Below, piece by piece: positions 1 through 64,000 of a stretch of DNA of 64,000 bases. Each line of letters begins with the position of its first letter. Positions within the stretch are counted from its first letter, which is position 1. This stretch comes from Kyrpidia tusciae DSM 2912 (lineage in GTDB: Bacteria > Bacillota > Bacilli > Kyrpidiales > Kyrpidiaceae), in assembly GCF_000092905.1 (NCBI RefSeq), contig NC_014098.1, forward strand, positions 2,976,001 to 3,040,000, given 5' to 3'. The notes below the pieces were generated by a model. The model ran no database searches. It saw only the letters and a list, made by a program, of their open reading frames with translations, and was not told where the DNA came from. The position numbers and the translations under genes were made by a program.

Positions 1-273
1 TTTCTCGGCGAAAAGTCTTCGGTGGTCTTCGCGGACAAGCTCAGTGGCACTAACCATATCCTGCCTACCTTGGGAGCCGCCAAATATACCGGTGGGGTTT
101 GGGTCGGGACGTTTTTGAAAGTCGTCACCTACCAATGGATTGAAGACGAGGGCGTTGCCGCCCTGGCCCCCCCGTGCGTGCGTCAATCTCATCGGGAAGG
201 ATTGCTGGCTCACATGCGTTCGGCCAATATCCGCCTGACCGGTGAATTGGATTCGTATCAACCGGTGAGCTGA
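1..273 (+). CDS. Histidinol dehydrogenase-like protein, C-terminal end (partial)
   Basis: The reading frame is open from base 1, so the gene begins outside the window and only the last 90 residues are visible. The segment with SGTNHILPT followed by AAKYTGG is the conserved C-terminal motif of the histidinol dehydrogenase superfamily, NAD-dependent enzymes that oxidise an alcohol to a carboxylate. The wording SGTNHILPT...KYTGG is closer, from memory, to the sulfopropanediol-dehydrogenase (HpsN)-like branch than to biosynthetic HisD. No other his gene is visible, and an uptake transporter follows within 40 bp. Both facts favour a catabolic role, but this is inference. Confidence 0.7.
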   Translation, partial: FLGEKSSVVFADKLSGTNHILPTLGAAKYTGGVWVGTFLKVVTYQWIEDEGVAALAPPCVRQSHREGLLAHMRSANIRLTGELDSYQPVS

Positions 274-309
274 CGATTGGGATCCATGACCACAAGGAGG
301 GTGTAGACC

Positions 310-1149
310 ATGAAAAAATTTTTCAAGACGGCTTTGTTCGTGGCATTGGCGGCCGCCATTCTGGCGGGATGCGGCAGCGGCGCAACCACCACCGGAAGCC
401 AGGCGGAGGGCAACAAGGCGTCAACTCTGGAAGCCATCAAACAGAGGGGGACGTTGATCGTCGGATCGTCCAACGACGTTCCTTTCGCCTACATCGACAA
501 AGACACCAAACAGCTCAAAGGCATCGATGCGGAGATCATCCAAGAGATCGCCAAGCGCCTGGGCATCCCAAAAGTCGAAATGAAAGAGATCAAGTTCGAG
601 AATTTGTTGGTGGAACTGAACAACAAGAACATCGACATGGTGACCGACGGCATGTATATCAAACCTGAACGGGAGAAAATCGCCCAGTTCACCCATCCTT
701 GGTACAAGGAAGGTGAGGGGCTGGTCGTCCGCAAGGATTCCACCATATCCGGCCTTGAAGACCTCAAGGACAAGGTGGTCGGGGGCCAAAAAGGGACGGC
801 TTTCCTGGAATACATTCAAAAGATGCAGCAACAGGGCAAAGTGAAAGAAGTCAAGGTTTTCGGGTCCCAGGCTGAACTGCTGCTGGCCATCAACACCGAC
901 AAGATCGACGCGGGCATCACCGACAGCGCCACGGCGGCCTACACCATCCAACACGATCCGACTTTGAACGTCAAACTGGTCTCCCCGTATACCCCGGTCT
1001 TTCAGGGAACAGTGGCCGCGGCGGTGAGAAAAGAGGATACCGATCTGCTGGAAGCGGTCAACAAAGAATTGGACAACCTGAAGCGAGAGGGGTTTGTACT
1101 GAAAGTTTTGCAGAAATACGGCCTCGGTCAGGACAACATGGTCGAGTAG
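310..1149 (+). CDS. Polar amino-acid ABC transporter, substrate-binding lipoprotein
   Basis: This 279-residue protein has a lipoprotein signal (MKKFF, hydrophobic stretch, lipobox LAGC with the cysteine near residue 21) and a low-complexity tether. The rest is a type 2 periplasmic-binding fold (SBP_bac_3): the start GTLIVGSSNDVPFAY, a central hinge segment with ITDSATAAYTI, and a C-terminal helix ending in KYGLG. It should capture a polar amino acid or similar ligand outside the membrane and deliver it to the permease encoded next. A strong AAGGAGGG site lies 9 bases before the ATG. It is first in a three-gene transporter run. The ligand cannot be told from the sequence. Confidence 0.92.
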   Translation: MKKFFKTALFVALAAAILAGCGSGATTTGSQAEGNKASTLEAIKQRGTLIVGSSNDVPFAYIDKDTKQLKGIDAEIIQEIAKRLGIPKVEMKEIKFENLLVELNNKNIDMVTDGMYIKPEREKIAQFTHPWYKEGEGLVVRKDSTISGLEDLKDKVVGGQKGTAFLEYIQKMQQQGKVKEVKVFGSQAELLLAINTDKIDAGITDSATAAYTIQHDPTLNVKLVSPYTPVFQGTVAAAVRKEDTDLLEAVNKELDNLKREGFVLKVLQKYGLGQDNMVE

Positions 1150-1187
1150 TCTTTGAGATTCTACATTTGTAGTCTGTCATGCATGCC

Positions 1188-1221
1188 GTCGGGGAAGGCC
1201 GGAGGCCGGCTCTTCCCTGAC
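1188..1221 (+). terminator. Intercistronic hairpin after the binding-protein gene
   Basis: A long imperfect inverted repeat (GTC-GGGAA-G-GCCGG against CCGGC-TCTTCCC-TGAC) fills the gap between the binding-protein and permease genes. No T-run follows. It is therefore better read as an attenuating or 3'-stabilising hairpin, as is common after binding-protein genes that need higher expression, than as a full terminator. Confidence 0.5.
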
Positions 1222-1247
1222 GACCCTTTCTTCGAGGTGACCACTGA

Positions 1248-1946
1248 GTGAAGAGTCTGGATTTCTACACGGCATTCGTCCAGTTGACTCCGTCCCTGCT
1301 GGAGGCCTTGTGGCTCATCATTGTCCTGTCCGTCTGCGCTTTTGCCCTCGCTTTTGGGGTCGGCATGTTGATCGCCCTGGGAAGGATTTTCGGAAAGCGC
1401 CCCATCCAGACGGTCTTGACCGCGTTTCTCGAACTCATTCGCGGCACGCCCCTGCTGGTCCAACTGCTGTATGTCTATTATGTGATCCCGGAGATTTTTA
1501 CCCGGGTGATCGACCTCTGGATCCCGGATTACCACATGAACCTGAGTGCATTCGCCGCCAGTGTGATCGGGCTGGGCATCAATTACGGGTGCTATCTGTC
1601 GGAAGTGTTCCGGTCTTCTCTCTTGGCCATCGACAAGGGACAGATTGAGGCTTGTCTCGCCTTGGGCTACACCCACCGCCAAGCCATGTTCCACATCGTA
1701 ATTCCCCAGTCCTTTCTCATTTCCCTGCCCCCCTTGGGAAACTATTTCAATGCCATGCTGAAGGACACGTCCCTGTGCGCCTTCATCACCCTGGGAGAAA
1801 TCATTTTGAAAACCCAAGCTTACGCCTCACAAACCTTCTTAACTATCGAATCGTATACGATCGCAGCCGGCATTTACCTGATCGTGAGCATTCCCCTCGG
1901 GCAAGCCGTGCGGCTTTTAGAAAGGAGGCTCCGGAAGCATGTCTGA
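1248..1946 (+). CDS. Amino-acid ABC transporter permease
   Basis: This 232-residue inner-membrane protein belongs to the HisM/GlnP family. The N-terminal part carries the family motif ([17 protein letters not shown]) and the cytoplasmic EAA-type loop is seen at [20 protein letters not shown]. About five hydrophobic segments are present. The start is GTG at 1248, only weakly supported by a GAGGTGA site. The 3' end overlaps the ATPase gene by 8 bases, indicating translational coupling. It should pair with itself to form the channel for the ligand bound by the lipoprotein encoded upstream. Confidence 0.93.
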
Positions 1947-2679
1947 CATCATGATCCAGGTTCGGGATCTGCACAAATCTTTCGGACAAACCCCCGTCCT
2001 TAACGGAGTCAGTTTCGACGTGCACCAACGCGAGAAAGTGGTCATCATCGGACCGTCCGGATCAGGCAAATCCACGTTGCTCCGTTGCATCAATTTTTTG
2101 GAAGTTCCTGATTCCGGAACGGTCACCATTGAAGGGACGACCTTGAGCCACCATTTCACCCAACGCCAAGTGGCCATCATTCGGGCTGAAGTCGGAATGG
2201 TTTTCCAGCGATTTCATCTTTTCCCCCACAAAACGGCGCTGCACAATGTGATGGCTCCGCTGATGACGGTGCAGAAAAAACCAAAAATAGAAGCCCAACA
2301 GATCGCCGAACATTATCTCGCGAAGGTCGGACTCGCAGACCGGCTTCATCATTATCCGAGTCAACTTTCGGGCGGGCAACAACAACGGGTCGCCATCGCC
2401 CTGGCGTTGGCCATACAGCCCAAGGCCATGCTGTTCGATGAGCCCACGTCGGCGCTCGACCCGGAACTGGTGGGAGAAGTCCTGAATGTGATCCGGGATC
2501 TCGCCGATGAAGGCATGACGATGATGATCGTGACCCACGAGATGAAATTCGCCCAGGAAGTGGCCGACCGGGTGATTTTTATGGACGGCGGAATGATCGT
2601 GGAAGAAGGGCCGCCAGAGCAGATTTTCTCGCGTCCTGCTCATCAACGGACAAAATCGTTTCTCTCCCGGGTGCACTGA
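1939..2679 (+). CDS. Amino-acid ABC transporter ATP-binding protein
   Basis: This 246-residue ATPase is of the GlnQ/HisP type. Walker A is GPSGSGKST, the Q-loop region is [12 protein letters not shown], the signature is LSGGQQQR, Walker B with D-loop is [12 protein letters not shown], and the switch histidine is in VTHEM. Length and order are normal. The start overlaps the permease 3' end, preceded by AAAGGAGGCTC. It completes a minimal importer with the two preceding genes. Transcription converges with the aromatic-pathway genes that follow. Confidence 0.95.
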
Positions 2680-2693
2680 CCCGTTGAAACGGT

Positions 2694-2741
2694 CCGGCGG
2701 GGACCAGCCCCGGCACACCCCGGTCCAGCCCCCTCCGCCGG
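2694..2741. terminator. Imperfect palindrome between convergent operons
   Basis: The 142-base gap between the convergent transporter and GntR genes contains CCGGCGG at 2694-2700 and CCGCCGG at 2735-2741, with an inner GGACC/GGTCC pair. It could fold into one long GC-rich hairpin. No clear T-run follows on either strand, so termination activity is only plausible. Confidence 0.35.
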
Positions 2742-2821
2742 CCTCGGAGGTACTTTTCGCGGACACGAAGCACCGCTAGGGCGATTTTGTCGACTTTTTT
2801 CTGTCGACTTCCAATTTCGGT

Positions 2822-3547
2822 TTATTCATCTATCTCACGAAACAAAGCTGCCACCCGAAATGCGTGAGCTTCTACTGCTTTTCTGACCGCATCCGCCCGT
2901 CTGTTTTGGAGATGATCGAATATTTCCTTGTGCTCCTCATAGGATTTCTTCATGTTTTCAGGGCTGAATAATATGTCTTGAGACATCGCATAATCCACTA
3001 AGTCCCAATGCAGGTCGACCAACGCCTGAATGTAACGGAGACCGGAAGCAAGGTAAATGATGTTATGAAACTCGCGATTCACAAAAGCATAATGTTGTGC
3101 AGAAACGCGATTCGGCTCCATCGTTGTTAAAAGATCACCAAGAAGAGCAACGTCCTCATCGCTTATTCTCCTTGCAGCCCACGCCGCCAAAAGGCCTTCT
3201 AAAACTGCACGACTAAGTAGTTTTTCAAAAAGCTCCTGCGAAGTCGGAGTGTGAACATACACCCCGACTTGAGGGACAACTTGAATGAAGCCTTCTTGTT
3301 CTAAACGTGAGAGCGCTTCTTGAATCGGTGTGCGACTGACATCGAGTTCCCGCGACAAGTGTTGAATGTCAATCGGCTGTCCGGGCTTTAAATGACGTGA
3401 CAAGATCAGTTTTTTGAGATGAACATAAACTTGATCTCGTTTCCGACCATAATAATTTTGGGGCCCGTTGTTTTTAAACGTTTTCTTTTCGAAGATCAAT
3501 AACTGTGAGTCAGGGGTGTCACCAGAAACATCTTTCGGTTCATTCAC
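2822..3547 (-). CDS. GntR-family transcriptional regulator, FCD subfamily
   Basis: This is probably a 241-residue regulator. The N-terminal winged helix (residues about 40-95) contains LSRELDVSRTPIQEALSRLEQEGF, written here as LSRELDVSRTPIQEAL then SRLEQEG. It is followed by an all-helical FCD ligand-binding domain with the typical FHNIIYLASG segment. A longer frame reaches 3661, but the GTG at 3547 overlaps the stop of the dehydrogenase gene in a GTGA arrangement and has a GGAAAGG site, so I prefer it. It is last in the aromatic operon and is the obvious candidate to control it. Related FCD regulators bind short palindromes and respond to carboxylic-acid effectors. Here the candidate operators are at 8773-8782 and 7590-7599. 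Confidence 0.85.
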   Translation of the reverse strand: MNEPKDVSGDTPDSQLLIFEKKTFKNNGPQNYYGRKRDQVYVHLKKLILSRHLKPGQPIDIQHLSRELDVSRTPIQEALSRLEQEGFIQVVPQVGVYVHTPTSQELFEKLLSRAVLEGLLAAWAARRISDEDVALLGDLLTTMEPNRVSAQHYAFVNREFHNIIYLASGLRYIQALVDLHWDLVDYAMSQDILFSPENMKKSYEEHKEIFDHLQNRRADAVRKAVEAHAFRVAALFREIDE

Positions 3548-4347
3548 AGCAAACCAGCTACCTTTCCAATTCCACGCGTCCCAAGCCCGCCATCGGAATT
3601 GATGACAACGCCAGTTACACCAGGAGACAATTCTTTCGCTGACAAATATACGTAAGTCCAAGCATGATCCTCTGGAATAAACACTTTTTGTAGCGGGTTC
3701 CCTCCTTGCATAAGTTCCTTTATGCCTGGTATGTTGCTCAGATTCATGTCTTGGTTCAAGGAACGTAATCCTCCTAAATTTGTGAGTGTACCACCGGGGG
3801 CGACACCGTTCACACGCACCTTCGGTGCCAATTCATATGCCATCTCGGCAACCAAACCACGCACCGCGAATTTCGAAGAAACATAGAGCGGTCCCCCGCC
3901 AGCTGGATAAAAGGCGGAGTTCGACAACGTATAAACAATGCTCCCCTCGTTTTTGATAAGCTCGTTTAACGCCGCTTTGGTGCTGTGAATAAAAGATTTC
4001 ACATTAACGTTAAATATTTCGTTAAAAGCATCGTCAATCTTCTCTTCTGGAAAATCCTGTAATGCTACATTGAAATCCCAAACGCCAACACACGTAACTA
4101 GCACATCCAAACGCCTAAAGCGCGCGACGGTCTGTTCCACTGCACGTTTGTTGTCCAGGCAGGTGGTCGCGTCTCCCTGAACGGCAACAATGTCACCGGC
4201 CAGTTGATTCAAGGCCTCAAGTTTTTTCTCATCTCGTTCGAGAACCCCAACTTTCGCGCCTTCCTTTACAAAAGTCTCAACGACAGCGCGGCCAATACCC
4301 GATCCACCACCCGTGACCAGAGCAACCTTGCCTTCAAATATCTTCAC
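3544..4347 (-). CDS. SDR dehydrogenase, cis-dihydrodiol dehydrogenase-like (BphB type)
   Basis: This 267-residue short-chain dehydrogenase/reductase has the cofactor motif TGGGSGIG near residue 12, an acidic residue after beta-2 (LERD) suggesting NAD, and the active site LSNSAFYPAGGGPLYVSSK with Ser, Tyr and Lys. RVNGVAPGG and the insert GVWDFNVALQDFPEEKID are typical of the biphenyl/phenylpropionate cis-dihydrodiol dehydrogenase branch. It should rearomatise the cis-dihydrodiol made by the ring-hydroxylating dioxygenase to a catechol. The start appears to be GTG behind GGAAGGGG. The 3' end overlaps the regulator start by 4 bases. Confidence 0.85.
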   Translation of the reverse strand: MKIFEGKVALVTGGGSGIGRAVVETFVKEGAKVGVLERDEKKLEALNQLAGDIVAVQGDATTCLDNKRAVEQTVARFRRLDVLVTCVGVWDFNVALQDFPEEKIDDAFNEIFNVNVKSFIHSTKAALNELIKNEGSIVYTLSNSAFYPAGGGPLYVSSKFAVRGLVAEMAYELAPKVRVNGVAPGGTLTNLGGLRSLNQDMNLSNIPGIKELMQGGNPLQKVFIPEDHAWTYVYLSAKELSPGVTGVVINSDGGLGTRGIGKVAGLL

Positions 4348-4398
4348 GAAAAGTCTACCCCTTCCACGCTTTTTCGGTCGAGTTTTTTCCCGTTCTGA

Positions 4399-5229
4399 TC
4401 ACGAAAGCAAGAATCTGCTAATCTCAGCCCGCATGGCATCCCATCGTTCAATTTGTGCCCAGTGGCCACAACGGTCATAGATCACTAACTCTGCCTTGCA
4501 CAAATTCTTTAGTAGGTAAAGGCTTCCTTCCAGCGGAACAACCCTGTCCTGCCTGCCATGAACAAGCAGCACCTCATGTGGAATAGAAGCTAATGCTGAT
4601 GGTGAGAGAGGCGGCAAAGGAGGATTAAACATCGTTTCATAGCTGCGTTTGAGATCCTCCCTGATCGCCTCACGGTAGCGTTGCTCAACCATTCCTTCAA
4701 AATTGGGGAACAACGATGTATCGGTTGGATCGTAAACAAAACTCCTGATGATCTCCCGGTACCTCGGATGTCTTGGGTCTTGATAAAAGCTGAGCATTCT
4801 CATCAATTCGGGAGTCACGCCAAATTGTCCACCGGCCGATCCCATTAATACGGCCTTGCGAAAACGCCCTGGAGCATCGAGGAGCAGGTGGAGAGCCAGA
4901 GCCCCTCCCATGGAATTCCCGACCAGATTTGCATCTTTTATGTCCAGCGCCTCCATCAATGCCAACGTTTGTTCCACCCGGAGACCAATCCACGCCAGTC
5001 CACCCGCCGGCAAAGGCTCAGGAAGCGAAGTCTCTCCAAAACCCAAGAGATCGGGGGCGATCACATAAAAATGTTCACTTAGATCTTTCATGGTATTGCT
5101 CCAGTTTGCTTCTGCGTTGGCGCCCGGCCCCCCGCCATGAAGAAGGATCACGGCAGGAGATTTACGATCGCCAGCTACAAGTACTTTCGTCGTCCACTTT
5201 AAAGTCGAAATCCGTTTGATCTCGTACAT
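4399..5229 (-). CDS. Alpha/beta hydrolase, meta-cleavage product hydrolase (BphD/MhpC-like)
   Basis: This 276-residue alpha/beta hydrolase carries the oxyanion-loop motif LLHGGGPGANAEANW, the nucleophile elbow VGNSMGG, the acid in LVHGRQDRVVP and the histidine in CGHWAQIE. HGGGPGA and the context match the carbon-carbon bond hydrolases that split the ring-opened product of extradiol cleavage into an acid and a 2-hydroxydienoate. A GGAGGACT site stands before the ATG. It lies between the dioxygenase genes and the dihydrodiol dehydrogenase, and the extradiol enzyme that makes its substrate is encoded at 7625-8539. Confidence 0.88.
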   Translation of the reverse strand: MYEIKRISTLKWTTKVLVAGDRKSPAVILLHGGGPGANAEANWSNTMKDLSEHFYVIAPDLLGFGETSLPEPLPAGGLAWIGLRVEQTLALMEALDIKDANLVGNSMGGALALHLLLDAPGRFRKAVLMGSAGGQFGVTPELMRMLSFYQDPRHPRYREIIRSFVYDPTDTSLFPNFEGMVEQRYREAIREDLKRSYETMFNPPLPPLSPSALASIPHEVLLVHGRQDRVVPLEGSLYLLKNLCKAELVIYDRCGHWAQIERWDAMRAEISRFLLS

Positions 5230-5385
5230 TTGTTTAGTCCTCCGTCGTTTCGTTTATTGGGTGATCTTCCAACATCGGGTCAAACTGATCGCCCTATCCA
5301 ATCGCTCCATCGACCAGATCATGATCAAACCCTTCGATCGGCTCCCAAAGACAGTCAAAGATGAAAGGAGGGTCTTTTTATCTCG

Positions 5386-5658
5386 TTAAAACGGACGTTT
5401 TCCCGGACCGTAAGGATGTTGAAGAAGTTTGGCAAATGTGTCGTGTGTTTGCCACGTCAAGCATTCCAGTTCCAATGGATCAAGGCGAATTTGGTAACCT
5501 AATTTCGGAGAGGTGATCTCCAACCGAAGACCATGTTTCGTATTAATCTTACGGATCCTCACCAACGCAAATTCATTGCCAATTTCGATGGGGTCTCCGG
5601 CTTCGTAGACCTCCTCCCTCCTCGACTCCACAGCGTCATTGACCGCGCGCATCTGCAC
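5386..5658 (-). CDS. Small conserved protein of aromatic dioxygenase operons
   Basis: The protein is about 90 residues, with a central segment EIGNEFALVRIRKINTKHG and a C-terminal segment RLDPLELECLTWQ. It sits 3' of the dioxygenase beta gene on the same strand. Similar small proteins are, from memory, found beside ring-hydroxylating dioxygenases and are sometimes labelled dihydrodiol dehydrogenase, although they lack any dehydrogenase fold; the function is unknown. A frame opening at 5691 has no usable ribosome site. The GTG at 5658 follows AAGGGGGGTG at good spacing, so I chose it; the ATG at 5652 is an alternative. Intergenic sequence to the hydrolase gene (about 155 bases) shows no recognisable feature. 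Confidence 0.65.
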   Translation of the reverse strand: MQMRAVNDAVESRREEVYEAGDPIEIGNEFALVRIRKINTKHGLRLEITSPKLGYQIRLDPLELECLTWQTHDTFAKLLQHPYGPGKRPF

Positions 5659-5694
5659 GAGCCCACCCCCCTTTTCTATGTTAAAATTCATCGC

Positions 5695-6207
5695 CTAGAA
5701 AAAGATAGCGAGGTTACGAGTCGTGACGACCGAATGATCCAAGTAGATGATCCGAGAGGCTAACCGCCACCTTTCACTCACTCTCCTTAGAACATCGTGT
5801 CGTTCTGCACTCAAAATGTCAAAAGTCGGATCATCCCCACGCGAGCGGTACACAAGGACGTTGGACCTGACACGAACTTCCCCGGGATGATCGCCTGGAG
5901 CCACCCGTATATTGGTGACAAAGTGCCGCGTTCGCGAAGGAGGATCTTCGGCCCAGGCATATTCAGTCTCTAATCGTTCAAGACGCTTCTCTAGCGTATA
6001 ACGGTCCTCAATAAAGTGGGACATCGCCGTCACCACACCCGGTCCATGTGCTCGTTCTCGGGTCACCCGCAACGGCATCGTGTAAGTGACGTCCTCTGTC
6101 GTCAAATCGAGCCATTCCCGAAGCCGGCCGTCATCCAACAATTCAGCTTCTTGAAAGAGAAACTCCTCGACCTCTCGCTGGATGCTTTCTTTTTCCAAAG
6201 CGTTCAT
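5695..6207 (-). CDS. Aromatic ring-hydroxylating dioxygenase, beta subunit
   Basis: This is a 170-residue protein of the NTF2-like fold typical of dioxygenase small subunits. It has EVEEFLFQEAELLDDGRLREW near the N-terminus (cited in part), then YTMPLRVTRER, and a tail with RIIYLDHSV. The beta subunit carries no metal and supports the alpha3-beta3 hexamer. A frame opens at 6216 with GTG, but that codon coincides with its own GAGGTG site. The ATG at 6207 has that site six bases upstream, so it is preferred. It lies 19 bases behind the alpha gene. Confidence 0.9.
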   Translation of the reverse strand: MNALEKESIQREVEEFLFQEAELLDDGRLREWLDLTTEDVTYTMPLRVTRERAHGPGVVTAMSHFIEDRYTLEKRLERLETEYAWAEDPPSRTRHFVTNIRVAPGDHPGEVRVRSNVLVYRSRGDDPTFDILSAERHDVLRRVSERWRLASRIIYLDHSVVTTRNLAIFF

Positions 6208-6226
6208 ATCGGTCACCTCGCTCTTT

Positions 6227-7543
6227 TTACTCTTTAATCATTTTCTCAAAATAAAGCTTCCACCAGTGACGCTGAGCATACTCCGTGTAGTCGATGGGAT
6301 AGGCTGTACCAGGTCCTGGCCAGTCCGAAAGGGGTTGGAATTTCTTTAACCCCATCGAATAGTTCAGCGGTGTGCGTTTGGCCAACATGCCTTTGGACAC
6401 TTTGGTGATGCTCGACCAGTTTTCAGCATCGTCTTGCTCCAGCGTTCCAGACGTTCCAAATGTCAAAACATAGCTTTTATAGCTGTCTTTTTTGAATTCT
6501 TCGGGGGCATCTTTTTCGACAAATAACCACGACCATATTTCCATGCGGTCAGGACCCAAAGGCCGCCAAACACGTACTGTCAAATAAGGAACCACACGTC
6601 CTTCGCGAGGAACACCGGGAGCATTTAGAAAGCTCAAATTGGGAAACAGCGTGCTATGGCTTTGCCATAACGCTCGATCCATGATCGCATGGTGGGATGC
6701 CGTAAGGTTTTGCCGCATCGACTGATAAAGAGATTCCGGATACATCGCTTGGTAAGGCAGGTTGGGTACATACCCCCCTCCCCATGGGCCGGCGATCACT
6801 TGTGGAGCGTCCTTGTGAAAGTTTGCGTCTGGCACGCCAAGGATCCCAACCTCTACTGTGCTTCGATGGGTAAAGGCGGTATGATAAGCATCCCCAACGA
6901 AATTGTCGGCTCCAAGTTTCCAGTTGGAAGGAAAAATCCACCGCTGAGGCCCGCCAACAACCTCCATACCTACCAAGGACTTTTTGAAATAGAAATCCAA
7001 GTAGAACTTCGCATCGCCTAACCATTGGTCAAGAGGAGGAGCTTCGGGATCAAGATTCGCAAAGATAAGGCCGTAAATGCTTGCAACACGGGGAGCCGGC
7101 ACCAATGGCCATTCGTTCTTGTTCAACCCCTCTTCTCCATAGACTTCTCTTTGAAATGGAACACCGATCAATTCACCCGTATTTTTGTAGGTCCACCCGT
7201 GGTAGGGGCAACGAAAAAAGGTGGCATTGCCACACTCGGAGCGGCATAACTCCATGCCTCGGTGCCGACACATATTGTACAGGACATGGACCTCTCCGTT
7301 TTCGGCGCGACCAACAATGAAAGAGTCATCGGCAATGTAGCGGACCACATAATCCCCGGCATGAGGAATCTCAGAATCGTGTGCCAGGAAAACCCAAGAA
7401 CGCCCGAAAATCTTTTCTTTTTCGAGCTCATAAACCATATGATCGCTAAAGAGGGCAGGCAAGAGCTGCGCATACGCAGTAAAACGCTCGTTAGCTTGAA
7501 GAAGAAAAGACTTTGCCTCCGTCAAAGCTTCTTCTTTAATCAC
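6227..7543 (-). CDS. Aromatic ring-hydroxylating dioxygenase, alpha subunit (Rieske)
   Basis: This 438-residue catalytic subunit has a Rieske [2Fe-2S] centre, CRHRG and CPYHGW, at about residues 83-106. The mononuclear iron site is seen in DNFVGDAYHTAFTH, with the bridging Asp and two His; the third ligand (Asp) is not assigned with certainty. It should add both atoms of O2 to an aromatic ring to give a cis-dihydrodiol. The reading frame opens with TTG at 7552 directly touching AAGGAGG. The GTG at 7543, nine bases from that site, is the more likely start. No ferredoxin or ferredoxin reductase gene is in the operon, so electrons must come from proteins encoded elsewhere. Confidence 0.93.
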   Translation of the reverse strand: MIKEEALTEAKSFLLQANERFTAYAQLLPALFSDHMVYELEKEKIFGRSWVFLAHDSEIPHAGDYVVRYIADDSFIVGRAENGEVHVLYNMCRHRGMELCRSECGNATFFRCPYHGWTYKNTGELIGVPFQREVYGEEGLNKNEWPLVPAPRVASIYGLIFANLDPEAPPLDQWLGDAKFYLDFYFKKSLVGMEVVGGPQRWIFPSNWKLGADNFVGDAYHTAFTHRSTVEVGILGVPDANFHKDAPQVIAGPWGGGYVPNLPYQAMYPESLYQSMRQNLTASHHAIMDRALWQSHSTLFPNLSFLNAPGVPREGRVVPYLTVRVWRPLGPDRMEIWSWLFVEKDAPEEFKKDSYKSYVLTFGTSGTLEQDDAENWSSITKVSKGMLAKRTPLNYSMGLKKFQPLSDWPGPGTAYPIDYTEYAQRHWWKLYFEKMIKE

Positions 7544-7589
7544 TCGATCCAACCTCCTTACATCACATTCATTTTTATTTTCGTGTTAA

Positions 7590-7599
7590 ATTCTAGAAT
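7590..7599. promoter_or_regulatory. Palindrome ATTCTAGAAT ahead of dioxygenase alpha gene
   Basis: This perfect 10-bp palindrome lies 47 bases upstream of the alpha-subunit start. It includes a TAGAAT that could act as a -10 box on the minus strand, but no -35-like hexamer sits 17 bases before it. An identical palindrome is in the promoter at 8773-8801. Two copies in one operon make it a candidate operator for the GntR regulator encoded at 2822-3547. Confidence 0.5.
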
Positions 7600-7624
7600 A
7601 AACGAAGAAAGGATGTAGAAGCAG

Positions 7625-8539
7625 TCATTCGCTGGTCACAATAGACGTTCCAGCGACGGGTTTGTGTCCCCAACTACTCAACTGTGAATAACTTTTGACC
7701 TCCCAGTTCGCGTCGTCGATGACGATTCCGCCCCACCCGTACTCGATCTCGAATCCTGACGGCGTCTGGACATAGAACGAGAACATCCGATCGTTGGGGT
7801 GATGCCCGAGCCCCATGGTGATGCGATAACCGGATTTCAAACAACGTTCGTAGGCCAAACCCACGTCGTTCATGTCCTGAACCTGCAGCATAAAGTGATG
7901 GATACGCTTAGGAATCGGCATCTGCGCCGTGGCGAGAGAGTGGTGACGTCCAGTAACCGTGTGGAAAAAGGTGGCGTCTACGATGACCCCGGGCTGAACT
8001 TCTTCTCGAATATAGTCGGAGAAGCGTAAACGTAGCATACGATGATAGAAGTCGACACTCTGCTCGTAATCCCGTGCTATGACAAGAATATGCCCTGCCC
8101 CGAGGCGCCCAGTAACAAAGCCAGGTCCAATCAGTTTCTTCGATCGGAAGGGGTTCCTGGTCGGGGCAATCGCGGGGCCGTAAACAAATTCATGCTTGAA
8201 TCCGTTCGGGTCGTCACAGGTATAGATTTTCTCCACTCTGCGGCGCTGAGCAAGTTCCTTACCCCCCTCTACGACCTGAATACCAAGAGCGGTCGTCTCT
8301 CGAACGAACTCCTCTAATTCTGCGTCACCATTGAACTCCCACCCGGCCGCAATAAGGTCATCTTCGGAGTTTTTCTCCAGGATGATGCGCTGTTCATATT
8401 CATCCATTCGAAAGGCCAGAGTTTGATCTTCTTCGCGCCGACCCACCTGCAAGCCCAAAATTTCGACACCAAAGTCCTCCCACTTAGGTAGGTCGCTCAC
8501 ACCAAAAACCACATAACTTAGGCACGTGATGTTTGCCAT
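7625..8539 (-). CDS. Extradiol ring-cleavage dioxygenase (BphC-like, VOC fold)
   Basis: This 304-residue, two-domain vicinal oxygen chelate protein carries the metal ligands in the C-terminal domain: His in GAGHILVIARD, His in RIHHFMLQVQD, Glu in GFEIEYGWGG. It should open a catechol such as 2,3-dihydroxybiphenyl next to the hydroxyls, giving the substrate of the hydrolase at 4399-5229. The frame runs back to 8614, but the ATG at 8539 has AAGGAGG seven bases upstream and starts the domain exactly (MANITCLSYVVFGV). It is first in the operon. It lies between two copies of the alpha-gene leader, as if inserted there. Confidence 0.92.
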   Translation of the reverse strand: MANITCLSYVVFGVSDLPKWEDFGVEILGLQVGRREEDQTLAFRMDEYEQRIILEKNSEDDLIAAGWEFNGDAELEEFVRETTALGIQVVEGGKELAQRRRVEKIYTCDDPNGFKHEFVYGPAIAPTRNPFRSKKLIGPGFVTGRLGAGHILVIARDYEQSVDFYHRMLRLRFSDYIREEVQPGVIVDATFFHTVTGRHHSLATAQMPIPKRIHHFMLQVQDMNDVGLAYERCLKSGYRITMGLGHHPNDRMFSFYVQTPSGFEIEYGWGGIVIDDANWEVKSYSQLSSWGHKPVAGTSIVTSE

Positions 8540-8639
8540 TGACAAAACCTCCTTGTCCAGTGGCAGTAAAAGGTTTCTTTCGTTGGATTCCGGCAGGCTT
8601 GGATTCGACTTCATAAACGAAGAGAGTGCTTGATCGGGA

Positions 8640-8785
8640 ACACAATACTACACCATGGCATTAAGACGATCGTCAGCTTGAATTAAGAAAAGATTTTGCG
8701 GACGCCAGAGCTTCTTCTCTTAATGATCCCTGCCACCTCCTTGCTTCGGTATTGTTGGTATTTTCGTGTTTAATTCTAGAATGAT
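8640..8785 (-). pseudogene. Duplicated leader and first codons of the dioxygenase alpha gene
   Basis: Read on the minus strand, this segment repeats the promoter-proximal palindrome, the AAGGAGG site and about 16 codons of the alpha-subunit gene (EEALTEAKSFLL in the gene, EEALASAKSFLN here) with scattered differences. The start codon is lost and the frame soon stops. It is a vestige, and its transcript leads directly into the extradiol dioxygenase gene. Confidence 0.75.
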
Positions 8786-8801
8786 CTTTTATAACTGTCA
8801 A
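8773..8801 (-). promoter_or_regulatory. Sigma-A promoter of the aromatic operon with overlapping operator
   Basis: On the minus strand TTGACA (8801-8796) is followed after exactly 17 bases by TAGAAT (8778-8773). The -10 box lies inside the palindrome ATTCTAGAAT (8773-8782), so a repressor bound there would block RNA polymerase. This is the best promoter in front of the aromatic genes. Confidence 0.75.
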
Positions 8802-9084
8802 GATGAAAATTTCAGTGTGCACAGCATCTGGTTTGTTCTCAATGAATAATGATGAAGATAACCTTGTTCGTCTGAAATCAAGGACCACTGACACTGGGCT
8901 TCAGCCCACTGTATCCCCGTCCCGTCCTCCGGCAAGTCAATGAATGGATTGTTGCAGAAAAAGACAAAACAGATAACTCGAAAGATTCAGACTTGTACAA
9001 TCACGGTGGAGCCGGATCGGCTCAGCCGGATGACCATGCGAAGGTCCAGACAAATCCAGAGACACCCTCGAACCATGGCAAACT

Positions 9085-9165
9085 GTTGCTCGATGTCGGA
9101 TGGCTTTTCCGGCCAGGCCCCCTTGCCGTATTCGCCGATCTGTGCTTCGTTCAGCAGACCCTACG
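9085..9165 (-). repeat. Remnant shared with the debris at 29.8 kb and 46.8 kb
   Basis: About 70 bases here, read on the minus strand, match 29819-29890 and its copy near 46864-46935 on the plus strand (shared core GATCGGCGAATACGGCAAGG). This copy translates as GEYGKGAWPEKPSDIEQQF, a plausible piece of a transposase-like or other lost protein, but I do not recognise the family. The rest of 8.8-9.4 kb shows nothing recognisable. Confidence 0.5.
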
Positions 9166-9397
9166 TAAATAGTTGCTCAGGACTTTCACGATCGCAACTT
9201 TTAATGGATGAGATAGATAGCTGCAATAAGGACCTGGAGAACAGCTATGATAGTCATAGTGATGGCCGCTAATGTACTTGAATTAATCAGCAAAACCTCC
9301 TATCTACAAAGCCAACAAGCTGTTCCGTGCCATTTGGTCTTTATCAAAATTGCACGCACGTAAAGACGCACGAAGGTCGCAGGAGCCATTTCACGCC

Positions 9398-10312
9398 TCA
9401 GCGGTGCAGGGTGTATACATTGGCCTTTGAGATGGACCGGATCAGCTCGACTTCGTCTCGAGTTAAATCCGGTACTCGCCCGGCTCCGGTGTTGGTCAGA
9501 AGCTGTTCCGTGCTGCTTGCTCCCGGGATGACTGCTGCGACGGCCGGGTAAGCCAACGGGTAGCGCAACGCGATTTGTGAGAGGCTCCGGTCCTCGCCGG
9601 CCAGCGCAGCCAGGCGCCTGACCAGTTCGACGATTTCCACCGGTGAATAGTCGAGGTAGCCGTCGGCCGGCTCAGGGGCGGTCAAGGTGCGCTCGGACAA
9701 AAGCCCCTGGGCGAGAGGACCACGAGCGATCATGGAAATGCCGTGTTCCTGAAGGAGGGACAAGACCGTCTCCTCCGGCCGCCGGTCCAGCACGCTGTAC
9801 TGCATCATCACGCTCACGATGTTCGACCGCTTGACGTATTCGCGGATGACGTTCGGGCGGATGGAAGAGAGGCCGTAGTAGCGGATGACGCCTTCCTGTT
9901 TGAGTTCTTCGAAAGCCTCAATGGTCTCGTCGATCGGATCGTCGATGGTCCCGCCGTGGAGTTGGTACAAATCGATATAGTCTGTCCGCAGCCGCCGCAG
10001 GCTGCCCTTCACCGCCTCCTTGATATAGGCTTTCGAAGGATCCCAGGACCAGCCGTCCTTGCCGGGCTCCCAGCGGTTGCCGACTTTGGTGGCGAGGATG
10101 ACGTCATGGCGTTTGCCTGTCAACGCCTTGCAGACCCACTCTTCGTTTCTCCCCTGTTGGTACAGGTCCGCCGTATCTAAGAAGTTGACGCCGCGGTCAA
10201 GGGCGGCGTGAATCATGCGAATGCTCTCCTGCTCGTCGCGGCTCAACGACATACAACCCAGTCCAATCTCGCTGACGTAGAGATCGCTGCGACCCAACCG
10301 GTTCTTCTTCAC
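9398..10312 (-). CDS. Aldo/keto reductase, copy 1
   Basis: This 304-residue AKR barrel is of the YdhF/IolS-like class. It has LGRSDLYVSEIGLGCM at the start, the catalytic Asp/Tyr in NFLDTADLYQQGRNEEW, Lys in VILATKVGNRW, His in LYQLHGG, and the cofactor-binding tail VIPGASSTEQL. It reduces carbonyls with NADPH; the substrate is unknown. The frame extends to 10417, but GTG at 10312 behind AAGGAGGT is the clear start. A second copy, differing at only scattered residues, is at 31131-32045. The two copies share boundaries from about 20 bases upstream of the start to the stop codon. Confidence 0.9.
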   Translation of the reverse strand: MKKNRLGRSDLYVSEIGLGCMSLSRDEQESIRMIHAALDRGVNFLDTADLYQQGRNEEWVCKALTGKRHDVILATKVGNRWEPGKDGWSWDPSKAYIKEAVKGSLRRLRTDYIDLYQLHGGTIDDPIDETIEAFEELKQEGVIRYYGLSSIRPNVIREYVKRSNIVSVMMQYSVLDRRPEETVLSLLQEHGISMIARGPLAQGLLSERTLTAPEPADGYLDYSPVEIVELVRRLAALAGEDRSLSQIALRYPLAYPAVAAVIPGASSTEQLLTNTGAGRVPDLTRDEVELIRSISKANVYTLHR

Positions 10313-10483
10313 CCGCGAATACCTCCTTGTAAAACGCTTCACAGATATTGTAGCAGAGCAGAGGATGCGTGCGCCCTTGTAGAAAAACCGCGGGTTGCCC
10401 CCACCGATGCGAAGCACTGTGAATGATCTTTCCTCTGTTTACACGACTCACCGCCCAGCGATTCACTGGTCATTGGATATCCA

Positions 10484-10909
10484 TCACGAGGAGTGCTTAT
10501 CGGTGATGCCCAGTTGCTGTTTGCTGGCATACTGTAAGAGTTGAGAAAAGTTCAAACCCGCCGCCTCCCCGGCATCACGCAGCCATTTTGGCAGCGTGCA
10601 GTTTTTTGTGACCGTTTTGTTTGCGTCCTCGTTCCGGTATGGAGGCATGAAGATCTCGACAAAAACAATGCGATCTTTGCTGTTCTGCAATTCGATCTCG
10701 TCCGGGTCCGACGGCGTGGGGATGTCTTTTCCTTCTTCTTCCACGTTCAAAATGATGTCCACGAGCATTTCTTTAGCTCGTCTGATGCCGTCAGTGATAT
10801 CAGAGGCAAGGATGGCTGTACCGGGAAAATCGGGGAAATACATGCCGATGCCGCCATCTTCAGCTTTTTCAACAACAAGAGGGTAGATATAATGAAGTGG
10901 ATAAGGCAC
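10484..10909 (-). CDS. hicB: HicB-family antitoxin without a HicA partner
   Basis: This 141-residue protein has the degenerate RNase-H-like HicB domain (YPLVVEKAEDGGIGMYFPDFPG, cited by key parts: YFPDFPG, AKEMLVDII) and a C-terminal DNA-binding tail (LPKWLRDAGEAAGLNFSQLLQ). Its sister at 35615-36037 has the same tail and sits behind a hicA. Here no hicA is found. Upstream, at 10992-11030, a promoter-like TACAAT and repeat resemble the hicA promoter at 35342-35371, as if hicA had been deleted between promoter and hicB. The frame runs back to 11005, but GTG at 10909 follows GAAAGGAGAGGG and is chosen. Confidence 0.75.
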   Translation of the reverse strand: MPYPLHYIYPLVVEKAEDGGIGMYFPDFPGTAILASDITDGIRRAKEMLVDIILNVEEEGKDIPTPSDPDEIELQNSKDRIVFVEIFMPPYRNEDANKTVTKNCTLPKWLRDAGEAAGLNFSQLLQYASKQQLGITDKHSS

Positions 10910-11540
10910 GGCGCTGCCCTCTCCTTTCGAAGATTGAGACCACCGAATTGTGGCCTGCTTTTCCGCTCTCGCCTTCCTCCCCCGGACCCCTATTGTAACA
11001 CGCATAAATCACGCGCACAGATAGTGATATGCGTATTTTTTATACGTGTTATAAGCTCCCGTTTTGCTTGAATAAAGGCGCACGCATTTCGCCGTACCGT
11101 TGATCGAAGAAAAGGTTACATGCTGATCACCGACAGTGCATGGCGGCAGGGGAGATTTCACGACGTGCGATGCAATTTTATCAAGGAGAAGAACTTCGTG
11201 ACAAAGGTCATCGACAATCACTCCAAGAACGGCGAATACTTTTGGTGTGAAGATCGTTCGGAGACCGAAGAATTCGGCGCCCAGCCCTGTTGTTGGTGTT
11301 TGTAGAGGCGACGAAAAATCTCAGTTCTCCTAAGCCCTGTAGAAATGTTGCAACACTTCCATGCTCTGTTTCAACCAAGCTGCTGCGTCGCTCCCGAGCC
11401 AACATCCCTCCATGACCCTTTAGTCCCACGTCCGCCCCAGACCGCCACCGTCTGTTCCCAGAGGATGGGCGGACGAATCTCCGGAAGCTGATATCACCAC
11501 ACATGTCAATCCTGCGCAATCACTCAGTTAGAATCTTACC

Positions 11541-11565
11541 GAAAGGGGGTTGGCTCACTCATGAA
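11541..11565 (+). repeat. 25-bp repeat, copy A
   Basis: This segment is identical to 21956-21980; the shared core is GGGGGTTGGCTCACTCATGA. It lies in a 900-base stretch (11.0-11.9 kb) where the only other feature is a transposase-like fragment. It may be the end or scar of an insertion element. Confidence 0.6.
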
Positions 11566-11621
11566 GAAATCTTACCTTAGGGATCGCGGTGCGGATGTCC
11601 ATGTAAAGTCGACGTGAGTAC

Positions 11622-11858
11622 TTGAGCACCATGCGTATGCGCTATCTGCGGGCACGCAGTCGGTCGGAAAAATCACTCTTGAGCAAGCTGGAAGAGGCCC
11701 TGGGATATGCGCGAAAGCATGCGATCGCCGTCATGAATGCCAAACCACGACGGGCTCGGCAGCCAGCGCGCCGAACCCGCTCTTTGCGGTATCAAGCTGG
11801 TATGCCGGTGGAGGGCCCTGGCCGGCAGGAGTGCACAGATAACTGGCCTGCGGCATAA
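11622..11858 (+). pseudogene. Integrase/transposase N-terminal fragment
   Basis: The frame encodes LRARSRSEKSLLSKLEEALG then YARKHAIAVMNAKPRRARQ. This resembles the N-terminal helix-turn-helix of integrase-core transposases that read roughly 'KxxLLDxLxxxTGYxRKyAIRLLN'. No catalytic core follows, so this is a remnant at best. The remaining sequence from 11009 to 11621 holds no gene I can support. Confidence 0.4.
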
Positions 11859-11866
11859 AAATTCAT

Positions 11867-11896
11867 TTGAAACATGCGTTCCGCACATGTTACAAT
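11867..11896 (+). promoter_or_regulatory. Probable sigma-A promoter
   Basis: TTGAAA (11867-11872) and TACAAT (11891-11896) are separated by 18 bases. The promoter lies 33-45 bases before the likely translation start of the interrupted gene that follows. The position also argues that an apparent TTG start at 11867 is not the real one. Confidence 0.6.
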
Positions 11897-11929
11897 GATG
11901 AAGCCAGAGGAAACGAAGTCACCGGCTGT

Positions 11930-12955
11930 GTGAACCCAATGATGGATGACCGTAAGGTGTGGTGCACCTTGCGTACCGATGAAACACCCTTCTTGATGAT
12001 AAAAGTGGAAGGACAGAGTATCGGGGAAGAGCGAATCCCTATTTCCCACCTTGTTCATCTCCTGGAGCACTTTCAAAAAGTCCTCCTCCGCACAGGACAG
12101 GTGCTCATGGGTGAAAGTGAAAGCACACGCAAGGGACGTAAATCCAGCAAACTACGCGAGGAACTCGATCTTGAGCTTGTCCTGCTGACCCACGGCAGCC
12201 CGACAACGGTCCTGGGTTTCGAACGCCGTGGGTAAGTGTCCTTTCCAGAGATGGACGAAGGGCTTCGGATCGTCGAAACGGCCGTTCGTGGACTCAAAGA
12301 GGTTCAGAACCAAAACAGCAACCTGCCGAGCGGGTCTGATCGGAGCGTGTTACTCGCATGGCGAGATCTGGGTGGGATCTTTTATAAAGGATGCACGCGT
12401 ATCACCTTTACGGTCAATCATCGTCCAATGCGACTGAACACCGAGTACACCCCGGAAGGATTTGAGCAAGTCCAGAGGCGTATTATTGGTCCCGAAACCA
12501 ATCTTCGTATCATTGAGGGACGACTCTTGATGGCGGACTTCAGGGAACACGGATTGCGATGCCGAATCCACCCGCCGGTGGATGATGCGGTGATCTGTGT
12601 GTTCACGGAGGATCAAAAAGAGCAGGCGTTGGAAAACATCCTCCATTATGTGCGAATTGTCGGTGAAGCAGAGGAAGATCCCGCTTCCGGCAAAATTTCC
12701 GCCATTACCATTCACGACATTCAATCCCTGGCGAAAGACCAGGAGGAAGACGCCGGATTCTATGACATTCAAGCGCACTCCCATGATTTTTGGCATTCTC
12801 CGTCACTCGAAGACCTAGCCGAGCAACAAGGAGTAAAACCGGTTACAGATCTTTCGGCCCTCATCGGTACATGGCCGGGTGATGTGGATGACGATTTTGA
12901 GAAACTCATTGAGGCGCTTCGGCATCGCAACAGGGCTGGGGAACGAGAACAGTGA
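11930..12955 (+). pseudogene. Uncharacterised gene interrupted by an in-frame TAA
   Basis: One reading frame runs from about 11930 (GTG; ATGs at 11939 and 11942 are alternatives) to 12955, broken only by TAA at 12233-12235. The upstream part ends VLLTHGSPTTVLGFERRG, and the downstream part continues in the same frame with VSFPEMDEGLRIVETAV. GTG at 12236 directly follows the stop. Together they would make a soluble protein of about 340 residues with a central basic segment (GCTRITFTVNHRPMRL) and an acidic C-terminus. I do not recognise the family. Either a nonsense mutation has split the gene, or two adjacent proteins are made. The 3' end overlaps a short PIN-like frame. Confidence 0.6.
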
Positions 12956-13041
12956 CCGCAGCCAAACTGATGTTGGACACTAATATCGTCTTTGTAAACA
13001 TCCCAGAATTAGAGTTGATCAGTGAAAAACAGCAAGTCTGA
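12952..13041 (+). pseudogene. PIN-domain N-terminal fragment
   Basis: GTG at 12952 overlaps the preceding stop by four bases. The 29-codon frame reads AAKLMLDTNIVFVNIPELEL before TGA; LMLDTNI is the first beta strand and catalytic Asp of PIN ribonucleases. The rest of the domain is missing. The coupling suggests the preceding gene may once have been paired with a PIN toxin. Sequence from 13042 to 13182 shows nothing else. Confidence 0.5.
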
Positions 13042-13182
13042 TTCTTTCCGATATATTTTGTCAAGGGGGTTGCCGATCGGGCCCGGCTCTACCGACACCG
13101 CCCGATCCGCAGCCGAACTCTGGTTCCTTTTTTCCGGAGAAGCTTTCCCATTCCACCAGACAGGCGGGCGGGTCGTCACTGT

Positions 13183-13995
13183 TCACCCGCCGTCCCTGGG
13201 ACGAACCGGCTTGACGCCGCCCTTGCGTCCCAAGCCGTAGCCGATACGGTACACATCCGGGATATTGACCCGCCCGTCGCTCATCCGGAAAAAGATGCCC
13301 AATTGCTCCAGATCCTCCCGAACTCCACGTGCCCCTTCGTCAAGGTGTGGCGGTGAAAGCTCTTCCCCATTAGCGCCGAAGCGTCGGCGGAGTTCGTCGA
13401 GCGAGTCTGCCTTCTCCCAGCGCTGAATCACTTCGTGAAAATCACACGGCACCACAAGACCCCGGAGCGGCCCCATGAGGACATCCACCCAGGGGTAATC
13501 TTCTTTCAACTCCCTCACGCGAATCTGTGAAGCTTTGCGGACACCGCGCTTGATGCTTTCATAATATAAAGCGGTTTCATGTTTCGAGGGCTGGTTTTGG
13601 CTATGCTTCACCGCCTCACGAAGGGCCGCCAGAAACGATCGCGGACTGACGCGCTGGTTGGCATCCGAAAGGTGGTTGGGAATCCAGGTGTACGGGTAAC
13701 CGCGCCGGTGATCTCGTCCCATCCAGGGACCTGTAATAGCATGGAAGACCTCCCGCTGCAGGGTCTCCTCGTGGATCACCTCGGGAACCACCCGCCAGAT
13801 CGTTCGATCTCCCAGGACAACGCGCTGCCACCTAAGCCCCAATGCGACAGACGCTTTCCGAAACTGTCCCGCCTCATCCACCGCGGCATTACCGAGATAT
13901 TGCCAGAACAGCCCATAGAGATCGTACGGGGGCCAGGAAAACTAGATTTTTGAAGCCAGCACTTTTGATCCGTCCGCAAAATTCGCCACTCGACT
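13183..13995 (-). pseudogene. C-terminal remnant of the P-loop ATPase (intact copy at 37256-38758)
   Basis: The frame at 13183-13881 encodes 232 residues nearly identical to the C-terminal half of the P-loop ATPase at 37256-38758 (MGRDHRRGYPYTWIPNHLSD in both). Further upstream the match continues to about 13995 but contains an in-frame TAG near 13945, where the intact copy reads KIGLSWPSYD. The N-terminal half with the Walker A motif is missing. The 5' flank changes abruptly at about 13995. It is a truncated duplicate and not expected to bind ATP. Confidence 0.85.
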
Positions 13996-14187
13996 TCTCG
14001 TCATCGAGAGCAAATCTGTGCCACACCATGTATACATCGACAAGGCCGGCAACTGGTACAGGGAAGGACATGGAAATGGGAACAAAAGCCGCCGGGGGAT
14101 GTCAAATACCATCGAACAGAACAATCGATACATTGCCGTTTTGAAAGACCTTTTTGATTCTATCCAGTCCCTATCCAGTCCCTCCAT

Positions 14188-14364
14188 GTGCCCCCGCTCG
14201 CCAACGTCATCGCCTTTCCCCACCCCGAGGTGGTCATCAAGGAGATTCATCTATTGTATTGTAAGGACAAAAACTGGATGAGCACGTTGGAGAGCCAAGC
14301 AGCAGACGGCACTCTGAAAGCTGATATCACGATTGCCGCCCGGACTTCTATAGAAGGATCATAA
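14188..14364 (+). CDS. Short unrecognised ORF
   Basis: A GTG-started frame of 58 codons encodes PPLANVIAFPHPEVVIKEIH and ends TIAARTSIEGS. The composition looks like real protein, and it could be the tail of a lost gene: no good ribosome site is seen and the sequence upstream (14.0-14.19 kb) is not coding in a recognisable way. The function is unknown. Confidence 0.3.
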   Translation: MPPLANVIAFPHPEVVIKEIHLLYCKDKNWMSTLESQAADGTLKADITIAARTSIEGS

Positions 14365-14757
14365 CCCTCTCATTCTTCTCGGTTTGTCACCCGGTAAATA
14401 CGAAAAGTCCGCTCCCTTGGCCAAATAGTAAATGATCAACTGATTCAAGCTGACATGTTCTTCCCTGGCCCTTTCAACCAACACACGGTGGAGCGATTTG
14501 GGCATACGGACCCTCAATTGCCCAGAGTAATCGTCCAAAACAGGCTCCGGAATATTCCGCCCCAATGCCAAGGCCGTTTCAATCCAAGCCCTTTTGGCAT
14601 CTTCCAGATTTGCGACGGCCGACTCAGGAGTCTCTCCGTCCGCCATACAACCGGGGAGAAGTGGGATCTCGGCCAACCATCCGCCTCCCTCCCCATCTTC
14701 CAAGGGACGGAGGCGGACCTCGTACCGAAGTTGAAGGTAATATTCAAGATCTTTCAT
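14359..14757 (-). CDS. hicB: HicB-family antitoxin with ribbon-helix-helix tail
   Basis: This 132-residue antitoxin has an N-terminal HicB fold (WLAEIPLLPGCMADGETPES, then ANLEDAKRAWIE) followed by a ribbon-helix-helix segment (LRVRMPKSLHRVLVERARE and VSLNQLIIYYLA) for operator binding. It overlaps the hicA-like gene by 14 bases. It neutralises the toxin and represses the pair. A truncated copy of its first half is at 48168-48395, and a related full-length gene is at 63599-63952. Confidence 0.88.
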   Translation of the reverse strand: MKDLEYYLQLRYEVRLRPLEDGEGGGWLAEIPLLPGCMADGETPESAVANLEDAKRAWIETALALGRNIPEPVLDDYSGQLRVRMPKSLHRVLVERAREEHVSLNQLIIYYLAKGADFSYLPGDKPRRMRGL

Positions 14758-15022
14758 CGCTTTTCTCCTCTGCTTTTCCTCCCGACAGCAGGTCTATCAG
14801 TTCGAGGGCCCGTTTGACATACACTGCTTTAACCGGTTTCGCGTAGGGTATCGTGAGGATATCCGGCAATCTGTCGTGACAGTATGTCACGTGACTCGAA
14901 CCGCTGCTGGGCTGTCTTCGTTGAAAGCCGTATTGACGCAACAAACGATCCAAATCCTCAAACCGAACATCCTTGGGATTTTGAACTATACGCTTATAAA
15001 GTTTGCCCAACTGAGTCAACAT
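14744..15022 (-). CDS. hicA: HicA-family toxin
   Basis: This 92-residue toxin candidate has a dsRBD-like HicA core with FEDLDRLLRQYGF and SSGSSHVTYCH, where the His in GSSH is the expected catalytic residue. HicA proteins are mRNA interferases. The ATG is preceded by GAGGAGG, and the 3' end overlaps the hicB start. The pair looks intact and should be active. Confidence 0.85.
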   Translation of the reverse strand: MLTQLGKLYKRIVQNPKDVRFEDLDRLLRQYGFQRRQPSSGSSHVTYCHDRLPDILTIPYAKPVKAVYVKRALELIDLLSGGKAEEKSDERS

Positions 15023-15075
15023 TAAGCCTCCTCAATAAAACTCCTAAAGAATACACACAATATATACGCATGATT

Positions 15076-15104
15076 ATGGTACCACATACGGAACCATGCG
15101 TCAA
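15076..15104 (-). promoter_or_regulatory. Promoter of the hicA-hicB pair
   Basis: On the minus strand TTGACG (15104-15099) and TACCAT (15081-15076) are 17 bases apart, about 55 bases before the hicA start. The surrounding sequence GGTTCCGTATGTGGTACC is partly symmetric and may be the autoregulatory operator. Confidence 0.5.
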
Positions 15105-15224
15105 TCCTGATCCGGTTTTCACATCCCGCTGATTGGACTGATTTTGTACGGAGTCAAAAGTGCACGCAATATCTCCGCATTTTCCTCCGGAGAACAGACT
15201 GGGCACGAGCTGGCAGCCAAACGT

Positions 15225-15345
15225 CCATGCCGCCGATGGAGTGTTTTAGAATCCCACTTTGCTCGCCTTCGGCCCGGGCGAGCAACAGAATCGCCTGATT
15301 CGGATCGTAGGCGTGCACTCCAAGGACCTCATGCAGTTCCTGAAT
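15225..15345 (-). pseudogene. Fragment of the KGGVGR ATPase N-terminal region
   Basis: The translated minus strand reads QELHEVLGVHAYDPNQAILL and IGGMDVWL, matching QELHEVLGLHGYDPNQAILW and IGGLNVYL in the gene at 38755-40092. Both flanks differ. This is one of several scattered pieces of that cluster. The flanking sequence to 15525 holds nothing further recognisable. Confidence 0.75.
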
Positions 15346-15525
15346 GGAGCACAAAACTTGCCCGGCAGAAAAGACAAAAAAAGCGGCCCGAGGAAAACCC
15401 CGGTGCCCTTTCCTTACTCATCCACCCCGTTCGGGTACGGGATCGGCAGACTCAACCATCCAGGCACGCGCCTCTCCCTGAACAGCCGGTTCGCAACTGT
15501 CTGGCCGGCCGGCAGAAGCAGTCAT

Positions 15526-16032
15526 TTACGAAACAGGAATAACTTCGCCAGTGTGCACATCGTAGACAGCTCCATAGACCAGAACATCGCTCGGAATAAG
15601 AGGGGAATTGCGGAGTGTCTCGACGTCGTCTCGGACGCTTTGTTCCAAATCGGTAAACGGCAAAAAGTCTATATTTGAAGCCGCTTTGGCCGAATCCGGA
15701 CCCAGACGCCGGGAGATTTTATCGTAAAGGTCCTCATTCCTAAATGTCAGCATCCCGCAATCCGTATGATGAAGCACCAGGATTTCTTGTGTACCCAGCA
15801 ACTGTTCGGAAATGACAAGCGATCGGATGGCATCCTCCGTCACGCGTCCCCCTGCATTCCGAATCACATGAATATCCCCGAGGTCCGCACCGAGAGCCCG
15901 CAGGGGGTCAATTCTGGCATCCATGCACGTGAGCACCGCAACTTTTCTGGCCGGCGGAATGGGAAGCTGGCCTTGGGAGAATTGTGATGCGTATGTGCGG
16001 TTTGCTTCAAATAGCTTCTTCACCTCAGACAT
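15526..16032 (-). CDS. Beta-class carbonic anhydrase
   Basis: This 168-residue enzyme interconverts CO2 and bicarbonate. The zinc ligands are visible as Cys in LTCMDARIDP and His/Cys in HHTDCGM; the Asp-Arg dyad is in CMDAR. The length fits the short bacterial beta-CA class. GAGGAGT precedes the ATG. It stands alone among accessory debris, and its cytoplasmic role would be in CO2/bicarbonate supply. Confidence 0.93.
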   Translation of the reverse strand: MSEVKKLFEANRTYASQFSQGQLPIPPARKVAVLTCMDARIDPLRALGADLGDIHVIRNAGGRVTEDAIRSLVISEQLLGTQEILVLHHTDCGMLTFRNEDLYDKISRRLGPDSAKAASNIDFLPFTDLEQSVRDDVETLRNSPLIPSDVLVYGAVYDVHTGEVIPVS

Positions 16033-16282
16033 TGAAGACTCCTCCTCAATTTAATGCATAGTAAACCTACTTGTTTTATAAAAACTATGGCATATGGTTA
16101 TGCTTTTGTCAATACCATGGACTTCCGCCTGTCCCAAAAGAACGGACCCCGAGAGAGGTGGCCGGGAGAAAACGGCGATTCTTCCGGGCCTCTCATAAAG
16201 ATTGCGCTCACTTTGGCCGCATTCGCTCGCCACGGCACTACTTGTCGCGCCCGTCCCTTCGTCCTGAACGGACAGCGGGAGG

Positions 16283-16309
16283 AAAAAGAGGGAGGGCCGC
16301 TGCCCTCCC
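16283..16309 (-). terminator. Rho-independent terminator after toxin copy 1
   Basis: Perfect arms GGGAGGGC and GCCCTCCC with a CGCT loop are followed, in minus-strand direction, by CTCTTTTTT. The same element ends the module at 22.1 kb. Confidence 0.8.
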
Positions 16310-16319
16310 CAAGAACCGC

Positions 16320-16538
16320 TCAGATTTTGCTGTTGAAGTACTCCTGGGTCACGTGCAACTGCTTCTTCGGGATGGTCTTCCACAAATGGCCCTTGATCTC
16401 CCCTGTTCCCTTCGACACCTTCGTCCGCTTGATTGTCCCATCGGGCATAAATTTTCGGTAGTAGTAGTGGTCCGTGTCCTTGTACAGCTCCCATCCGTCG
16501 TTTTCGCAGCACCGCTTGAGGTCCTTCCAGCTGGGCAT
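16320..16538 (-). CDS. HicA-like toxin, copy 1 (antitoxin deleted)
   Basis: The 72-residue protein begins MPSWKDLKRCCENDGWELY and contains TDHYYYRKFMPDG and KVSKGTGEI, the layout of small HicA-type toxins of the class 'SWRELKRFCERDGW'. Copies 2 and 3 are at 22114-22329 and 44565-44783. Residue 10 is Cys here and Phe in the other copies, with several further changes. The overlapping antitoxin gene has been deleted down to a few codons, so the toxin is either inactive, unexpressed or counteracted in trans. Confidence 0.75.
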   Translation of the reverse strand: MPSWKDLKRCCENDGWELYKDTDHYYYRKFMPDGTIKRTKVSKGTGEIKGHLWKTIPKKQLHVTQEYFNSKI

Positions 16539-16649
16539 CCAGCAGGCCCACCACGCCCTCCAGGTCTTCCTGGATAAGGACGCGTTCAGGACATAGGGCG
16601 CATGGTGTTTCCGGTTTTCATCATCATTCCCCTCCAGCCCCCATTCCAC
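16539..16649 (-). pseudogene. Antitoxin remnant (internal deletion)
   Basis: The start region of the antitoxin gene (GGAGGGGAATGATGATGA) is joined directly to its last codons, NRKHHAPYVLN, after which the frame is shifted. About 330 bases present in copies 2 and 3 are missing. Confidence 0.75.
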
Positions 16650-16757
16650 CCTCCTGCCTTAGGGCCCCTTTACACGGAGCAGGAATCCAACACCGGACCG
16701 ACGAAAGATTAATGGAAACTAACCCAACGAGGCCAAGATCAGAAGGGAGGACGGAAA

Positions 16758-17903
16758 ATGGACACAGGTCAATGGAAACGAGTCGCGGCAGTTTTGTCCT
16801 TTGCTGTGTTGTTCACAACTCCGGTCGCTTCTGCCGCAGGGTACGGAAAGGCAAATTTCGAACGCCATGGTTCGCAAACGATTATGCCGCTCCAACAGGG
16901 AAGCGGATCCGGTGTTGGCCAGTCTAGCGGATTGTCAGCGCTCTCTTCGGGGTCCGATGATGCAACTGCGGATGTCAACAAAACCTTCAGCAGTTCCCAA
17001 ACGATGAACTCTAAAGAACAGAAAGATAATCCCGACAACGAGGAGCAGGACTCCAACGATGAAGGCAACGCGGGAGACGGCGAGCATCGTGATGGAAAAC
17101 ACCATGATGGTGAGCATCATGGCGATTTTAACAACAGAACCTCATCCGATACCCTCACCATCTCGGTTCCAGACTCGAACGGGACATCTCAGCCACCCGG
17201 GATCCAGCGGGCCATCCAAATCATTAAGGCCAATCTTCAGAAGCACGAAGGAAAACCAGGCAAATCGTCAGAAGCCCAGCAGGACGTACTCGCCAACCTG
17301 GAAAACTGGGCAAAACAGCAGGGGGCGAAGACCGACGAGGAAGCCGACCGCGAGGTGGAGAACACCCTGGAGCAGGCGGTCGCTTCCGGTCAAGCCGATG
17401 AACAGGTCCTCAAAACCCTCGCCGCGGTGAAGAAGAAGTTACAGGATATTCAGGGAGCAGCCCAGGCTTTGGAACAGGCGTTGAAGCACAATCCCGCTGA
17501 TACCACCGTCTTGCCGCAACTTCGAGAGATGTATAACGCCCTTGGCAAGACAGGGACCCAAGTCTTTGTGGACGGTTTGCAACCCAGTTTTGACGTCCCT
17601 CCCGTCGTGCAGGACGGGCGCACCCTTGTGCCGATCCGGCAAATCGCTGACACCCTCGGGGCAACGGTGAACTGGAATCAGGGTACGGTGACCATCCGGC
17701 GTGAAAAACAGACCGTCACCTTGCGAATCGGCGACCCGTCGGCTTCGGTGAACGGACAGAGCGTCACCCTTGACGTACCGCCGGAGCTGTCCGGGGGGCG
17801 GACCTTGGTGCCGTTGCGTTTTGTCGGTGAGGCTTTCGGAATGGCAGTAGATTATCAGGCCGGGATCGTGTCAGTCCACCCGCCTAGCGGACAGAACGGA
17901 TAA
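16758..17903 (+). CDS. Secreted protein with copper-amine-oxidase N-terminal-like domains
   Basis: The 381-residue protein has a Sec signal peptide (KRVAAVLSFAVLF, cleavage near ASAAG). A long acidic, Asn/Asp/His-rich disordered region follows (about residues 55-130, including EHRDGKHHDGEHHGD), then a charged helical section. The C-terminus holds two copper-amine-oxidase-N1-like repeats (DGRTLVPIRQIADTLGATV and GGRTLVPLRFVGEAFGMAV). These domains are common on Bacillota surface proteins and are thought to bind cell wall or other proteins; they are not oxidases. GGGAGG precedes the ATG. The His-rich stretch could bind metal; that is inference. Confidence 0.85.
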   Translation: MDTGQWKRVAAVLSFAVLFTTPVASAAGYGKANFERHGSQTIMPLQQGSGSGVGQSSGLSALSSGSDDATADVNKTFSSSQTMNSKEQKDNPDNEEQDSNDEGNAGDGEHRDGKHHDGEHHGDFNNRTSSDTLTISVPDSNGTSQPPGIQRAIQIIKANLQKHEGKPGKSSEAQQDVLANLENWAKQQGAKTDEEADREVENTLEQAVASGQADEQVLKTLAAVKKKLQDIQGAAQALEQALKHNPADTTVLPQLREMYNALGKTGTQVFVDGLQPSFDVPPVVQDGRTLVPIRQIADTLGATVNWNQGTVTIRREKQTVTLRIGDPSASVNGQSVTLDVPPELSGGRTLVPLRFVGEAFGMAVDYQAGIVSVHPPSGQNG

Positions 17904-17990
17904 GCAAGTGATTCCAGGGACCGTATCATGACGGAATCGCTCGCTCGCGGTTTACCCTCTCGTGATTTTTAACCTTAGTAAGGAGGCGCA

Positions 17991-18986
17991 GTGGTGAGAC
18001 TGGTTAAGATATCTGATTACAATCATCACAACATGCAATTGGCAAAGCCTGTTTACGACAGAAAAGGACGGATCCTGCTAGGAGCCGGCAATACCATTCA
18101 TCCAAAGTATTTGGAAAAACTGAAGGAAATGGGAATCTCCCATTTCCTTGTTGAAGATGCCGAATCCAATGGAATCACGCTTGAAGAGATGCTGGATATG
18201 CCTACATGGATGGATGCCATACTTGGACTGCAGAACGTCTACAACCAGGTCGCGGCAAAAAAGCCGCTTCCGCTGGTTGCGGTCCAAAAAACCATCGGTC
18301 AGTTAATTTCGGAGGTCAAACGGCGCAAAACCGTTTTACTGGTACCATCCACATCGATAGCCAGTGAACTTCGTCCTTATGCCCATGCTGTAAATGTTGC
18401 CCTGCTTTCACTGCAGGTTGGTAAAGCGATGAACTATAACGATTTGCAATTGCGTGATCTGGCGCTTGGGGCTTATCTGCATGATATCGGTAAAGCCATC
18501 ACACCGGAGAAAACGAAACACCCGGAAGCGGGGTTCAATATTCTGCGCAACATCCATGATTTGAGTTTAAGGTCCGCGCATGTTTCATTTCAACACCATG
18601 AAACGTTGGATGGACAGGGATATCCCCGCGGACTGAAAGGAACTGCCATTCATGAATATGCTCAAATCTGCGGAGCGGCTAACATGTATGAGAATCTCAT
18701 ATCTCTTCGAGAAACTCCTCCGCATGAAGCGTTGGAAGCGCTAATGGCCTTATCCGGGACAAAATATCTGGAATCAGTCGTCAAAGCGTTCGTCGATAGG
18801 ATCCCATCCTATCCTCCAGGTACAATGGTTCAACTGAACAATGGTGAACCGGGAATCGTCATCCGGATTGATACCCACATGCAGCGTCCGGTCGTGCGAA
18901 TCCTTGCATCCGGGCAGGAGATCTCTCTGACAGACAACCCTTCTATCATGATTACAGAATTGGCGCGGGATAGCCTACGGCTCTAG
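17991..18986 (+). CDS. HD-domain (HD-GYP-like) phosphodiesterase/signalling protein
   Basis: The N-terminal ~110 residues of this 331-residue protein are the short domain seen before many HD-GYP proteins (KPVYDRKGRILLGAGNTI). The metal-dependent HD core has HAVNVALLS, HDIGKAI, HPEAGFNIL and HHETLDGQGYPRGLKG. The GYP motif is present (GYPRG). It probably hydrolyses cyclic di-GMP. The start is GTG at 17991 or 17994 behind AAGGAGG. It neighbours an EAL protein and a chemoreceptor on the same strand, but with gaps over 90 bases. Confidence 0.88.
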   Translation: MVRLVKISDYNHHNMQLAKPVYDRKGRILLGAGNTIHPKYLEKLKEMGISHFLVEDAESNGITLEEMLDMPTWMDAILGLQNVYNQVAAKKPLPLVAVQKTIGQLISEVKRRKTVLLVPSTSIASELRPYAHAVNVALLSLQVGKAMNYNDLQLRDLALGAYLHDIGKAITPEKTKHPEAGFNILRNIHDLSLRSAHVSFQHHETLDGQGYPRGLKGTAIHEYAQICGAANMYENLISLRETPPHEALEALMALSGTKYLESVVKAFVDRIPSYPPGTMVQLNNGEPGIVIRIDTHMQRPVVRILASGQEISLTDNPSIMITELARDSLRL

Positions 18987-19138
18987 AAAGACAAGGTGGC
19001 ATAAGACCGCGATATGGCAGAACGGCTACATTTGGGTTTCGGCGTGGGGACACAAAAACGGATCAGAGAACTCCCGAGAGAGATATTTCTCGGTTATAGA
19101 AAGGGGAAGGGTGATGATTTACACAGACGTTTCGACCG

Positions 19139-19939
19139 GTGGAAATAAATTCCTCCCCTCTCGGGGGGTACAATTATCCTCTAGATAAAAAAATTACCAA
19201 CCCCTTTGCGTTTAGTGCGTTTTTTAACCAATACAAACTCCACTCAGAATTTCAACCCGTTGTTTACCTCTCGACGGGAGAGATCTACGGTGTTGAAGCT
19301 TTAACATGTCCATCTCTCAACGGCAAACCACTTGATCCGCAGCAGTGGTTTCGTTCAGCGTGGGAGCGGGGACTATCGGCGGACGCCGATTTGAAAGCTC
19401 TAGAAACCGCTCTTTCCACTCTCCACAATGCCCCCTCAAAGATCAAGATAAGCAACATTTTCGTGAATGTAATGGCGTCAAGTTTGAATGATTCGCGTTT
19501 TATAACCGAACTGTGCAATCAGCTACATAAACATAGGATAAAATCCGACGAACTTATTATTGAGATTGTAGAATATGTCGAGTTTAACCCGGGTGAAATA
19601 AAGGAAATGGTCAAGCAGTTGCGCTCCCTTGGAATACGTGTTGCAATTGACGACTGTAAAACCTTGGATAAGACGAGGAAGACTTTGATTGAGCTTGAAC
19701 CGGACTTTGTAAAGATGGATAAATCGATCATTGGCCATATTCATGATTCATATTTCAAGCAGACTACCCTTGTTCGTGTGGTTGAATTCATACAAGGGTG
19801 CGGAAAGGTCATTGCCGAAGGGGTTGAACGGGCAGAAGAACGCGAAGTCATCCATAAGTGCGGGGTAGAAATGGGGCAGGGGTATCTCTGGGCTCCTCCT
19901 CTGAGCATAGAAGAATTGGCACCGATGCTTCAAGTTTAG
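19139..19939 (+). CDS. EAL-domain protein, probably with altered active-site loop
   Basis: The 266-residue protein is little more than an EAL domain: EFQPVVYLSTGEIYGVEAL, VNVMASSL, IIEIVEYVEF, AIDDC, VKMDKSIIG, IAEGVE and GQGYLWAPP. Most catalytic residues are visible. However, the DDFGTG loop that positions metals reads DDCKTLDKT, so activity may be reduced and the protein may act as a c-di-GMP sensor. The chosen GTG lacks a ribosome site. GGGGAAGG at about 19102 fits a GTGATG at 19111 in another frame that would join this one if the G6 run at 19163-19168 had one base fewer. Confidence 0.8.
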   Translation: MEINSSPLGGYNYPLDKKITNPFAFSAFFNQYKLHSEFQPVVYLSTGEIYGVEALTCPSLNGKPLDPQQWFRSAWERGLSADADLKALETALSTLHNAPSKIKISNIFVNVMASSLNDSRFITELCNQLHKHRIKSDELIIEIVEYVEFNPGEIKEMVKQLRSLGIRVAIDDCKTLDKTRKTLIELEPDFVKMDKSIIGHIHDSYFKQTTLVRVVEFIQGCGKVIAEGVERAEEREVIHKCGVEMGQGYLWAPPLSIEELAPMLQV

Positions 19940-20034
19940 GCTTCGGTTTGATACCTGCCGCGCGGCGACGAGAGTTCCAGCGTGTGGTTTGTTTCATAAC
20001 ACCATGCCCGATGCCATCACAGGAGGTATAAACG

Positions 20035-21753
20035 ATGTTCTTATCCAGTTTCCGAACAAAACTTGCGATTATCCTTATTTTGTGCATGATCATTCCAACC
20101 ACCACGTCGGGATTCATCGCATATGTTACCGCCCAGAGGGCCCTCTCAAACGAAGGGATGAACGAACTTGAACAAGCCACCGTTGGGGCGGTCAACTTGG
20201 CGGCCTCCTTGCAAAAATTCGTGGATGCCGGGGTCATGACCAAAGAGCAGGCTCAGGAACAACTCCGAACATTGCTGTTGGGACCGAAACAACCGGATGG
20301 CAGCAGAGATTTGAGCCAAGCCCGCGTCCGGGTAGCGAACACCGGGTATGTAACGGCTGTTGACTCCCAGGGCAACGCGGTGATGCACCCGAAGGTGGAG
20401 GGGACCAACATCCGGGATGCCCAGGGAGGGCTGGGCAAACGGATGGCCGAAATGAAGAACGGAGAACTCGAGTATCTGTGGAAAAATCCGGGGGAATCCC
20501 AGGCTTATCCGAAGATCGCATATCTGCAATACTTTGCCCCTTGGGATTGGATTTTTATGACCACAGCCTACAAAGACGAGTTTCAGGCCGCCGCAAATAA
20601 CATCAAGCGCGTGATCGGCCTCATCGTCGGTGTCGATCTTGTCGCGGCGCTGTTGCTGGCATGGATCTTAAGCAGAAGTTGGACGACACCAATACAAGGG
20701 GCCAGCGATGCCGTCGGGCGGCTCGGTCGCGGTGATCTAACGGTACGGCTCAATTTTGAGAAAAGAAAAGACGAGTTTGGACAGTTGGCCAGACACTTCA
20801 ATCAGGCTGTGAATGGCCTTACGGAATTGATCCAAGAAGTTCGCGGCAATGCGAATCTGGTTGCATCGGCTTCCCAACAGCTCACGGCGAGTGCTGAAGA
20901 AACCGGCAAATCCGCCGAACAAATCGCCTCGGCGGCCCAGACCGTGGCGGAAGAAGCGCAAAAACAGTTCATGGAGACCGAAAACCTCGTACGTGTCGCA
21001 GAACAAGTATCCGAGGACATTAAAAACGCCGAAGAAGCCGTTAATCAGGTATTCTCCCTGGCCACGGAAGCCGCCGCCTACGCCGAGGACGGAGGTGGAA
21101 CGGTGGATGAAGCAGTTCGCAGCATAGCCCAGGTGGAGGGAAAAATGAATTATCTTACCGAGGCCATGGACCAACTCAACAACCGTTTGCAGGAAATCGT
21201 CCGCATCGTCGAAATCATTGAAGGGATTTCCAAACAGACTAACCTGCTGGCGCTCAATGCTGCCGTGGAAGCGGCCAGGGCCGGGGAGCAGGGCCGGGGA
21301 TTCGCCGTAGTGGCTGAATCGGTCCGAAAATTGGCCGAGGAATCGGCAGCATCGGCGAAAGAAATCGGCCAGCTCACCGAGGCGATCCGTCAAGATACGA
21401 ATGGCCTGGCCGTTGCTGTCGAGGGGGCTGTCCTGGAGGTGAAGCATGGTGTCGAGACCGTGGAAGCGGCGGGGCGGACCTTTTCAGGGATCGCCGACAA
21501 CGCTCGGCAAGCTGCTCGGCACATGGAGAAGGCTGGCGAACAGGTCAAGCAGGTTGTCGGTGCAGTCAGTCGCATTGTTCAAGAGATCGACGATATTCGT
21601 TCCTTTGCCCGGCAGACGGCCAGCGGAACCCAAACGGTGTCTGCGGCAACGGAAGAACAATTGGCTGTGGCCGAGCAAGTCTCGGCATCCGCCATCTCGT
21701 TGTCTGACACAGCTTCCGCCCTGCAAAACTTGACATTGCGGTTTGAAGTATAG
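20035..21753 (+). CDS. Methyl-accepting chemotaxis protein with Cache sensor
   Basis: This 572-residue receptor has transmembrane helix 1 at about residues 9-29 and an extracellular Cache-type sensor at 35-185 (GYVTAVDSQGNAVMHPKVEG). Transmembrane helix 2 (about 190-212) is followed by HAMP (TTPIQGASDAVGRLGRGDLT) and a long coiled-coil signalling domain. The hairpin tip is IIEGISKQTNLLALNAAVEA then ARAGEQGRGFAVVAESVRKL. It would control CheA in response to a small external ligand. AGGAGGT precedes the ATG, and a terminator follows the gene, so it is transcribed on its own or last. Confidence 0.95.
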   Translation: MFLSSFRTKLAIILILCMIIPTTTSGFIAYVTAQRALSNEGMNELEQATVGAVNLAASLQKFVDAGVMTKEQAQEQLRTLLLGPKQPDGSRDLSQARVRVANTGYVTAVDSQGNAVMHPKVEGTNIRDAQGGLGKRMAEMKNGELEYLWKNPGESQAYPKIAYLQYFAPWDWIFMTTAYKDEFQAAANNIKRVIGLIVGVDLVAALLLAWILSRSWTTPIQGASDAVGRLGRGDLTVRLNFEKRKDEFGQLARHFNQAVNGLTELIQEVRGNANLVASASQQLTASAEETGKSAEQIASAAQTVAEEAQKQFMETENLVRVAEQVSEDIKNAEEAVNQVFSLATEAAAYAEDGGGTVDEAVRSIAQVEGKMNYLTEAMDQLNNRLQEIVRIVEIIEGISKQTNLLALNAAVEAARAGEQGRGFAVVAESVRKLAEESAASAKEIGQLTEAIRQDTNGLAVAVEGAVLEVKHGVETVEAAGRTFSGIADNARQAARHMEKAGEQVKQVVGAVSRIVQEIDDIRSFARQTASGTQTVSAATEEQLAVAEQVSASAISLSDTASALQNLTLRFEV

Positions 21754-21778
21754 AGCCGAATCCGAAAACATGTCTACG

Positions 21779-21807
21779 GGAGGCCGCTTTTGGGGCCTCC
21801 TATTTTT
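21779..21807 (+). terminator. Rho-independent terminator of the chemoreceptor gene
   Basis: GGAGGCC and GGCCTCC form a 7-bp stem around an 8-base loop, followed by TATTTTT, 26 bases after the stop codon. Confidence 0.85.
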
Positions 21808-21955
21808 ACTCTAGGCGTTCAGCGGAGAATGCCAACTGTTCGTGGCGTTGACCATCTCTTGACTCCCCTCGTATGTGGCTCCGCAATGGTCTGTCAACTT
21901 CCCTTGTAACCCACGGCTTACGAACCGGGGCCAGCCTCGTTCACTATTACTTACT

Positions 21956-21980
21956 GAAAGGGGGTTGGCTCACTCATGAA
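21956..21980 (+). repeat. 25-bp repeat, copy B
   Basis: This segment is identical to 11541-11565. The 265-base stretch between the terminator at 21.8 kb and the toxin module contains this repeat and about 90 bases (22010-22100) also found at 16221-16310, and no gene. Confidence 0.6.
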
Positions 21981-22073
21981 TCACAGGTCCTGAACGAGCT
22001 GCAATTTGGCCGCATTCGCTTGCCACGGCACTACTTGTCGCGCCCGTCCCTTCGTCCTGAACGGACAGCGGGA

Positions 22074-22102
22074 GGAAAAAGAGGGAGGGCCGCTGCCCTC
22101 CC
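22074..22102 (-). terminator. Rho-independent terminator of toxin module copy 2
   Basis: The stem GGGAGGGC/GCCCTCCC with a CGCT loop is followed by a T-run on the minus strand, directly after the toxin stop at 22114. Copy 3 of the module (44.5 kb) keeps the stem but has lost the T-run. Confidence 0.82.
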
Positions 22103-22113
22103 CAAAGAACCGC

Positions 22114-22329
22114 TCAGATTTTGCTATTGAAGTATTCCTGGGTGACCTGCAACTGCTTCTTCAGGATGGTCTGCCACAAATGGCCCTTGATCTCCCCTGT
22201 TCCCTTTGACACCTTCGTCCGCTTGATTGTCCCGTCGGGCATAAATTTTCGGTAGTAGTGGTCCGTGTCCTTGTACAGCTCCCATCCGTCGTTTTCGCAG
22301 AACCGCTTGAGGTCCTTCCAGCTAGGCAT
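22114..22329 (-). CDS. HicA-like toxin, copy 2
   Basis: The 71-residue protein MPSWKDLKRFCENDGWELY... with HYYRKFMPDGTIKRTKVSKG is a small dsRBD-fold toxin related to HicA; His in DHYYRK is the likely functional residue. It overlaps the antitoxin gene by 8 bases and ends just before a terminator. The near-identical copy 3 (44565-44783) has an extra Tyr in the HYYYxK run. Confidence 0.8.
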   Translation of the reverse strand: MPSWKDLKRFCENDGWELYKDTDHYYRKFMPDGTIKRTKVSKGTGEIKGHLWQTILKKQLQVTQEYFNSKI

Positions 22330-22741
22330 CCAGCAGACCCACCACGCCCTCCAGGTCGTCCTGGATAAGGACGTTCAGGACATAGGGTGCATGGTGCTTC
22401 CGGTTCGGGGCGTTGAAATACAACTGGAACTCCTCCATGTACTCGTTCGCGTACTCGACGGCTTCCTTCGCCAGTTCCCGTTTCAGTTCCTCCACCGTCG
22501 GCGCGTTGGCCGCGATGTCAAACACGTCAAGGGTTCCCGTAAACGTGCCGTCGTCCTCCTGCTGATACTCCATCTTGAAACAGTACCCGGACAATAAAAA
22601 CCGCAAATGCTCGATGGAAACGGCCGCGAACCTGTCGCGATTCCGCTTTACGAATTGCGGCCGGACGCGGACCACGGTGTCGATGAAATGCCCCCAGTCC
22701 TTCCGGACTTCCGTTGCGTTCAGGACAGCGCTCATCATCAT
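22322..22741 (-). CDS. Antitoxin of the HicA-like toxin, copy 2
   Basis: The 139-residue protein has two parts. A Phd-like N-terminus (VLNATEVRKDWGHFIDTVVR, RDRFAAVSIEHL) probably binds DNA. A HicB-like C-terminus (YQQEDDGTFTGTLDVFDIAA, ELKRELAKEAVEYANEYMEE) probably binds the toxin. The start has three consecutive ATG codons behind GGAGGGG; the second or third (22738, 22735) has the better spacing. Copy 3 at 44776-45195 is almost identical. Confidence 0.8.
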   Translation of the reverse strand: MMMSAVLNATEVRKDWGHFIDTVVRVRPQFVKRNRDRFAAVSIEHLRFLLSGYCFKMEYQQEDDGTFTGTLDVFDIAANAPTVEELKRELAKEAVEYANEYMEEFQLYFNAPNRKHHAPYVLNVLIQDDLEGVVGLLDA

Positions 22742-22781
22742 TCCCCTCCAGTCCCCATTCTACCATGTTTGTGTGCATTCT

Positions 22782-22794
22782 GTACATAGTGTAC
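22782..22794. promoter_or_regulatory. Candidate operator of the toxin module
   Basis: The inverted repeat GTACA-TAG-TGTAC lies about 45 bases upstream of the antitoxin start, where an autoregulatory site is expected. In the copy at 45.24 kb one arm is changed by a single base, so the evidence is modest. Confidence 0.35.
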
Positions 22795-22945
22795 GCATGG
22801 CAATGGGGAAACATACGGAGTGGGTTGTATCCCATTTTTCGCATATCGAAGAATGTCGAAACATGGAATCGGTCGTCTACCTGTTTTGACAAAGTTCGAC
22901 GTCATATCCACAAACGGGAACCCCTCGGAGGAATCAGTTGCCGCA

Positions 22946-23214
22946 TCATGTCGAAGGCCGCTTCGCTATGATGTCGATGACAATTTCAGCGTTTCGCCGG
23001 ATCAGTTTGAGCAAATCGTCCCCATCGTCCTCGGTAATCCCGTATTTCCCGGCAATCCTCGGGCGAGCAAGACCGTCGCCAACTCATCCAGCAAGGGATC
23101 GCTGGTGACCCACATAAAGCGGCGAAACCGGTAGGCATCGATCACCCGAGGTGGAACACCGGAGGCACTGATGAGTCCGGACACCCAACTGTTCGTGTCA
23201 ATGACGGCCTTCAT
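22946..23214 (-). pseudogene. PIN-domain toxin, frameshifted, copy A
   Basis: The frame starts MKAVIDTNSWVSGLISASG and continues to ELATVLLA with PIN features (DTN, EL), then loses phase. The continuing sense, RIAGKYGITEDDVDDLLKL, is found in another frame down to a stop at 22946. The second catalytic part of the PIN fold is therefore not translated in phase. The gene overlaps the ribbon-helix-helix antitoxin gene upstream. Confidence 0.75.
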
Positions 23215-23440
23215 TCCGCGCCTCCCGGGCCTCTTTCTTTGCCGCCCGGACGTCCGCCTCAATCTCTTCCTCCGAAATGGCCTACCCCACCCTGCTCCTG
23301 ACGCCCTTGACCAGCGCATCCATCTCCGCCTGCCAGTTCGAGGATTCTTTCAGGCGTTCCCTCAAAAATTGGTCCACGGCTTGGCGAACCGAATCGAACA
23401 CGCTCTTGTTCTCGGCCGCCGACAAAAATCGCGCCTGCAT
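23198..23440 (-). pseudogene. Ribbon-helix-helix antitoxin, broken copy A
   Basis: The segment AAENKSVFDSVRQAVDQFLR then ERLKESSNWQAEMDALVKG matches the intact antitoxins at 28513-28794 and 45652-45933. The first ribbon (NIYLSQDQLRLLKHL in the intact genes) is replaced, and an in-frame TAG appears at about 23282 where the others read CAG. Confidence 0.78.
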
Positions 23441-23496
23441 CTCATGCCGTGGTACAATGTCCTTGCCACCAACCAAGCGGAAGGAGCGAACCGACA

Positions 23497-23763
23497 ATGG
23501 CTGTTACCAAGGAAGAACTCCACAGGCTTATCGACCAAATCACGGACCCGGCGGACCTGGAAATCGCCTATGAAGCGCTGCGGGCCGTTGTGGAAAGCGA
23601 CCAAGACCAGTCCTGGTTCTGGACCGAATACTGGCAGGCCGGGGAACGGGAAGCCGACGAAGACAAGGCGTCCGGGCGAATCAGCGGACCGTTTGGTACT
23701 GCCGATGAAGCCGTGCGGCACCTTGACCGGGCGGCCGCCAAAGGCGGCAACGATGAAGATTGA
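23497..23763 (+). CDS. Antitoxin-like protein paired with a RelE/ParE toxin
   Basis: The 88-residue acidic protein starts with AVTKEELHRLIDQITDPADL, a helical hairpin often seen in small antitoxins, and ends in an acidic tail. GGAAGGAG precedes the ATG at 23497. It overlaps the toxin gene that follows by 11 bases, the normal antitoxin-first order. DNA-binding elements are not obvious. Confidence 0.7.
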   Translation: MAVTKEELHRLIDQITDPADLEIAYEALRAVVESDQDQSWFWTEYWQAGEREADEDKASGRISGPFGTADEAVRHLDRAAAKGGNDED

Positions 23764-24025
23764 GACCACCCAGCGGTTTGATCGGCAGTATGCGAAACTG
23801 GTCCGGGCCAATCCCGGCATCCGACCAGCCGTCCATAAGACTCTTCAGCTACTGGAACGCTTCCCGCCTGCCCATCCGTCGCTGCGTTTCAAGCGCGTGC
23901 GCGGAACAGACGCTCTCTACGAGTGCTCCGTGAACATGGACATCCGGATTACGCTTGAATTCGTGGGAAACGACACCTTCCTGCTCCGCAACATCGACCA
24001 CCACGACCCGGCTTTTCGCCGCTAA
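23753..24025 (+). CDS. RelE/ParE-superfamily toxin
   Basis: The 90-residue protein starts MKIETTQRFDRQYAKLVRAN, continues with KTLQLLERFPPAHPSLRFKR and SVNMDIRITLEFVGNDTFLL, and ends NIDHHDPAFRR. This strand order is that of the RelE/YafQ-type ribosome-dependent mRNA interferases, and His/Arg near the end are the likely functional residues. A longer frame upstream is accidental. It looks intact. Confidence 0.78.
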   Translation: MKIETTQRFDRQYAKLVRANPGIRPAVHKTLQLLERFPPAHPSLRFKRVRGTDALYECSVNMDIRITLEFVGNDTFLLRNIDHHDPAFRR

Positions 24026-24043
24026 CCGCAAGGAGGAACCCCC

Positions 24044-24190
24044 ATGCCCCGCCGACGCCTCACCGCCGCCATCACCAAAGAGGGCAATTGGTAGGTGGCC
24101 CGTGGCCTGGAAGTGGAAGTGACCAGCCAGGGCGATACCCTCGAAGAAGCTCTTGCCAATCTCCGCAAGGTCCTGGGTTGGACTCCGAGA
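24044..24190 (+). pseudogene. HicB antitoxin fragment with TAG
   Basis: This is a copy of the small HicB at 29117-29335: PRRRLTAAITKEGNW, then TAG where the intact copies read TAC (Tyr), then VARGLEVEVTSQGDTLEEAL. It ends after about 45 codons, and no hicA follows. AAGGAGGAACC still precedes the ATG. Confidence 0.8.
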
Positions 24191-24320
24191 GTGTCTCAAT
24201 CGAGGTGCGCCTCACTGCAAGGATGAAAATGAGGTTCGTCGCATGATCTCTATAGGTACCCAGGAGCCGTGTTTTCCATTTCTGGATTATCCCTCGATCA
24301 TTCCTGGTGAAGGGCTCCCC

Positions 24321-24415
24321 CTAGAGGCCGACCACGGAGGTCGACGTCAGGTATCCCAGGGACTGATGCGGGCGCTTGAGGGGACAAAAACGCCGGCTCG
24401 CTAGGAAGGCATTCC
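24321..24415 (-). pseudogene. Integrase-core transposase C-terminal scrap
   Basis: Codons at 24374-24345 read RPHQSLGYLT, the C-terminal signature of IS3/IS481-type DDE transposases. The upstream frame (KDVARLPAVRELVMGDSWN) does not look like a transposase, so this is a junction of two fragments. The rest of 24.19-24.75 kb contains nothing else I can support. Confidence 0.5.
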
Positions 24416-24757
24416 ACGAGTCGCCCATTACCAGCTCCCGGACGGCCGGCAGACGCGCCACGTCCTTGCAGACTTCAATCAGCGCCTCCGTTCGAGCCGC
24501 ATTGCTCGCCGGATCTTTTGCCCGGTAAAACGTTAAACGGTCGCACTCAATCAGGCGCATAGAAGCGAAACTGACTTTCGAGGTTTGCCAGCGGGCGGTA
24601 CACGTCGTGGTGCCCGACGGCGAATTAGGAGGTTCTTTTTCGTTCTTCCCATCATACGGCGCGAATGTTTGCCGGTCCATTTCTTCAACAGCGCACTGGA
24701 GTTCTTCCTTGACTCCTCACCCCGGGGGATCGACGACTGGGATTCCCTGCACCTCTT

Positions 24758-26275
24758 CTAGCCAAACGCCTCCCACCCCTTCAACACCTCGCGGGCCTTC
24801 GCATACCGTACGCCTGGTTCCGGGCCCAATCGACGGCCGGTTTCGGCATCTGTGGTATGCGCTTCCCGCATTTCGTCCGCTGATAGCGCGACACAACGTT
24901 TTTCCTTCTCGTCGATGACAAGTCCACACATGGTTTTGAGCGGCAATCCCGTTGAGGCATCGCGAAGATGCTCGAAACGGCGAATGACAATGCTGATGAC
25001 ACCATCCACATGACTTAAACTCCAGACGAAGAACCGCTCCCAGTTATCGGTGGAAAACGTGTGGGTGATGTGTTGTGTGTCGTTAAGCCACTCCAGAACA
25101 GTGACATACCAGGGCCGCCCGTCCCGAAACCAGGCGTCCGTGAGATAACGCCACAACGATACGGTCGGTCTGTCCCATGCTGTTTCTCCTGGACCGATGT
25201 CTTCCAAACACGCATCCAGCCGGTCCAGCCATTCCTCCCTCACCCTGCGCGGCCACGGAAGTTGCCGAACGCTCGCATCATCGTTCAGCCACATGGACAG
25301 GGCCGCCAACCCCTCTGCGTCCGCGGCGGTCGCCAGCGTTTTGGCAACCACCCAGTCTGCCGGTTCTGCATCCTGATCCGTTTTTTCGTTCAGGGCGCGT
25401 CGAACCGCAGGCCTGAGAGTTTCCAGGCGGCTTTCGACCCGTTTGCGGCGCTCGCGATCCGCCTGGAGACGGGGTAGAGCATCCGGCCTAAAACGGGCTA
25501 CCGCTTCTTCCCACGAGACGTTTTCGACACGATCCATCAAATCCGATTCAAACAAAATTTCCTCGAATTCTCGCTCGTCTTCCATGAATGCGTACGCTAA
25601 CTCTCTCCATTGGCGGAGTGTGGCAGACTTCACTTTCGGATCGTCTGACCACCCCGCTTTCCCTTGCCAACTCGGCCACAACTCGTCTTCGAGGGTTTCG
25701 TACAGAACATCCCACGCCACTTGACCAACGACCCACATGACGTGGTCTCCATACGTTTCTGCGGCAAGCCCGTGTCCGGAAATATACGTCGCCACGGTAT
25801 TGCCGGTTGGTTCTTTCAAAAAATCGGCCACGGTTTCGTAAGCGGACAAATCATATGGTTCCCCGGTGTACTTGGCCCCCGTTGACACGTCCCACGGGGT
25901 TTCATCGACAACAACCCGGAACCGGCCCTCATCCACAACGACATCAACAAGGTCGCGAACAATGTCTTCCACAATATCATCTGTCTCGGACAGCTTTCGC
26001 AATACGATGTCTGCGGCCTCTTTGACCGCATCGTCCGGGATGGGCTCAGGCTCTATGACCGCAGGCTCGCTTTTTGACCTGGGGAGGGTCGGCCGATCTT
26101 TCATCCATTCCTCGGCAACTTTGAGCAACAATTTGCAATCAAGCGGTTCAGGCGGTGCGCCCGAATCGAGGTAAGCCTTGGCAATTCCTCGGGCATCTCC
26201 TTTTCGCAAGAGATATTTTTCCTTGCCCAAAATGCGATTCACCTCAGCAACGAAAGCACCTGTGGGTTCTGCCAC
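24758..26275 (-). CDS. Uncharacterised 505-residue protein next to an ATPase-Toprim pair
   Basis: I do not recognise this family. The protein is soluble, acidic and Trp-rich, with no membrane segment and no obvious P-loop. The N-terminal part (VAEVNRILGKEKYLLRKGDA) and a glutamate-rich middle (residues about 60-130) are followed by a mixed domain with SGHGLAAETYGDHVMWVVGQ and a C-terminus ending AREVLKGWEAFG. A frame opening at 26377 exists, but GTG at 26275 follows GAGGGGG and is preferred. It lies about 290 bases 3' of the DUF3226 gene on the same strand, so it may belong to the same accessory module. Confidence 0.6.
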   Translation of the reverse strand: MAEPTGAFVAEVNRILGKEKYLLRKGDARGIAKAYLDSGAPPEPLDCKLLLKVAEEWMKDRPTLPRSKSEPAVIEPEPIPDDAVKEAADIVLRKLSETDDIVEDIVRDLVDVVVDEGRFRVVVDETPWDVSTGAKYTGEPYDLSAYETVADFLKEPTGNTVATYISGHGLAAETYGDHVMWVVGQVAWDVLYETLEDELWPSWQGKAGWSDDPKVKSATLRQWRELAYAFMEDEREFEEILFESDLMDRVENVSWEEAVARFRPDALPRLQADRERRKRVESRLETLRPAVRRALNEKTDQDAEPADWVVAKTLATAADAEGLAALSMWLNDDASVRQLPWPRRVREEWLDRLDACLEDIGPGETAWDRPTVSLWRYLTDAWFRDGRPWYVTVLEWLNDTQHITHTFSTDNWERFFVWSLSHVDGVISIVIRRFEHLRDASTGLPLKTMCGLVIDEKEKRCVALSADEMREAHTTDAETGRRLGPEPGVRYAKAREVLKGWEAFG

Positions 26276-26563
26276 CGCAACCCCCTCGCTTCGCTCGTTT
26301 GTGCAACCAGTGTACGATGATTCGTTGATTCGTCGCAAATCAAACCAAGCATTTTTCGTGATTTCGCCGCTCGACAAGATTGCTCCCCCCTTCTTCGATC
26401 ACGCCGGTCCACCGAGTTCACCGGCGGCTTCTCTTCAGCCACAAAGTCCTGCACCGAGAGCCCGTAGAACTCGGCCATCGTGAATCCTCCCCCCACTGAA
26501 GTGGGAAGCATCCATCCATAGGCACGGGAGAAGCTTCGGCATCCGGCATAGATAGCACTTCAC

Positions 26564-27196
26564 TTACGCAAAGACCCTGTTCAACCAGATAACGAGTTCT
26601 TGGACCGCCGGTACCCCTGCATCCAAATATCGCATCGTGATCGCTGTTCCCACAGGTTTGCCCGGTTCCTTCTGCCAGGCCAGCCATGTGTGAAGCCGCG
26701 CTTTAGATCGGTCTTTTTCGTCAAATCGTGCGGAACATGTGGGAAGATTACCAATGCATTCCTCAGCCCGACTCCACAAAGGGTCATTCGGCGGCACGAG
26801 AAAGGACACAAAATCTTCAAGGATTCCGGAAGTCGAATTATTGGGCATGATCCATATGCCGACCACGGGCCCTTCCGGATCTGCGATGACAGTACCCGAC
26901 GGCTCCGGCTGAAGAGGAACCGAACCATACCCCGCCTGAAGAAGCATGTTCCTGATGCTCTGCCATCTGGCTTCGATGTCCAAGTCGGCATCCACTATGA
27001 TCCCGAGTCTCTCTTTGTTAGAAGGCTTTTTGATGAGGACACGAAAGTCATCGAGTAAACGTTCGATTCCTTCCGTGTCCTTCACCTCAAAGGTCTTCGG
27101 GACACTGTGAATATTACAGAGACTAGCGACCACGTGGAGATCATCTTTCCCCTCCACCAGTAATATCCGGCTGCTCTGAAAATGTACCTTTCCCAC
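26564..27196 (-). CDS. DUF3226-type Toprim protein
   Basis: The 210-residue protein has the layout of a Toprim-like fold: RILLVEGKDDLHVV (conserved Glu), LGIIVDADLDIEARW (acidic DxD), GIWIMPNNSTSGILEDFVSF and a C-terminal helix TWLAWQKEPGKPVGTAI. The order matches DUF3226. The GTG start is 2 bases after the ATPase stop, so the two are co-translated. Toprim proteins paired with AAA ATPases are nucleases or effectors in systems such as OLD, Gabija and PARIS. An effector role here is inference. Confidence 0.8.
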   Translation of the reverse strand: MGKVHFQSSRILLVEGKDDLHVVASLCNIHSVPKTFEVKDTEGIERLLDDFRVLIKKPSNKERLGIIVDADLDIEARWQSIRNMLLQAGYGSVPLQPEPSGTVIADPEGPVVGIWIMPNNSTSGILEDFVSFLVPPNDPLWSRAEECIGNLPTCSARFDEKDRSKARLHTWLAWQKEPGKPVGTAITMRYLDAGVPAVQELVIWLNRVFA

Positions 27197-27198
27197 CC

Positions 27199-28329
27199 TT
27201 ATCGCACCTCAACATGATCGCGCGTAATCACTGCCAGGTCACTTTCGTCATATATTGTTGCGAGACCGCCCTGCTGCCGGTTCAGCCGAATGAGAAATCC
27301 CGTTCCAGGTCCATCGTTCTTTGAATCTTGCACAGCCGCTTGGAATGCTTCAATGCAGTCCCAACTATGAGTGGTTGCGAAAACCTGAACGTTGAGCCGC
27401 TTTGCCGTGTGGATAATGAGCCTCCACAGTTCCGGCTGGACCGTGTAATGGACGCCGTTTTCGATTTCGTCGACCAACAGTACACCGTTTTTGGCGTTGA
27501 CCAACGCCAAAATAATGCCGAACAATCGGTTCATGCCCTCTCCCAGGTTGCGCAGCGGGACGGGGAAAGAAACACCGCGGATTCTCACCATTGGAATGCC
27601 GATCGGGGCTCCTCTGGACACACTCACCATCGCGATCCGTTCGACATCCGGCTCGATAAGACGCAACGCCCTCAGAACATCTTCTTCCTCTTCGGTCAAA
27701 GCCACCCCTTCCCACCACCGCACGACATCCACCTGTCTGAGTCCCCCTGCAGGCACGAAACAACACGCCGTGTCTCGATCGAGAAACCACTCGGAACCAA
27801 CGATCGGCCTGTTCCTCACTTCCAACATCGTTTCATCCAACCATAAGCGCCCTTTTTGATCACTTCCCCACCGGATCGTTAAGGCAGGACGCAATGCTTG
27901 CTGATCGGCTTCTAACGGTGAAGAGACGACTTGCCATTGCACAGGACCTTCCGGGGGTTGCGTGGCTTGATACCATTCGAGAGAAAGCGACAATATCTTA
28001 TCCGCCGATCCGATCGGCCCCATCTTGATGGTACGATCCCCGTTTATTCTATGACGGTAAAATAAATAGGAAACACCAAAGAAAGTTCGAACCTCATATT
28101 CAGAAAACTCCTGCACGCGTTGCTTTGGCATTTCATCTCTGGAGTTCAACATCTCTATTATCACCGCCGGAGAACCCCGAAAACTATACAGTCTCAACGC
28201 TTCCAACAAAGACGACTTACCGGAGTTATTCTTTCCGATGATGAGGTTGACCGTCCCCAACGTCTCGATTTTCAAATCGGAAAAAATCCGGAAATTGGTC
28301 ACTTGAAAAGACTTAAGCAAGACCTTCAC
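27199..28329 (-). CDS. AAA ATPase of the OLD/RecF-like (AAA_15/AAA_21) class
   Basis: This 376-residue ATPase has Walker A in LIIGKNNSGKSSLLEALRL, an ABC-like signature region LRNLGEGMNRLFGIILAL, Walker B NGVLLVDEIENGVH and the His switch TTHSWDC. There is no nuclease domain of its own; the Toprim part is the next gene. This makes a two-gene ATPase-effector module comparable in plan, not in proven relationship, to PARIS AriA-AriB. The gap upstream (28330-28430) may hold the promoter but shows no clear boxes. Confidence 0.85.
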   Translation of the reverse strand: MKVLLKSFQVTNFRIFSDLKIETLGTVNLIIGKNNSGKSSLLEALRLYSFRGSPAVIIEMLNSRDEMPKQRVQEFSEYEVRTFFGVSYLFYRHRINGDRTIKMGPIGSADKILSLSLEWYQATQPPEGPVQWQVVSSPLEADQQALRPALTIRWGSDQKGRLWLDETMLEVRNRPIVGSEWFLDRDTACCFVPAGGLRQVDVVRWWEGVALTEEEEDVLRALRLIEPDVERIAMVSVSRGAPIGIPMVRIRGVSFPVPLRNLGEGMNRLFGIILALVNAKNGVLLVDEIENGVHYTVQPELWRLIIHTAKRLNVQVFATTHSWDCIEAFQAAVQDSKNDGPGTGFLIRLNRQQGGLATIYDESDLAVITRDHVEVR

Positions 28330-28430
28330 CTCCTACAGGCAAAGCAAACGCACACGTGGGAACACCAACATCACAGTCATAGCGAGCTCGCGGTCAACAT
28401 CGCAGCATCTATTCTCGCCGTACCCTCACC

Positions 28431-28529
28431 CTAACAAACCGCCAAAGGGAATGTAAAGTGGTGGCCGGCCGCTGGGACCGGCCCTGGAAGATCATCCACC
28501 CAAATGTTCGTGTCAATGACGGCCTTCAT
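28431..28529 (-). pseudogene. PIN toxin truncated after 11 residues, copy B
   Basis: MKAVIDTNIWV is followed directly by unrelated sequence (DDLPGPVPAAG) and a stop at codon 33. It overlaps the intact antitoxin gene as in the other copies. Confidence 0.8.
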
Positions 28530-28794
28530 TCCGCGCCTCCCGGGCCTCTTTCTTTGCCGCCCGGACGTCCCCCTCAATCCCTTCCTCCGAAATGTCCTGC
28601 CCCACCCTGCTCCTGACGCGCTTGACCAGCGCATCCATCTCCGCCTGCCAGTTCGAGGATTCTTTCAGGCGTTCCCTCAAAAATTCGTCCACGGCTTGGC
28701 GAACCAAATCGGACACGCTCTTGTTCTCGGCCGCCGCCAGATGTTTGAGAAGCCGCAATTGGTCTTGGCTCAGATAAATGTTCGTGCGTTGCAT
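28513..28794 (-). CDS. Ribbon-helix-helix antitoxin (VapB-like), copy B
   Basis: The 93-residue protein starts MQRTNIYLSQDQLRLLKHLA (ribbon and first helix), continues NKSVSDLVRQAVDEFL (second helix) and ends in a charged tail that would wrap a PIN toxin. GGAGGCGGG lies nine bases before this ATG, so the earlier ATG at 28836 is not used. The partner PIN gene is truncated, so this copy is an orphan antitoxin. Confidence 0.82.
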   Translation of the reverse strand: MQRTNIYLSQDQLRLLKHLAAAENKSVSDLVRQAVDEFLRERLKESSNWQAEMDALVKRVRSRVGQDISEEGIEGDVRAAKKEAREARNEGRH

Positions 28795-29116
28795 CACGAC
28801 CCGCCTCCGGAAGTGGTTTCCCTCATTATACATCATGGTGTATACGTACGCCTCTCTCCGTTGGCGTGTCTGAGCCTCTCCTCCTCAAAAACATCTCGGG
28901 ACCGGAAGAAATCCCGCCCCTACCGGTTCAGAAGCACGAGAGAAAAATTCCCTCCGCCACCCCCGTATGATTGGAGGACCGAGAGAAATTTTTTGCCCGC
29001 CACCCCCCCTCACACTTTGGCAAGGGCGGTAGAACGGTTGGCCTCACATTCGACGGCACGCTAAAATAACGTTACAGCATCCCGACCTCCCCAGAGGTCC
29101 AAAAGGAGGAACCCGT

Positions 29117-29335
29117 ATGCCCCGCCGACGCCTCACTGCCGCCGTCACCAAAGAGGGCAAATGGTACGTGGCCCGTTGCCTCGAAGTGGAAGTGACCAGC
29201 CAGGGCGAGACCCTCGAAGAAGCTCTTGCCAACCTGCGCGAGGCCCTGGAGTTGTACTTCGAGGACGCGTCGGCCGACCTGCCGGACACCGGCCCGATCA
29301 TCGCACCCGTGGACATCGAAGTGAAGCAGGCTTGA
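29117..29335 (+). CDS. hicB: HicB-family antitoxin (short form), copy 1
   Basis: The 72-residue HicB has only the toxin-binding fold: TAAVTKEGKWYVARCLEVEV then TSQGETLEEALANLREALEL. There is no separate DNA-binding domain. AAGGAGGAACCC precedes the ATG. The following hicA overlaps its stop by four bases (antitoxin-first order). An identical pair is at 46160-46602. Confidence 0.85.
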   Translation: MPRRRLTAAVTKEGKWYVARCLEVEVTSQGETLEEALANLREALELYFEDASADLPDTGPIIAPVDIEVKQA

Positions 29336-29559
29336 GCCCTCGCGTGCCGGTCGTGTCCGGAACGGAAACCATCATGGCGCTGGGCCGCGCGGGATTCGTG
29401 AAAGTGAGCCAAAAGGGAAGCCACGTGAAGGTCCGGCGCAAGGACGGCAGGCAGGCCATCGTACCCCTGCACGATGAGCTGGCTCCGGGCACTCTCCGGT
29501 CGATCCTCAGGCAGGCCGGGATCTCTGTGGACGAGTTCCTGAGACTGCTGAAGGGATGA
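29332..29559 (+). CDS. hicA: HicA-family toxin, copy 1
   Basis: The protein has about 75 residues: PVVSGTETIMALGRAGFVKV, SQKGSHVKVRRKDGRQAIVP and LRSILRQAGISVDEFLRLL. GSH carries the catalytic His of HicA mRNA interferases. The start is probably TTG at 29332 in a TTGA overlap with the hicB stop; GTG at 29344 is the alternative. Confidence 0.85.
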   Translation: MSPRVPVVSGTETIMALGRAGFVKVSQKGSHVKVRRKDGRQAIVPLHDELAPGTLRSILRQAGISVDEFLRLLKG

Positions 29560-30054
29560 CCCGCCGTCGCGAAAAACCCGCCTGAGCCTCAGAATGTTGA
29601 TATACACTGAAAATGGACCCCAGATCGTCAGAGAAAATTGACCCCCACCAGATAGACTGGTACGCTCCTACTAATCTGAGTGGGAACGGAGGAGAAAGGA
29701 TCAAACGCTGGAGACGGTCCTGGAAGCTCTGGAGTGCGGGATTCGCCACTTTGGCGGTGTGCCTGAGAGGGTGGGTGAACTTGAGAGCAATAAATGAGCC
29801 GACCCGATTCTGTAATGAGGTTCTGCTGAACGATCACCGATCGGCGAATACGGCAAGGGGGACTGACCCGAAGAGCCATCCGTATGATGGCCTGCACCAA
29901 GTATGCATTTTCGTACTTCATCCGGCTGGGACATACGCTGTACCTTTCCGTCTAACGTTACCGGATCGCCGATACATGCCTGCCTGGCTTCACCTCCCAA
30001 ACAATCTTTGGTGCACGATGTAGTCTACTGGTCTTTGTGGTTCTATCAATGCCG
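29560..30054 (+). other. Non-coding debris shared with 46603-47094
   Basis: No intact gene is present. The segment contains a coding-looking scrap, TLETVLEALECGIRHFGGVP, reminiscent of the HFGGVP stretch of IS21-type transposases. It also holds the 70-base stretch that recurs near 9.1 kb (GATCGGCGAATACGGCAAGG). Several frameshifts and stops interrupt it. It is an old insertion-element remnant at best. Confidence 0.4.
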
Positions 30055-31047
30055 TCACGGCGTCTCCGGCTGTCCCGCATAAATCTCCTTTATAAATGTC
30101 TCGACCTCATTCCATGCTTTGTTGGCATCCGGCAATTTCGGGAACAGCAACTGAAAATCATGGAACATGCCGGGGTACGTTGTCTGCTGAACCGAGACTC
30201 CGGCTGCTTCGGCTTTTTGCGCGACCTTAACGGTATCGTTTAGCAGCATTTCATCCCCGCCGACCTGCATGAGCATGGGAGGAAAGCCGGCATACTCGCC
30301 ATAAATAGGTGAAATGTAAGGATTGTCGGCGCGGTTCTCGCCCACATATTCGGGAATCACGCGTTTGTAGTTCAGATTCGTCCATGCGGACATGGTGATC
30401 AGGGCCGCGGGCATCGGCATGTCATGATCCCTGAGATAGAGCGCAGTGGCCAGCGCAAGTCCGCCGCCCGCCGAATCGCCCGCTAGAATGATTCGCTCCG
30501 GCCTGTATCCTTGCTCCAAAAGCCAGTTGTAAGCCAAAACCGCGTCCTCCAGAGCCGCAGGATAAGGGTGTTCCGGAGCGACCCGGTAATCCACCGTCAA
30601 AACTCCGGCTCCGCTTATCTTGGCATATTGTATCGCCGTGCGCCGGTATGTCATGCCGCTTTTCTCCAGCGAGCGAATATAGGCTCCGCCGTGAAGCTGT
30701 AAAATAACCTTATCCGGCTTTGTATCCTTTGCTTGCACCCAATTCATGGTTATGCCGTCGACTTCTTTGACTTCTAAAGTGTAATCCTCCGGCAACACCC
30801 ATTCCTCATTCAGCTCATTCAGCTGTTTTAGTGTTTTAACGTTGTCATTTCCGCCGATATCCAATCTATTCCGCAGGAAATTTCCTTCCCCGAGGTTCGG
30901 ACTCTGCGTTGGCTTCGAACTCTGCGTCGGTGATGGCTCCTGCCTCGGCGTTTGAAACAAATACCGAATACCTCCGACGACGGTAACACCGATGATTACG
31001 ATTAAGACGATCCAAGGAACGGACTTACGTTTCCTGTTTTTATTCGT
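30055..31047 (-). CDS. Membrane-anchored alpha/beta hydrolase (HSL-type esterase)
   Basis: The hydrolase part has the hormone-sensitive-lipase motifs LQLHGGAYIRS, AGDSAGGGLA (nucleophile), Asp in GGDEMLL and His in GMFHDFQLL. Up to an ATG at 30960 it would be 301 residues without a membrane anchor. The frame stays open upstream and encodes NKNRKRKSVPWIVLIVIIGV, a typical N-terminal anchor. Exactly where a start is expected, eight bases after AAAGGAGG, the codon at 31047-31045 is ACG. Either ACG is used, or a start mutation has occurred; full length would be 330 residues. A second, 5'-truncated copy is at 47095-47788. Confidence 0.78.
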   Translation of the reverse strand, partial: TNKNRKRKSVPWIVLIVIIGVTVVGGIRYLFQTPRQEPSPTQSSKPTQSPNLGEGNFLRNRLDIGGNDNVKTLKQLNELNEEWVLPEDYTLEVKEVDGITMNWVQAKDTKPDKVILQLHGGAYIRSLEKSGMTYRRTAIQYAKISGAGVLTVDYRVAPEHPYPAALEDAVLAYNWLLEQGYRPERIILAGDSAGGGLALATALYLRDHDMPMPAALITMSAWTNLNYKRVIPEYVGENRADNPYISPIYGEYAGFPPMLMQVGGDEMLLNDTVKVAQKAEAAGVSVQQTTYPGMFHDFQLLFPKLPDANKAWNEVETFIKEIYAGQPETP

Positions 31048-31130
31048 CGCTTCCGCCTCCTTTCTCCTCTTTTATAAATTTCTGCAAATAGCCGTAAAGC
31101 TCGGTTTGGGAATATAGGCTATTCCACGCC

Positions 31131-32045
31131 TCAGCGGTGCAGAGTGTATACATTGGCCCTTGAGAAGGACCGGATCAGTTTGACTTCGTCTTGGGTTAAG
31201 TCCGGTACACGCGCGGCTCCGGTGTTGGTCAGAAGCTGTTCCGTGCTGCTTGCTCCCGGGATGACCGCTGCGACGGCCGGGTGAGCCAGCGGGTAGCGCA
31301 ACGCGATTTGTGAGAGGCTCCGGTCCTCGCCGGCCAGCGCGGCAAGGCGCCTGACCAGTTCGACGATTTCCACCGGTGAATAGTCGAGGTACCCGGCGGC
31401 CGGCGCAGGGCCAGTCAAGGTGCGTTCGGACAAAAGCCCCTGGGCGAGAGGACCGCGAGCAATCATGGAAATGCCGTGTTCCTGAAGGAGGGACAAAACC
31501 GTCTCTTCGGGCCGCCGGTCCAGCACGCTGTACTGCATCATCACGCTCACGATGTTCGACCGCTTGACATATTCGCGGATGACGTTCGGGCGGATCGAAG
31601 AGATGCCGTAGCAGCGGATGACGCCTTCCTGCTTGAGTTCTTCGAAAGCATCAATGGTTTCGTCGATCGGATCATCGAGGGTCCCGCCGTGGAGTTGGTA
31701 CAAATCGATATAGTCCGTCTGCAGCCGCCGCAGGCTGCCCTTCACCGCCTCCTTGATATAGGCTTTCGAAGGATCCCAGGACCAGCCGTCCTTGCCGGGC
31801 TCCCAGCGGTTGCCGACTTTGGTGGCGAGGATGACGTCATGGCGTTTGCCTTTCAACGCCTTGCCGACCCACTCTTCGTTTCTGCCCTGTCGGTACAGGT
31901 CCGCCGTATCCAAGAAATTGACGCCGCGGTCAAGGGCGGCGTGAATCATGCGAATGCTCTCCTGCTCGTCGCGGCTCAACGACATACAACCCAGTCCAAT
32001 CTCGCTGACGTAGAGATCACTGCGACCCAACCGGTTCTTCTTCAC
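31131..32045 (-). CDS. Aldo/keto reductase, copy 2
   Basis: This 304-residue near-duplicate of the enzyme at 9398-10312 has all catalytic residues kept (LDTADLY, ATKVGNRW, LYQLHGG). GTG at 32045 stands behind AAGGAGGT. Upstream of that site the sequence is the end of a broken AAA ATPase gene (FWDEPEANLNPKLLGTVIEI), so this copy was inserted into or joined to that gene. The region between this gene and the esterase (31048-31130) is spacer. Confidence 0.88.
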   Translation of the reverse strand: MKKNRLGRSDLYVSEIGLGCMSLSRDEQESIRMIHAALDRGVNFLDTADLYRQGRNEEWVGKALKGKRHDVILATKVGNRWEPGKDGWSWDPSKAYIKEAVKGSLRRLQTDYIDLYQLHGGTLDDPIDETIDAFEELKQEGVIRCYGISSIRPNVIREYVKRSNIVSVMMQYSVLDRRPEETVLSLLQEHGISMIARGPLAQGLLSERTLTGPAPAAGYLDYSPVEIVELVRRLAALAGEDRSLSQIALRYPLAHPAVAAVIPGASSTEQLLTNTGAARVPDLTQDEVKLIRSFSRANVYTLHR

Positions 32046-32063
32046 CCGCGAACACCTCCTTGT

Positions 32064-32615
32064 AAAAAGAATTTCGATGACCGTCCCCAAGAGCTTCGGA
32101 TTCAGATTGGCTTCAGGTTCGTCCCAAAACAAGACGGATCCGTTCAGCAGGGTCCCGTTCTGGATTCCATTGGTCCGCGCAGCGCGGGGCGGTAGGCCCT
32201 GTCAAGAATGTCTGCGTAAATCTCTTAAATGGATTTCGCGCTGGGCATAGAGCGAGCGAAAGCCCAGGGAATTGGCAAGCATTTCCTTAACAGGGATATA
32301 TACACTTTCGATTGGTTCAGCCGTCCATTCCCTAGCCCCGTTGATGGTGGCAGAATCAGGACTTGTGGAATGGTTGGAAAATGAAATTCGCAACTTCTTT
32401 GATCCACGATATACTTCTACGACACAACCAGCGCTTCCTTTTTGGCGCTTGACCAAACGCCCAATTGTATGGCCGGACGGCATATACACTCGAATCAACT
32501 TCTCAGCAAAATTGGCCTTCGTTTTGCTAATGTCACAAGCAGCATCAGGCAAAGCCTGAAACATCAGGAAGCGCAACACATCCGGAGGCGAAAAAGAAAA
32601 CCCGTTCGCACTCAT
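32064..32615 (-). pseudogene. Chimeric ATPase remnant
   Basis: On the minus strand the first 23 codons are the start of the P-loop ATPase (SFSPPDVLRFLMFQALP; compare 38758). They are fused to the AAA ATPase from its ACDISKTK segment (compare 41854-40832). This part loses frame after LYAQREIH, near 32220. A deletion then joins it to QNGTLLNGSVLFWDEPEANL and VIEIL, where the aldo/keto reductase copy begins. Three separate breakpoints show it is rearrangement debris and not a gene. Confidence 0.85.
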
Positions 32616-32762
32616 GGCTTCGCCCCCTCAAGTTGGGACATCCAGCCGTCAAACCACTGGAGGAACCGATGGTAAGCATAACCCACGACACTCTTACGGA
32701 CGTTCTGCAACAACGACACGGCTGCAAGCCCCTCGTTCCAGTGGACGGGGATGGGCTGGTGC
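32612..32762 (-). pseudogene. C-terminal remnant of the KGGVGR ATPase
   Basis: In minus-strand translation the last ~50 codons match the C-terminus of the protein at 38755-40092 (WNEGLAAVSLLQ, VVGYAYHRFL, FDGWMSQLEGAKP), overlapping the chimeric ATPase start by ATGA as in the intact cluster. Upstream (32763-32880) a short hydrophobic frame, LLFVLTTQAVMVSVALAVG, belongs to something else that I do not recognise. Confidence 0.75.
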
Positions 32763-32944
32763 GGAGCATTGTCGTCCAGCCGACGCCTTCCAACCGCATT
32801 CGGACGGCGGTGCCGACCGCCAGCGCGACAGACACCATCACTGCCTGAGTGGTAAGGACAAACAACAGGTCCATTTCTTATCTCACCTCTTTCACCCTAT
32901 CCAAGGCACGGAAGAACTCTTGCAACCACCCACATTCTGTGGGA

Positions 32945-33510
32945 AACTCTGTTCAGAAAGTGTTCGCAGGTTTGGATGAGCGGACCCGGCGCTTCTTGCT
33001 GGACGTGTCGGTTCTCGAGCGTATGAACGGTCCCCTGTGCGAAGCGGTGGGGAGGGAGAACGGCTCCGTGATGCTCGCGGAACTGGCGGATCTCGGCCTG
33101 TTTTTGGTCCCGCTGGATGACCGGAAGGAGTGGTACCGATTCCATCACTTGTTTGGAGAGTTTTTGCGGAACCGGCTGAAGCTCCAAGATCCCGGCAGAA
33201 CGAGCGCCTTGTTCCGAATCGCCGCCGAATGGTGCGAGGGACAGAAGATGCTCGAGGAAGCGGTCGATTATTATTTGGCCGGGCAGCAGTATGAGGAAGC
33301 CATGCGCTTACTGGAACCGATGCGCAGCGTCATGATCCGTCGGGAGTTCCAGGCAATCCGGTCCTGGTTATCGAAGATTCCCGAGCAAATGTTGATGCAG
33401 AGGCCCTACCTGTACTTTTCGTATATTTTCTCGCTGTTGTGGGTCCATGATGTTAATACGGCGGATCGGCATTTGCGCATGGCCGAGAAAAATCCGGCAG
33501 CCCCAAGCAA
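32945..33510 (+). pseudogene. LuxR/MalT-type regulator fragment
   Basis: The frame encodes KVFAGLDERTRRFLLDVSVL, then YRFHHLFGEFLRNRL and the start of a TPR-like array (EWCEGQKMLEEAVDYYLAGQ). This is the middle of large MalT/LuxR-family ATP-dependent activators. Both the NACHT-like ATPase and the C-terminal LuxR helix-turn-helix are missing. Confidence 0.75.
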
Positions 33511-33513
33511 CCG

Positions 33514-34095
33514 TCATTCCATAAACCGTCTCCGCAGTTCCTGATTGACGGCCTCTTTGTCGAAACGCATCGGGCTGAACGTCCCGCCGCTCCAGAGTCT
33601 CATGTGTTCGTACTCCGGATGGCTGGGTTGACTGATGATTTTTAGAAAATCGGCGTAGCCGTGCGGCCCCCCGACATCCTCCGGAGGACAGGATCGCGCC
33701 CCGTCCAAACAGGCGTATGCGGGACGGTCTCCCAGATCGTAGATCGGGCGTATCACCCGCAGGACGTGCATCCAATTGTCGCCGAAATCATACAAGTACC
33801 CGAGCACGTCATCCCTATCAAAACCCAGGGACGGCAGTCGCTTCCTCCGAGCATCAAAGTGCGTGGCATCCACTTCAAACTCATCATCCGGAGTACCGAT
33901 CCGGGTCTTTCCGAATCGAAACTCGTACAAATGAGAATTCTCCCACCCCATGACCACCTGAATGACGTCGTGGAGGCGCTGAAAGGTAATGTTGGCAGGA
34001 ACACAAAATCGCCGCCACACGGTCGGGTGAACATCGCACAGCGTAATTTCAAATTCGTATGCCGCGGGCTTACTCGCACGGATTCGATTCGACAC
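33514..34095 (-). CDS. Plasmid pRiA4b ORF-3-like protein
   Basis: The 193-residue protein is of the pRiA4b ORF-3/IS1096 TnpR-like family: YEFEITLCDVHPTVWRRFCV, LHDVIQVVMGWENSHLYEF, YLYDFGDNWMHVLRVI and GGPHGYADFLKII. The family is common as an insertion-element or genomic-island passenger; the function is unknown. GTG at 34095 has AAAGGGG eight bases before it and is preferred to the ATG at 34113. Confidence 0.82.
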   Translation of the reverse strand: MSNRIRASKPAAYEFEITLCDVHPTVWRRFCVPANITFQRLHDVIQVVMGWENSHLYEFRFGKTRIGTPDDEFEVDATHFDARRKRLPSLGFDRDDVLGYLYDFGDNWMHVLRVIRPIYDLGDRPAYACLDGARSCPPEDVGGPHGYADFLKIISQPSHPEYEHMRLWSGGTFSPMRFDKEAVNQELRRRFME

Positions 34096-34113
34096 GATGT
34101 CGTCCCCTTTCAT

Positions 34114-34555
34114 TCCCTCTACTTAATCCCGCCGAGCCGCCGCAACAGGTCGGCGGTGCATAAATTTTATAACGATCACTCAGGCCGCGCCAGCGCCGCC
34201 ACCAGTCCAAACCCGGCCGTGGCCAAGTCGATCACTTTCCCAAGACGGTTCTGACCATCAGGGTTCTCATCCCCGAAAATCTCCTTCCGCCAGCATACCA
34301 CATGCCGTGACAGATCTGAAAAAGGGGTGGTGTTCGCCAGGGGCATCCCTGTTGTAGTTTTGTTAGGTGAAGCCACTGTTTTTCCCGTCCACAACATCGG
34401 CATCGCCTATGCCGTCGCTTCTTGGCTGACCATGGCCTTGATTACCGGAATCCTCGCCTTTTTATGTTGACCCCTGGTGCGCGGTCGCCGCCCGAACACT
34501 TCGACGGCGCTTTGGTGGATGAGGTCTTTCGTTCGCCTGGCCATGCAGTACACCC
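34114..34555. other. Gene-free stretch with a membrane-protein scrap
   Basis: No intact gene is present. On the plus strand, about 34337-34467 translates without stop as FARGIPVVVLLGEATVFPVH, ending WLTMALITGILAFLC before TGA. This looks like the last transmembrane segments of a lost membrane protein. Confidence 0.35.
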
Positions 34556-34783
34556 ATGGCCTATGAAGCCAAAGTCCACTTGGCGGAACTGTTGGATCAG
34601 GTCGCCCGGGGAGAAACGATCATCATTACAAAAAAGGGGAAACCCGTCGCGAAGATGGTGCCCATCGAACAGGATCCATGGACATTGGACCACATCATCC
34701 AGCGTCTGCACCGGCTTCGTTCGGAGGTACAACCGGGATTCCCGTCGATCCGGGAAATGATTGAGGAAGGTCGGCGATTCTAA
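34556..34783 (+). CDS. Phd/YefM-family antitoxin
   Basis: The 75-residue protein starts MAYEAKVHLAELLDQVARGE, continues TIIITKKGKPVAKMVPIEQD, and has a C-terminal toxin-binding helix. The usual few N-terminal residues before YEAK are missing or replaced and no good ribosome site is visible, so the 5' end may be truncated. The stop is followed directly by the ATG of a PIN gene. Confidence 0.75.
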   Translation: MAYEAKVHLAELLDQVARGETIIITKKGKPVAKMVPIEQDPWTLDHIIQRLHRLRSEVQPGFPSIREMIEEGRRF

Positions 34784-35040
34784 ATGGCCTATGTCCTCGA
34801 CGCCTCGGTCGCCTTGAGTTGGTGCTTCCCCGATGAGGCAAACGCAGAGAGTGATTCCGTGCTCGAGCGACTCCGATGGGATGAGGCGATTGCCCCCGCC
34901 ATTTGGCCCATGGAAGTGGACAACGCCCTGCTCACCGCCTTTCGTCGGGGTCGGTTGAGCGCGCTACAGCTACGGGAAGCCGCCGATCTACTGGCCCATC
35001 TGGGACTTGAAATAGAACCGTCCGCGACCGGGCAGATCAT
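34784..35040 (+). pseudogene. PIN-domain toxin, 3'-truncated
   Basis: The frame starts MAYVLDASVALSWCFPDEAN with the first catalytic Asp, continues IWPMEVDNALLTAFRRGRLS, and runs in phase to about 35040. There it is joined to unrelated sequence and the remaining acidic residues (usual D at ~100-120) are absent. On the opposite strand of 35041-35260 a frame with VEGSPVVLAEAVARGLSVID is open, but I cannot assign it. Confidence 0.7.
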
Positions 35041-35341
35041 GGGAAGGCAACCAGAACACCGACCCGTCCTCCCTCTCCACCTGCACCGACTGCCTCTTGC
35101 ACCGGTCCCCCAGGGATTTCACCTCGTCAATCACTGAAAGACCTCGGGCCACCGCTTCCGCCAGCACCACGGGAGATCCTTCGACGTGAAGTCGCAACAA
35201 TGAACATACGCCTATGTGCCGCTCGGCAATGTCCTTCCCCATCGAATTATCATTCGGCACCATCCTTCCTTCGTCCTTGTCTGCACTCAGTGGATTTTCA
35301 CCACCTGTTCAACGCCCATGCCGGGCACACGCAAAAAACCA

Positions 35342-35371
35342 TTGACACGTATTTTACATACGTGTTATAAT
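35342..35371 (+). promoter_or_regulatory. hicA-hicB promoter with embedded palindrome
   Basis: TTGACA (35342-35347) and TATAAT (35366-35371) are 18 bases apart. Between and overlapping them is a perfect 7+7 palindrome, ACACGTA-N7-TACGTGT (35345-35365), which is the probable binding site of the HicB encoded downstream. Confidence 0.75.
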
Positions 35372-35392
35372 GCGATCCGGAAAGAGGTAGGC

Positions 35393-35587
35393 ATGAAAAA
35401 CAGCTCCTCCCGGGACCTGATCAAAATCATTCAGGACGATGGCTGGTACTACATAGGCAGTAACGGTAGTCATCACCAATTCAAACCTCCAACCAAACCG
35501 GGGAAAGCCACCATCCCACATCCGAGAAAGGAACTTGCGCCGAAAACCGTCAAATCCATACTCAAGCAGGCCGGGCTTCTCAAGTGA
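35393..35587 (+). CDS. hicA: HicA-family toxin
   Basis: The 64-residue mRNA interferase has SSRDLIKIIQDDGWYYIGSN, GSHHQFKPPTKPGKATIPHP and TVKSILKQAGLL, the complete HicA layout with the catalytic His in GSHH. AAAGAGG precedes the ATG. The toxin comes first and hicB follows after 27 bases. Confidence 0.92.
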   Translation: MKNSSSRDLIKIIQDDGWYYIGSNGSHHQFKPPTKPGKATIPHPRKELAPKTVKSILKQAGLLK

Positions 35588-35614
35588 GACCCGGCCGGAA
35601 GGAGGTTCACATAG

Positions 35615-36037
35615 ATGCCAAAGCACGTTTATCCGGCGATTTTTGATCCCAATGAGCTCGGCGGATATACAGTGACCTTTCCCGACCTGCCTGGTTGCGT
35701 TACAGAAGGCGGTAACCTGGAAGAAGCATTGAAGATGGCCTCTGAAGCGATGGCCCTCCACCTGTACGGCATGGAACAAGACGGGGATGAGATCCCGACT
35801 CCTTCCAATCCTGCTGAAGTACAGATCCCAGACGACACCGGCCCTGGTGCTTTCGTCACGTTGATCCAGGCCCGTACTGAGCCGATCCACGACGAAATGA
35901 AGAACAGGGCGGTCAAAAAAACATTGACCATTCCCAAGTGGCTGAACGACGCAGCCGAAAAGGAAGGGATCAATTTCTCGCAGGTTCTTCAATACGCCCT
36001 AAAGGAACAGCTTGGTTTCATCGACAAACGCTCGTAA
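35615..36037 (+). CDS. hicB: HicB-family antitoxin
   Basis: The 140-residue antitoxin has the HicB core YPAIFDPNELGGYTVTFPDL and GCVTEGGNLEEALKMASEAM. The C-terminal DNA-binding tail is LTIPKWLNDAAEKEGINFSQ. GGAAGGAGG precedes the ATG. It should neutralise the HicA encoded upstream and repress through the palindrome at 35345-35365. The orphan HicB at 10484-10909 is its relative. The 220 bases after it hold no gene. Confidence 0.92.
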   Translation: MPKHVYPAIFDPNELGGYTVTFPDLPGCVTEGGNLEEALKMASEAMALHLYGMEQDGDEIPTPSNPAEVQIPDDTGPGAFVTLIQARTEPIHDEMKNRAVKKTLTIPKWLNDAAEKEGINFSQVLQYALKEQLGFIDKRS

Positions 36038-36259
36038 CATGAAAGGCCCTGGAAAATATAGAGCAGGAGTTTCCATAAAAATTGACGAAATATATAGCAC
36101 CTCAACTAAGGAGGGGGACTGAACAAGCGCACGGCTTCTAGTTGTCGCCATCCCAGCACCCCTCCAGACAACCTTGATCTTCTTTTGCTCACGTAGAAGT
36201 CTGGCATGGAGGACCGGGAGAAAAAATAAACCCACCCTTCATCGAAGGATGTGGGGGCC

Positions 36260-37099
36260 TTAGTGAGCCGCAGCCGCAAACCCGTCTTCGCCCGGCTCTG
36301 GTTCCGCGTCAACCTTCCGGGCGTGCTCTTCCAACTGTTCGACGGTCAGCCCTCGCTGTTTCCACGACACCACCGCTTCCGCCAGGCTGTATCCCGACTC
36401 GTGCTCCATAATCGTGACGAGGAACCGTTCGTATTCACGAATCCACTCGATGGCTTCGTCAAAAGTGATGGACGGGTACATCTCCACCATGCACCGTGCG
36501 ATATACTTTTCCCCGTTCATCTTATCCCTCCAGGGGGTAGGAGAACGTATAGTTTCTACTTTCAGTATATCACGGGCCAGCGCCGGTGAACAAAACGCGA
36601 TTTGAAACCCCGGCTTTGAGACCGGGAGACGATTTCCAAACACGTCAGACGTGATAAACAAACGAAATGCCTCTATAGAGGCTTCGTCCATTTTGTTGTC
36701 ATGGTCATCAAACCACGCCGCGATATTGTTATCCGCAATCGGCCCGCATACCACATCAGCATGGGCGCCGCGGCACAAGTCTCGGCACAAGCGAGCCCGG
36801 TGATGCCATACATATAAAGCCCACTCTTTGGATGGCTCATGAAAGCATTTAATCCTCGCGTTTGAGAGAGCGGGTCGATTGACCCGCAATGTTACAACCG
36901 CCCCAATTCCCAAAAACGCCCTTTTGCGAAGTTTCTTTTGCCAGCGAAACGCTCTGCGAAAGTCTGTCGTGACGTAGAAAGCAGGACCAAAATCCGTATC
37001 ACTCCGCCATTTCCCGGGGTTAATGAGCCCTTCTCTAACCATCTGGTCCGCCGCTTCTCTGGTAGTGCCATGATACAGCCTGTCCGGAATGAAAAACAA
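36260..37099 (-). CDS. DUF3990 protein with possible internal second start
   Basis: The N-terminal ~170 residues of this 279-residue protein fit DUF3990, a presumed ADP-ribosyltransferase-like toxin fold: RLYHGTTREAADQMVREGLI, DFGPAFYVTTDFRRAFRWQK and DVVCGPIADNNIAAWF. The C-terminal ~86 residues (CMVEMYPSITFDEAIEWIRE) look like a separate helical unit. The ATG at its beginning (36520) has GGAGGG five bases upstream, in frame. The gene may therefore make both a full-length protein and a short C-terminal one, or be a fusion of a toxin with its partner. Confidence 0.7.
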   Translation of the reverse strand: MFFIPDRLYHGTTREAADQMVREGLINPGKWRSDTDFGPAFYVTTDFRRAFRWQKKLRKRAFLGIGAVVTLRVNRPALSNARIKCFHEPSKEWALYVWHHRARLCRDLCRGAHADVVCGPIADNNIAAWFDDHDNKMDEASIEAFRLFITSDVFGNRLPVSKPGFQIAFCSPALARDILKVETIRSPTPWRDKMNGEKYIARCMVEMYPSITFDEAIEWIREYERFLVTIMEHESGYSLAEAVVSWKQRGLTVEQLEEHARKVDAEPEPGEDGFAAAAH

Positions 37100-37255
37100 G
37101 CGGATCGTCCCTCTCTCCCAAACAGTTCAATGCCGCCGACCAGCCCTCCCGAACGCCCGCAGGGGAGCCCACACTGGAGCCGCCTGACGGGATCCAACCG
37201 TCGCCTCTCCGTCACAAGTGGAGCGTTCTATCACTGAGGGGCGGGGCATCCCTGT

Positions 37256-38758
37256 TCAACCACCGTCTCTCGGACGCACCGGCTTGACGCCGCCCTTGCG
37301 TCCCAATCCGTAGCCGATGCGATACACATCCGGGATATTGACCCTCCCGTCGCTCATCCGGAAAAAGATGCCCAGTTGCTCCAGATCCTCCCGAACTCCG
37401 CGAGCCCCTTCGTCAAGGTGTGCCGGTGCAAGCTCTTCCCCACTTTCGCCGCAACGTCGGCGGAGTTCGTCGAGCGAGTCCGCCTTCTCCCAGCGCTGAA
37501 TCACTTCGTGAAAATCACACGGCACCGCAAGACCCCGGAGCGGCCCCATGAGGACATCCACCCAGGGGTAGTCCTCTTTCAACTCCCTCACGCGAATCTG
37601 TGAAGCTTTGCGGACACCGCGCTTGATGCTTTCGTAGTATAACGCGGTTTCATGTTTCGAGGACTGGTTTTGGCTATCCTCCACCGCCTCCCGGAGAGCC
37701 GCCAGAAACGATCGCGGACTGACGCGCTGGTTGGCATCCGAAAGGTGGTTGGGAATCCAGGTGTACGGGTAACCGCGCCGATGATCTCGTCCCATCCAAG
37801 GACCTGTAATCGCATGGAAGACCTCCCGCTGCAGGGTCTCCTCGTGGATCACCTCGGGAGCCACCCGCCAGATCGTTCGATCTCCCAGGGCAACGCGCTG
37901 CCACCTAAGCCCCAATGCTCCGGAGGCTTCCCGAAACTGTCCCGCCGCATCCACCGCGGCATTGCCGAGATATTGCCAGAACAACCCATAGAGATCGTAC
38001 GAAGGCCAGGAAAGCCCGATTTTTGAAGCCAGCACTTTTGATCCATCCGCAAAATTCGCCACTCGACTCTCATCCAATTGGTCCGACCGAAGGAACGCCT
38101 TTACCCGAAGACGCCGATACGGGCGAAACTCCAAAGCCGTTTCCAGCAAGCCCCGAATCAGACTGTACATATTTTTCCAATCGTCCGCGGCCCGGTCCAG
38201 GGCATCAAACAAAACGATGAACCACGTGCTTTTTTCATCATATTCTTTGTCCCGGGCCTCGAGGAGCCGCCCCACCTGTTCGGGATTGTCCCGAACCCAT
38301 GTGTAGCGTTCCTGCCAAAGATTCATGCGCCGCACCGGATCATTGGCCCCGGACAATTTGTGTACGATCACCGTTTTCCAGATCAATCGCGGATCCGCAC
38401 CTTGAAGCAGAAGCTGTTTCAGCACATCACGATTGGGGTATTCGTCCGGTGTCTGCGCTTCTCCAAAACCCACCGCAACTTCGATCGGATCTTTCAATTC
38501 CGCCACCGGAGAAAGCTTTGCCACCAATTCCCGAATCAGGGATTGTTGTAACGCAGCCCACCAGAAGCTCTTGCCGGCTCCCCGCATTCCTTCGACAACC
38601 ATGGTATTCGGGCGCAAGGCTTTGGCATGGGAGGCGGGCAAATACACATATCCCGGTTCCGGCGCCTTACCATGTAGAGAGACGTCCTCAGGCAAAGCCT
38701 GAAACATCAGGAAGCGCAACACATCCGGAGGCAAAAAAGAAAACGCGTTCGCACTCAT
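37256..38758 (-). CDS. P-loop ATPase partner of the KGGVGR ATPase
   Basis: The 500-residue protein has a Walker A at about residues 57-64 (EGMRGAGKSFWWAALQQS) and a Walker B-like WFIVLFDALDRAADDW. A C-terminal region (DYPWVDVLMGPLRGLAVPCD, EDLEQLGIFFRMSDGRVNIP) may be a winged helix. The ATG overlaps the preceding stop in ATGA, so it is co-translated with the KGGVGR gene. Such ATPase pairs are seen in accessory regions and are suspected conflict/defence components; no function is proven. It is last in a four-gene minus-strand run. A truncated copy lies at 13183-13995. Confidence 0.75.
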   Translation of the reverse strand: MSANAFSFLPPDVLRFLMFQALPEDVSLHGKAPEPGYVYLPASHAKALRPNTMVVEGMRGAGKSFWWAALQQSLIRELVAKLSPVAELKDPIEVAVGFGEAQTPDEYPNRDVLKQLLLQGADPRLIWKTVIVHKLSGANDPVRRMNLWQERYTWVRDNPEQVGRLLEARDKEYDEKSTWFIVLFDALDRAADDWKNMYSLIRGLLETALEFRPYRRLRVKAFLRSDQLDESRVANFADGSKVLASKIGLSWPSYDLYGLFWQYLGNAAVDAAGQFREASGALGLRWQRVALGDRTIWRVAPEVIHEETLQREVFHAITGPWMGRDHRRGYPYTWIPNHLSDANQRVSPRSFLAALREAVEDSQNQSSKHETALYYESIKRGVRKASQIRVRELKEDYPWVDVLMGPLRGLAVPCDFHEVIQRWEKADSLDELRRRCGESGEELAPAHLDEGARGVREDLEQLGIFFRMSDGRVNIPDVYRIGYGLGRKGGVKPVRPRDGG

Positions 38759-40092
38759 GGCTTCGCCCCCTCAAGTTGGGACATCCAGCCGTCAAACCAC
38801 CCGAGAAACCGATGGTAAGCATAACCCACGACACTGTCATCGACGTGCTGCAACAACGACACGGCTGCAAGCCCCTCGTTCCAGTAGACGGGGATGGGCT
38901 GGTGCGGAGCATTGTCGTCCATGAGATCAAACGAAAAAAGGTCCTCACCGGCCGGATCTGCTTCATCGCCCACTTCATCGTACAAGGTGTCCCGGAACAA
39001 ATCCCAGGCCGCTTCCCGAAAATGGTCCAAATAATGCGGTCGCCTCGGGGGAACCTGCGCCGCCACCATAGAGAGGCGATTCCTCATCCGCCGGGCCGTC
39101 CCATAGGTTTGCCAGTGGCGAAAAAGTACCCGGTACCCCATCCACGTCGCCTCGGTGTCGACAGCAAACAGGAGAACATGGGCGCCCAATTCCGTCACCA
39201 AGGCGGCGGCAATGTCGTGAAGCCCACTCCGGCTATCCAACAAGACCACATCTGGCTGCTCCTGTTTCTCAAGGGTCTCCAAAAGGCGTTGCAGCCTCTC
39301 CGTCCACCTTTGCGGTCGTTCCCCCAAGTGAAATGCCGGCCGATCCAGGTAAACCCGTCCCAATTTCGCGATGTATTCCTGCGAGTCAAAAGTATAGGCC
39401 GGAACAACCATGATTTCACCCAGCATATCCTGGCCCCAACGGGGGCAAGCGACCATATCGCGGACCACGTCATCTCCTTGGCCGACCAAGTCTTCGATAA
39501 ACCAATCCACAACGCCCCAGCGCGGATATTCATCCGGGCGCAGCAGCGCCGACGCCAATCCCGGCGCTTCCAGATCAAGATCCACGAGAAGCACTCGCTT
39601 TCCTTGGTTTGCAAGATGTTGGGCAAGAACGGCCGCAGTCGTACTTCGCCCGACCCCGCCTTTAATGGAAAAAAGAGAGAAACGAAACGGTTTTGCCGGG
39701 TGAAAGGCGGTGGGAGCAGCCTACCACTCGTTGCCAATAATGGTACGATCCATCAGATAAACGTTCAGACCGCCGATATTGTATCTCAAAACCCCACTTT
39801 GCTCGCCTTGTTTCTCCAGATCGGCCCGGGCGAGCCACAGAATCGCCTGATTCGGATCATAGCCGTGCAGTCCAAGAACCTCATGCAGTTCCTGTGCACA
39901 CCGTTGCAGAGCATCCATAACGCGGTCCGACAGTTCCGTTTCTTCCTCCTCATCAGCAAGAGCCAACCGGACTCGCCCCACGAGGTCGCGGATCACCCAC
40001 AGTTGCTGAATCCCCACGGCCGGCAACTGGATGAATAAGATTGAATCACTGTTCCACGACGGGCAGGCACATGAATGCTTACATTTACCCAT
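38755..40092 (-). pseudogene. KGGVGR-type (ParA-like variant) ATPase split by TAG
   Basis: One frame of 445 codons is broken only by TAG at 39723-39721 (codon 124). The upstream part holds QLPAVGIQQLWVIRDLVGRV and GGLNVYLMDRTIIGNEW. After the TAG come FSLFSIKGGVGRSTTAAVLA and VLLVDLDLEAPGLASALL, the deviant Walker A and following motif of KGGVGR ATPases. In this family the N-terminal region belongs to the same protein. No ATG, GTG or TTG lies between the TAG and the Walker A, so the ATPase part cannot easily start on its own. TTG to TAG (Leu after GNEW) is the simplest history. The GTG/ATG starts after the P-loop would give an inactive protein. Confidence 0.78.
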
Positions 40093-40271
40093 TTCAAAGC
40101 AAGTTCACAGCGAGATGGAATGAGCGTGCCCTTTGCAATTACTCGGACACGCTCCTAGGCGCCCAGGTCTGGATGACACCGGGCTGACGGTGGTATGACA
40201 TTTCCGTCGCCAGCCTCCGACCACCCATGGCGTGGGCAGGCTCAACGAAGAGAATCTCCGCAGGGAGCGGA

Positions 40272-40835
40272 TCATCCGGGTTTTCCATCTGACTGCTTGC
40301 GGGTGTCGCCTGCGAGCGAGCCACTGCCTTCACGTATGATTCTTGTCACAGGGTAATCCGGCAATTGCTTATTCCATGTCTCAATATTAAACACGCCGCA
40401 CTCGTTAACAATAGGACGTTGCCACATGCCGGATTCTGGGCCGTTCAAAGGAAGTTTACGCTTCAACTCGTCTGTTCGTATCAGAAGCTCAGCCGCAGTT
40501 AAGCTTCTCATTGCGATAAGAACCAGATAATGTACCGGTTTCTTGACATCCTTCCATGCCCATAGATACAGAAAAGAGTCTCTGTACTTATACACGAGAT
40601 CAACGTCAAGATCCCCAGACATAAAGTTCTGGATGAACTTCTGCCGATCTTTCGGTTTACTGAACGGATGATCAGGATCTTTGAACTCGATGAAGATGAT
40701 ACGATCCGGTAGTTCCACTACAAAATCCACAGCCTTCATGCAATGGGATAACCCGTGCGCATCACCGTCGAATTTTCTTCCCTCTACACCGTGGGGCAGT
40801 TTCAGTTGTAACGTCCCTTCCGTGAGAACGGTCAT
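40272..40835 (-). CDS. PD-(D/E)XK nuclease-like protein
   Basis: The 187-residue protein has HCMKAVDFVVELPDRIIFIE followed by FKDPDHPF, i.e. an Asp, a beta-turn and an E-x-K on the next strand, the minimal PD-(D/E)XK active site. The C-terminal half (YLVLIAMRSLTAAELLIRTD) is not assigned. The ATG overlaps the stop of the AAA ATPase gene in ATGA. ATPase plus small nuclease is a typical two-gene defence layout; this is inference. About 180 bases separate it from the KGGVGR gene. Confidence 0.7.
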   Translation of the reverse strand: MTVLTEGTLQLKLPHGVEGRKFDGDAHGLSHCMKAVDFVVELPDRIIFIEFKDPDHPFSKPKDRQKFIQNFMSGDLDVDLVYKYRDSFLYLWAWKDVKKPVHYLVLIAMRSLTAAELLIRTDELKRKLPLNGPESGMWQRPIVNECGVFNIETWNKQLPDYPVTRIIREGSGSLAGDTRKQSDGKPG

Positions 40836-41854
40836 TTCAGCATCTCCCCAAGGCTGCGTTTGATTTCCCGGTCATATAGACTGGTAAATGCTTCAGCGAT
40901 GGCGTTAGGATGAATTTCCAGAAATTCGCCAGTCGTATGACAACGAATCTCGGCGGTATCGTCGTGTCGATAAAGAGAGTGGAACGAAATGTTGTCTCCC
41001 GCTTTTCTTCGCAGATCCAATTCTTTCAATATGACATAATCGTGGGTAGCCAAGAAAATCTGAACTCCAGTTCTTTGGAGTTCCAAAAGAATTTCGATGA
41101 CCGGCCCCAAGAGCTTCGGGTTCAGATTGGCTTCCGGTTCGTCCCAAAACAAGACGGATCCGTTCAGCAGGGTCCCGTTCTGGATCAAAAGCCATAACAG
41201 GCCTAACTTTCGCATTCCTTCCGCAAGGAGAGTGAACTCAAGATTCCCCTGCTTGTCACGGAGAAAGAACTCTTCTTCCTGGATTGTGACCTTACCTTCC
41301 ATAATGCCCTGAAGATTCTTCAACAGATTTTTTCGCACACCGTCAATGGGTCCGCGCAGCGCGGGACGGTAAGCTCTATCTAGAATATCCGCGTAGATCT
41401 CTTCAAAGTGGATTTCGCGCTGAGCATAGAGCGAGCGAAATCCCGGGGCATTGGCGAGCATTTCCTTAACAGGGATATACACGCTTTCAATCGGTTCAGC
41501 CATCCATTCCTTGGCTCCGTTGACGGTGGCCGAATCGGGACTTTTGGAATGGTTGGAAAAGGAAATTCGTAATTTCTTTGACCCGCGATGTACTTCTACT
41601 GCACAACGGGCGCTTCCTTTTTGGCGCTTGACCAAACGCCCAAGGATATGGCCGGACGGCATATAAACTCGAATCAATTTTTCAGCAAAGTTGCCTTTCG
41701 TTTTGCTGATGTCACAGGCGGCATAAGCCGCCTTCATGAGATGCGTCTTTCCTGTGCCGTTGGCGCCGACAAAAACGTTCATTCCCGGACTTAGGTCGAT
41801 GTCAAGTTTGTCGAAAACGGTAAATTTATCAAATCGCAGCTTTGTGATGGTCAT
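40832..41854 (-). CDS. AAA ATPase (AAA_21-like) paired with a nuclease
   Basis: This 340-residue ATPase starts ITKLRFDKFTVFDKLDIDLS, with Walker A MNVFVGANGTGKTHLMKAAY, a long insert, a signature-like region with LLWLLIQNGTLL, Walker B SVLFWDEPEANLNPKLL and the His switch ATHDYV. It belongs to the RecF/OLD-like group that acts with nucleases. GGGAGAG precedes the ATG. It is first in the four-gene run down to 37256. A mutilated copy is at 32064-32615. Confidence 0.85.
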   Translation of the reverse strand: MTITKLRFDKFTVFDKLDIDLSPGMNVFVGANGTGKTHLMKAAYAACDISKTKGNFAEKLIRVYMPSGHILGRLVKRQKGSARCAVEVHRGSKKLRISFSNHSKSPDSATVNGAKEWMAEPIESVYIPVKEMLANAPGFRSLYAQREIHFEEIYADILDRAYRPALRGPIDGVRKNLLKNLQGIMEGKVTIQEEEFFLRDKQGNLEFTLLAEGMRKLGLLWLLIQNGTLLNGSVLFWDEPEANLNPKLLGPVIEILLELQRTGVQIFLATHDYVILKELDLRRKAGDNISFHSLYRHDDTAEIRCHTTGEFLEIHPNAIAEAFTSLYDREIKRSLGEMLK

Positions 41855-42111
41855 AATGCTCTCCCATCCTCATAACGTTTGGTGGGTCCATCCTTGCTGA
41901 TAACCGAATATACAAGGAGAACCATATACTTAGGATGGCCAGTCTATCTTGAGATTACACATAATAAGTAACGAATGGAAGCCCGAGCGGTAAATTGTAC
42001 GTGTCAAGATTGGATAGGCAGAGACCTCACTGTGTGGCGCTCGGATGATCGCCCCCGCCTTTATACACATCCAGGCACAAAAGCCTGTCCAAAGCCAGTG
42101 AAACAGTAAAC

Positions 42112-42243
42112 ATGACTCAACCTGCCCTAAACCAACAAATGCGCAATCTGGAATCGGAACAAAAGGTTGCCGAGAAAATTAGTATTCCTACGAGAAAGGA
42201 TTTCGAAAAACTGGGGCAGGGTGTCGGTGCCTCAATGTTCTGA
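42112..42243 (+). CDS. Short unassigned ORF
   Basis: Its 43 codons encode QMRNLESEQKVAEKISIPTR and DFEKLGQGVGASMF. The protein-like composition suggests a fragment. No ribosome site is visible. Together with the next entry this is all that can be seen in the 1-kb stretch 41.86-42.88 kb. Confidence 0.25.
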   Translation: MTQPALNQQMRNLESEQKVAEKISIPTRKDFEKLGQGVGASMF

Positions 42244-42428
42244 ATACCATTCATTGGGAAGACCCCGGGTGGGATACATGGTGATCCACAATGAAAAATG
42301 GACTCAACTCCGTTAATACGGTCCTGCAACGAAGGTGTATTTGCTGACACAATATTGTCAGTTCCCCTGTGATAGAGTGGTTCGTGAAGTCGGTCGAAGC
42401 GGGACTTGCGAAGCAGAATCGCCAGTAG

Positions 42429-42704
42429 GACCGGCCGAGCTATCTTTTGGAAATCACCGACAGTTCTGTGTTCTTTCACCGAATCACTAACACCGCAAAC
42501 GCCCTGGATGTGGAAGAGGATCCCGAGCCCGTAGTCGTGTTCATCAGCGAAGTCGTCAACGAAGTTCCACACATCGACTTTGATCTGAGCCGGGATCTCG
42601 TCCTTTCCAAGGGTCAGGTGATGGTCGCCGACTACATCGACGATTACTGCGACCGCGTCGGATTCTACCAGGAAGATGCGATTTCCTACCCATCGCGTTC
42701 TTAG
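42429..42704 (+). pseudogene. Unassigned protein fragment
   Basis: After TAG at 42426 the frame reads RPSYLLEITDSSVFFHRITN, then PEPVVVFISEVVNEVPHIDF and ends AISYPSRS. It looks like coding sequence for the end or middle of a protein, with only a weak TTG start at 42447. The family is not recognised. Confidence 0.3.
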
Positions 42705-42881
42705 AACGGGTCTGATTCGAGGAGGCGGCCGGGTCTTGTGTACCGCACATTGACACATACCTCGCCGTAGTTTTCACTTGCATAGGCGTCCCACAAATGA
42801 TAATTTGAACTCAAATGGAAAATAAGGCTCGTCGTGACTACCACTACTACCACTATCTCCTGAAGAAAGGAAGACACGTGA

Positions 42882-43325
42882 GTGCCATTTAGAGAATACG
42901 ACCTGTACCATGGGGCGGCTTTAAACCAAATAGTAAAGGACGAAAGATTTGCATCCGTCAACAAATATCCCGAAGCTTCTCAAAGCGAATACATTATTAA
43001 CCACGACATCGGCTTATATCTGAAATATCGCTCTAACGACTCGTCGCCGTGGCAGTTCACGTTTAATCACGAACAGCACCAACAATTGCGTCGATTAGTT
43101 CAAAGATGTTCAAAAACCTATCTCGGATTCATTTGCGGAACAGATGGCTGTTGCTGTGTTCCATATCAAACATTTGTCACTTTGATCCCGGAAGGCACCC
43201 TAGCCGAAGGCACGAGTCTCAACATTGAGGTGTCCAGGGATCCGGGAGGGTCCTATAGGGTGCACCGTGGCTACAAGAAATTTTCCGTCCCGGTGAACGC
43301 ATTTCCTCGGATCTTATTCGAATAG
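42882..43325 (+). CDS. Conserved hypothetical protein next to an HNH nuclease
   Basis: The 147-residue soluble protein has REYDLYHGAALNQIVKDERF, EYIINHDIGLYLKYRSNDSS and PWQFTFNHEQHQQL, then CGTDGCCCVPYQTF and a basic tail. The family is, from memory, a widespread uncharacterised accessory protein. GAAAGGAAG precedes the GTG. A 100-base gap separates it from the HNH gene on the same strand. Confidence 0.65.
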   Translation: MPFREYDLYHGAALNQIVKDERFASVNKYPEASQSEYIINHDIGLYLKYRSNDSSPWQFTFNHEQHQQLRRLVQRCSKTYLGFICGTDGCCCVPYQTFVTLIPEGTLAEGTSLNIEVSRDPGGSYRVHRGYKKFSVPVNAFPRILFE

Positions 43326-43425
43326 ACGGATATTTGAGCAGTTCGGTACATGTCCTATTTGAGGACCGGGACGTGGACCTTATCCTACCTTACCCAACAC
43401 TCCATGTGGTGAAGGTGAGCTGAAA

Positions 43426-44202
43426 GTGACGATCACCGACAAAACACGAAAACTGTTGTGGGGTCGTTCAGGGAATCGATGTGTCATATGCAAAAGAGAA
43501 TTGGTTGTTGCAGGAACCCCTTTTGATGATCCTTCTATAGTGGGTGAAGAATGTCATATTGTTTCCAGTCAAGTCAACGGCCCCAGGTATGATCCGTCCT
43601 TTCCGAAAGAACAAATTGATTCATACGAAAACCTATTGCTGCTTTGCCGAACCCATCATAAAATGATCGACGACCAGTGTGAAACCTTTACCGCCGACAA
43701 TTTACGGCAAATGAAGGCGAACCATGAGAAGTGGGTTTCGGAAAGACTCAGCGAGGAAGACATTCCCAAGAAAATCAGGATCAGACGGGTAAAAGAGAAC
43801 ATCCCCGCATTCCTCGTTCGACTCACTGAGGGAAATCAGGTTATGAAGGTCGCAATTGGGACATGTGCTTTTTCATTTGACCACGATGAATTACATTCCG
43901 ATGAAGAAGTCGATTTGATCGCGGACTTTCTTCAGTTGATTCAGGATATCGGGGACATGGGAGCTGAACTGGACGCGAGCGACAAGGTCAGGATAGGATA
44001 TGAACTAACCCAAGAACTCAAGAAACTCGAAGAAATGGGCTTCTTTGTATTTGGAGCCGTTGAGCACCAAATTCTCGAAGGGGGAGTCGGCTTCGCCACA
44101 GACTGGCCGGTAACCGTTATCCGTATTCTAAGAAAGGATAATGAAACGATACTCCATCTTGATTCCGAAAATCAAGATGGAGAGGAAATTCTGAAACGAT
44201 GA
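43426..44202 (+). CDS. HNH endonuclease-domain protein
   Basis: The N-terminal ~95 residues of this 258-residue protein form a zinc-supported HNH/McrA-like nuclease: KLLWGRSGNRCVICKRELVV, EECHIVSSQ, NLLLLCRTHHKMID. The two Cys pairs and the His-Asn-His residues are visible. The C-terminal 150 residues (ELHSDEEVDLIADFLQLIQD) may sense or bind a partner. GTG follows GAAGGTGAG. A stand-alone HNH protein in such a region suggests defence or a selfish role, not proven. Confidence 0.82.
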   Translation: MTITDKTRKLLWGRSGNRCVICKRELVVAGTPFDDPSIVGEECHIVSSQVNGPRYDPSFPKEQIDSYENLLLLCRTHHKMIDDQCETFTADNLRQMKANHEKWVSERLSEEDIPKKIRIRRVKENIPAFLVRLTEGNQVMKVAIGTCAFSFDHDELHSDEEVDLIADFLQLIQDIGDMGAELDASDKVRIGYELTQELKKLEEMGFFVFGAVEHQILEGGVGFATDWPVTVIRILRKDNETILHLDSENQDGEEILKR

Positions 44203-44368
44203 TCGATAATGATGCAACTTTCGCTCAGGTATCTAACCATTGTGTTACTGCCAAAGTATAACGACCAGAAACTGACGGCCTAAGGTAACCAAGTATTGAC
44301 GGGATCGGTGACCAAAAGACATTAAGCATCCGTACATGATGCTTGTAGCTACACCCCTATGAAATTAG

Positions 44369-44398
44369 GGCTGAATCCACACGTGTGTGGATTCAGCC
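44369..44398. repeat. 30-bp near-perfect palindrome
   Basis: Two 14-base arms, GGCTGAATCCACAC and GTGTGGATTCAGCC, flank GT. There is no T-run on either side. It stands 167 bases after the HNH gene and may be a transcription-end hairpin or an insertion-element/attachment structure. The rest of 44.2-44.56 kb holds nothing recognisable. Confidence 0.6.
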
Positions 44399-44564
44399 AC
44401 AGAAATCAGTGTGGGTGACCTGTGCCGTCTGTCAAGGCGGGAAAACGGCCTTGACAGACTTATTCCAGCTGTTGTCACGGCGACCGAGTGTCCCCCGATC
44501 CGCTGAGAGCAGAGTAAGCCCGCCGCCATGCATAGAGAGGGCCGCTGCCCTCCCCAAGAACCGC

Positions 44565-44783
44565 TCAGATTTTGCTATTGAAGTATTCCTGGGTGACCTG
44601 CAACTGCTTCTTCAGGATGGTCTGCCACAAATGACCTTTAATCTCTCCCGTCCCCTTCGAGACCTTCGTCCGCTTGATTGTCCCATCGGGCATAAATTTT
44701 GGGTAGTAGTAGTGGTCCGTGTCCTTGTACAGCTCCCATCCGTCGTTTTCGCAGAACCGCTTGAGGTCCTTCCAGCTAGGCAT
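44565..44783 (-). CDS. HicA-like toxin, copy 3
   Basis: The 72-residue protein has the same layout as copy 2 (SWKDLKRFCENDGWELYKDT, KVSKGTGEIKGHLWQT). It reads HYYYPKFMPDG where copy 1 has HYYYRK. The change of Arg to Pro next to the conserved His/Tyr run may affect activity. It overlaps the antitoxin by 8 bases. Confidence 0.78.
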   Translation of the reverse strand: MPSWKDLKRFCENDGWELYKDTDHYYYPKFMPDGTIKRTKVSKGTGEIKGHLWQTILKKQLQVTQEYFNSKI

Positions 44784-45195
44784 CCAGCAGGCCCACCACG
44801 CCCTCCAGGTCGTCCTGGATAAGGACGTTCAGGACATAGGGCGCATGGTGTTTCCGGTTCGGGGCGTTGAAATACAACTGGAACTCCTCCATGTACTCGT
44901 TCGCGTACTCGACGGCTTCCTTCGCCAGTTCCCGTTTCAGTTCCTCCACCGTCGGCGCGTTGGCCGCGATGTCAAACACGTCAAGGGTTCCCGTAAACGT
45001 GCCGTCGTCCTCCTGCTGATACTCCATCTTGAAACAGTACCCGGACAATAAAAACCGCAAATGCTCGATGGAAACGGCCGCGAACCTGTCGCGATTCCGC
45101 TTTACGAATTGCGGCCGGACGCGGACCACGGTGTCGATGAAATGCCCCCAGTCCTTTCGGACATCCGTTGCGTTCAGGACAGCGCTCATCATCAT
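44776..45195 (-). CDS. Antitoxin of the HicA-like toxin, copy 3
   Basis: The 139-residue protein differs from copy 2 mainly by Asp for Glu in NATDVRKDWGHF. It has the same triple ATG behind GGAGGGG and presumably the same two-part structure (Phd-like DNA-binding, HicB-like neutralising). Two near-identical antitoxins should cross-neutralise all three toxin copies. Confidence 0.8.
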   Translation of the reverse strand: MMMSAVLNATDVRKDWGHFIDTVVRVRPQFVKRNRDRFAAVSIEHLRFLLSGYCFKMEYQQEDDGTFTGTLDVFDIAANAPTVEELKRELAKEAVEYANEYMEEFQLYFNAPNRKHHAPYVLNVLIQDDLEGVVGLLDA

Positions 45196-45399
45196 TCCCC
45201 TCCAGCCCCCATTCTACCATGTTTGTGTACATTCTGTACATAGTGTGCGCATGGCAATGGGGAAACATACGGAGTGGGTTGTATCCCATTTTTCGCATAT
45301 CGAAGAATGTCGAAACATGGGATCGATCGTTTACCTATTTTGACAAAGTTCGACGTCATATCCACAAACGGGAACCCCTCGGAGGAATCAGTTGCCGCA

Positions 45400-45668
45400 T
45401 CATGTCGAAGGCCGCTTCGCTATGATGTCGATGACAATTTCAGCGTTTCGCCGGATCAGTTTGAGCAAATCGTCCACATCGTCCTCGGTAATCCCGTATT
45501 TCCCGGCAATCCTCAGGCGAGCAAGACGGTCGCCAACTCATCCAGCAAGGGATCGCTGGTGACCCACATAAAGCGGCGAAACCGGTAGGCATCGATCACC
45601 CGAGATGGAACACCGGAGGCACTGATGAGTCCGGACACCCAAATGTTCGTGTCAATGACGGCCTTCAT
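45400..45668 (-). pseudogene. PIN-domain toxin, frameshifted, copy C
   Basis: MKAVIDTNIWVSGLISASGV is intact to DELATVLLA, then TGA. The continuing sense (LRIAGKYGITEDDVDDLLKL) is in another frame, as in copy A. The shared frameshift shows it happened before the block was duplicated. Confidence 0.78.
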
Positions 45669-45933
45669 TCCGCGCCTCCCGGGCCTCTTTCTTCGCCACC
45701 CGGACGTCCTCCTCAATCTCTTCCTCCGAAATGTCCTGCTCCACCCTGCTCCTGACGCGCTTGACCAGCGCATCCATCTCCGCCTGCCAGTTCGAGGATT
45801 CTTTCAGGCGTTCCCTCAAAAATTCGTCCACGGCTTGGCGAACCAAATCGGACACGCTCTTGTTCTCGGCCGCCGCCAGATGTTTGAGAAGCCGCAATTG
45901 GTCTTGGCTCAGATAAATGTTCGTGCGTTGCAT
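45652..45933 (-). CDS. Ribbon-helix-helix antitoxin (VapB-like), copy C
   Basis: The 93-residue protein, MQRTNIYLSQDQLRLLKHLA and the following helix, is identical in the DNA-binding part to copy B. It has a few changes in the tail (RSRVEQDISEEEIEEDVRVA). GGAGGCGGG precedes the ATG at 45933. Its PIN partner is frameshifted. Confidence 0.82.
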   Translation of the reverse strand: MQRTNIYLSQDQLRLLKHLAAAENKSVSDLVRQAVDEFLRERLKESSNWQAEMDALVKRVRSRVEQDISEEEIEEDVRVAKKEAREARNEGRH

Positions 45934-46159
45934 CACGACCCGCCTCCGGAAGTGGTTTCCCTCATTATACATCATGGTGTATACGTACGCCTCTCTCCGT
46001 CACCCCCGTATGATTGGAGGACCGAGAGAAATTTTTTGCCCGCCACCCCCCCTCACACTATGGCAAGGGCGGGAGAACGGTTGGCCTCACATTCGACGGC
46101 ACGCTAAAATAACGTTACAGCATCCCGACCTCCCCAGAGGTCCAAAAGGAGGAACCCGT

Positions 46160-46378
46160 ATGCCCCGCCGACGCCTCACTGCCGCCGTCACCAAAGAGGG
46201 CAAATGGTACGTGGCCCGTTGCCTCGAAGTGGAAGTGACCAGCCAGGGCGAGACCCTCGAAGAAGCTCTTGCCAACCTGCGCGAGGCCCTGGAGTTGTAC
46301 TTCGAGGACGCGTCGGCCGACCTGCCGGACACCGGCCCGATCATCGCACCCGTGGACATCGAGGTGAAGCAGGCTTGA
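46160..46378 (+). CDS. hicB: HicB-family antitoxin (short form), copy 2
   Basis: The same 72-residue sequence as the gene at 29117-29335 (WYVARCLEVEVTSQGETLEE), with the same AAGGAGGAACCC site. It overlaps the hicA that follows by four bases. It is part of repeat R1. Confidence 0.85.
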   Translation: MPRRRLTAAVTKEGKWYVARCLEVEVTSQGETLEEALANLREALELYFEDASADLPDTGPIIAPVDIEVKQA

Positions 46379-46602
46379 GCCCTCGCGTGCCGGTCGTGTC
46401 CGGAACGGAAACCATCATGGCGCTGGGCCGCGCGGGATTCGTGAAAGTGAGCCAAAAGGGAAGCCACGTGAAGGTCCGGCGCAAGGACGGCAGGCAGGCC
46501 ATCGTACCCCTGCACGATGAGCTGGCTCCGGGCACTCTCCGGTCGATCCTCAGGCAGGCCGGGATCTCTGTGGACGAGTTCCTGCGAGTGCTGAAGGGAT
46601 GA
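46375..46602 (+). CDS. hicA: HicA-family toxin, copy 2
   Basis: Practically identical to the gene at 29332-29559 (FVKVSQKGSHVKVRRKDGRQ); the C-terminus is EFLRVLKG where copy 1 has EFLRLLKG. TTG start in the TTGA overlap, GTG alternative 12 bases on. Both HicA copies should be held by either HicB. Confidence 0.85.
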   Translation: MSPRVPVVSGTETIMALGRAGFVKVSQKGSHVKVRRKDGRQAIVPLHDELAPGTLRSILRQAGISVDEFLRVLKG

Positions 46603-47094
46603 CCCGCCGTCGCGAAAAACCCGCCTGAGCCTCAGAATGTTGATATACACTGAAAATGGACCCCAGATCGTCAGCGAAAATTGACCCCCCCACCGGATAG
46701 ACTGGTACGCTCCTACTAATCTGAGTGGGAACGGAGGAGAAAGGATCAAACGCTGGAGACGGTCCTGGAAGCTCTGGAGTGCGGGATTCGCCACTTTGGC
46801 GGTGTGCCTGAGAGGGTGGGTGAACTTGAGAGCAATAAATGAGCCGACCCGATTCTGTAATGAGGTTCTGCTGAACGATCACCGATCGGCGAATACGGCA
46901 AGGGGGACTGACCCGAAGAGCCATCCGTATGATGGCCTGCACCAAGTATGCATTTTCGTACTTCATCCGGCTGGGACATACGCTGTACCTTTCCGTCTAA
47001 CGTTACCGGATCGCCGATACATGCCTGCCTGGCTTCACCTCCCAAACAATCTTTGGTGCACGATGTAGTCTACTGGTCTTTGTGGTTCTATCAA
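46603..47094 (+). other. Non-coding debris, copy of 29560-30054
   Basis: This is the same interrupted scraps, including CGIRHFGGVP and the 70-base GGCGAATACGGCAAGG stretch. No intact gene is present. Confidence 0.4.
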
Positions 47095-47788
47095 TGCCGT
47101 CACTGCGTCCCCGGCTGTCCCATCATAAATCTCCTTTATAAATGTCTCGACCTCATTCCATGCTTTGTTGGCGTCCGGCAATTTCGGGAACAGCAACTGA
47201 AAATCATGGAACATGCCGGGGTACGTTGTCTGCCGAACCGAGACTCCGGCTGCTTCGGCTTTTTGCGCGACCTTAACGGTATCGTTTAGCAGCATTTCAT
47301 CTCCGCCGACCTGCATGAGCATGGCAGGAAAACCGGCATACTCGCCATAAATAGGTGAAATGTAAGGATTGTCGGCGCGGTTCTCGCCCACATATTCGGG
47401 AATCACCCGTTTGTAGTTCAGATTCGTCCATGCGGACATGGTGATCAGGGCCCCGGGCATCGGCATGTCATGATCCCTCAGATAGAGCGCAGTGGCCAGC
47501 GCAAGTCCGCCGCCCGCCGAATCGCCCGCTATAATGCTTCGCTCCGGCCTGTATCCTTGCTCCAAAAGCCAGTTGTAAGCCAAAACCGCGTCCTCCAGAG
47601 CCGCAGGATAAGGGTGTTCCGGAGCAACCCGGTAATCCACCGTCAAAACTCCGGCTCCGCTTCTTATCTTGGCATATTGTATCGCCGTGCGCCGGTATGT
47701 CATGCCGCTTTTCTCCAGCGAGCGAATATAGGCTCCGCCGTGAAGCTGTAAAATAACCTTATCCGGCTTTGTATCCTTTGCTTGCACC
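47095..47788 (-). pseudogene. Esterase, 5'-truncated copy
   Basis: This copy of the hydrolase at 30055-31047 begins abruptly at VQAKDTKPDKVILQLHGG; membrane anchor, linker and ribosome site are missing. HGGAY, GDSAGGG, Asp and His are still coded, with a 1-codon change near YAKIRSGAG. The 3' end runs past the original stop into IYDGTAGDAV. No start signal is seen, so expression is unlikely. Confidence 0.75.
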
Positions 47789-47933
47789 AATGGAGAAGAG
47801 CCCTTATTTTGTAAAATTGCTCATGCGTGCATAAGCCTCGTGCCGACATGTCGCCCGTATGGGGATAAGAGCTTCCTCTACTCACCCAAACGCCTCATAC
47901 AACCTTGGTCGCGAATTTCCCTAAAGGCAGCCG

Positions 47934-48128
47934 CTAGGAGCGTTCCGGGACCTCCAAGGCATTGAGCCGACTCGCAAGCTGCGTGTTTTCAAGGAGCAGC
48001 CCGACCAACGCGAGTCCGGAATGAGTTGTCGGAATTTCGTCCGGTTCCTCGACAATATAGCGCACCCACAATCCCCTCATGGGTGAACAAGAGTACCACC
48101 TACATAGGCTTATTGTACCTGATTTCAT
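47934..48128 (-). pseudogene. Transposase-like fragment
   Basis: The frame reads YIVEEPDEIPTTHSGLALVG then LLLENTQLASRLNAL, resembling the N-terminus of IS1380/IS4-type transposases ('...SGLALIGxLLxxTxLxxRL'). Nothing of the DDE core follows. The rest of 47.8-48.17 kb is empty. Confidence 0.4.
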
Positions 48129-48167
48129 AAGGCATTTGTCCCCTCCTACGTCTCTGACGTCACGGAT

Positions 48168-48395
48168 TCAGGTGAGATTTATGTGAGCAGTTGCGAGCCC
48201 CAATTCCAAGGCTGTTTTGATCCAAGCCCTCTTGGCGTCCTCCAGATTCGCAACGGCGTCCTCCGGAATCTCTCCGTCCGCCATGCAACCAGGCAGGAGC
48301 GGAACCTCGGCCAACCACCCGCCGCCCTCCTCATCTTCCAACGGGCAGAGACGGACTGCATACCGGAGTTGAAGGTAATATTCAAGATCTTTCAT
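48168..48395 (-). pseudogene. HicB antitoxin, 3'-truncated
   Basis: The first ~65 codons match the antitoxin at 14359-14757 (EYYLQLRYAVRLCPLEDEEG, PLLPGCMADGEIPEDAV). After ALELG it runs into foreign sequence and stops. The ribbon-helix-helix tail and the hicA partner are missing. Confidence 0.8.
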
Positions 48396-48524
48396 CGCTC
48401 GCCTCCTCTATGGTCTCGCGGCGGCACACCTCCGGGTAAGTCGAGTGCCGAAAACAGGCCCTGGTCATTTCGCACAATCTGGTGTAATTTTGATGTTAGA
48501 CGTTATAGGTGGAGGAAATTTGAC

Positions 48525-50366
48525 ATGGAGAACGGCCAACTGACCTGGATCACGAATTTCATCTGGGGCATCGCCGACGACGTGTTGCGCGATCTGTACG
48601 TGCGCGGCAAGTACCGCGATGTCATTCTCCCGATGACCGTTATCCGCAGGCTGGATGCGGTGCTGGAGCCCACCAAGCAGGCGGTGCTCGAGATGAAGGC
48701 CTCCCTTGACAAGGCGGGCATCACGCACCAGGACGCCGCCCTTCGGATGGCGGCCGGACAGGCATTTTATAACACCTCGCCGTTCACCTTGCGCGACCTC
48801 AAGGCGCGTGCCAGCCGCCAGCAACTGGAGGCGGATTTTCGTGCCTACCTCGATGGCTTCTCGCCCAATGTGCAGGAGATCATCGACAACTTCGAGTTCC
48901 GCAACCAGATCCCCCGCCTGGCCAAAGCCGACGCCCTGGGGACCCTGATCGAGAAATTCCTCGACCCCTCGATCAATTTGAGCCCCCAGCCGGTCCTGGG
49001 CAGCGACGGCAGCGTGCGCCTACCGGGCCTCGATAACCACGCCATGGGCACCATTTTCGAGGAGCTGGTGCGCCGCTTCAACGAGGAGAACAACGAGGAG
49101 GCCGGTGAGCACTGGACGCCGCGGGACGCCGTGAGGCTGATGGCCCATCTGGTCTTCGAGCCGATCGCCGACCGGATCGAATCCGGCCCGTATCCTCTTT
49201 ACGACGGCGCCTGCGGCACGGGCGGGATGCTCACGGTGGCCGAGGAAACCCTCCTGCAACTGGCGAAAGAACGCGGCAAACAGGTCTCGGTGCATCTTTT
49301 CGGACAGGAGATCAACGCCGAAACCTACGCCATCTGCAAAGCCGACCTTTTGCTCAAGGGCGAGGGCGATGCCGCCGACAACATCGTCGGCGGACCGGAG
49401 CATTCGACCCTATCCAACGACGCCTTCCCCGGCCGCACCTTCGACTTCATGCTCTCCAATCCGCCCTACGGGAAGAGTTGGAAGAGCGACCTGGAGCGCA
49501 TGGGCGGCAAGGCCGGCATCAAGGATCCGCGATTCGTCGTGCAACACCGGGGCGAGGAGCTGTCGCTTATCACCCGCTCGAGCGACGGCCAGATGCTGTT
49601 TCTGGTGAACATGCTCTCCAAGATGAAGCACGACACCCCGCTCGGCAGTCGCATCGCCGAGGTGCACAACGGCTCGTCGCTGTTTACGGGGGACGCCGGC
49701 CAGGGCGAGAGCAACATCCGCCGCTGGATCATCGAGAACGACTGGCTCGAGGCGATCGTCGCCCTGCCGCTCAACATGTTCTACAACACCGGCATCGCCA
49801 CCTACGTCTGGGTGCTCACGAACAGGAAGCCCGGGCACCGCAAAGGCCGCGTGCAGCTCATCGATGCCACCCAGTGGTACAAGCCCCTGCGCAAGAACCT
49901 GGGCAAGAAGAACTGTGAGCTGTCCGAAGAGGACATCCGTCGCGTCCTCGACACCTTCCTCAAATTTGAGGAGACCGAGCAGTCCAAGATCTTCCCCAAC
50001 GCGGCCTTCGGCTACTGGAAGGTGACGGTGGAACGTCCCCTGCGCCTGAAAGGCATCGACCCCGAGCGCGCCTACACCGCCAAGGAGATCAAGGCGCTTC
50101 GGGAAACGGCCGAGCGGGCGGAGGACGCACCGCCGGTGATCAAAAAGATTCACAAACCCGGCACCGCGCCCGACCCGCTGCACGGTCTGTTTGAGGTTGT
50201 CATCGCCGGCAAGCCCCGGGTGGTGGAATATGAACCGGACACGGAGCTGCGCGACACGCGCTGTCTCTGCCAGCCCGGCATCGAGGACCTGGGCGGAAGG
50301 GCATCCGGCCAACTTGACGCGGGACCTCTACTTCGGGATCTATCAGACGCTGTGGAGCCCGGATGA
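48525..50366 (+). CDS. hsdM: Type I modification subunit HsdM (outer system A), 3' end replaced
   Basis: N6-adenine methyltransferase with the helical N-terminal domain (WITNFIWGIADDVLRDLYVR), SAM motif I DGACGTGGMLTVAE and catalytic motif IV SNPPYGKSW. It runs normally to VEYEPDTELRDT (about 50258) and then into an unrelated tail of 36 codons, RCLCQPGIEDLGGRASGQLD and onward. That tail is out-of-frame reading of the next hsdR. About 80 C-terminal residues expected for the family are missing. GGTGGAGG precedes ATG 48525. Its natural partner is the hsdR piece at 58256-59710; an hsdS of its own is not present. Confidence 0.85.
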   Translation: MENGQLTWITNFIWGIADDVLRDLYVRGKYRDVILPMTVIRRLDAVLEPTKQAVLEMKASLDKAGITHQDAALRMAAGQAFYNTSPFTLRDLKARASRQQLEADFRAYLDGFSPNVQEIIDNFEFRNQIPRLAKADALGTLIEKFLDPSINLSPQPVLGSDGSVRLPGLDNHAMGTIFEELVRRFNEENNEEAGEHWTPRDAVRLMAHLVFEPIADRIESGPYPLYDGACGTGGMLTVAEETLLQLAKERGKQVSVHLFGQEINAETYAICKADLLLKGEGDAADNIVGGPEHSTLSNDAFPGRTFDFMLSNPPYGKSWKSDLERMGGKAGIKDPRFVVQHRGEELSLITRSSDGQMLFLVNMLSKMKHDTPLGSRIAEVHNGSSLFTGDAGQGESNIRRWIIENDWLEAIVALPLNMFYNTGIATYVWVLTNRKPGHRKGRVQLIDATQWYKPLRKNLGKKNCELSEEDIRRVLDTFLKFEETEQSKIFPNAAFGYWKVTVERPLRLKGIDPERAYTAKEIKALRETAERAEDAPPVIKKIHKPGTAPDPLHGLFEVVIAGKPRVVEYEPDTELRDTRCLCQPGIEDLGGRASGQLDAGPLLRDLSDAVEPG

Positions 50367-52155
50367 GGCGGGTAAACGCCTCTTCGAGAAATTTCCGCGA
50401 GACTTCTTTGACCTCGTTATCATCGACGAGTGCCACCGTTCGGGTTTTGGGACCTGGCGGGAGATCCTCGATCACTTCGGCACCGCCATGCAACTCGGCA
50501 TGACCGCCACGCCCAAACAGGACGAAAATGTGGACACCTACGCTTACTTCTGCGCTGAAGAACCCGAGGTTGCCATTGATGCGGACGACCCGGGCCGGGG
50601 CACCTGGAGGCCGCCAGCGTATCAATACAGCCTGGGCCAGGGCATCGAGGACGGCTTCCTGGCCACTTACAAGGTGCATCGTGTGCGAACGACTGTTGAC
50701 GCGACTGGGTTGCATCTGAATGAAGCCGTAGAACAGGGAGCGGAGGTCTTTATCCCCGAAGATGTGGAGCCGCGCGAGGTCTACACCACGCCCCAGTTCG
50801 AAAGGGAGATCACCCTTCCGGACCGGACCCGGGAGATGGTGCGCCATCTGGCCGGGCTCTTTCGCCGCTTCGGGGCGATGGAAAAGACCATGGTCTTCTG
50901 TGTGGACATGGAGCATGCGCGGCTGGTCGCCCGTCTGCTTCAGGACGAATTCGGACCCGAGACCGGGCTCGACAACTACGCCGTCCCCATCATCTCTGAG
51001 GAAGGCGAAGAAGGTCGCCGTTGGCTGGAGGCCTTCGCCGACTCGGACAAACCTGCCCCGGTTGTGGCGACGACGGCGGAACTTCTCTCGACCGGTGTCG
51101 ATGTCCCTTCGTGCCGCAATATCGTGTTCATGAAGACGCTGTCTTCGCCCATTCTGTTCAAGCAAATCATCGGACGCGGCAGTCGCCTGGATCCCGCCAC
51201 AGACAAGCACTGGTTCCGCATTATCGACTACACGGGCGCGACCCGCCTCTTTGATGAATGGGATCGTCCTCCGCTGCCGCCGCCGGAGCCGCCTAATGGC
51301 CCACAGACTGCTGTCTTAGAGGGGGTAGTATTTCATGCCGACACAAACGACCTGATTGTCGGCGCACGAGTTAGCGTCCGAACCGGGCCCAACAGCCAGC
51401 GAGGCCCGATCCAGACCGACGAAAATGGCCGTTTCCGTTTTGACCGCCTTCCCGCCGGCAACCTCCAGCTCATGGTGAGCGCCAAGGGCTTTGTGAGCCG
51501 CACCATCGGCGTGGAAACGGTGACAGACCAGACGATTCGGGAAGCTGTTGGCCTCAAGCCGGCGAGGAAAAAGGGCGGAAAGATTCGGGTGGAAGGTCTC
51601 GAGGTGAGCATTGCCGATGAGGCGATATTCCTGATCGAGTCCACAGGCGAGCAGCTCACGTTCGAGCAATACCGCGACTACACCAAACGCCGCATTCTGC
51701 GGTCTGCCGACAGCCGCGCAGCCCTGCGAGACATCTGGGTGGATAGCGCCCGCCGCCGCGCTTTCCTGGAAGAGCTGCGCCGCTCCAGCATCCATCCCGA
51801 GGTGCTTGCCGAGGTGCTGGGTCAACCGGAGGCGGACGCTTTTGACCTGCTCAGCCACCTCGCTTTCGGCGGTCCCATTCATACCCGCAGTGAGCGGGCC
51901 GCCGCGTTCCGAAACCGTGAGCAAGCCTTCATTGCCGCTCACAAGGAAGATGCTCGCAAGGTCATCCTGGAGCTTCTCGACAAATACCGCATCGGCGGCA
52001 TCGAGCAGCTTGAGCCGGAGATTTTCGGGGTCTCACCCTTCCGAGAGTGGGGCGGTGCCGCCAGGATCAGCGGGTGGTTCGGCGGTGCAGAGTTACTCGG
52101 TCAGTCTCTGAAGGAAATGCAAAAACGAATCTACGCTGAGGAGATAATAGCATGA
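50299..52155 (+). pseudogene. hsdR: Type I restriction subunit HsdR (inner system B), 5'-truncated, with inserted beta domain
   Basis: The frame enters at GHPANLTRDLYFGIYQTLWS. It has helicase Walker B DECH (LVIIDECHRSGFG), motif III GMTATP and motif VI-like QIIGRGSRLDP. The N-terminal nuclease domain and Walker A are absent, cut off at the junction with hsdM-A, and no proper start codon is visible. Between the helicase and the C-terminal EcoEI-like domain lies an unusual segment, AVLEGVVFHADTNDLIVGAR to RFDRLPAGNLQLMVSAKGF. This has the pattern of a carboxypeptidase-regulatory-like beta sandwich. The 3' end overlaps hsdM-B by four bases. Confidence 0.85.
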
Positions 52156-53660
52156 ACGGACCTCAAACCCGAGAATCCCTTGCCAACGAAATCTGGCGGG
52201 CCTGCGACATCCTGCGTCGCGACAACAACTGCGGCGGCGTCATGGAATACATCGAGCATCTGGCCTGGCTGCTCTTCCTGCGCTTCTTGGACGCCCAGGA
52301 AGAGGAGTGGGAGACTCAAGCGAAGCTTGCCGGCCGCCCCTACACCCGCATTCTGGATGGCGACCTGCGCTGGAGCGCGTGGGCTACGAAGGACTGGCCC
52401 GCTGATCGCTTGCTGGAGTTCGTCCACGGCCGGTTGATTCCCTACCTTCAGAGTCTGGGAGGTGATCCGCTGCGCGAGACGATCCGCAGCGTGTTCGCCG
52501 AGCGCAACGTTATTGTTTGCGCCTCGGGTTACAACCTCAAGGATGTCTTGACCATCATCAACGGCATCGACTTCCACAGTCAGGACGACATTTTCACCGT
52601 CTCCCAGGTGTACGAAGAGCTGCTCCGCCGTCTGGGCAGCGAGAACCGGCTGGCCGGCGAGTTCTACACGCCGAGACCGGTGGTGCGCTTTATGGTGGAG
52701 CTCGTCGCCCCCCAGATCGGCGAGACCGTTTACGACCCTGCCTGTGGCACTTGTGGTTTCCTGGCTCAGGCCTACCTCTTCATGATAAAATCCGAGCGTA
52801 CCCTGGAAGACCACAAGACCCTGCAGGAAAAAACTTTCTTTGGCCAGGAGAAGAAGCCTTTGCCGGCCCTCCTGGGCCTCATGAACATGGTGCTTCACGG
52901 CGTGACCGCCCCCCGCGTGATGCGGCGCAATACCCTCGAGGAGAATATCCGCAACGTCACCGAGCGCTACGATGTGGTGCTCACCAATCCCCCATTCGGG
53001 GGCACAGAAGGCCGGCACATCCAGGCCAACTTCCCGGTGCAGGCCACGGCTACCGAGCTCCTCTTCCTCCAGCACATCATGAAGAAGCTCAAGCCCCGGG
53101 ACGGCGCCCGCTGCGGGATGGTCGTGCCCGAAGGGACGCTCTTTCGGGGGGGCGCCTTCGCCGACGTCAAGCGTGTCCTCCTGGAGCAGTTCAATCTGCA
53201 TACCGTGGTGAGCCTCCCGCCCGGCACCTTTGCGCCCTATTCCGATGTCAAGACAGCGCTCCTCTTCTTTGAGCGGCCCGGACCGACTACGGATATCTGG
53301 TATTACGAGCTGCCTCTCCCGGAGGGCTTGAAAAAGTTCAGCAAGGGAAGCCCCATCCAGGACGAGCACTTTGAAGAGGCGCGCCGGCTTTGGAAAGCAT
53401 GGGACGCTTACCGCAAAGGCCAGGGGCCGCGCGATGCGTGCCTTTCCGAGCGTTCGTGGATTGTTCCTGCCGACGAGGTCAAGTCGCGCGGCTACGACCT
53501 CACCGCCCGCAACCCGAACCGCAAGGAGGCCGAGGCGCTTCCCTCGCCGGTGGAGATCGTGGCGGGTCTCCTTGAGCGCGAACGGGAGATCCTGAGCATC
53601 GTGGAGGAGCTGAACGAACTCCTCGGCAACAACAACGGGGAGGTGGCTGCCCATGACTGA
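52152..53660 (+). CDS. hsdM: Type I modification subunit HsdM (inner system B)
   Basis: The 502-residue N6-adenine methyltransferase starts with an HsdM N-terminal domain (IWRACDILRRDNNCGGVMEY). Motif I is YDPACGTCGFLAQAY, where the usual GTGGF reads GTCGF, and motif IV is TNPPFGGTEG. The C-terminal segment (EIVAGLLEREREILSIVEEL) is a coiled coil for HsdS contact. The ATG is coupled to the hsdR stop (ATGA), and the 3' end overlaps hsdS by 8 bases. It appears intact and could modify DNA with the HsdS encoded next even without restriction. Confidence 0.93.
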   Translation: MNGPQTRESLANEIWRACDILRRDNNCGGVMEYIEHLAWLLFLRFLDAQEEEWETQAKLAGRPYTRILDGDLRWSAWATKDWPADRLLEFVHGRLIPYLQSLGGDPLRETIRSVFAERNVIVCASGYNLKDVLTIINGIDFHSQDDIFTVSQVYEELLRRLGSENRLAGEFYTPRPVVRFMVELVAPQIGETVYDPACGTCGFLAQAYLFMIKSERTLEDHKTLQEKTFFGQEKKPLPALLGLMNMVLHGVTAPRVMRRNTLEENIRNVTERYDVVLTNPPFGGTEGRHIQANFPVQATATELLFLQHIMKKLKPRDGARCGMVVPEGTLFRGGAFADVKRVLLEQFNLHTVVSLPPGTFAPYSDVKTALLFFERPGPTTDIWYYELPLPEGLKKFSKGSPIQDEHFEEARRLWKAWDAYRKGQGPRDACLSERSWIVPADEVKSRGYDLTARNPNRKEAEALPSPVEIVAGLLEREREILSIVEELNELLGNNNGEVAAHD

Positions 53661-54273
53661 GGGACCCTACAAACTCCCCGAAGGCTGGCGCTGGGTGCGG
53701 TTGGGGGAGGTGTGCCAATGTGAACGGCGGACGGTAGACCCTAGACGGTCCCCTAAGGCAACTTTTTACCTCTACAGCATTCCTGCTTACGACGAAAGTC
53801 AAAGACCCCAACGGCTGGACGGTAGCCAAATTGGCAGTAGCAAGGTCGTCATAGGACCGGGCGTGTGTCTTTTCTCGAAGCTCAACCCGCGTATTCCGCG
53901 CGCCTGGGTGGTTGCCGGAGTACCTCAAGATGGAATGCCGGTTGCATCAACCGAATTCATGCCCTTGCGGCCCAATCCTAACGTTCTAGATCTGGACTAC
54001 CTTGGCAAGCTCCTAATGACAGAGTGGTTTGTCTCACAGGTACGATTAGATGTCACCGGAGCAACAGGAAGTCGGCAAAGGTTAAAACCCGGGGTAATCT
54101 TGAACGCCCTCATCCCCCTCCCACCCCTTGACGAGCAGGGGCGGATTGTGGCGCACCTGGAGGCGGTGCAAGAGAAGATCCGCGCCTTCAAATCCGCTCA
54201 GTCAGAGACGGACCAGGAATTGAGGCGCCTCGAGCAGTCCATGCTGGACAAGGCCTTCCGGGGGGAGCTATAG
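53653..54273 (+). CDS. hsdS: Half-size type I specificity subunit HsdS
   Basis: The 206-residue protein has one target-recognition domain (LPEGWRWVRLGEVCQ start, TGATGSRQRLKPGVILNALI, PLPPLDEQGRIVAHLEAVQE) and one coiled-coil spacer. Usual HsdS proteins have two of each at about 400 residues, so this one should work as a dimer and recognise a symmetric bipartite site. It ends DKAFRGEL, a normal HsdS end, so it is not simply truncated. The next gene starts on the base after the stop. Confidence 0.9.
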   Translation: MTEGPYKLPEGWRWVRLGEVCQCERRTVDPRRSPKATFYLYSIPAYDESQRPQRLDGSQIGSSKVVIGPGVCLFSKLNPRIPRAWVVAGVPQDGMPVASTEFMPLRPNPNVLDLDYLGKLLMTEWFVSQVRLDVTGATGSRQRLKPGVILNALIPLPPLDEQGRIVAHLEAVQEKIRAFKSAQSETDQELRRLEQSMLDKAFRGEL

Positions 54274-57200
54274 ATGGAAGAGGAAGGCCGGAGGCTACAA
54301 GCCTTTCACTTTTCGGATCCGCGGCAGCAAGGGATCTATGAGGAACTGAGGGAGGTTGTTGGCCCCGGCCCGGCGGCGCTCTTCCGAGATGCTTGCTGGC
54401 TGATGGCCAATTCCCATCAGCTCGAGAGCACGGCGCACCTGGTGGCGCACTTGCTGCGCGAGCTCGAAAGCGCACTTCGTGAGGTCTTCCGACCCGTGGC
54501 CCAAAACGGTGCTGGGGACTTGGCGGGGTCGGCGTCCCAAAAAGAGGAAATCCTTGCGATCCTCCGCTCGTTAGGGATCCAGGAGGATGCACCTGAGGCG
54601 CGTGCCTGGTTCGAGCTTGCCGACAATCTCCACCGTCTCGCACATCGTCGCGGTCTCGATGCGCCACGGCCCCCGAGGGAGATAAGCGAGCTCTGGGATC
54701 AGAGCCAGGCTCTGCTCGATGTCCTGCTGCGATCCTTGCGCGAACACTTCCTCACCTGGATTAGGATGCTGGACGAGCTCTTGGCCAAACCTGTGCCCAC
54801 CAAGGACGATCTCAAGCGACTCGCCCAGGAGATACCGAACAACGCAGTGACGCGCGGTTACTTCTTTGACCGCCTCGAAAACCCGGAGTGGCTTGAGCCA
54901 CTTCGACAAAAGGGCTTCTTCCGGCATCCTCCGGCGTCGATCCGAGATGAGGAAGAAGGAACTATCCGGTTTCCGCCGTGGCCTGAGGCGCGGTACCTCG
55001 CCTGCATGGCGCTGCGCAAGCCGGAGCGCGTAGCCGAAATCATCCAGGAGATGCACGATACCGACAACGCCGCCGTGCTCTCGGACCTCCTGGACGCCCT
55101 GCTCGCCATGCCGCCCATTGTTTCAGCCCAGCTTGTGGAAAAGGCGGCGCAATGGGCGAAGCGTCCTTATTGGCTGCTGCCGGACAAACTAGGGCAGCTC
55201 ATGGAGCATTGGGCGAAAGGTGGCCTGACTGAGGAAGCGCTGCGTGTGGCGCGCGTGCTGCTGGACGTCCTTCCGGACGAACGCCGCGTGGAGGCCGCGC
55301 CGGAAGAGGACTACCGGCTCCCGCCGGAGCCGCGGGCGCGCTTCGACACCTGGGATTACGAGGAGATTCTTAAGAAACACTATCCAGAAGTGGTAAGGGC
55401 GGCCGGTCTCCCCTCGCTGGAGCTGCTGTGCGATCTGTTGGACAGGGCCATTCGGCTTTCCCGACGCCGTGACGACGATCAGGGACCCGAGGACTACTCC
55501 GTGATCTGGCGGCCCGCTGTCGAGGACCATCTCCAGAACGACGGTCACACCATCAAGGATGCCCTCGTCACGGCGGTCCGCGACGCTGCGGAGCTCGTCG
55601 TGTTGTCCGGGCACGGGACTGTCGAAGAGGTCGTGAACGCCCTCGAGCGCAGACCCTGGAGAGTTTTCCGACGCATCGCGCTGCACGCCCTCCGGGTATT
55701 TCCTGACCAAGCGGAAGCGCTTGCGGCCGAGAGGCTGACTGACCGAGCGCTGTTCGAAGACGTCGGCCTGCAGCACGAGTACGTGCTGCTGCTGCGGGAT
55801 TGTTTCCAGCGGTTAACGCACGAGGATCGAGCCACGATCCTAGAATGGATCGAGGTCGGCCCCGACGTGGAGAAGTTCAAGCAATGGCGAGAGGAGGCGA
55901 CGGGTTCTCCGCCGTCCGATGACGCCGTTGCCCGCTACCGCGAAATCTGGCAGCGGGACTGGCTGGCCAGGATCAGGCCCGAGAACCTGCCGGGAGAGTG
56001 GCAGGAATGCTATCGAGAGCTTGTTGGGAAATACGGCGAGCCGGATCATGTCGAGTTCCCGGTGTACACGGAAGGCGGATGGGTGGGGCCGACGAGCCCC
56101 AAGTCAGCCGATGAGCTCAAAGCGATGTCCGTCCAGGAGATCGTGGAATTCCTCAAGACGTGGAGGCCTCCGGACAATGCTTTCCGCGAGCCGTCTCCGG
56201 AGGGGCTGGGCCGCGTGCTGTCATCCGTCGTCGCGCAAGATCCGGGACCTTTCGCAGTCGAGGCTAAACGCTTCCAGGGCCTGGACCCGACATACATCCG
56301 CGCTGTCCTGTCCGGCCTCCGGGACGCCTTGAAGCAAGGCGGAGCTTTCGATTGGGAGTCGGTTTTGGATCTCTGCGAATGGGCGCTGTCACAGCCGCGG
56401 GAGACCCCGGGCAGGCAGGTGGGAGAAGAAATGGAAGCCGACCCCGACTGGGGCTGGACACGCAAGGCGATCGCGGACTTACTCTCCGCCGGCTTTGACG
56501 ATGGTCCGGGCAGCGTCCACATCTGCCTTCGCGTAAAGGTGTGGCATATTCTGAAACCACTGACCGAAGACCCCGAACCTACGCCGGAGCACGAGGAGCG
56601 TTACGGTGGCTCCAACATGGACCCGGCCACGCTCGCAATCAACACCACCCGGGGTGAGGCTATGCACGCCGTCGTCCGCTATGCCCTTTGGGTGCGGCGG
56701 CACATGGAAGGCCAAGCAGACGCCGAGGATCAGCCTCGCAGGGGCTTCGATGAGATGCCCGAGGTCCGGGAAGTGCTGGACGCCCATCTCGACGTGGCGC
56801 AAGAGCCGTCGCTCGCCATTCGCGCGGTCTACGGCCAGTGGTTCCCGTGGCTCGTCCTTTTGGATTCCGAGTGGGCACGTGACAGTGCAGCGAGAATCTT
56901 CCCAATTGGCCAAGGTGAAGAGGCGCTTCTCGAGACCGCGTGGAACACTTACGTAACATTCTGCAGCCCTTATGACAACATTTTGGACATTCTCCGCGAG
57001 CAATACCGCCATGCAGTGGAGCGGATAGGCTGCCGCCGCGACGACACCCGGTGGCTCGCTAACCCGGACGAGAGGCTTGCGGAGCACCTCATGGCGTTCT
57101 ACTGGCGTGGCAAGCTCTCACTTGAGGACCCGTTGCTTACGGCCTTTTGGGAAAAGGCGCCAGACGGCCTTCGGGGTCACGCCATAGAGTTCGTAGGGCG

Positions 57201-57681
57201 GGCTTTGAAGCAAACGGAAGGGGATATTCCAGCAGAAATCCTGGATCGGCTCAAGCAGCTGTGGGAACTGCGTCTTGCCATCGCCAAGAAGGCACAACAG
57301 CCCTCCGATTTCGAGAAAGAAATGGCCGCCTTTGGCTGGTGGCTTGTGTCGGATAAGTTCGACGTAGCCTGGGCCATTGCGCAGCTTTCCGAATCGCTCC
57401 AACTCGTGCACAAGACGGACCTCTATCATCTGGTGCTGGAGCATCTTGCAAGGACTGTGGAAACCCATCCTGTGGAATCAGCTCAATGCCTGAGGATAAT
57501 TGCCGAAGGGGACCGTGAAGGGTGGAACCTCTCTGCAGGCCGCGATCATTTCCGAAGGATTCTTGAGGTGGCACTGCGGAATCCCACCGCTGGGGAGGAG
57601 GCAGAGCGGATCATCCACTATCTTGGCAGCCGTGGATTTCTGGAGTTCCGGAATCTACTTGAAGGTGAGCGCCGTGGATAA
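54274..57681 (+). CDS. Large helical protein of unknown function in a type I operon
   Basis: This 1135-residue soluble protein is predicted by eye to be almost wholly alpha-helical, with HEAT/ARM-like repetition (pairs of helices with Leu/Ala spacing and Trp/Pro turns). Recognisable stretches are GYFFDRLENPEWLEPLRQKG near residue 190, RPYWLLPDKLGQLMEHWAKG near 300 and ARDSAARIFPIGQGEEALLE near 885. No Walker motif, nuclease motif or membrane segment was found. I do not recognise a named family. ATG follows the hsdS stop with no gap (TAGATG), and the 3' end overlaps the winged-helix gene. It is therefore made with HsdR-M-S and probably works with them, as scaffold, sensor or effector. Confidence 0.8.
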   Translation: MEEEGRRLQAFHFSDPRQQGIYEELREVVGPGPAALFRDACWLMANSHQLESTAHLVAHLLRELESALREVFRPVAQNGAGDLAGSASQKEEILAILRSLGIQEDAPEARAWFELADNLHRLAHRRGLDAPRPPREISELWDQSQALLDVLLRSLREHFLTWIRMLDELLAKPVPTKDDLKRLAQEIPNNAVTRGYFFDRLENPEWLEPLRQKGFFRHPPASIRDEEEGTIRFPPWPEARYLACMALRKPERVAEIIQEMHDTDNAAVLSDLLDALLAMPPIVSAQLVEKAAQWAKRPYWLLPDKLGQLMEHWAKGGLTEEALRVARVLLDVLPDERRVEAAPEEDYRLPPEPRARFDTWDYEEILKKHYPEVVRAAGLPSLELLCDLLDRAIRLSRRRDDDQGPEDYSVIWRPAVEDHLQNDGHTIKDALVTAVRDAAELVVLSGHGTVEEVVNALERRPWRVFRRIALHALRVFPDQAEALAAERLTDRALFEDVGLQHEYVLLLRDCFQRLTHEDRATILEWIEVGPDVEKFKQWREEATGSPPSDDAVARYREIWQRDWLARIRPENLPGEWQECYRELVGKYGEPDHVEFPVYTEGGWVGPTSPKSADELKAMSVQEIVEFLKTWRPPDNAFREPSPEGLGRVLSSVVAQDPGPFAVEAKRFQGLDPTYIRAVLSGLRDALKQGGAFDWESVLDLCEWALSQPRETPGRQVGEEMEADPDWGWTRKAIADLLSAGFDDGPGSVHICLRVKVWHILKPLTEDPEPTPEHEERYGGSNMDPATLAINTTRGEAMHAVVRYALWVRRHMEGQADAEDQPRRGFDEMPEVREVLDAHLDVAQEPSLAIRAVYGQWFPWLVLLDSEWARDSAARIFPIGQGEEALLETAWNTYVTFCSPYDNILDILREQYRHAVERIGCRRDDTRWLANPDERLAEHLMAFYWRGKLSLEDPLLTAFWEKAPDGLRGHAIEFVGRALKQTEGDIPAEILDRLKQLWELRLAIAKKAQQPSDFEKEMAAFGWWLVSDKFDVAWAIAQLSESLQLVHKTDLYHLVLEHLARTVETHPVESAQCLRIIAEGDREGWNLSAGRDHFRRILEVALRNPTAGEEAERIIHYLGSRGFLEFRNLLEGERRG

Positions 57682-58243
57682 GAACGAAGTCAACGAGGCT
57701 TTTGAGATCCTCCTTGAGGAGATCGAGGCCGTCGCCAATGCGCTGAACGAGGAAGGCGCGCAGGCCTTCCGTGCCGGCGATTATGACAAAGCCAATTCCG
57801 CCATTGAGGAAGCAACCCGGCTGGCTGAGTTTCGCGAAAAGGTCAAAGGGCTCCAGAAGGAATGGGTCGGACTTTTCGCGTCGGAGCCGCGCGCCCGAAA
57901 AGAAAAAGGCCGACGCAGATCCAGAGCCCGCCTGCCCCGCGGCTTGCGTACCCCGGAGGACGCCTTCCGGCGCCCCATAATGGAAACGCTGGTGGAACTG
58001 GGCGGCAGTGCGCCCATCGGCGAAGTCCTGAGCCGAGTCGAGCAGAAGATGAAAGGCGTCCTGAACGAGTACGACCGTGAGCCTCTGCCATCCGATCCGC
58101 GGGCCGTCCGCTGGCGGAACACCGCCCAATGGTGCCGAAACACGCTCGTTCGAGAAGGGTTGATGAAAGGCGACTCGCCTTACGGCATCTGGGAGATCTC
58201 TGAGCAGGGTCATAAATGGCTCACGAAGGAGGAGAACCAGTAG
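57674..58243 (+). CDS. Protein with Mrr-N-like winged helix, last gene of the type I operon
   Basis: The N-terminal third of this 189-residue protein is a helical hairpin (LNEEGAQAFRAGDYDKANSA, TPR-like). A basic linker rich in Arg/Lys follows. The C-terminal ~100 residues, DAFRRPIMETLVELGGSAPI to SPYGIWEISEQGHKWL, match the plan of the Mrr N-terminal winged helix found in restriction-related proteins. The nuclease part of Mrr is absent. The GTG at 57674 follows GAAGGTGAG; GTG 57665 is the alternative. It should bind DNA or regulate, together with the 1135-residue protein whose gene it overlaps. Confidence 0.75.
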   Translation: MDKNEVNEAFEILLEEIEAVANALNEEGAQAFRAGDYDKANSAIEEATRLAEFREKVKGLQKEWVGLFASEPRARKEKGRRRSRARLPRGLRTPEDAFRRPIMETLVELGGSAPIGEVLSRVEQKMKGVLNEYDREPLPSDPRAVRWRNTAQWCRNTLVREGLMKGDSPYGIWEISEQGHKWLTKEENQ

Positions 58244-58255
58244 AGAACGCATGGA

Positions 58256-59710
58256 TTGCGCATCCATGTGCTGGCCAACTACACGCCGGTGAAGAGCTAC
58301 TATAAGCTCATCAAAACCATCGAGGACGACCCGGAATTCGACGTCAAAAAGGCGCAGAAGAAGCTGCGCCGCTTCGTCGAGGGGCACGAGCACGCCATTC
58401 GGCTCAAGGCCGAGATCATGGTGGACCATTTTCACGAGCAAGTGATTGCAAAGGGCAAGATCGGCGGCCGGGCGCGGGCCATGGTGGTGACCGGCAGCAT
58501 CGAGCGGGCCATCCAGTACTTCCATGCTTTTCAGGCGTACCTTGCCGAGCGCAAAAGCCCCTATCGGGCGATTGTGGCCTTCTCGGGGGAGCACGAGTAC
58601 GGCGGGCAACAGGTCACCGAGGCCAGCCTCAACGGTTTTCCCTCGAACCAGATCGCCGACAAGATCCGGGAGGACCCGTATCGGTTTTTGATCTGCGCCG
58701 ACAAATTCCAGACCGGCTACGACGAGCCGCTATTGCACACGATGTACGTGGACAAGGTGCTCTCCGGGGTCAAGGCCGTGCAGACACTTTCGCGCCTCAA
58801 CCGCGCCCATCCGCAGAAGCATGATACCTTCGTCCTCGATTTTGTCAACGACCCGGAGGCGATCCAAAAGGCCTTCGAGCCCTACTACCGGACGACCATC
58901 CTCGCGGACGAGACCGACCCGAACAAGCTGCACGACCTCAAGGCCGACCTGGACGGGTACCAGGTGTACGCGCCCGAAGAGGTGGATGAACTGGTACGGC
59001 TGTACCTGGACGGCGCCGACCGCGACCGTCTCGACCCGATCCTTGACGCCTGTGTGACCACCTACATGGAGCACCTCGACGAAGACGGTCAGGTCGACTT
59101 CAAAGGCAAGGCCAAGGCGTTTCTGCGAACGTATAATTTTCTGTCTTCGATCCTCCCCTACACCAACGCCGAGTGGGAGAAGCTATCGATTTTCCTCAAC
59201 TTCCTGGTGCCCAAATTGCCGGCGCCGAAAGAGGAGGACCTTTCGAAGGGCATCCTCGAGGCGATCGACATGGACAGCTACCGGGTCGAGAAACAGGCGA
59301 CCATGAGGATCGCGCTTGCCGATGCGGACGCCGAGATCGAACCGCTGCCCACGGTGGGCGGGGGACATAAGCCCGAACCGGAGCTGGACCGTCTCTCGAA
59401 TATCATCAAGGCTTTTAACGATCAGTTCGGCAACATCCCCTGGACCGACGCCGATCGGGTCCGCAAACTCATCATCGAGGAGATTCCGGCACGTGTGGCG
59501 GCCGACACCGCCTACCAGAACGCACGCAAATATTCCGACAAACAGAACGCACGCATCGAGCACGACAAGGCGCTCGGTCGCGTCATGATCGCGCTGCTGC
59601 AGGATGACACCGAACTCTTTAAGCAGTTCAGCGACAACGAAGGGTTCCGGCGCTGGCTAACGGATACGGTGTTCGCATTGACCTACGGCGAACCTGGCAG
59701 CGCGAGGTAG
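58256..59710 (+). pseudogene. hsdR: Type I restriction subunit HsdR (outer system A), C-terminal part
   Basis: The frame encodes 484 residues beginning LANYTPVKSYYKLIKTIEDD. It has the second helicase domain (RARAMVVTGSIERAIQYFHA, DKFQTGYDEPLLHTMYVDK, QTLSRLNRAHPQKHDTFVLD) and the full C-terminal helical domain ending NEGFRRWLTDTVFALTYG. Nuclease and first helicase domain with Walker A are missing. It belongs with hsdM-A at 48525, from which it is separated by the inner operon. An ATG exists near 58256, but the product alone cannot restrict DNA. Confidence 0.88.
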
Positions 59711-59910
59711 CCAGGACCCAGACGAGGCCGTCCGGCGCCATCTCGCTTGGACGTTGTCTACGGGTAAGCGTCAAACGGGGCCGGTGGCTGTAGGCTTTTT
59801 GGGCATACCAAATAGACCCCACCCGACCCAAGTGATGGGGCCTGTTGGCAAGCGAGGATTGTGTCCGATACATGCACTTGTTTTCGAAAAATTCCAGGCG
59901 GTCTTTTCAG

Positions 59911-59939
59911 CTTTAAGAACAGGACGGTTTTGATATAAT
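59911..59939 (+). promoter_or_regulatory. Probable promoter of the mntA-hepT pair
   Basis: A perfect TATAAT (59934-59939) lies 17 bases after CTTTAA (59911-59916; weak -35). It is 75 bases ahead of the nucleotidyltransferase ATG. The rest of 59.71-60.01 kb is gene-free. Confidence 0.5.
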
Positions 59940-60014
59940 GTTGAATAAGGAAAGCAGGTGGGACTGTCAACGGCAAGTAAAGGATCGGCATATTGCAGAT
60001 GTGAGGCGATTTCG

Positions 60015-60302
60015 ATGAAGCGCGAGGATATTGAAAAAATTCTTAAAGAACAGAAGCCGTTTCTGGCTGAGAAGTTTTTTGTAAGCAGGATCGGTGTGTT
60101 TGGATCTTACGCCCGGGACCAACATACGGAGAACAGTGACATCGACATTTTGGTCGAGTTCATCAAACCGGTTGGATTTGAATTTTTTGATTTGAAGGAG
60201 TATCTGGAATCTGTATTCAACAAACCGGTTGATTTGGTAACGGTTCAGGCATTGAAGCCGATGATGAAGGATGACATTATTCGAGAGGTACAATTTCAAT
60301 GA
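60015..60302 (+). CDS. mntA: MNT-domain nucleotidyltransferase antitoxin
   Basis: The 95-residue minimal nucleotidyltransferase has RIGVFGSYARDQHTENSDID, i.e. GSxAR followed by the SDID catalytic pair, and a third acidic residue in PVDLVTV. MntA antitoxins AMPylate HepT toxins. It overlaps hepT by four bases (ATGA). The ATG at 60015 gives the normal family length. Confidence 0.9.
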   Translation: MKREDIEKILKEQKPFLAEKFFVSRIGVFGSYARDQHTENSDIDILVEFIKPVGFEFFDLKEYLESVFNKPVDLVTVQALKPMMKDDIIREVQFQ

Positions 60303-60649
60303 AAAACCGCAGTCTGCTCTATCTGAAAGATATATTGGACTCCATGAACAAGATTGCTGATTACACCAGAGGAGTCGATTATGACGCCTTTTTTCGTCAT
60401 CCGATGATGGTGGATGCCGTTATTCGTAATCTGGAAGTGATTGGTGAAGCGTCAAAAAATGTTTCCGATGAAATACGCGGTAAATATCCGGAGATTCCAT
60501 GGAAGAAGATGATTGGTCTAAGGAATATTCTTATTCATGAGTATTTCGGGATCGATGAAAGCATTGTTTGGGAAATTATTAAAACAAATCTGCCGGAAGT
60601 GAAGCCGTGGATTGAGAAGGCCATTCAGGAAATCGGAGAGATCACATAA
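60299..60649 (+). CDS. hepT: HEPN ribonuclease toxin HepT (DUF86)
   Basis: The 116-residue HEPN protein has SLLYLKDILDSMNKIADYTR, NLEVIGEASKNVSDEIRGKY and the active motif RNILIHEYFGID (R-x4-H plus Tyr, the residue modified by MntA). It is an intact toxin partner of the preceding gene. Confidence 0.92.
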   Translation: MKNRSLLYLKDILDSMNKIADYTRGVDYDAFFRHPMMVDAVIRNLEVIGEASKNVSDEIRGKYPEIPWKKMIGLRNILIHEYFGIDESIVWEIIKTNLPEVKPWIEKAIQEIGEIT

Positions 60650-60808
60650 CAATCCCCCGCTGTCATCACGGGAGCTCTCCGAAGTTTGCGAGTCCAGAGG
60701 AAAGCAAAGAGGTGAAAGCGTGCTGTGGTCTGAAGTGAGGGGGTTATTCCCCGATCAATTCGTCTTGGTGTAAGAATTAATGAATAGTGAAATATGCGAA
60801 GTCGGTGT

Positions 60809-61335
60809 ATCGAGTAGGAGGGGGCGGCTAGCCCCCGTCCTCTCACACCACCGGACATGCGGGTCCGCATCCGGCGGTTCATCAAGATTGACGAGGCCTT
60901 CGGTAACGTTCGGTTAAACTCATCAACCCTTGGGCCTGCCAGTAGACGTTGCCCAGGGCTCGATTCATCGGCCCATGGGCCATTCGCCACGGCCCTTTTC
61001 GGGCATTGGCGAATTGGTGTACCACCCACTCCGGCAGTCCCAGTGCACGCAGTTCACGATATCGCGTCCGGACCCGTTTCCACTGTTTCCAAAGACACAT
61101 CCGCAGCCTCCGCCGTATCCACCCTTCGATTTCTTCGAACGTGCTCGGCGTTTCGGCCAGGGCAAAGTATCCGATCCAGCCGCCCAGATACGTGTTCAGC
61201 CGTCGGATTCGTTCCTCCATGGCGATCGGCGTGTTCCTCGCCGTGAGGGCTCGGATCTTTGCCTTGACCTCAAGTTTGACAGTACCCTTGATTTGATGCG
61301 GGTTCGTAGGCTCAAGTTTGTACCACACGCGCTTT
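60809..61335 (-). mobile_element. 3' end of a group II intron (5' part lost)
   Basis: After the maturase-like frame, the minus strand reads a structured end with GCCGGATGCGGACCCGCATG, GGTGGTGTGAGAGGACGGGG and a final CTCCTACTCGAT. This is the familiar domain V/VI-like tail of bacterial group II introns. The reverse-transcriptase half of the intron protein and the 5' intron end are absent; the IS1634-type transposase gene begins 60 bases beyond the break. Confidence 0.75.
60882..61328 (-). pseudogene. Group II intron maturase, C-terminal fragment
   Basis: The 148-codon frame encodes the maturase (GIIM) and basic C-terminal segments: LEVKAKIRALTARNTPIAME, RIRRLNTYLGGWIGYFALAE, IEGWIRRRLRMCLWKQWKRV and KGPWRMAHGPMNRALGNVYW. 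The polymerase motifs are missing because the gene is cut at its 5' side. It cannot be mobile by itself. Confidence 0.85.
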
Positions 61336-61397
61336 AGCCCCGCATGCCTGCGGGGCCGGAAATCGTATTTGGCTGGCGATGCGTCTATTGTCTGGTG

Positions 61398-63200
61398 CTA
61401 GTCCATCTTCCGGACACGTTCAGATTCCGAAACCCAGATCGTCTTGGACGGCATTGGAATACCTAGGCTGGCAAGGATGCGCCTCACCCTCTCGCTGGCC
61501 CTGGTCACGCTCAGAAACTCTTTGTCCAGGAACGTCGCGTGCACAGCCTGCCACCGTCTCAATTCACGCACAATGGCTTCTCCGGTGTACCAGCGCTGGT
61601 CAAGTTCCGCTTGTTCCTGATCGCGCTCCTTCTCATCTTCGATGGCCCTCACCGCTTCGGCTTCCCGTTGCCATTGTCTGCGGTATAACACCTGCATCTC
61701 TTGTTCGAACAGATACGCCAACACACAGACAAAAATGTGGCCTCGCACCCGCTTCTCGTTCCAGTGATAAACAGGCCCCACATCGAGGAAGTTCTTGATC
61801 TGTCGAAACGCCCGCTCAATCCCCATCAGCGTTTTGTAAGACAACACCACGTCCCCGGCCGGGAAGGTCGTGTTCGTCCGAATCAAGAACTTCCCGTCCC
61901 GCAGAGCCTCCTTGGCAAGGGCCCCTTCGTCCCGAGCATACGTCAGTACACCGTCTTGGTAGTCCACGTGGAAAAACGCCTCGACCCCTTTTTCCGTCAA
62001 CAGATCCGCCACCTTGAGCATGACGCCTTTATTCGTCGGCTTGCGCCCGCGCCTTGTCTGCATCAACTGCTCCGCCAAGGCCAGGAGTCCCGCCTCCGTC
62101 TCTGCCATCGCACTCTCCCGAAATGCGGCATCATGAGCCGCCTTCTCCGGGTTGTAGCACAGGATGTACCGTACGCCGTCCGACTTCTCGTCATCCTCCA
62201 CACGGTTGCGAGGGACCTCGAGGTAATACAGATTGTCCTTGAGCTGAACATAATTCGTGAGATCCGCAAACTCCTCCAACAACCTGTCGCTCACGATTCG
62301 GCCGCGTTTATGAAACCCCACGATGTACGGAAACCCAGCCTCCGCCATCAAGGCCATGTTCTTTTCCGTGACCATCCCCCGGTCGCCCACGAACACGCAC
62401 TGCTCGACGGAAAATTGTTCTTTCAGGCGCGTCAAGATGTCCGGCACGGTCTCCTTATCGGAGACGTTCCCCGCAAACACCTCATGGGTGATGGGAATGC
62501 CCTCTGGAGTCACCAGGAGTCCCAGTTCCACTTGCTCTAAGTCCGGACGATGGGTCCGCGAGTATCCGTGCTCTCCCAAGGGGCACTCATGCCCATACAG
62601 ATGTGTACTGGTCAAATCATACAGGACCAAAGACAGTTTGAAATTGAGCAGGTCCGTCAACCGGCTGTACAACGCCCGCTCCAGCTGAGGTTTGATGTCC
62701 ATGAGGTAATCCAGTGCCCGATAAAAATGCTGAAGCTGCCACGGTTCAGAACCTGCATCCGGCAGATACAGGTCATCCAGGGTCTGAAACAGATGGAGCT
62801 TGCTGGAGGGGTCAACCAGCCGATGAATGACCATCGCCTGCACATACCGTGCCACATCAAAAGTGACCTCTCGGTCCTTCAGCGCATGCCGGATGGCCTC
62901 CGACAGCCCGAGTTGATTCCACAAAAATTGAACCACATAGGGGACACCAAACTGCAGAACGCGATGGGTCTCCAGATCGTCAATCGAACCGGTCGTTCGG
63001 TGTTGTAGGAGTGACTCAAGTGTACGGATAATCTGCTCAATCTCCCGCTCGGAGTACTGACTGATGTTGCCGAGGCTCGCCACGCGGCGTTTTTTGACGG
63101 TCCCGCCTTCTCGATAGGACTCGACGATATGAAGGTATTTGTAGGTCTTACCATCGGGTTTCTTTGTGGATACAATCTGAGCGAACAACGGGGTCACCAC
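61398..63200 (-). CDS. IS1634-family transposase
   Basis: The 600-residue DDE transposase of the IS4-like superfamily has YKYLHIVESYREGGTVKKRR at the start and SLVLYDLTSTHLYGHECPLG with the first Asp. QCVFVGDRGMVTEKNMALMA carries the second Asp and YKTLMGIERAFRQIKNFLDV the Glu (YREK-like). The frame is complete. Terminal inverted repeats could not be fixed by eye, so element ends are not given; they should lie near 61.35-61.39 kb and 63.2-63.3 kb. Confidence 0.88.
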   Translation of the reverse strand: MVTPLFAQIVSTKKPDGKTYKYLHIVESYREGGTVKKRRVASLGNISQYSEREIEQIIRTLESLLQHRTTGSIDDLETHRVLQFGVPYVVQFLWNQLGLSEAIRHALKDREVTFDVARYVQAMVIHRLVDPSSKLHLFQTLDDLYLPDAGSEPWQLQHFYRALDYLMDIKPQLERALYSRLTDLLNFKLSLVLYDLTSTHLYGHECPLGEHGYSRTHRPDLEQVELGLLVTPEGIPITHEVFAGNVSDKETVPDILTRLKEQFSVEQCVFVGDRGMVTEKNMALMAEAGFPYIVGFHKRGRIVSDRLLEEFADLTNYVQLKDNLYYLEVPRNRVEDDEKSDGVRYILCYNPEKAAHDAAFRESAMAETEAGLLALAEQLMQTRRGRKPTNKGVMLKVADLLTEKGVEAFFHVDYQDGVLTYARDEGALAKEALRDGKFLIRTNTTFPAGDVVLSYKTLMGIERAFRQIKNFLDVGPVYHWNEKRVRGHIFVCVLAYLFEQEMQVLYRRQWQREAEAVRAIEDEKERDQEQAELDQRWYTGEAIVRELRRWQAVHATFLDKEFLSVTRASERVRRILASLGIPMPSKTIWVSESERVRKMD

Positions 63201-63349
63201 CGTTGAGATTCATATCCACAGATATAGCATAAAAACTCGATAATATCGATATATACATCTAAAAAAGTTTGACCTACGTTTTCGGTCCGCACGTAGCCCT
63301 AACCCATGAAAAAACCGCGCAGCAGCGCGGAATTAGCATCCGGGTAAGG

Positions 63350-63469
63350 GCCCCAACTGTCAAACTTGAGTTCGAAGAAAAGCAACGAGAGACGGCGATC
63401 CGAAACAGCGTCAAACGTCTGGAGCGCTTCAGATACAAGGTAACACTGGAAGCCAGAACACCTGCATAG
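63350..63469 (+). pseudogene. C-terminal scrap of a transposase-like protein
   Basis: The frame ends VKLEFEEKQRETAIRNSVKR then LERFRYKVTLEARTPA, which resembles the tail of certain transposases ('...AVKRLExxGYxVTLxP'). It has no start of its own. The remainder of 63.2-63.6 kb is gene-free; a weak inverted repeat AGAGTC/GACTCT lies at about 63494-63519. Confidence 0.35.
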
Positions 63470-63598
63470 ATTTACAATAGTATCCTCTTCTAAGAGTCTA
63501 TTCCACCCGTTGGACTCTGTAGGGGCCTTTTTCTATGCCAATCTATGGATTTTCACGGTAGCGGTAACATAGCAGTCCTAATCGTGCCGCTCGAAAAC

Positions 63599-63952
63599 TT
63601 ACCGACTTAGCTTGTGCAACACATACTGGTTCAACGACACGCCCTCTTGACGTGCTTTCATAACAAGTTCTCGGTGCAAGTTCTTCGGAACTCTCACGAC
63701 AAACTTACCACTGTATTCGTCGTCAGACTCCGGCTCCGGGATCGAATCGCCATGCTCGAGTTTCACTTCCAACCAGCCTTCCATGGCCTCCCGGATGTTC
63801 TGGAATGCCTCCTCCGGAGTTTTCCCGTCACTCATACAACCGTCCAGTTCCAGAACTTTGGCGAAGTAGTACAAACCATCACCATCGTCTCGCGGTTTAA
63901 TCTGAATGGTGTATGGAAGATTCATGTAATACGAAACATCTTTGTTTGCCAT
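63599..63952 (-). CDS. hicB: HicB-family antitoxin with ribbon-helix-helix tail
   Basis: The 117-residue protein has LYYFAKVLELDGCMSDGKTP, EEAFQNIREAMEGWLEVKLE and the tail KFVVRVPKNLHRELVMKARQ with EGVSLNQYVLHKLS. It is related to the antitoxin at 14359-14757. No hicA is seen downstream; an upstream partner would lie beyond the window end, since only 48 bases remain. Confidence 0.87.
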   Translation of the reverse strand: MANKDVSYYMNLPYTIQIKPRDDGDGLYYFAKVLELDGCMSDGKTPEEAFQNIREAMEGWLEVKLEHGDSIPEPESDDEYSGKFVVRVPKNLHRELVMKARQEGVSLNQYVLHKLSR

Positions 63953-64000
63953 TGTTCTCTGGCAAGGGCAGAATGGAGTTGAACGGACGAGGAGCCTGTC

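Follow-up and report, generated by a model that had tools for sequence, protein, structure and literature searches.

Locus and Gene Content

The window, i.e., the whole stretch of 64,000 bases that was analysed, covers bases 2976001-3040000 of the 3,384,766-base single-contig genome of Kyrpidia tusciae DSM 2912. An operon on its minus strand, apparently for the degradation of aromatic compounds, begins with an extradiol dioxygenase gene, which is followed by genes for the alpha and beta subunits of a Rieske dioxygenase, a small protein, a hydrolase, a dehydrogenase and a GntR/FCD regulator, in the following order:

7625-8539, minus strand: extradiol dioxygenase gene of the BphC type, 304 amino acids, with the Shine-Dalgarno (SD) sequence AAGGAGG and the Pfam domains Glyoxalase and BphC_D1
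6227-7552, minus strand: Rieske dioxygenase alpha subunit gene, likely start GTG at 7543
5695-6216, minus strand: dioxygenase beta subunit gene
5386-5691, minus strand: gene for a conserved small protein of 101 residues, which follows the beta gene in many related clusters
4399-5229, minus strand: alpha/beta hydrolase gene, HsaD/BphD-like, scoring below the cut-offs of those models
3544-4347, minus strand: short-chain dehydrogenase gene of the dihydrodiol dehydrogenase type (NF004849, 362.5 bits, above the cut-off of 330)
2822-3661, minus strand: GntR/FCD regulator gene, presumed repressor, the true start of which is probably further in

The small protein encoded at 5386-5691 matched neither Pfam nor NCBIfam. 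The alpha gene has two candidate starts, of which GTG at 7543, placed 9 nt after AAGGAGG as read from the bases, is likelier than the alternative TTG at 7552. Terminator-like sites occur at chance level (10 versus a shuffle mean of 8.5), and two on the minus strand fall inside the extradiol and alpha genes; thus, a single long transcript of the operon is an assumption.

Several other repeats were observed in the window. An aldo/keto reductase gene is present twice, at 9398-10417 and 31131-32132, with 950 bases at 95% identity (9385-10334 and 31118-32067). Long direct repeats link 28949-30739 with 45992-47788 (98%) and 22082-23424 with 44534-45878 (97%), and there are several shorter ones too, including an 830-base repeat at 93% (13166-13995 and 37239-38068). 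In this 830-base repeat, a short open reading frame (13183-13881) is similar to the C-terminal portion of a longer frame (37256-38758), with a P-loop-like motif recognised by eye. In addition, a 66-base element (88%) is found at 9097-9162, which is upstream of the operon, and at 29818-29882 and 46863-46927, the latter two being inverted relative to the first. Given the long direct repeats, the region looks reshuffled.

Duplicated Alpha Leader

The 5′ part of the alpha gene, together with its leader, is present twice, on either side of the extradiol gene:

7421-7599, minus strand: inner copy, leader and first alpha codons, with the −10 element kept, no TTGACA, and TCTACA at 18 bases
8604-8782, minus strand: outer copy, decayed, comprising the leader and the 41 initial codons of alpha
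7598-7611, minus strand: 14-base repeat CTTTCTTCGTTTAT, downstream edge, directly adjoining the inner −10 element
8613-8626, minus strand: 14-base repeat CTCTCTTCGTTTAT at the upstream edge, inside the alpha remnant, 13/14 identical to 7598-7611

A preliminary description of this DNA had placed a leader repeat at 7505-7600 and 8690-8785. The repeat is real and above chance, and it is larger than first described. Without gaps, it appears as a direct repeat of 98 nt (7502-7599 and 8685-8782) at 72% identity; with gaps, the minus-strand alignment runs over 7599-7421 and 8782-8604, in which 128 of the 177 aligned bases are identical with 4 gap columns, and none of 1000 single-base shuffles scored as high. 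Instead of the approximately 16 alpha codons initially thought to be duplicated, the repeated part comprises 41 codons counted from GTG 7543 (44 from TTG 7552), with the portion past the stop codon of the outer copy being weaker (equalled or exceeded in 9 of 2000 shuffles). A genome-wide search with the inner leader returned the outer copy at E 5e-16 and the next match at E 0.43, i.e., no third copy. The extradiol gene (7625-8539) does lie between the two copies, as had been described.

The outer copy retains the SD sequence AAGGAGG but lacks a start codon where that of alpha would be. Read from the alignments, it differs from the inner copy by two extra and two missing bases, with shifted frames and one stop. 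Twelve of the 15 codons that specify the same residue in both copies are identical, compared with 110/300 between the window alpha gene and that of Thermogemmatispora (Fisher P 0.0016 versus 12/15) and 87/235 between the window alpha gene and that of Paenibacillus, and the differences between the copies fall on codon positions 1/2/3 as 9/4/6, the comparison of the leader copies being a small sample of only 26 codons. Because of these identical codons and this spread of differences, the outer copy looks like a sequence that decayed largely without protein-level selection. A neutral simulation of the protein similarity of the outer copy gave P 0.10, and there may have been some past selection on it.

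The 14-base repeats mark the two edges of the inserted stretch. A match of 13/14 was reached in 1 of 3000 shuffles, in a test that was devised after the repeat had been noticed. The edge repeats could be the target duplication of an insertion, or the mark of a short-homology recombination.

Promoter and Operator Element

Two further features overlap at the upstream end of the outer copy:

8773-8801, minus strand: sigma-70-like promoter TTGACA-17-TAGAAT of the outer copy, 11/12 consensus bases
8759-8782, minus strand: outer −10/operator element ATTCTAGAATTAAACACGAAAATA, 23/24 identical to the inner copy

The strong promoter attributed to the outer copy is indeed present as TTGACA-17-TAGAAT, promoter-like by its sequence, and it is the best of 9 promoter-like matches in 2500-9400 (shuffle mean 6.5). 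In the inner copy, the match of TCTACA at 18 bases is of a quality that is also seen in shuffles. The preliminary description held that the inner copy had lost its −35 box. However, the similarity between the copies begins at ATTCTAGAAT, which includes the −10 box and excludes the −35 box; because the repeat starts at the −10 box, with the −35 box outside the repeated unit, the inner copy probably never had one. The first 24 bases of the repeat are better preserved than the remainder (23/24 versus 105/153 identical, P 0.0014).

Within this well-preserved part, a ten-base palindrome overlaps the −10 box TAGAAT. The motif ATTCTARAATTNAACNNGAAAA, searched with two mismatches allowed, has 3 sites in the genome, with a backward-pattern control giving 0, where the pattern itself was derived from those same three sites. 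The third copy, in which the palindrome is imperfect and which is accompanied by TTGACA at 17 bases, lies upstream of the hydrolase gene of a second dioxygenase operon. This second operon (2336000-2354000 of the same genome) contains genes for a hydrolase, alpha and beta subunits, the small protein and a GntR regulator, and the promoter element is common to both operons; it also has a LigB-like gene. The leader of its alpha gene was considered as a source of the outer copy and rejected, as it aligns with neither copy above shuffles. Since the motif recurs before the second operon, and since the GntR regulator of that operon shares 56.5% identity over 253 residues with the GntR/FCD regulator of the window, the evidence points to a putative operator common to both dioxygenase operons. 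No site of the motif with five or fewer mismatches was found near the promoters of the Thermogemmatispora cluster (L029), L031 or the plasmid pBt40 (L104 and L105), and no known RNA leader was found in 7000-9400 at the gathering threshold.

The two copies of the putative operator in the window operon are 1183 bases apart and both conserved. A speculative and rather improbable extension is that the GntR repressor binds both, with the DNA looping across the extradiol gene, which would give linked but unequal control of the substitute and the older genes; in that case, the duplicated leader would have been retained for regulation and be more than a scar.

Lineage of the Extradiol Gene

The extradiol protein matches the PDB entry 23al over its full length (361.7 bits). 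Its homology to a solved BphC of the vicinal oxygen chelate type, 1han, is also full-length, with residues 4-296 aligned to 1han residues 2-288 (199.3 bits, E 7.5e-58). With the NCBIfam equivalog model for biphenyl-2,3-diol 1,2-dioxygenase (23dbph12diox, TIGR03213), it scores 279.1 bits, below the curated cut-off of 366.45. As candidates for a 2-His-1-Glu metal site, the His and Glu residues in the motifs GagH, riHHf and fEiEyg align with identical residues in 1han, whose metal ligands are H146, H210 and E260.

The best plasmid homologues of the gene are from Diaphorobacter (53% identity) and Rhodococcus (46% identity), and the extradiol gene of the Rhodococcus plasmid pDF01 presumably serves dibenzofuran breakdown. 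In a tree of 22 rows, 19 of them different, for which the program warned of long branches elsewhere in the tree, the window extradiol joins the Diaphorobacter plasmid gene with support of 98/98, far from the type native to the related operons. No match to this gene at E 1e-20 or better was found in 397 other genomes sampled from the class, including both congeners (one of them 86% complete). Among 298 genomes sampled from the Pseudonocardia order, one extradiol was found at E 1e-70 or better, with 47% identity. By base composition there is no clear foreign signal; the GC3 of the extradiol gene is 0.593 versus 0.436-0.552 in the other operon genes.

Probable Relic of the Native Extradiol Gene

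A different extradiol gene is located 1.7-1.9 kb downstream of alpha in L029, in L031 and on pBt40 (L104). The pBt40 gene is annotated as a manganese-dependent BphC, to which those of L029 and L031 are 54% and 83% identical, respectively. An intact Mn-dependent-type BphC gene was not found downstream of alpha in the window. However, the gene-free gap of 156 bases between the small protein and hydrolase genes contains a further feature:

5243-5365, minus strand: probable relic of the C-terminus of a native Mn-dependent-type BphC gene, interrupted by a stop, matching profile positions 276-312 of 314

In a six-frame search of the window, the relic was matched by the profile of the three nearest proteins at E 0.015, with the next match other than the extradiol gene itself at E 6, and by a wider four-protein profile, which included the more distant congener protein, at E 0.42-0.55. 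For each of two queries, none of 500 shuffles of the gap reached the score. The native BphC gene of L029 likewise lies directly before the hydrolase gene. Judged from this short, weak match and its position, 5243-5365 is probably the stump of the native BphC gene.

The dehydrogenase gene stands after the hydrolase gene here (3544-5229) and before native BphC in L029, L031 and L104. This arrangement of the dehydrogenase, native BphC and hydrolase genes differs from that of the three relatives, suggesting at least one further re-ordering of the operon.

Survey of Related Clusters

The preliminary description had proposed a comparison with related operons lacking the insertion. A census of alpha subunits of at least 350 residues, the one in the window excluded, gave 49 rows, of which 4 were dropped for having less than 1 kb upstream; the remaining 45 represent 43 genes (the duplicates being L029/L102 and L023/L086, the latter the second operon of this genome), and five rows have less than 2 kb upstream. 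The census covered the two BphC extradiol types, with other families, e.g., LigB-like ones, outside its scope. In 43 of the 45 rows, no extradiol homologue of either type was found within 2.5 kb upstream of alpha, in agreement with an insertion in the window. Both exceptions, L032 and L033, belong to the same Pseudonocardia genome and have BphC genes of another branch before alpha. L030 has neither extradiol type nearby.

The leaders of L029-L033 were compared with both copies, and nine of the ten comparisons stayed within 200 shuffles; the tenth (L029 versus the inner copy) scored 29 versus at most 28 in shuffles, from a short match in the coding part. A direct empty-site comparison is out of reach, because these related leaders align within shuffles and the nearest alpha is 69% identical.

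Congener G002 (86% complete) was rejected as a relative for this comparison, as all it has of alpha is the start of the gene, cut off by the end of a contig (46% over 39 residues); before this alpha start is a distant native-type extradiol gene, 33% identical to that of L029. In congener G001, no alpha was found at E 0.001, and none was found at E 1e-90 in 46 other genomes of the class of L029. No stretch of the viral contigs matched a pattern.

Proposed Replacement of the Extradiol Gene and Alternative Explanations

The locus was initially described as a pathway gene captured under an existing promoter. The extradiol gene is indeed located behind a strong promoter-like sequence and between two alpha leader copies; however, replacement seems a better reading than plain capture, since a probable native-type relic lies downstream. 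We put the probability at roughly two in three that the native extradiol gene was lost and that a substitute of another lineage was placed first behind the operon promoter. The difference in lineage comes from the tree, and the loss of the native gene from the weak relic (E 0.015); if the substitute catalyses the same reaction as the native enzyme, the case would be a non-orthologous gene displacement within an operon.

The two leader copies, the promoter match, the gene order, the lineage of the extradiol gene and the third motif copy can be read directly in the DNA; the order of steps, the mechanism of insertion, transcription, repressor binding and substrate are inferred. The ancestor would have been a JF8-like operon of the biphenyl type (after Geobacillus sp. 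JF8), in which alpha was followed by a Mn-dependent-type BphC gene and preceded by no extradiol gene. The leader and 41 alpha codons would have been duplicated from the −10 box on, and a BphC-type extradiol gene of another lineage would have landed between the copies. It would thereby have come immediately under the original promoter, and the outer alpha fragment would have become a 5′ leader that is not translated and decays. Of the native extradiol gene, deletion would have spared only the C-terminal relic upstream of the hydrolase gene. At present, a single promoter (8773-8801) most likely drives the operon from the extradiol gene through the GntR regulator gene, and the GntR protein is predicted to act as a repressor on the −10/operator element as long as no aromatic inducer is available.

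The main rival to replacement is that the operon already had this extradiol gene in a downstream position and was re-ordered: a larger part of it was doubled in tandem and the first alpha, beta and further genes were deleted, moving the extradiol gene to the front. This would account in one scheme for the alpha 5′ fragment before the extradiol gene and the intact alpha gene after it, and L029, L031 and L104 also have their dehydrogenase, native BphC and hydrolase genes in a different order. However, the downstream extradiol of the relatives belongs to another branch, so the foreign gene would have to have been acquired beforehand, and the 14-base edge repeats are not predicted. We regard this course of events as unlikely, though as the strongest of the alternatives.

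Less probable still is that the outer copy is what remains of a separate, already diverged alpha operon joined by recombination in the leader, e.g., by integration of a replicon that carried the extradiol gene. The 49 differences among the 177 aligned bases are many for a recent duplicate, and a crossover in homologous leaders would give the layout in one step; however, the 12 of 15 same-residue codons that are identical argue against a long life as a working gene, and neither the adjacent open reading frames listed nor the ten proteins scanned include a replication or integration gene. A shared operator with chance similarity in the remainder, named in the preliminary description as the finding that would overturn the repeat, is refuted, for although the −10/operator element is the most conserved part and recurs before another operon, the match continues over 105 of 153 bases beyond it, through the alpha codons, and the alpha leader of the second operon gives no such alignment with either copy.

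Replacement of the extradiol gene is thus the reading that we retain. It is a readable case of operon remodelling and not a new kind of system, and the type of event is familiar. To our knowledge, based on a limited literature search, it is less familiar for the scars of both insertion and loss to be found at one locus; among the titles retrieved on operon remodelling, none mentions such scars, and the one paper listed for the species and its dioxygenase concerns a ciliate genome. Comparisons of operons usually deal with completed gene orders only. In this locus, both halves of a replacement have probably left their scars, namely the leader copies around the newcomer and the stump of the outgoing gene. 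It offers testable predictions on the order of events, promoter use and regulation in a catabolic operon that exchanged an enzyme and kept its promoter and regulator.

Comparison with Known Systems

The bph operon of Geobacillus sp. JF8 (plasmid pBt40, bphDA1A2BC), the alpha subunit of which is 54% identical to that of the window, shares with the window the set of GntR regulator, hydrolase, alpha, beta, small protein and dehydrogenase genes, i.e., the JF8-type gene set. It differs in having the GntR and hydrolase genes before alpha and an intact Mn-dependent BphC gene after the dehydrogenase gene; unlike in the window, its alpha gene is not preceded by an extradiol gene within the 1.6 kb of upstream sequence examined.

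The cluster of Thermogemmatispora tikiterensis (L029) has the nearest alpha (69%) and shares the alpha, beta, small protein, dehydrogenase, hydrolase and GntR genes. In contrast to the window, no extradiol gene precedes alpha in this cluster, and a native-type BphC gene lies between the dehydrogenase and hydrolase genes.

As for regulation, BphS, the regulator of the KKS102 bph operon, is a member of the GntR family. According to a passage in PMC10282184, BphS represses the KKS102 bph operon, in which the operator overlaps the promoter. The regulator gene of the window is the last in its operon, unlike the arrangement of bphS in KKS102, but the overlap of operator and promoter, predicted here from sequence alone, is a likeness between the two systems.
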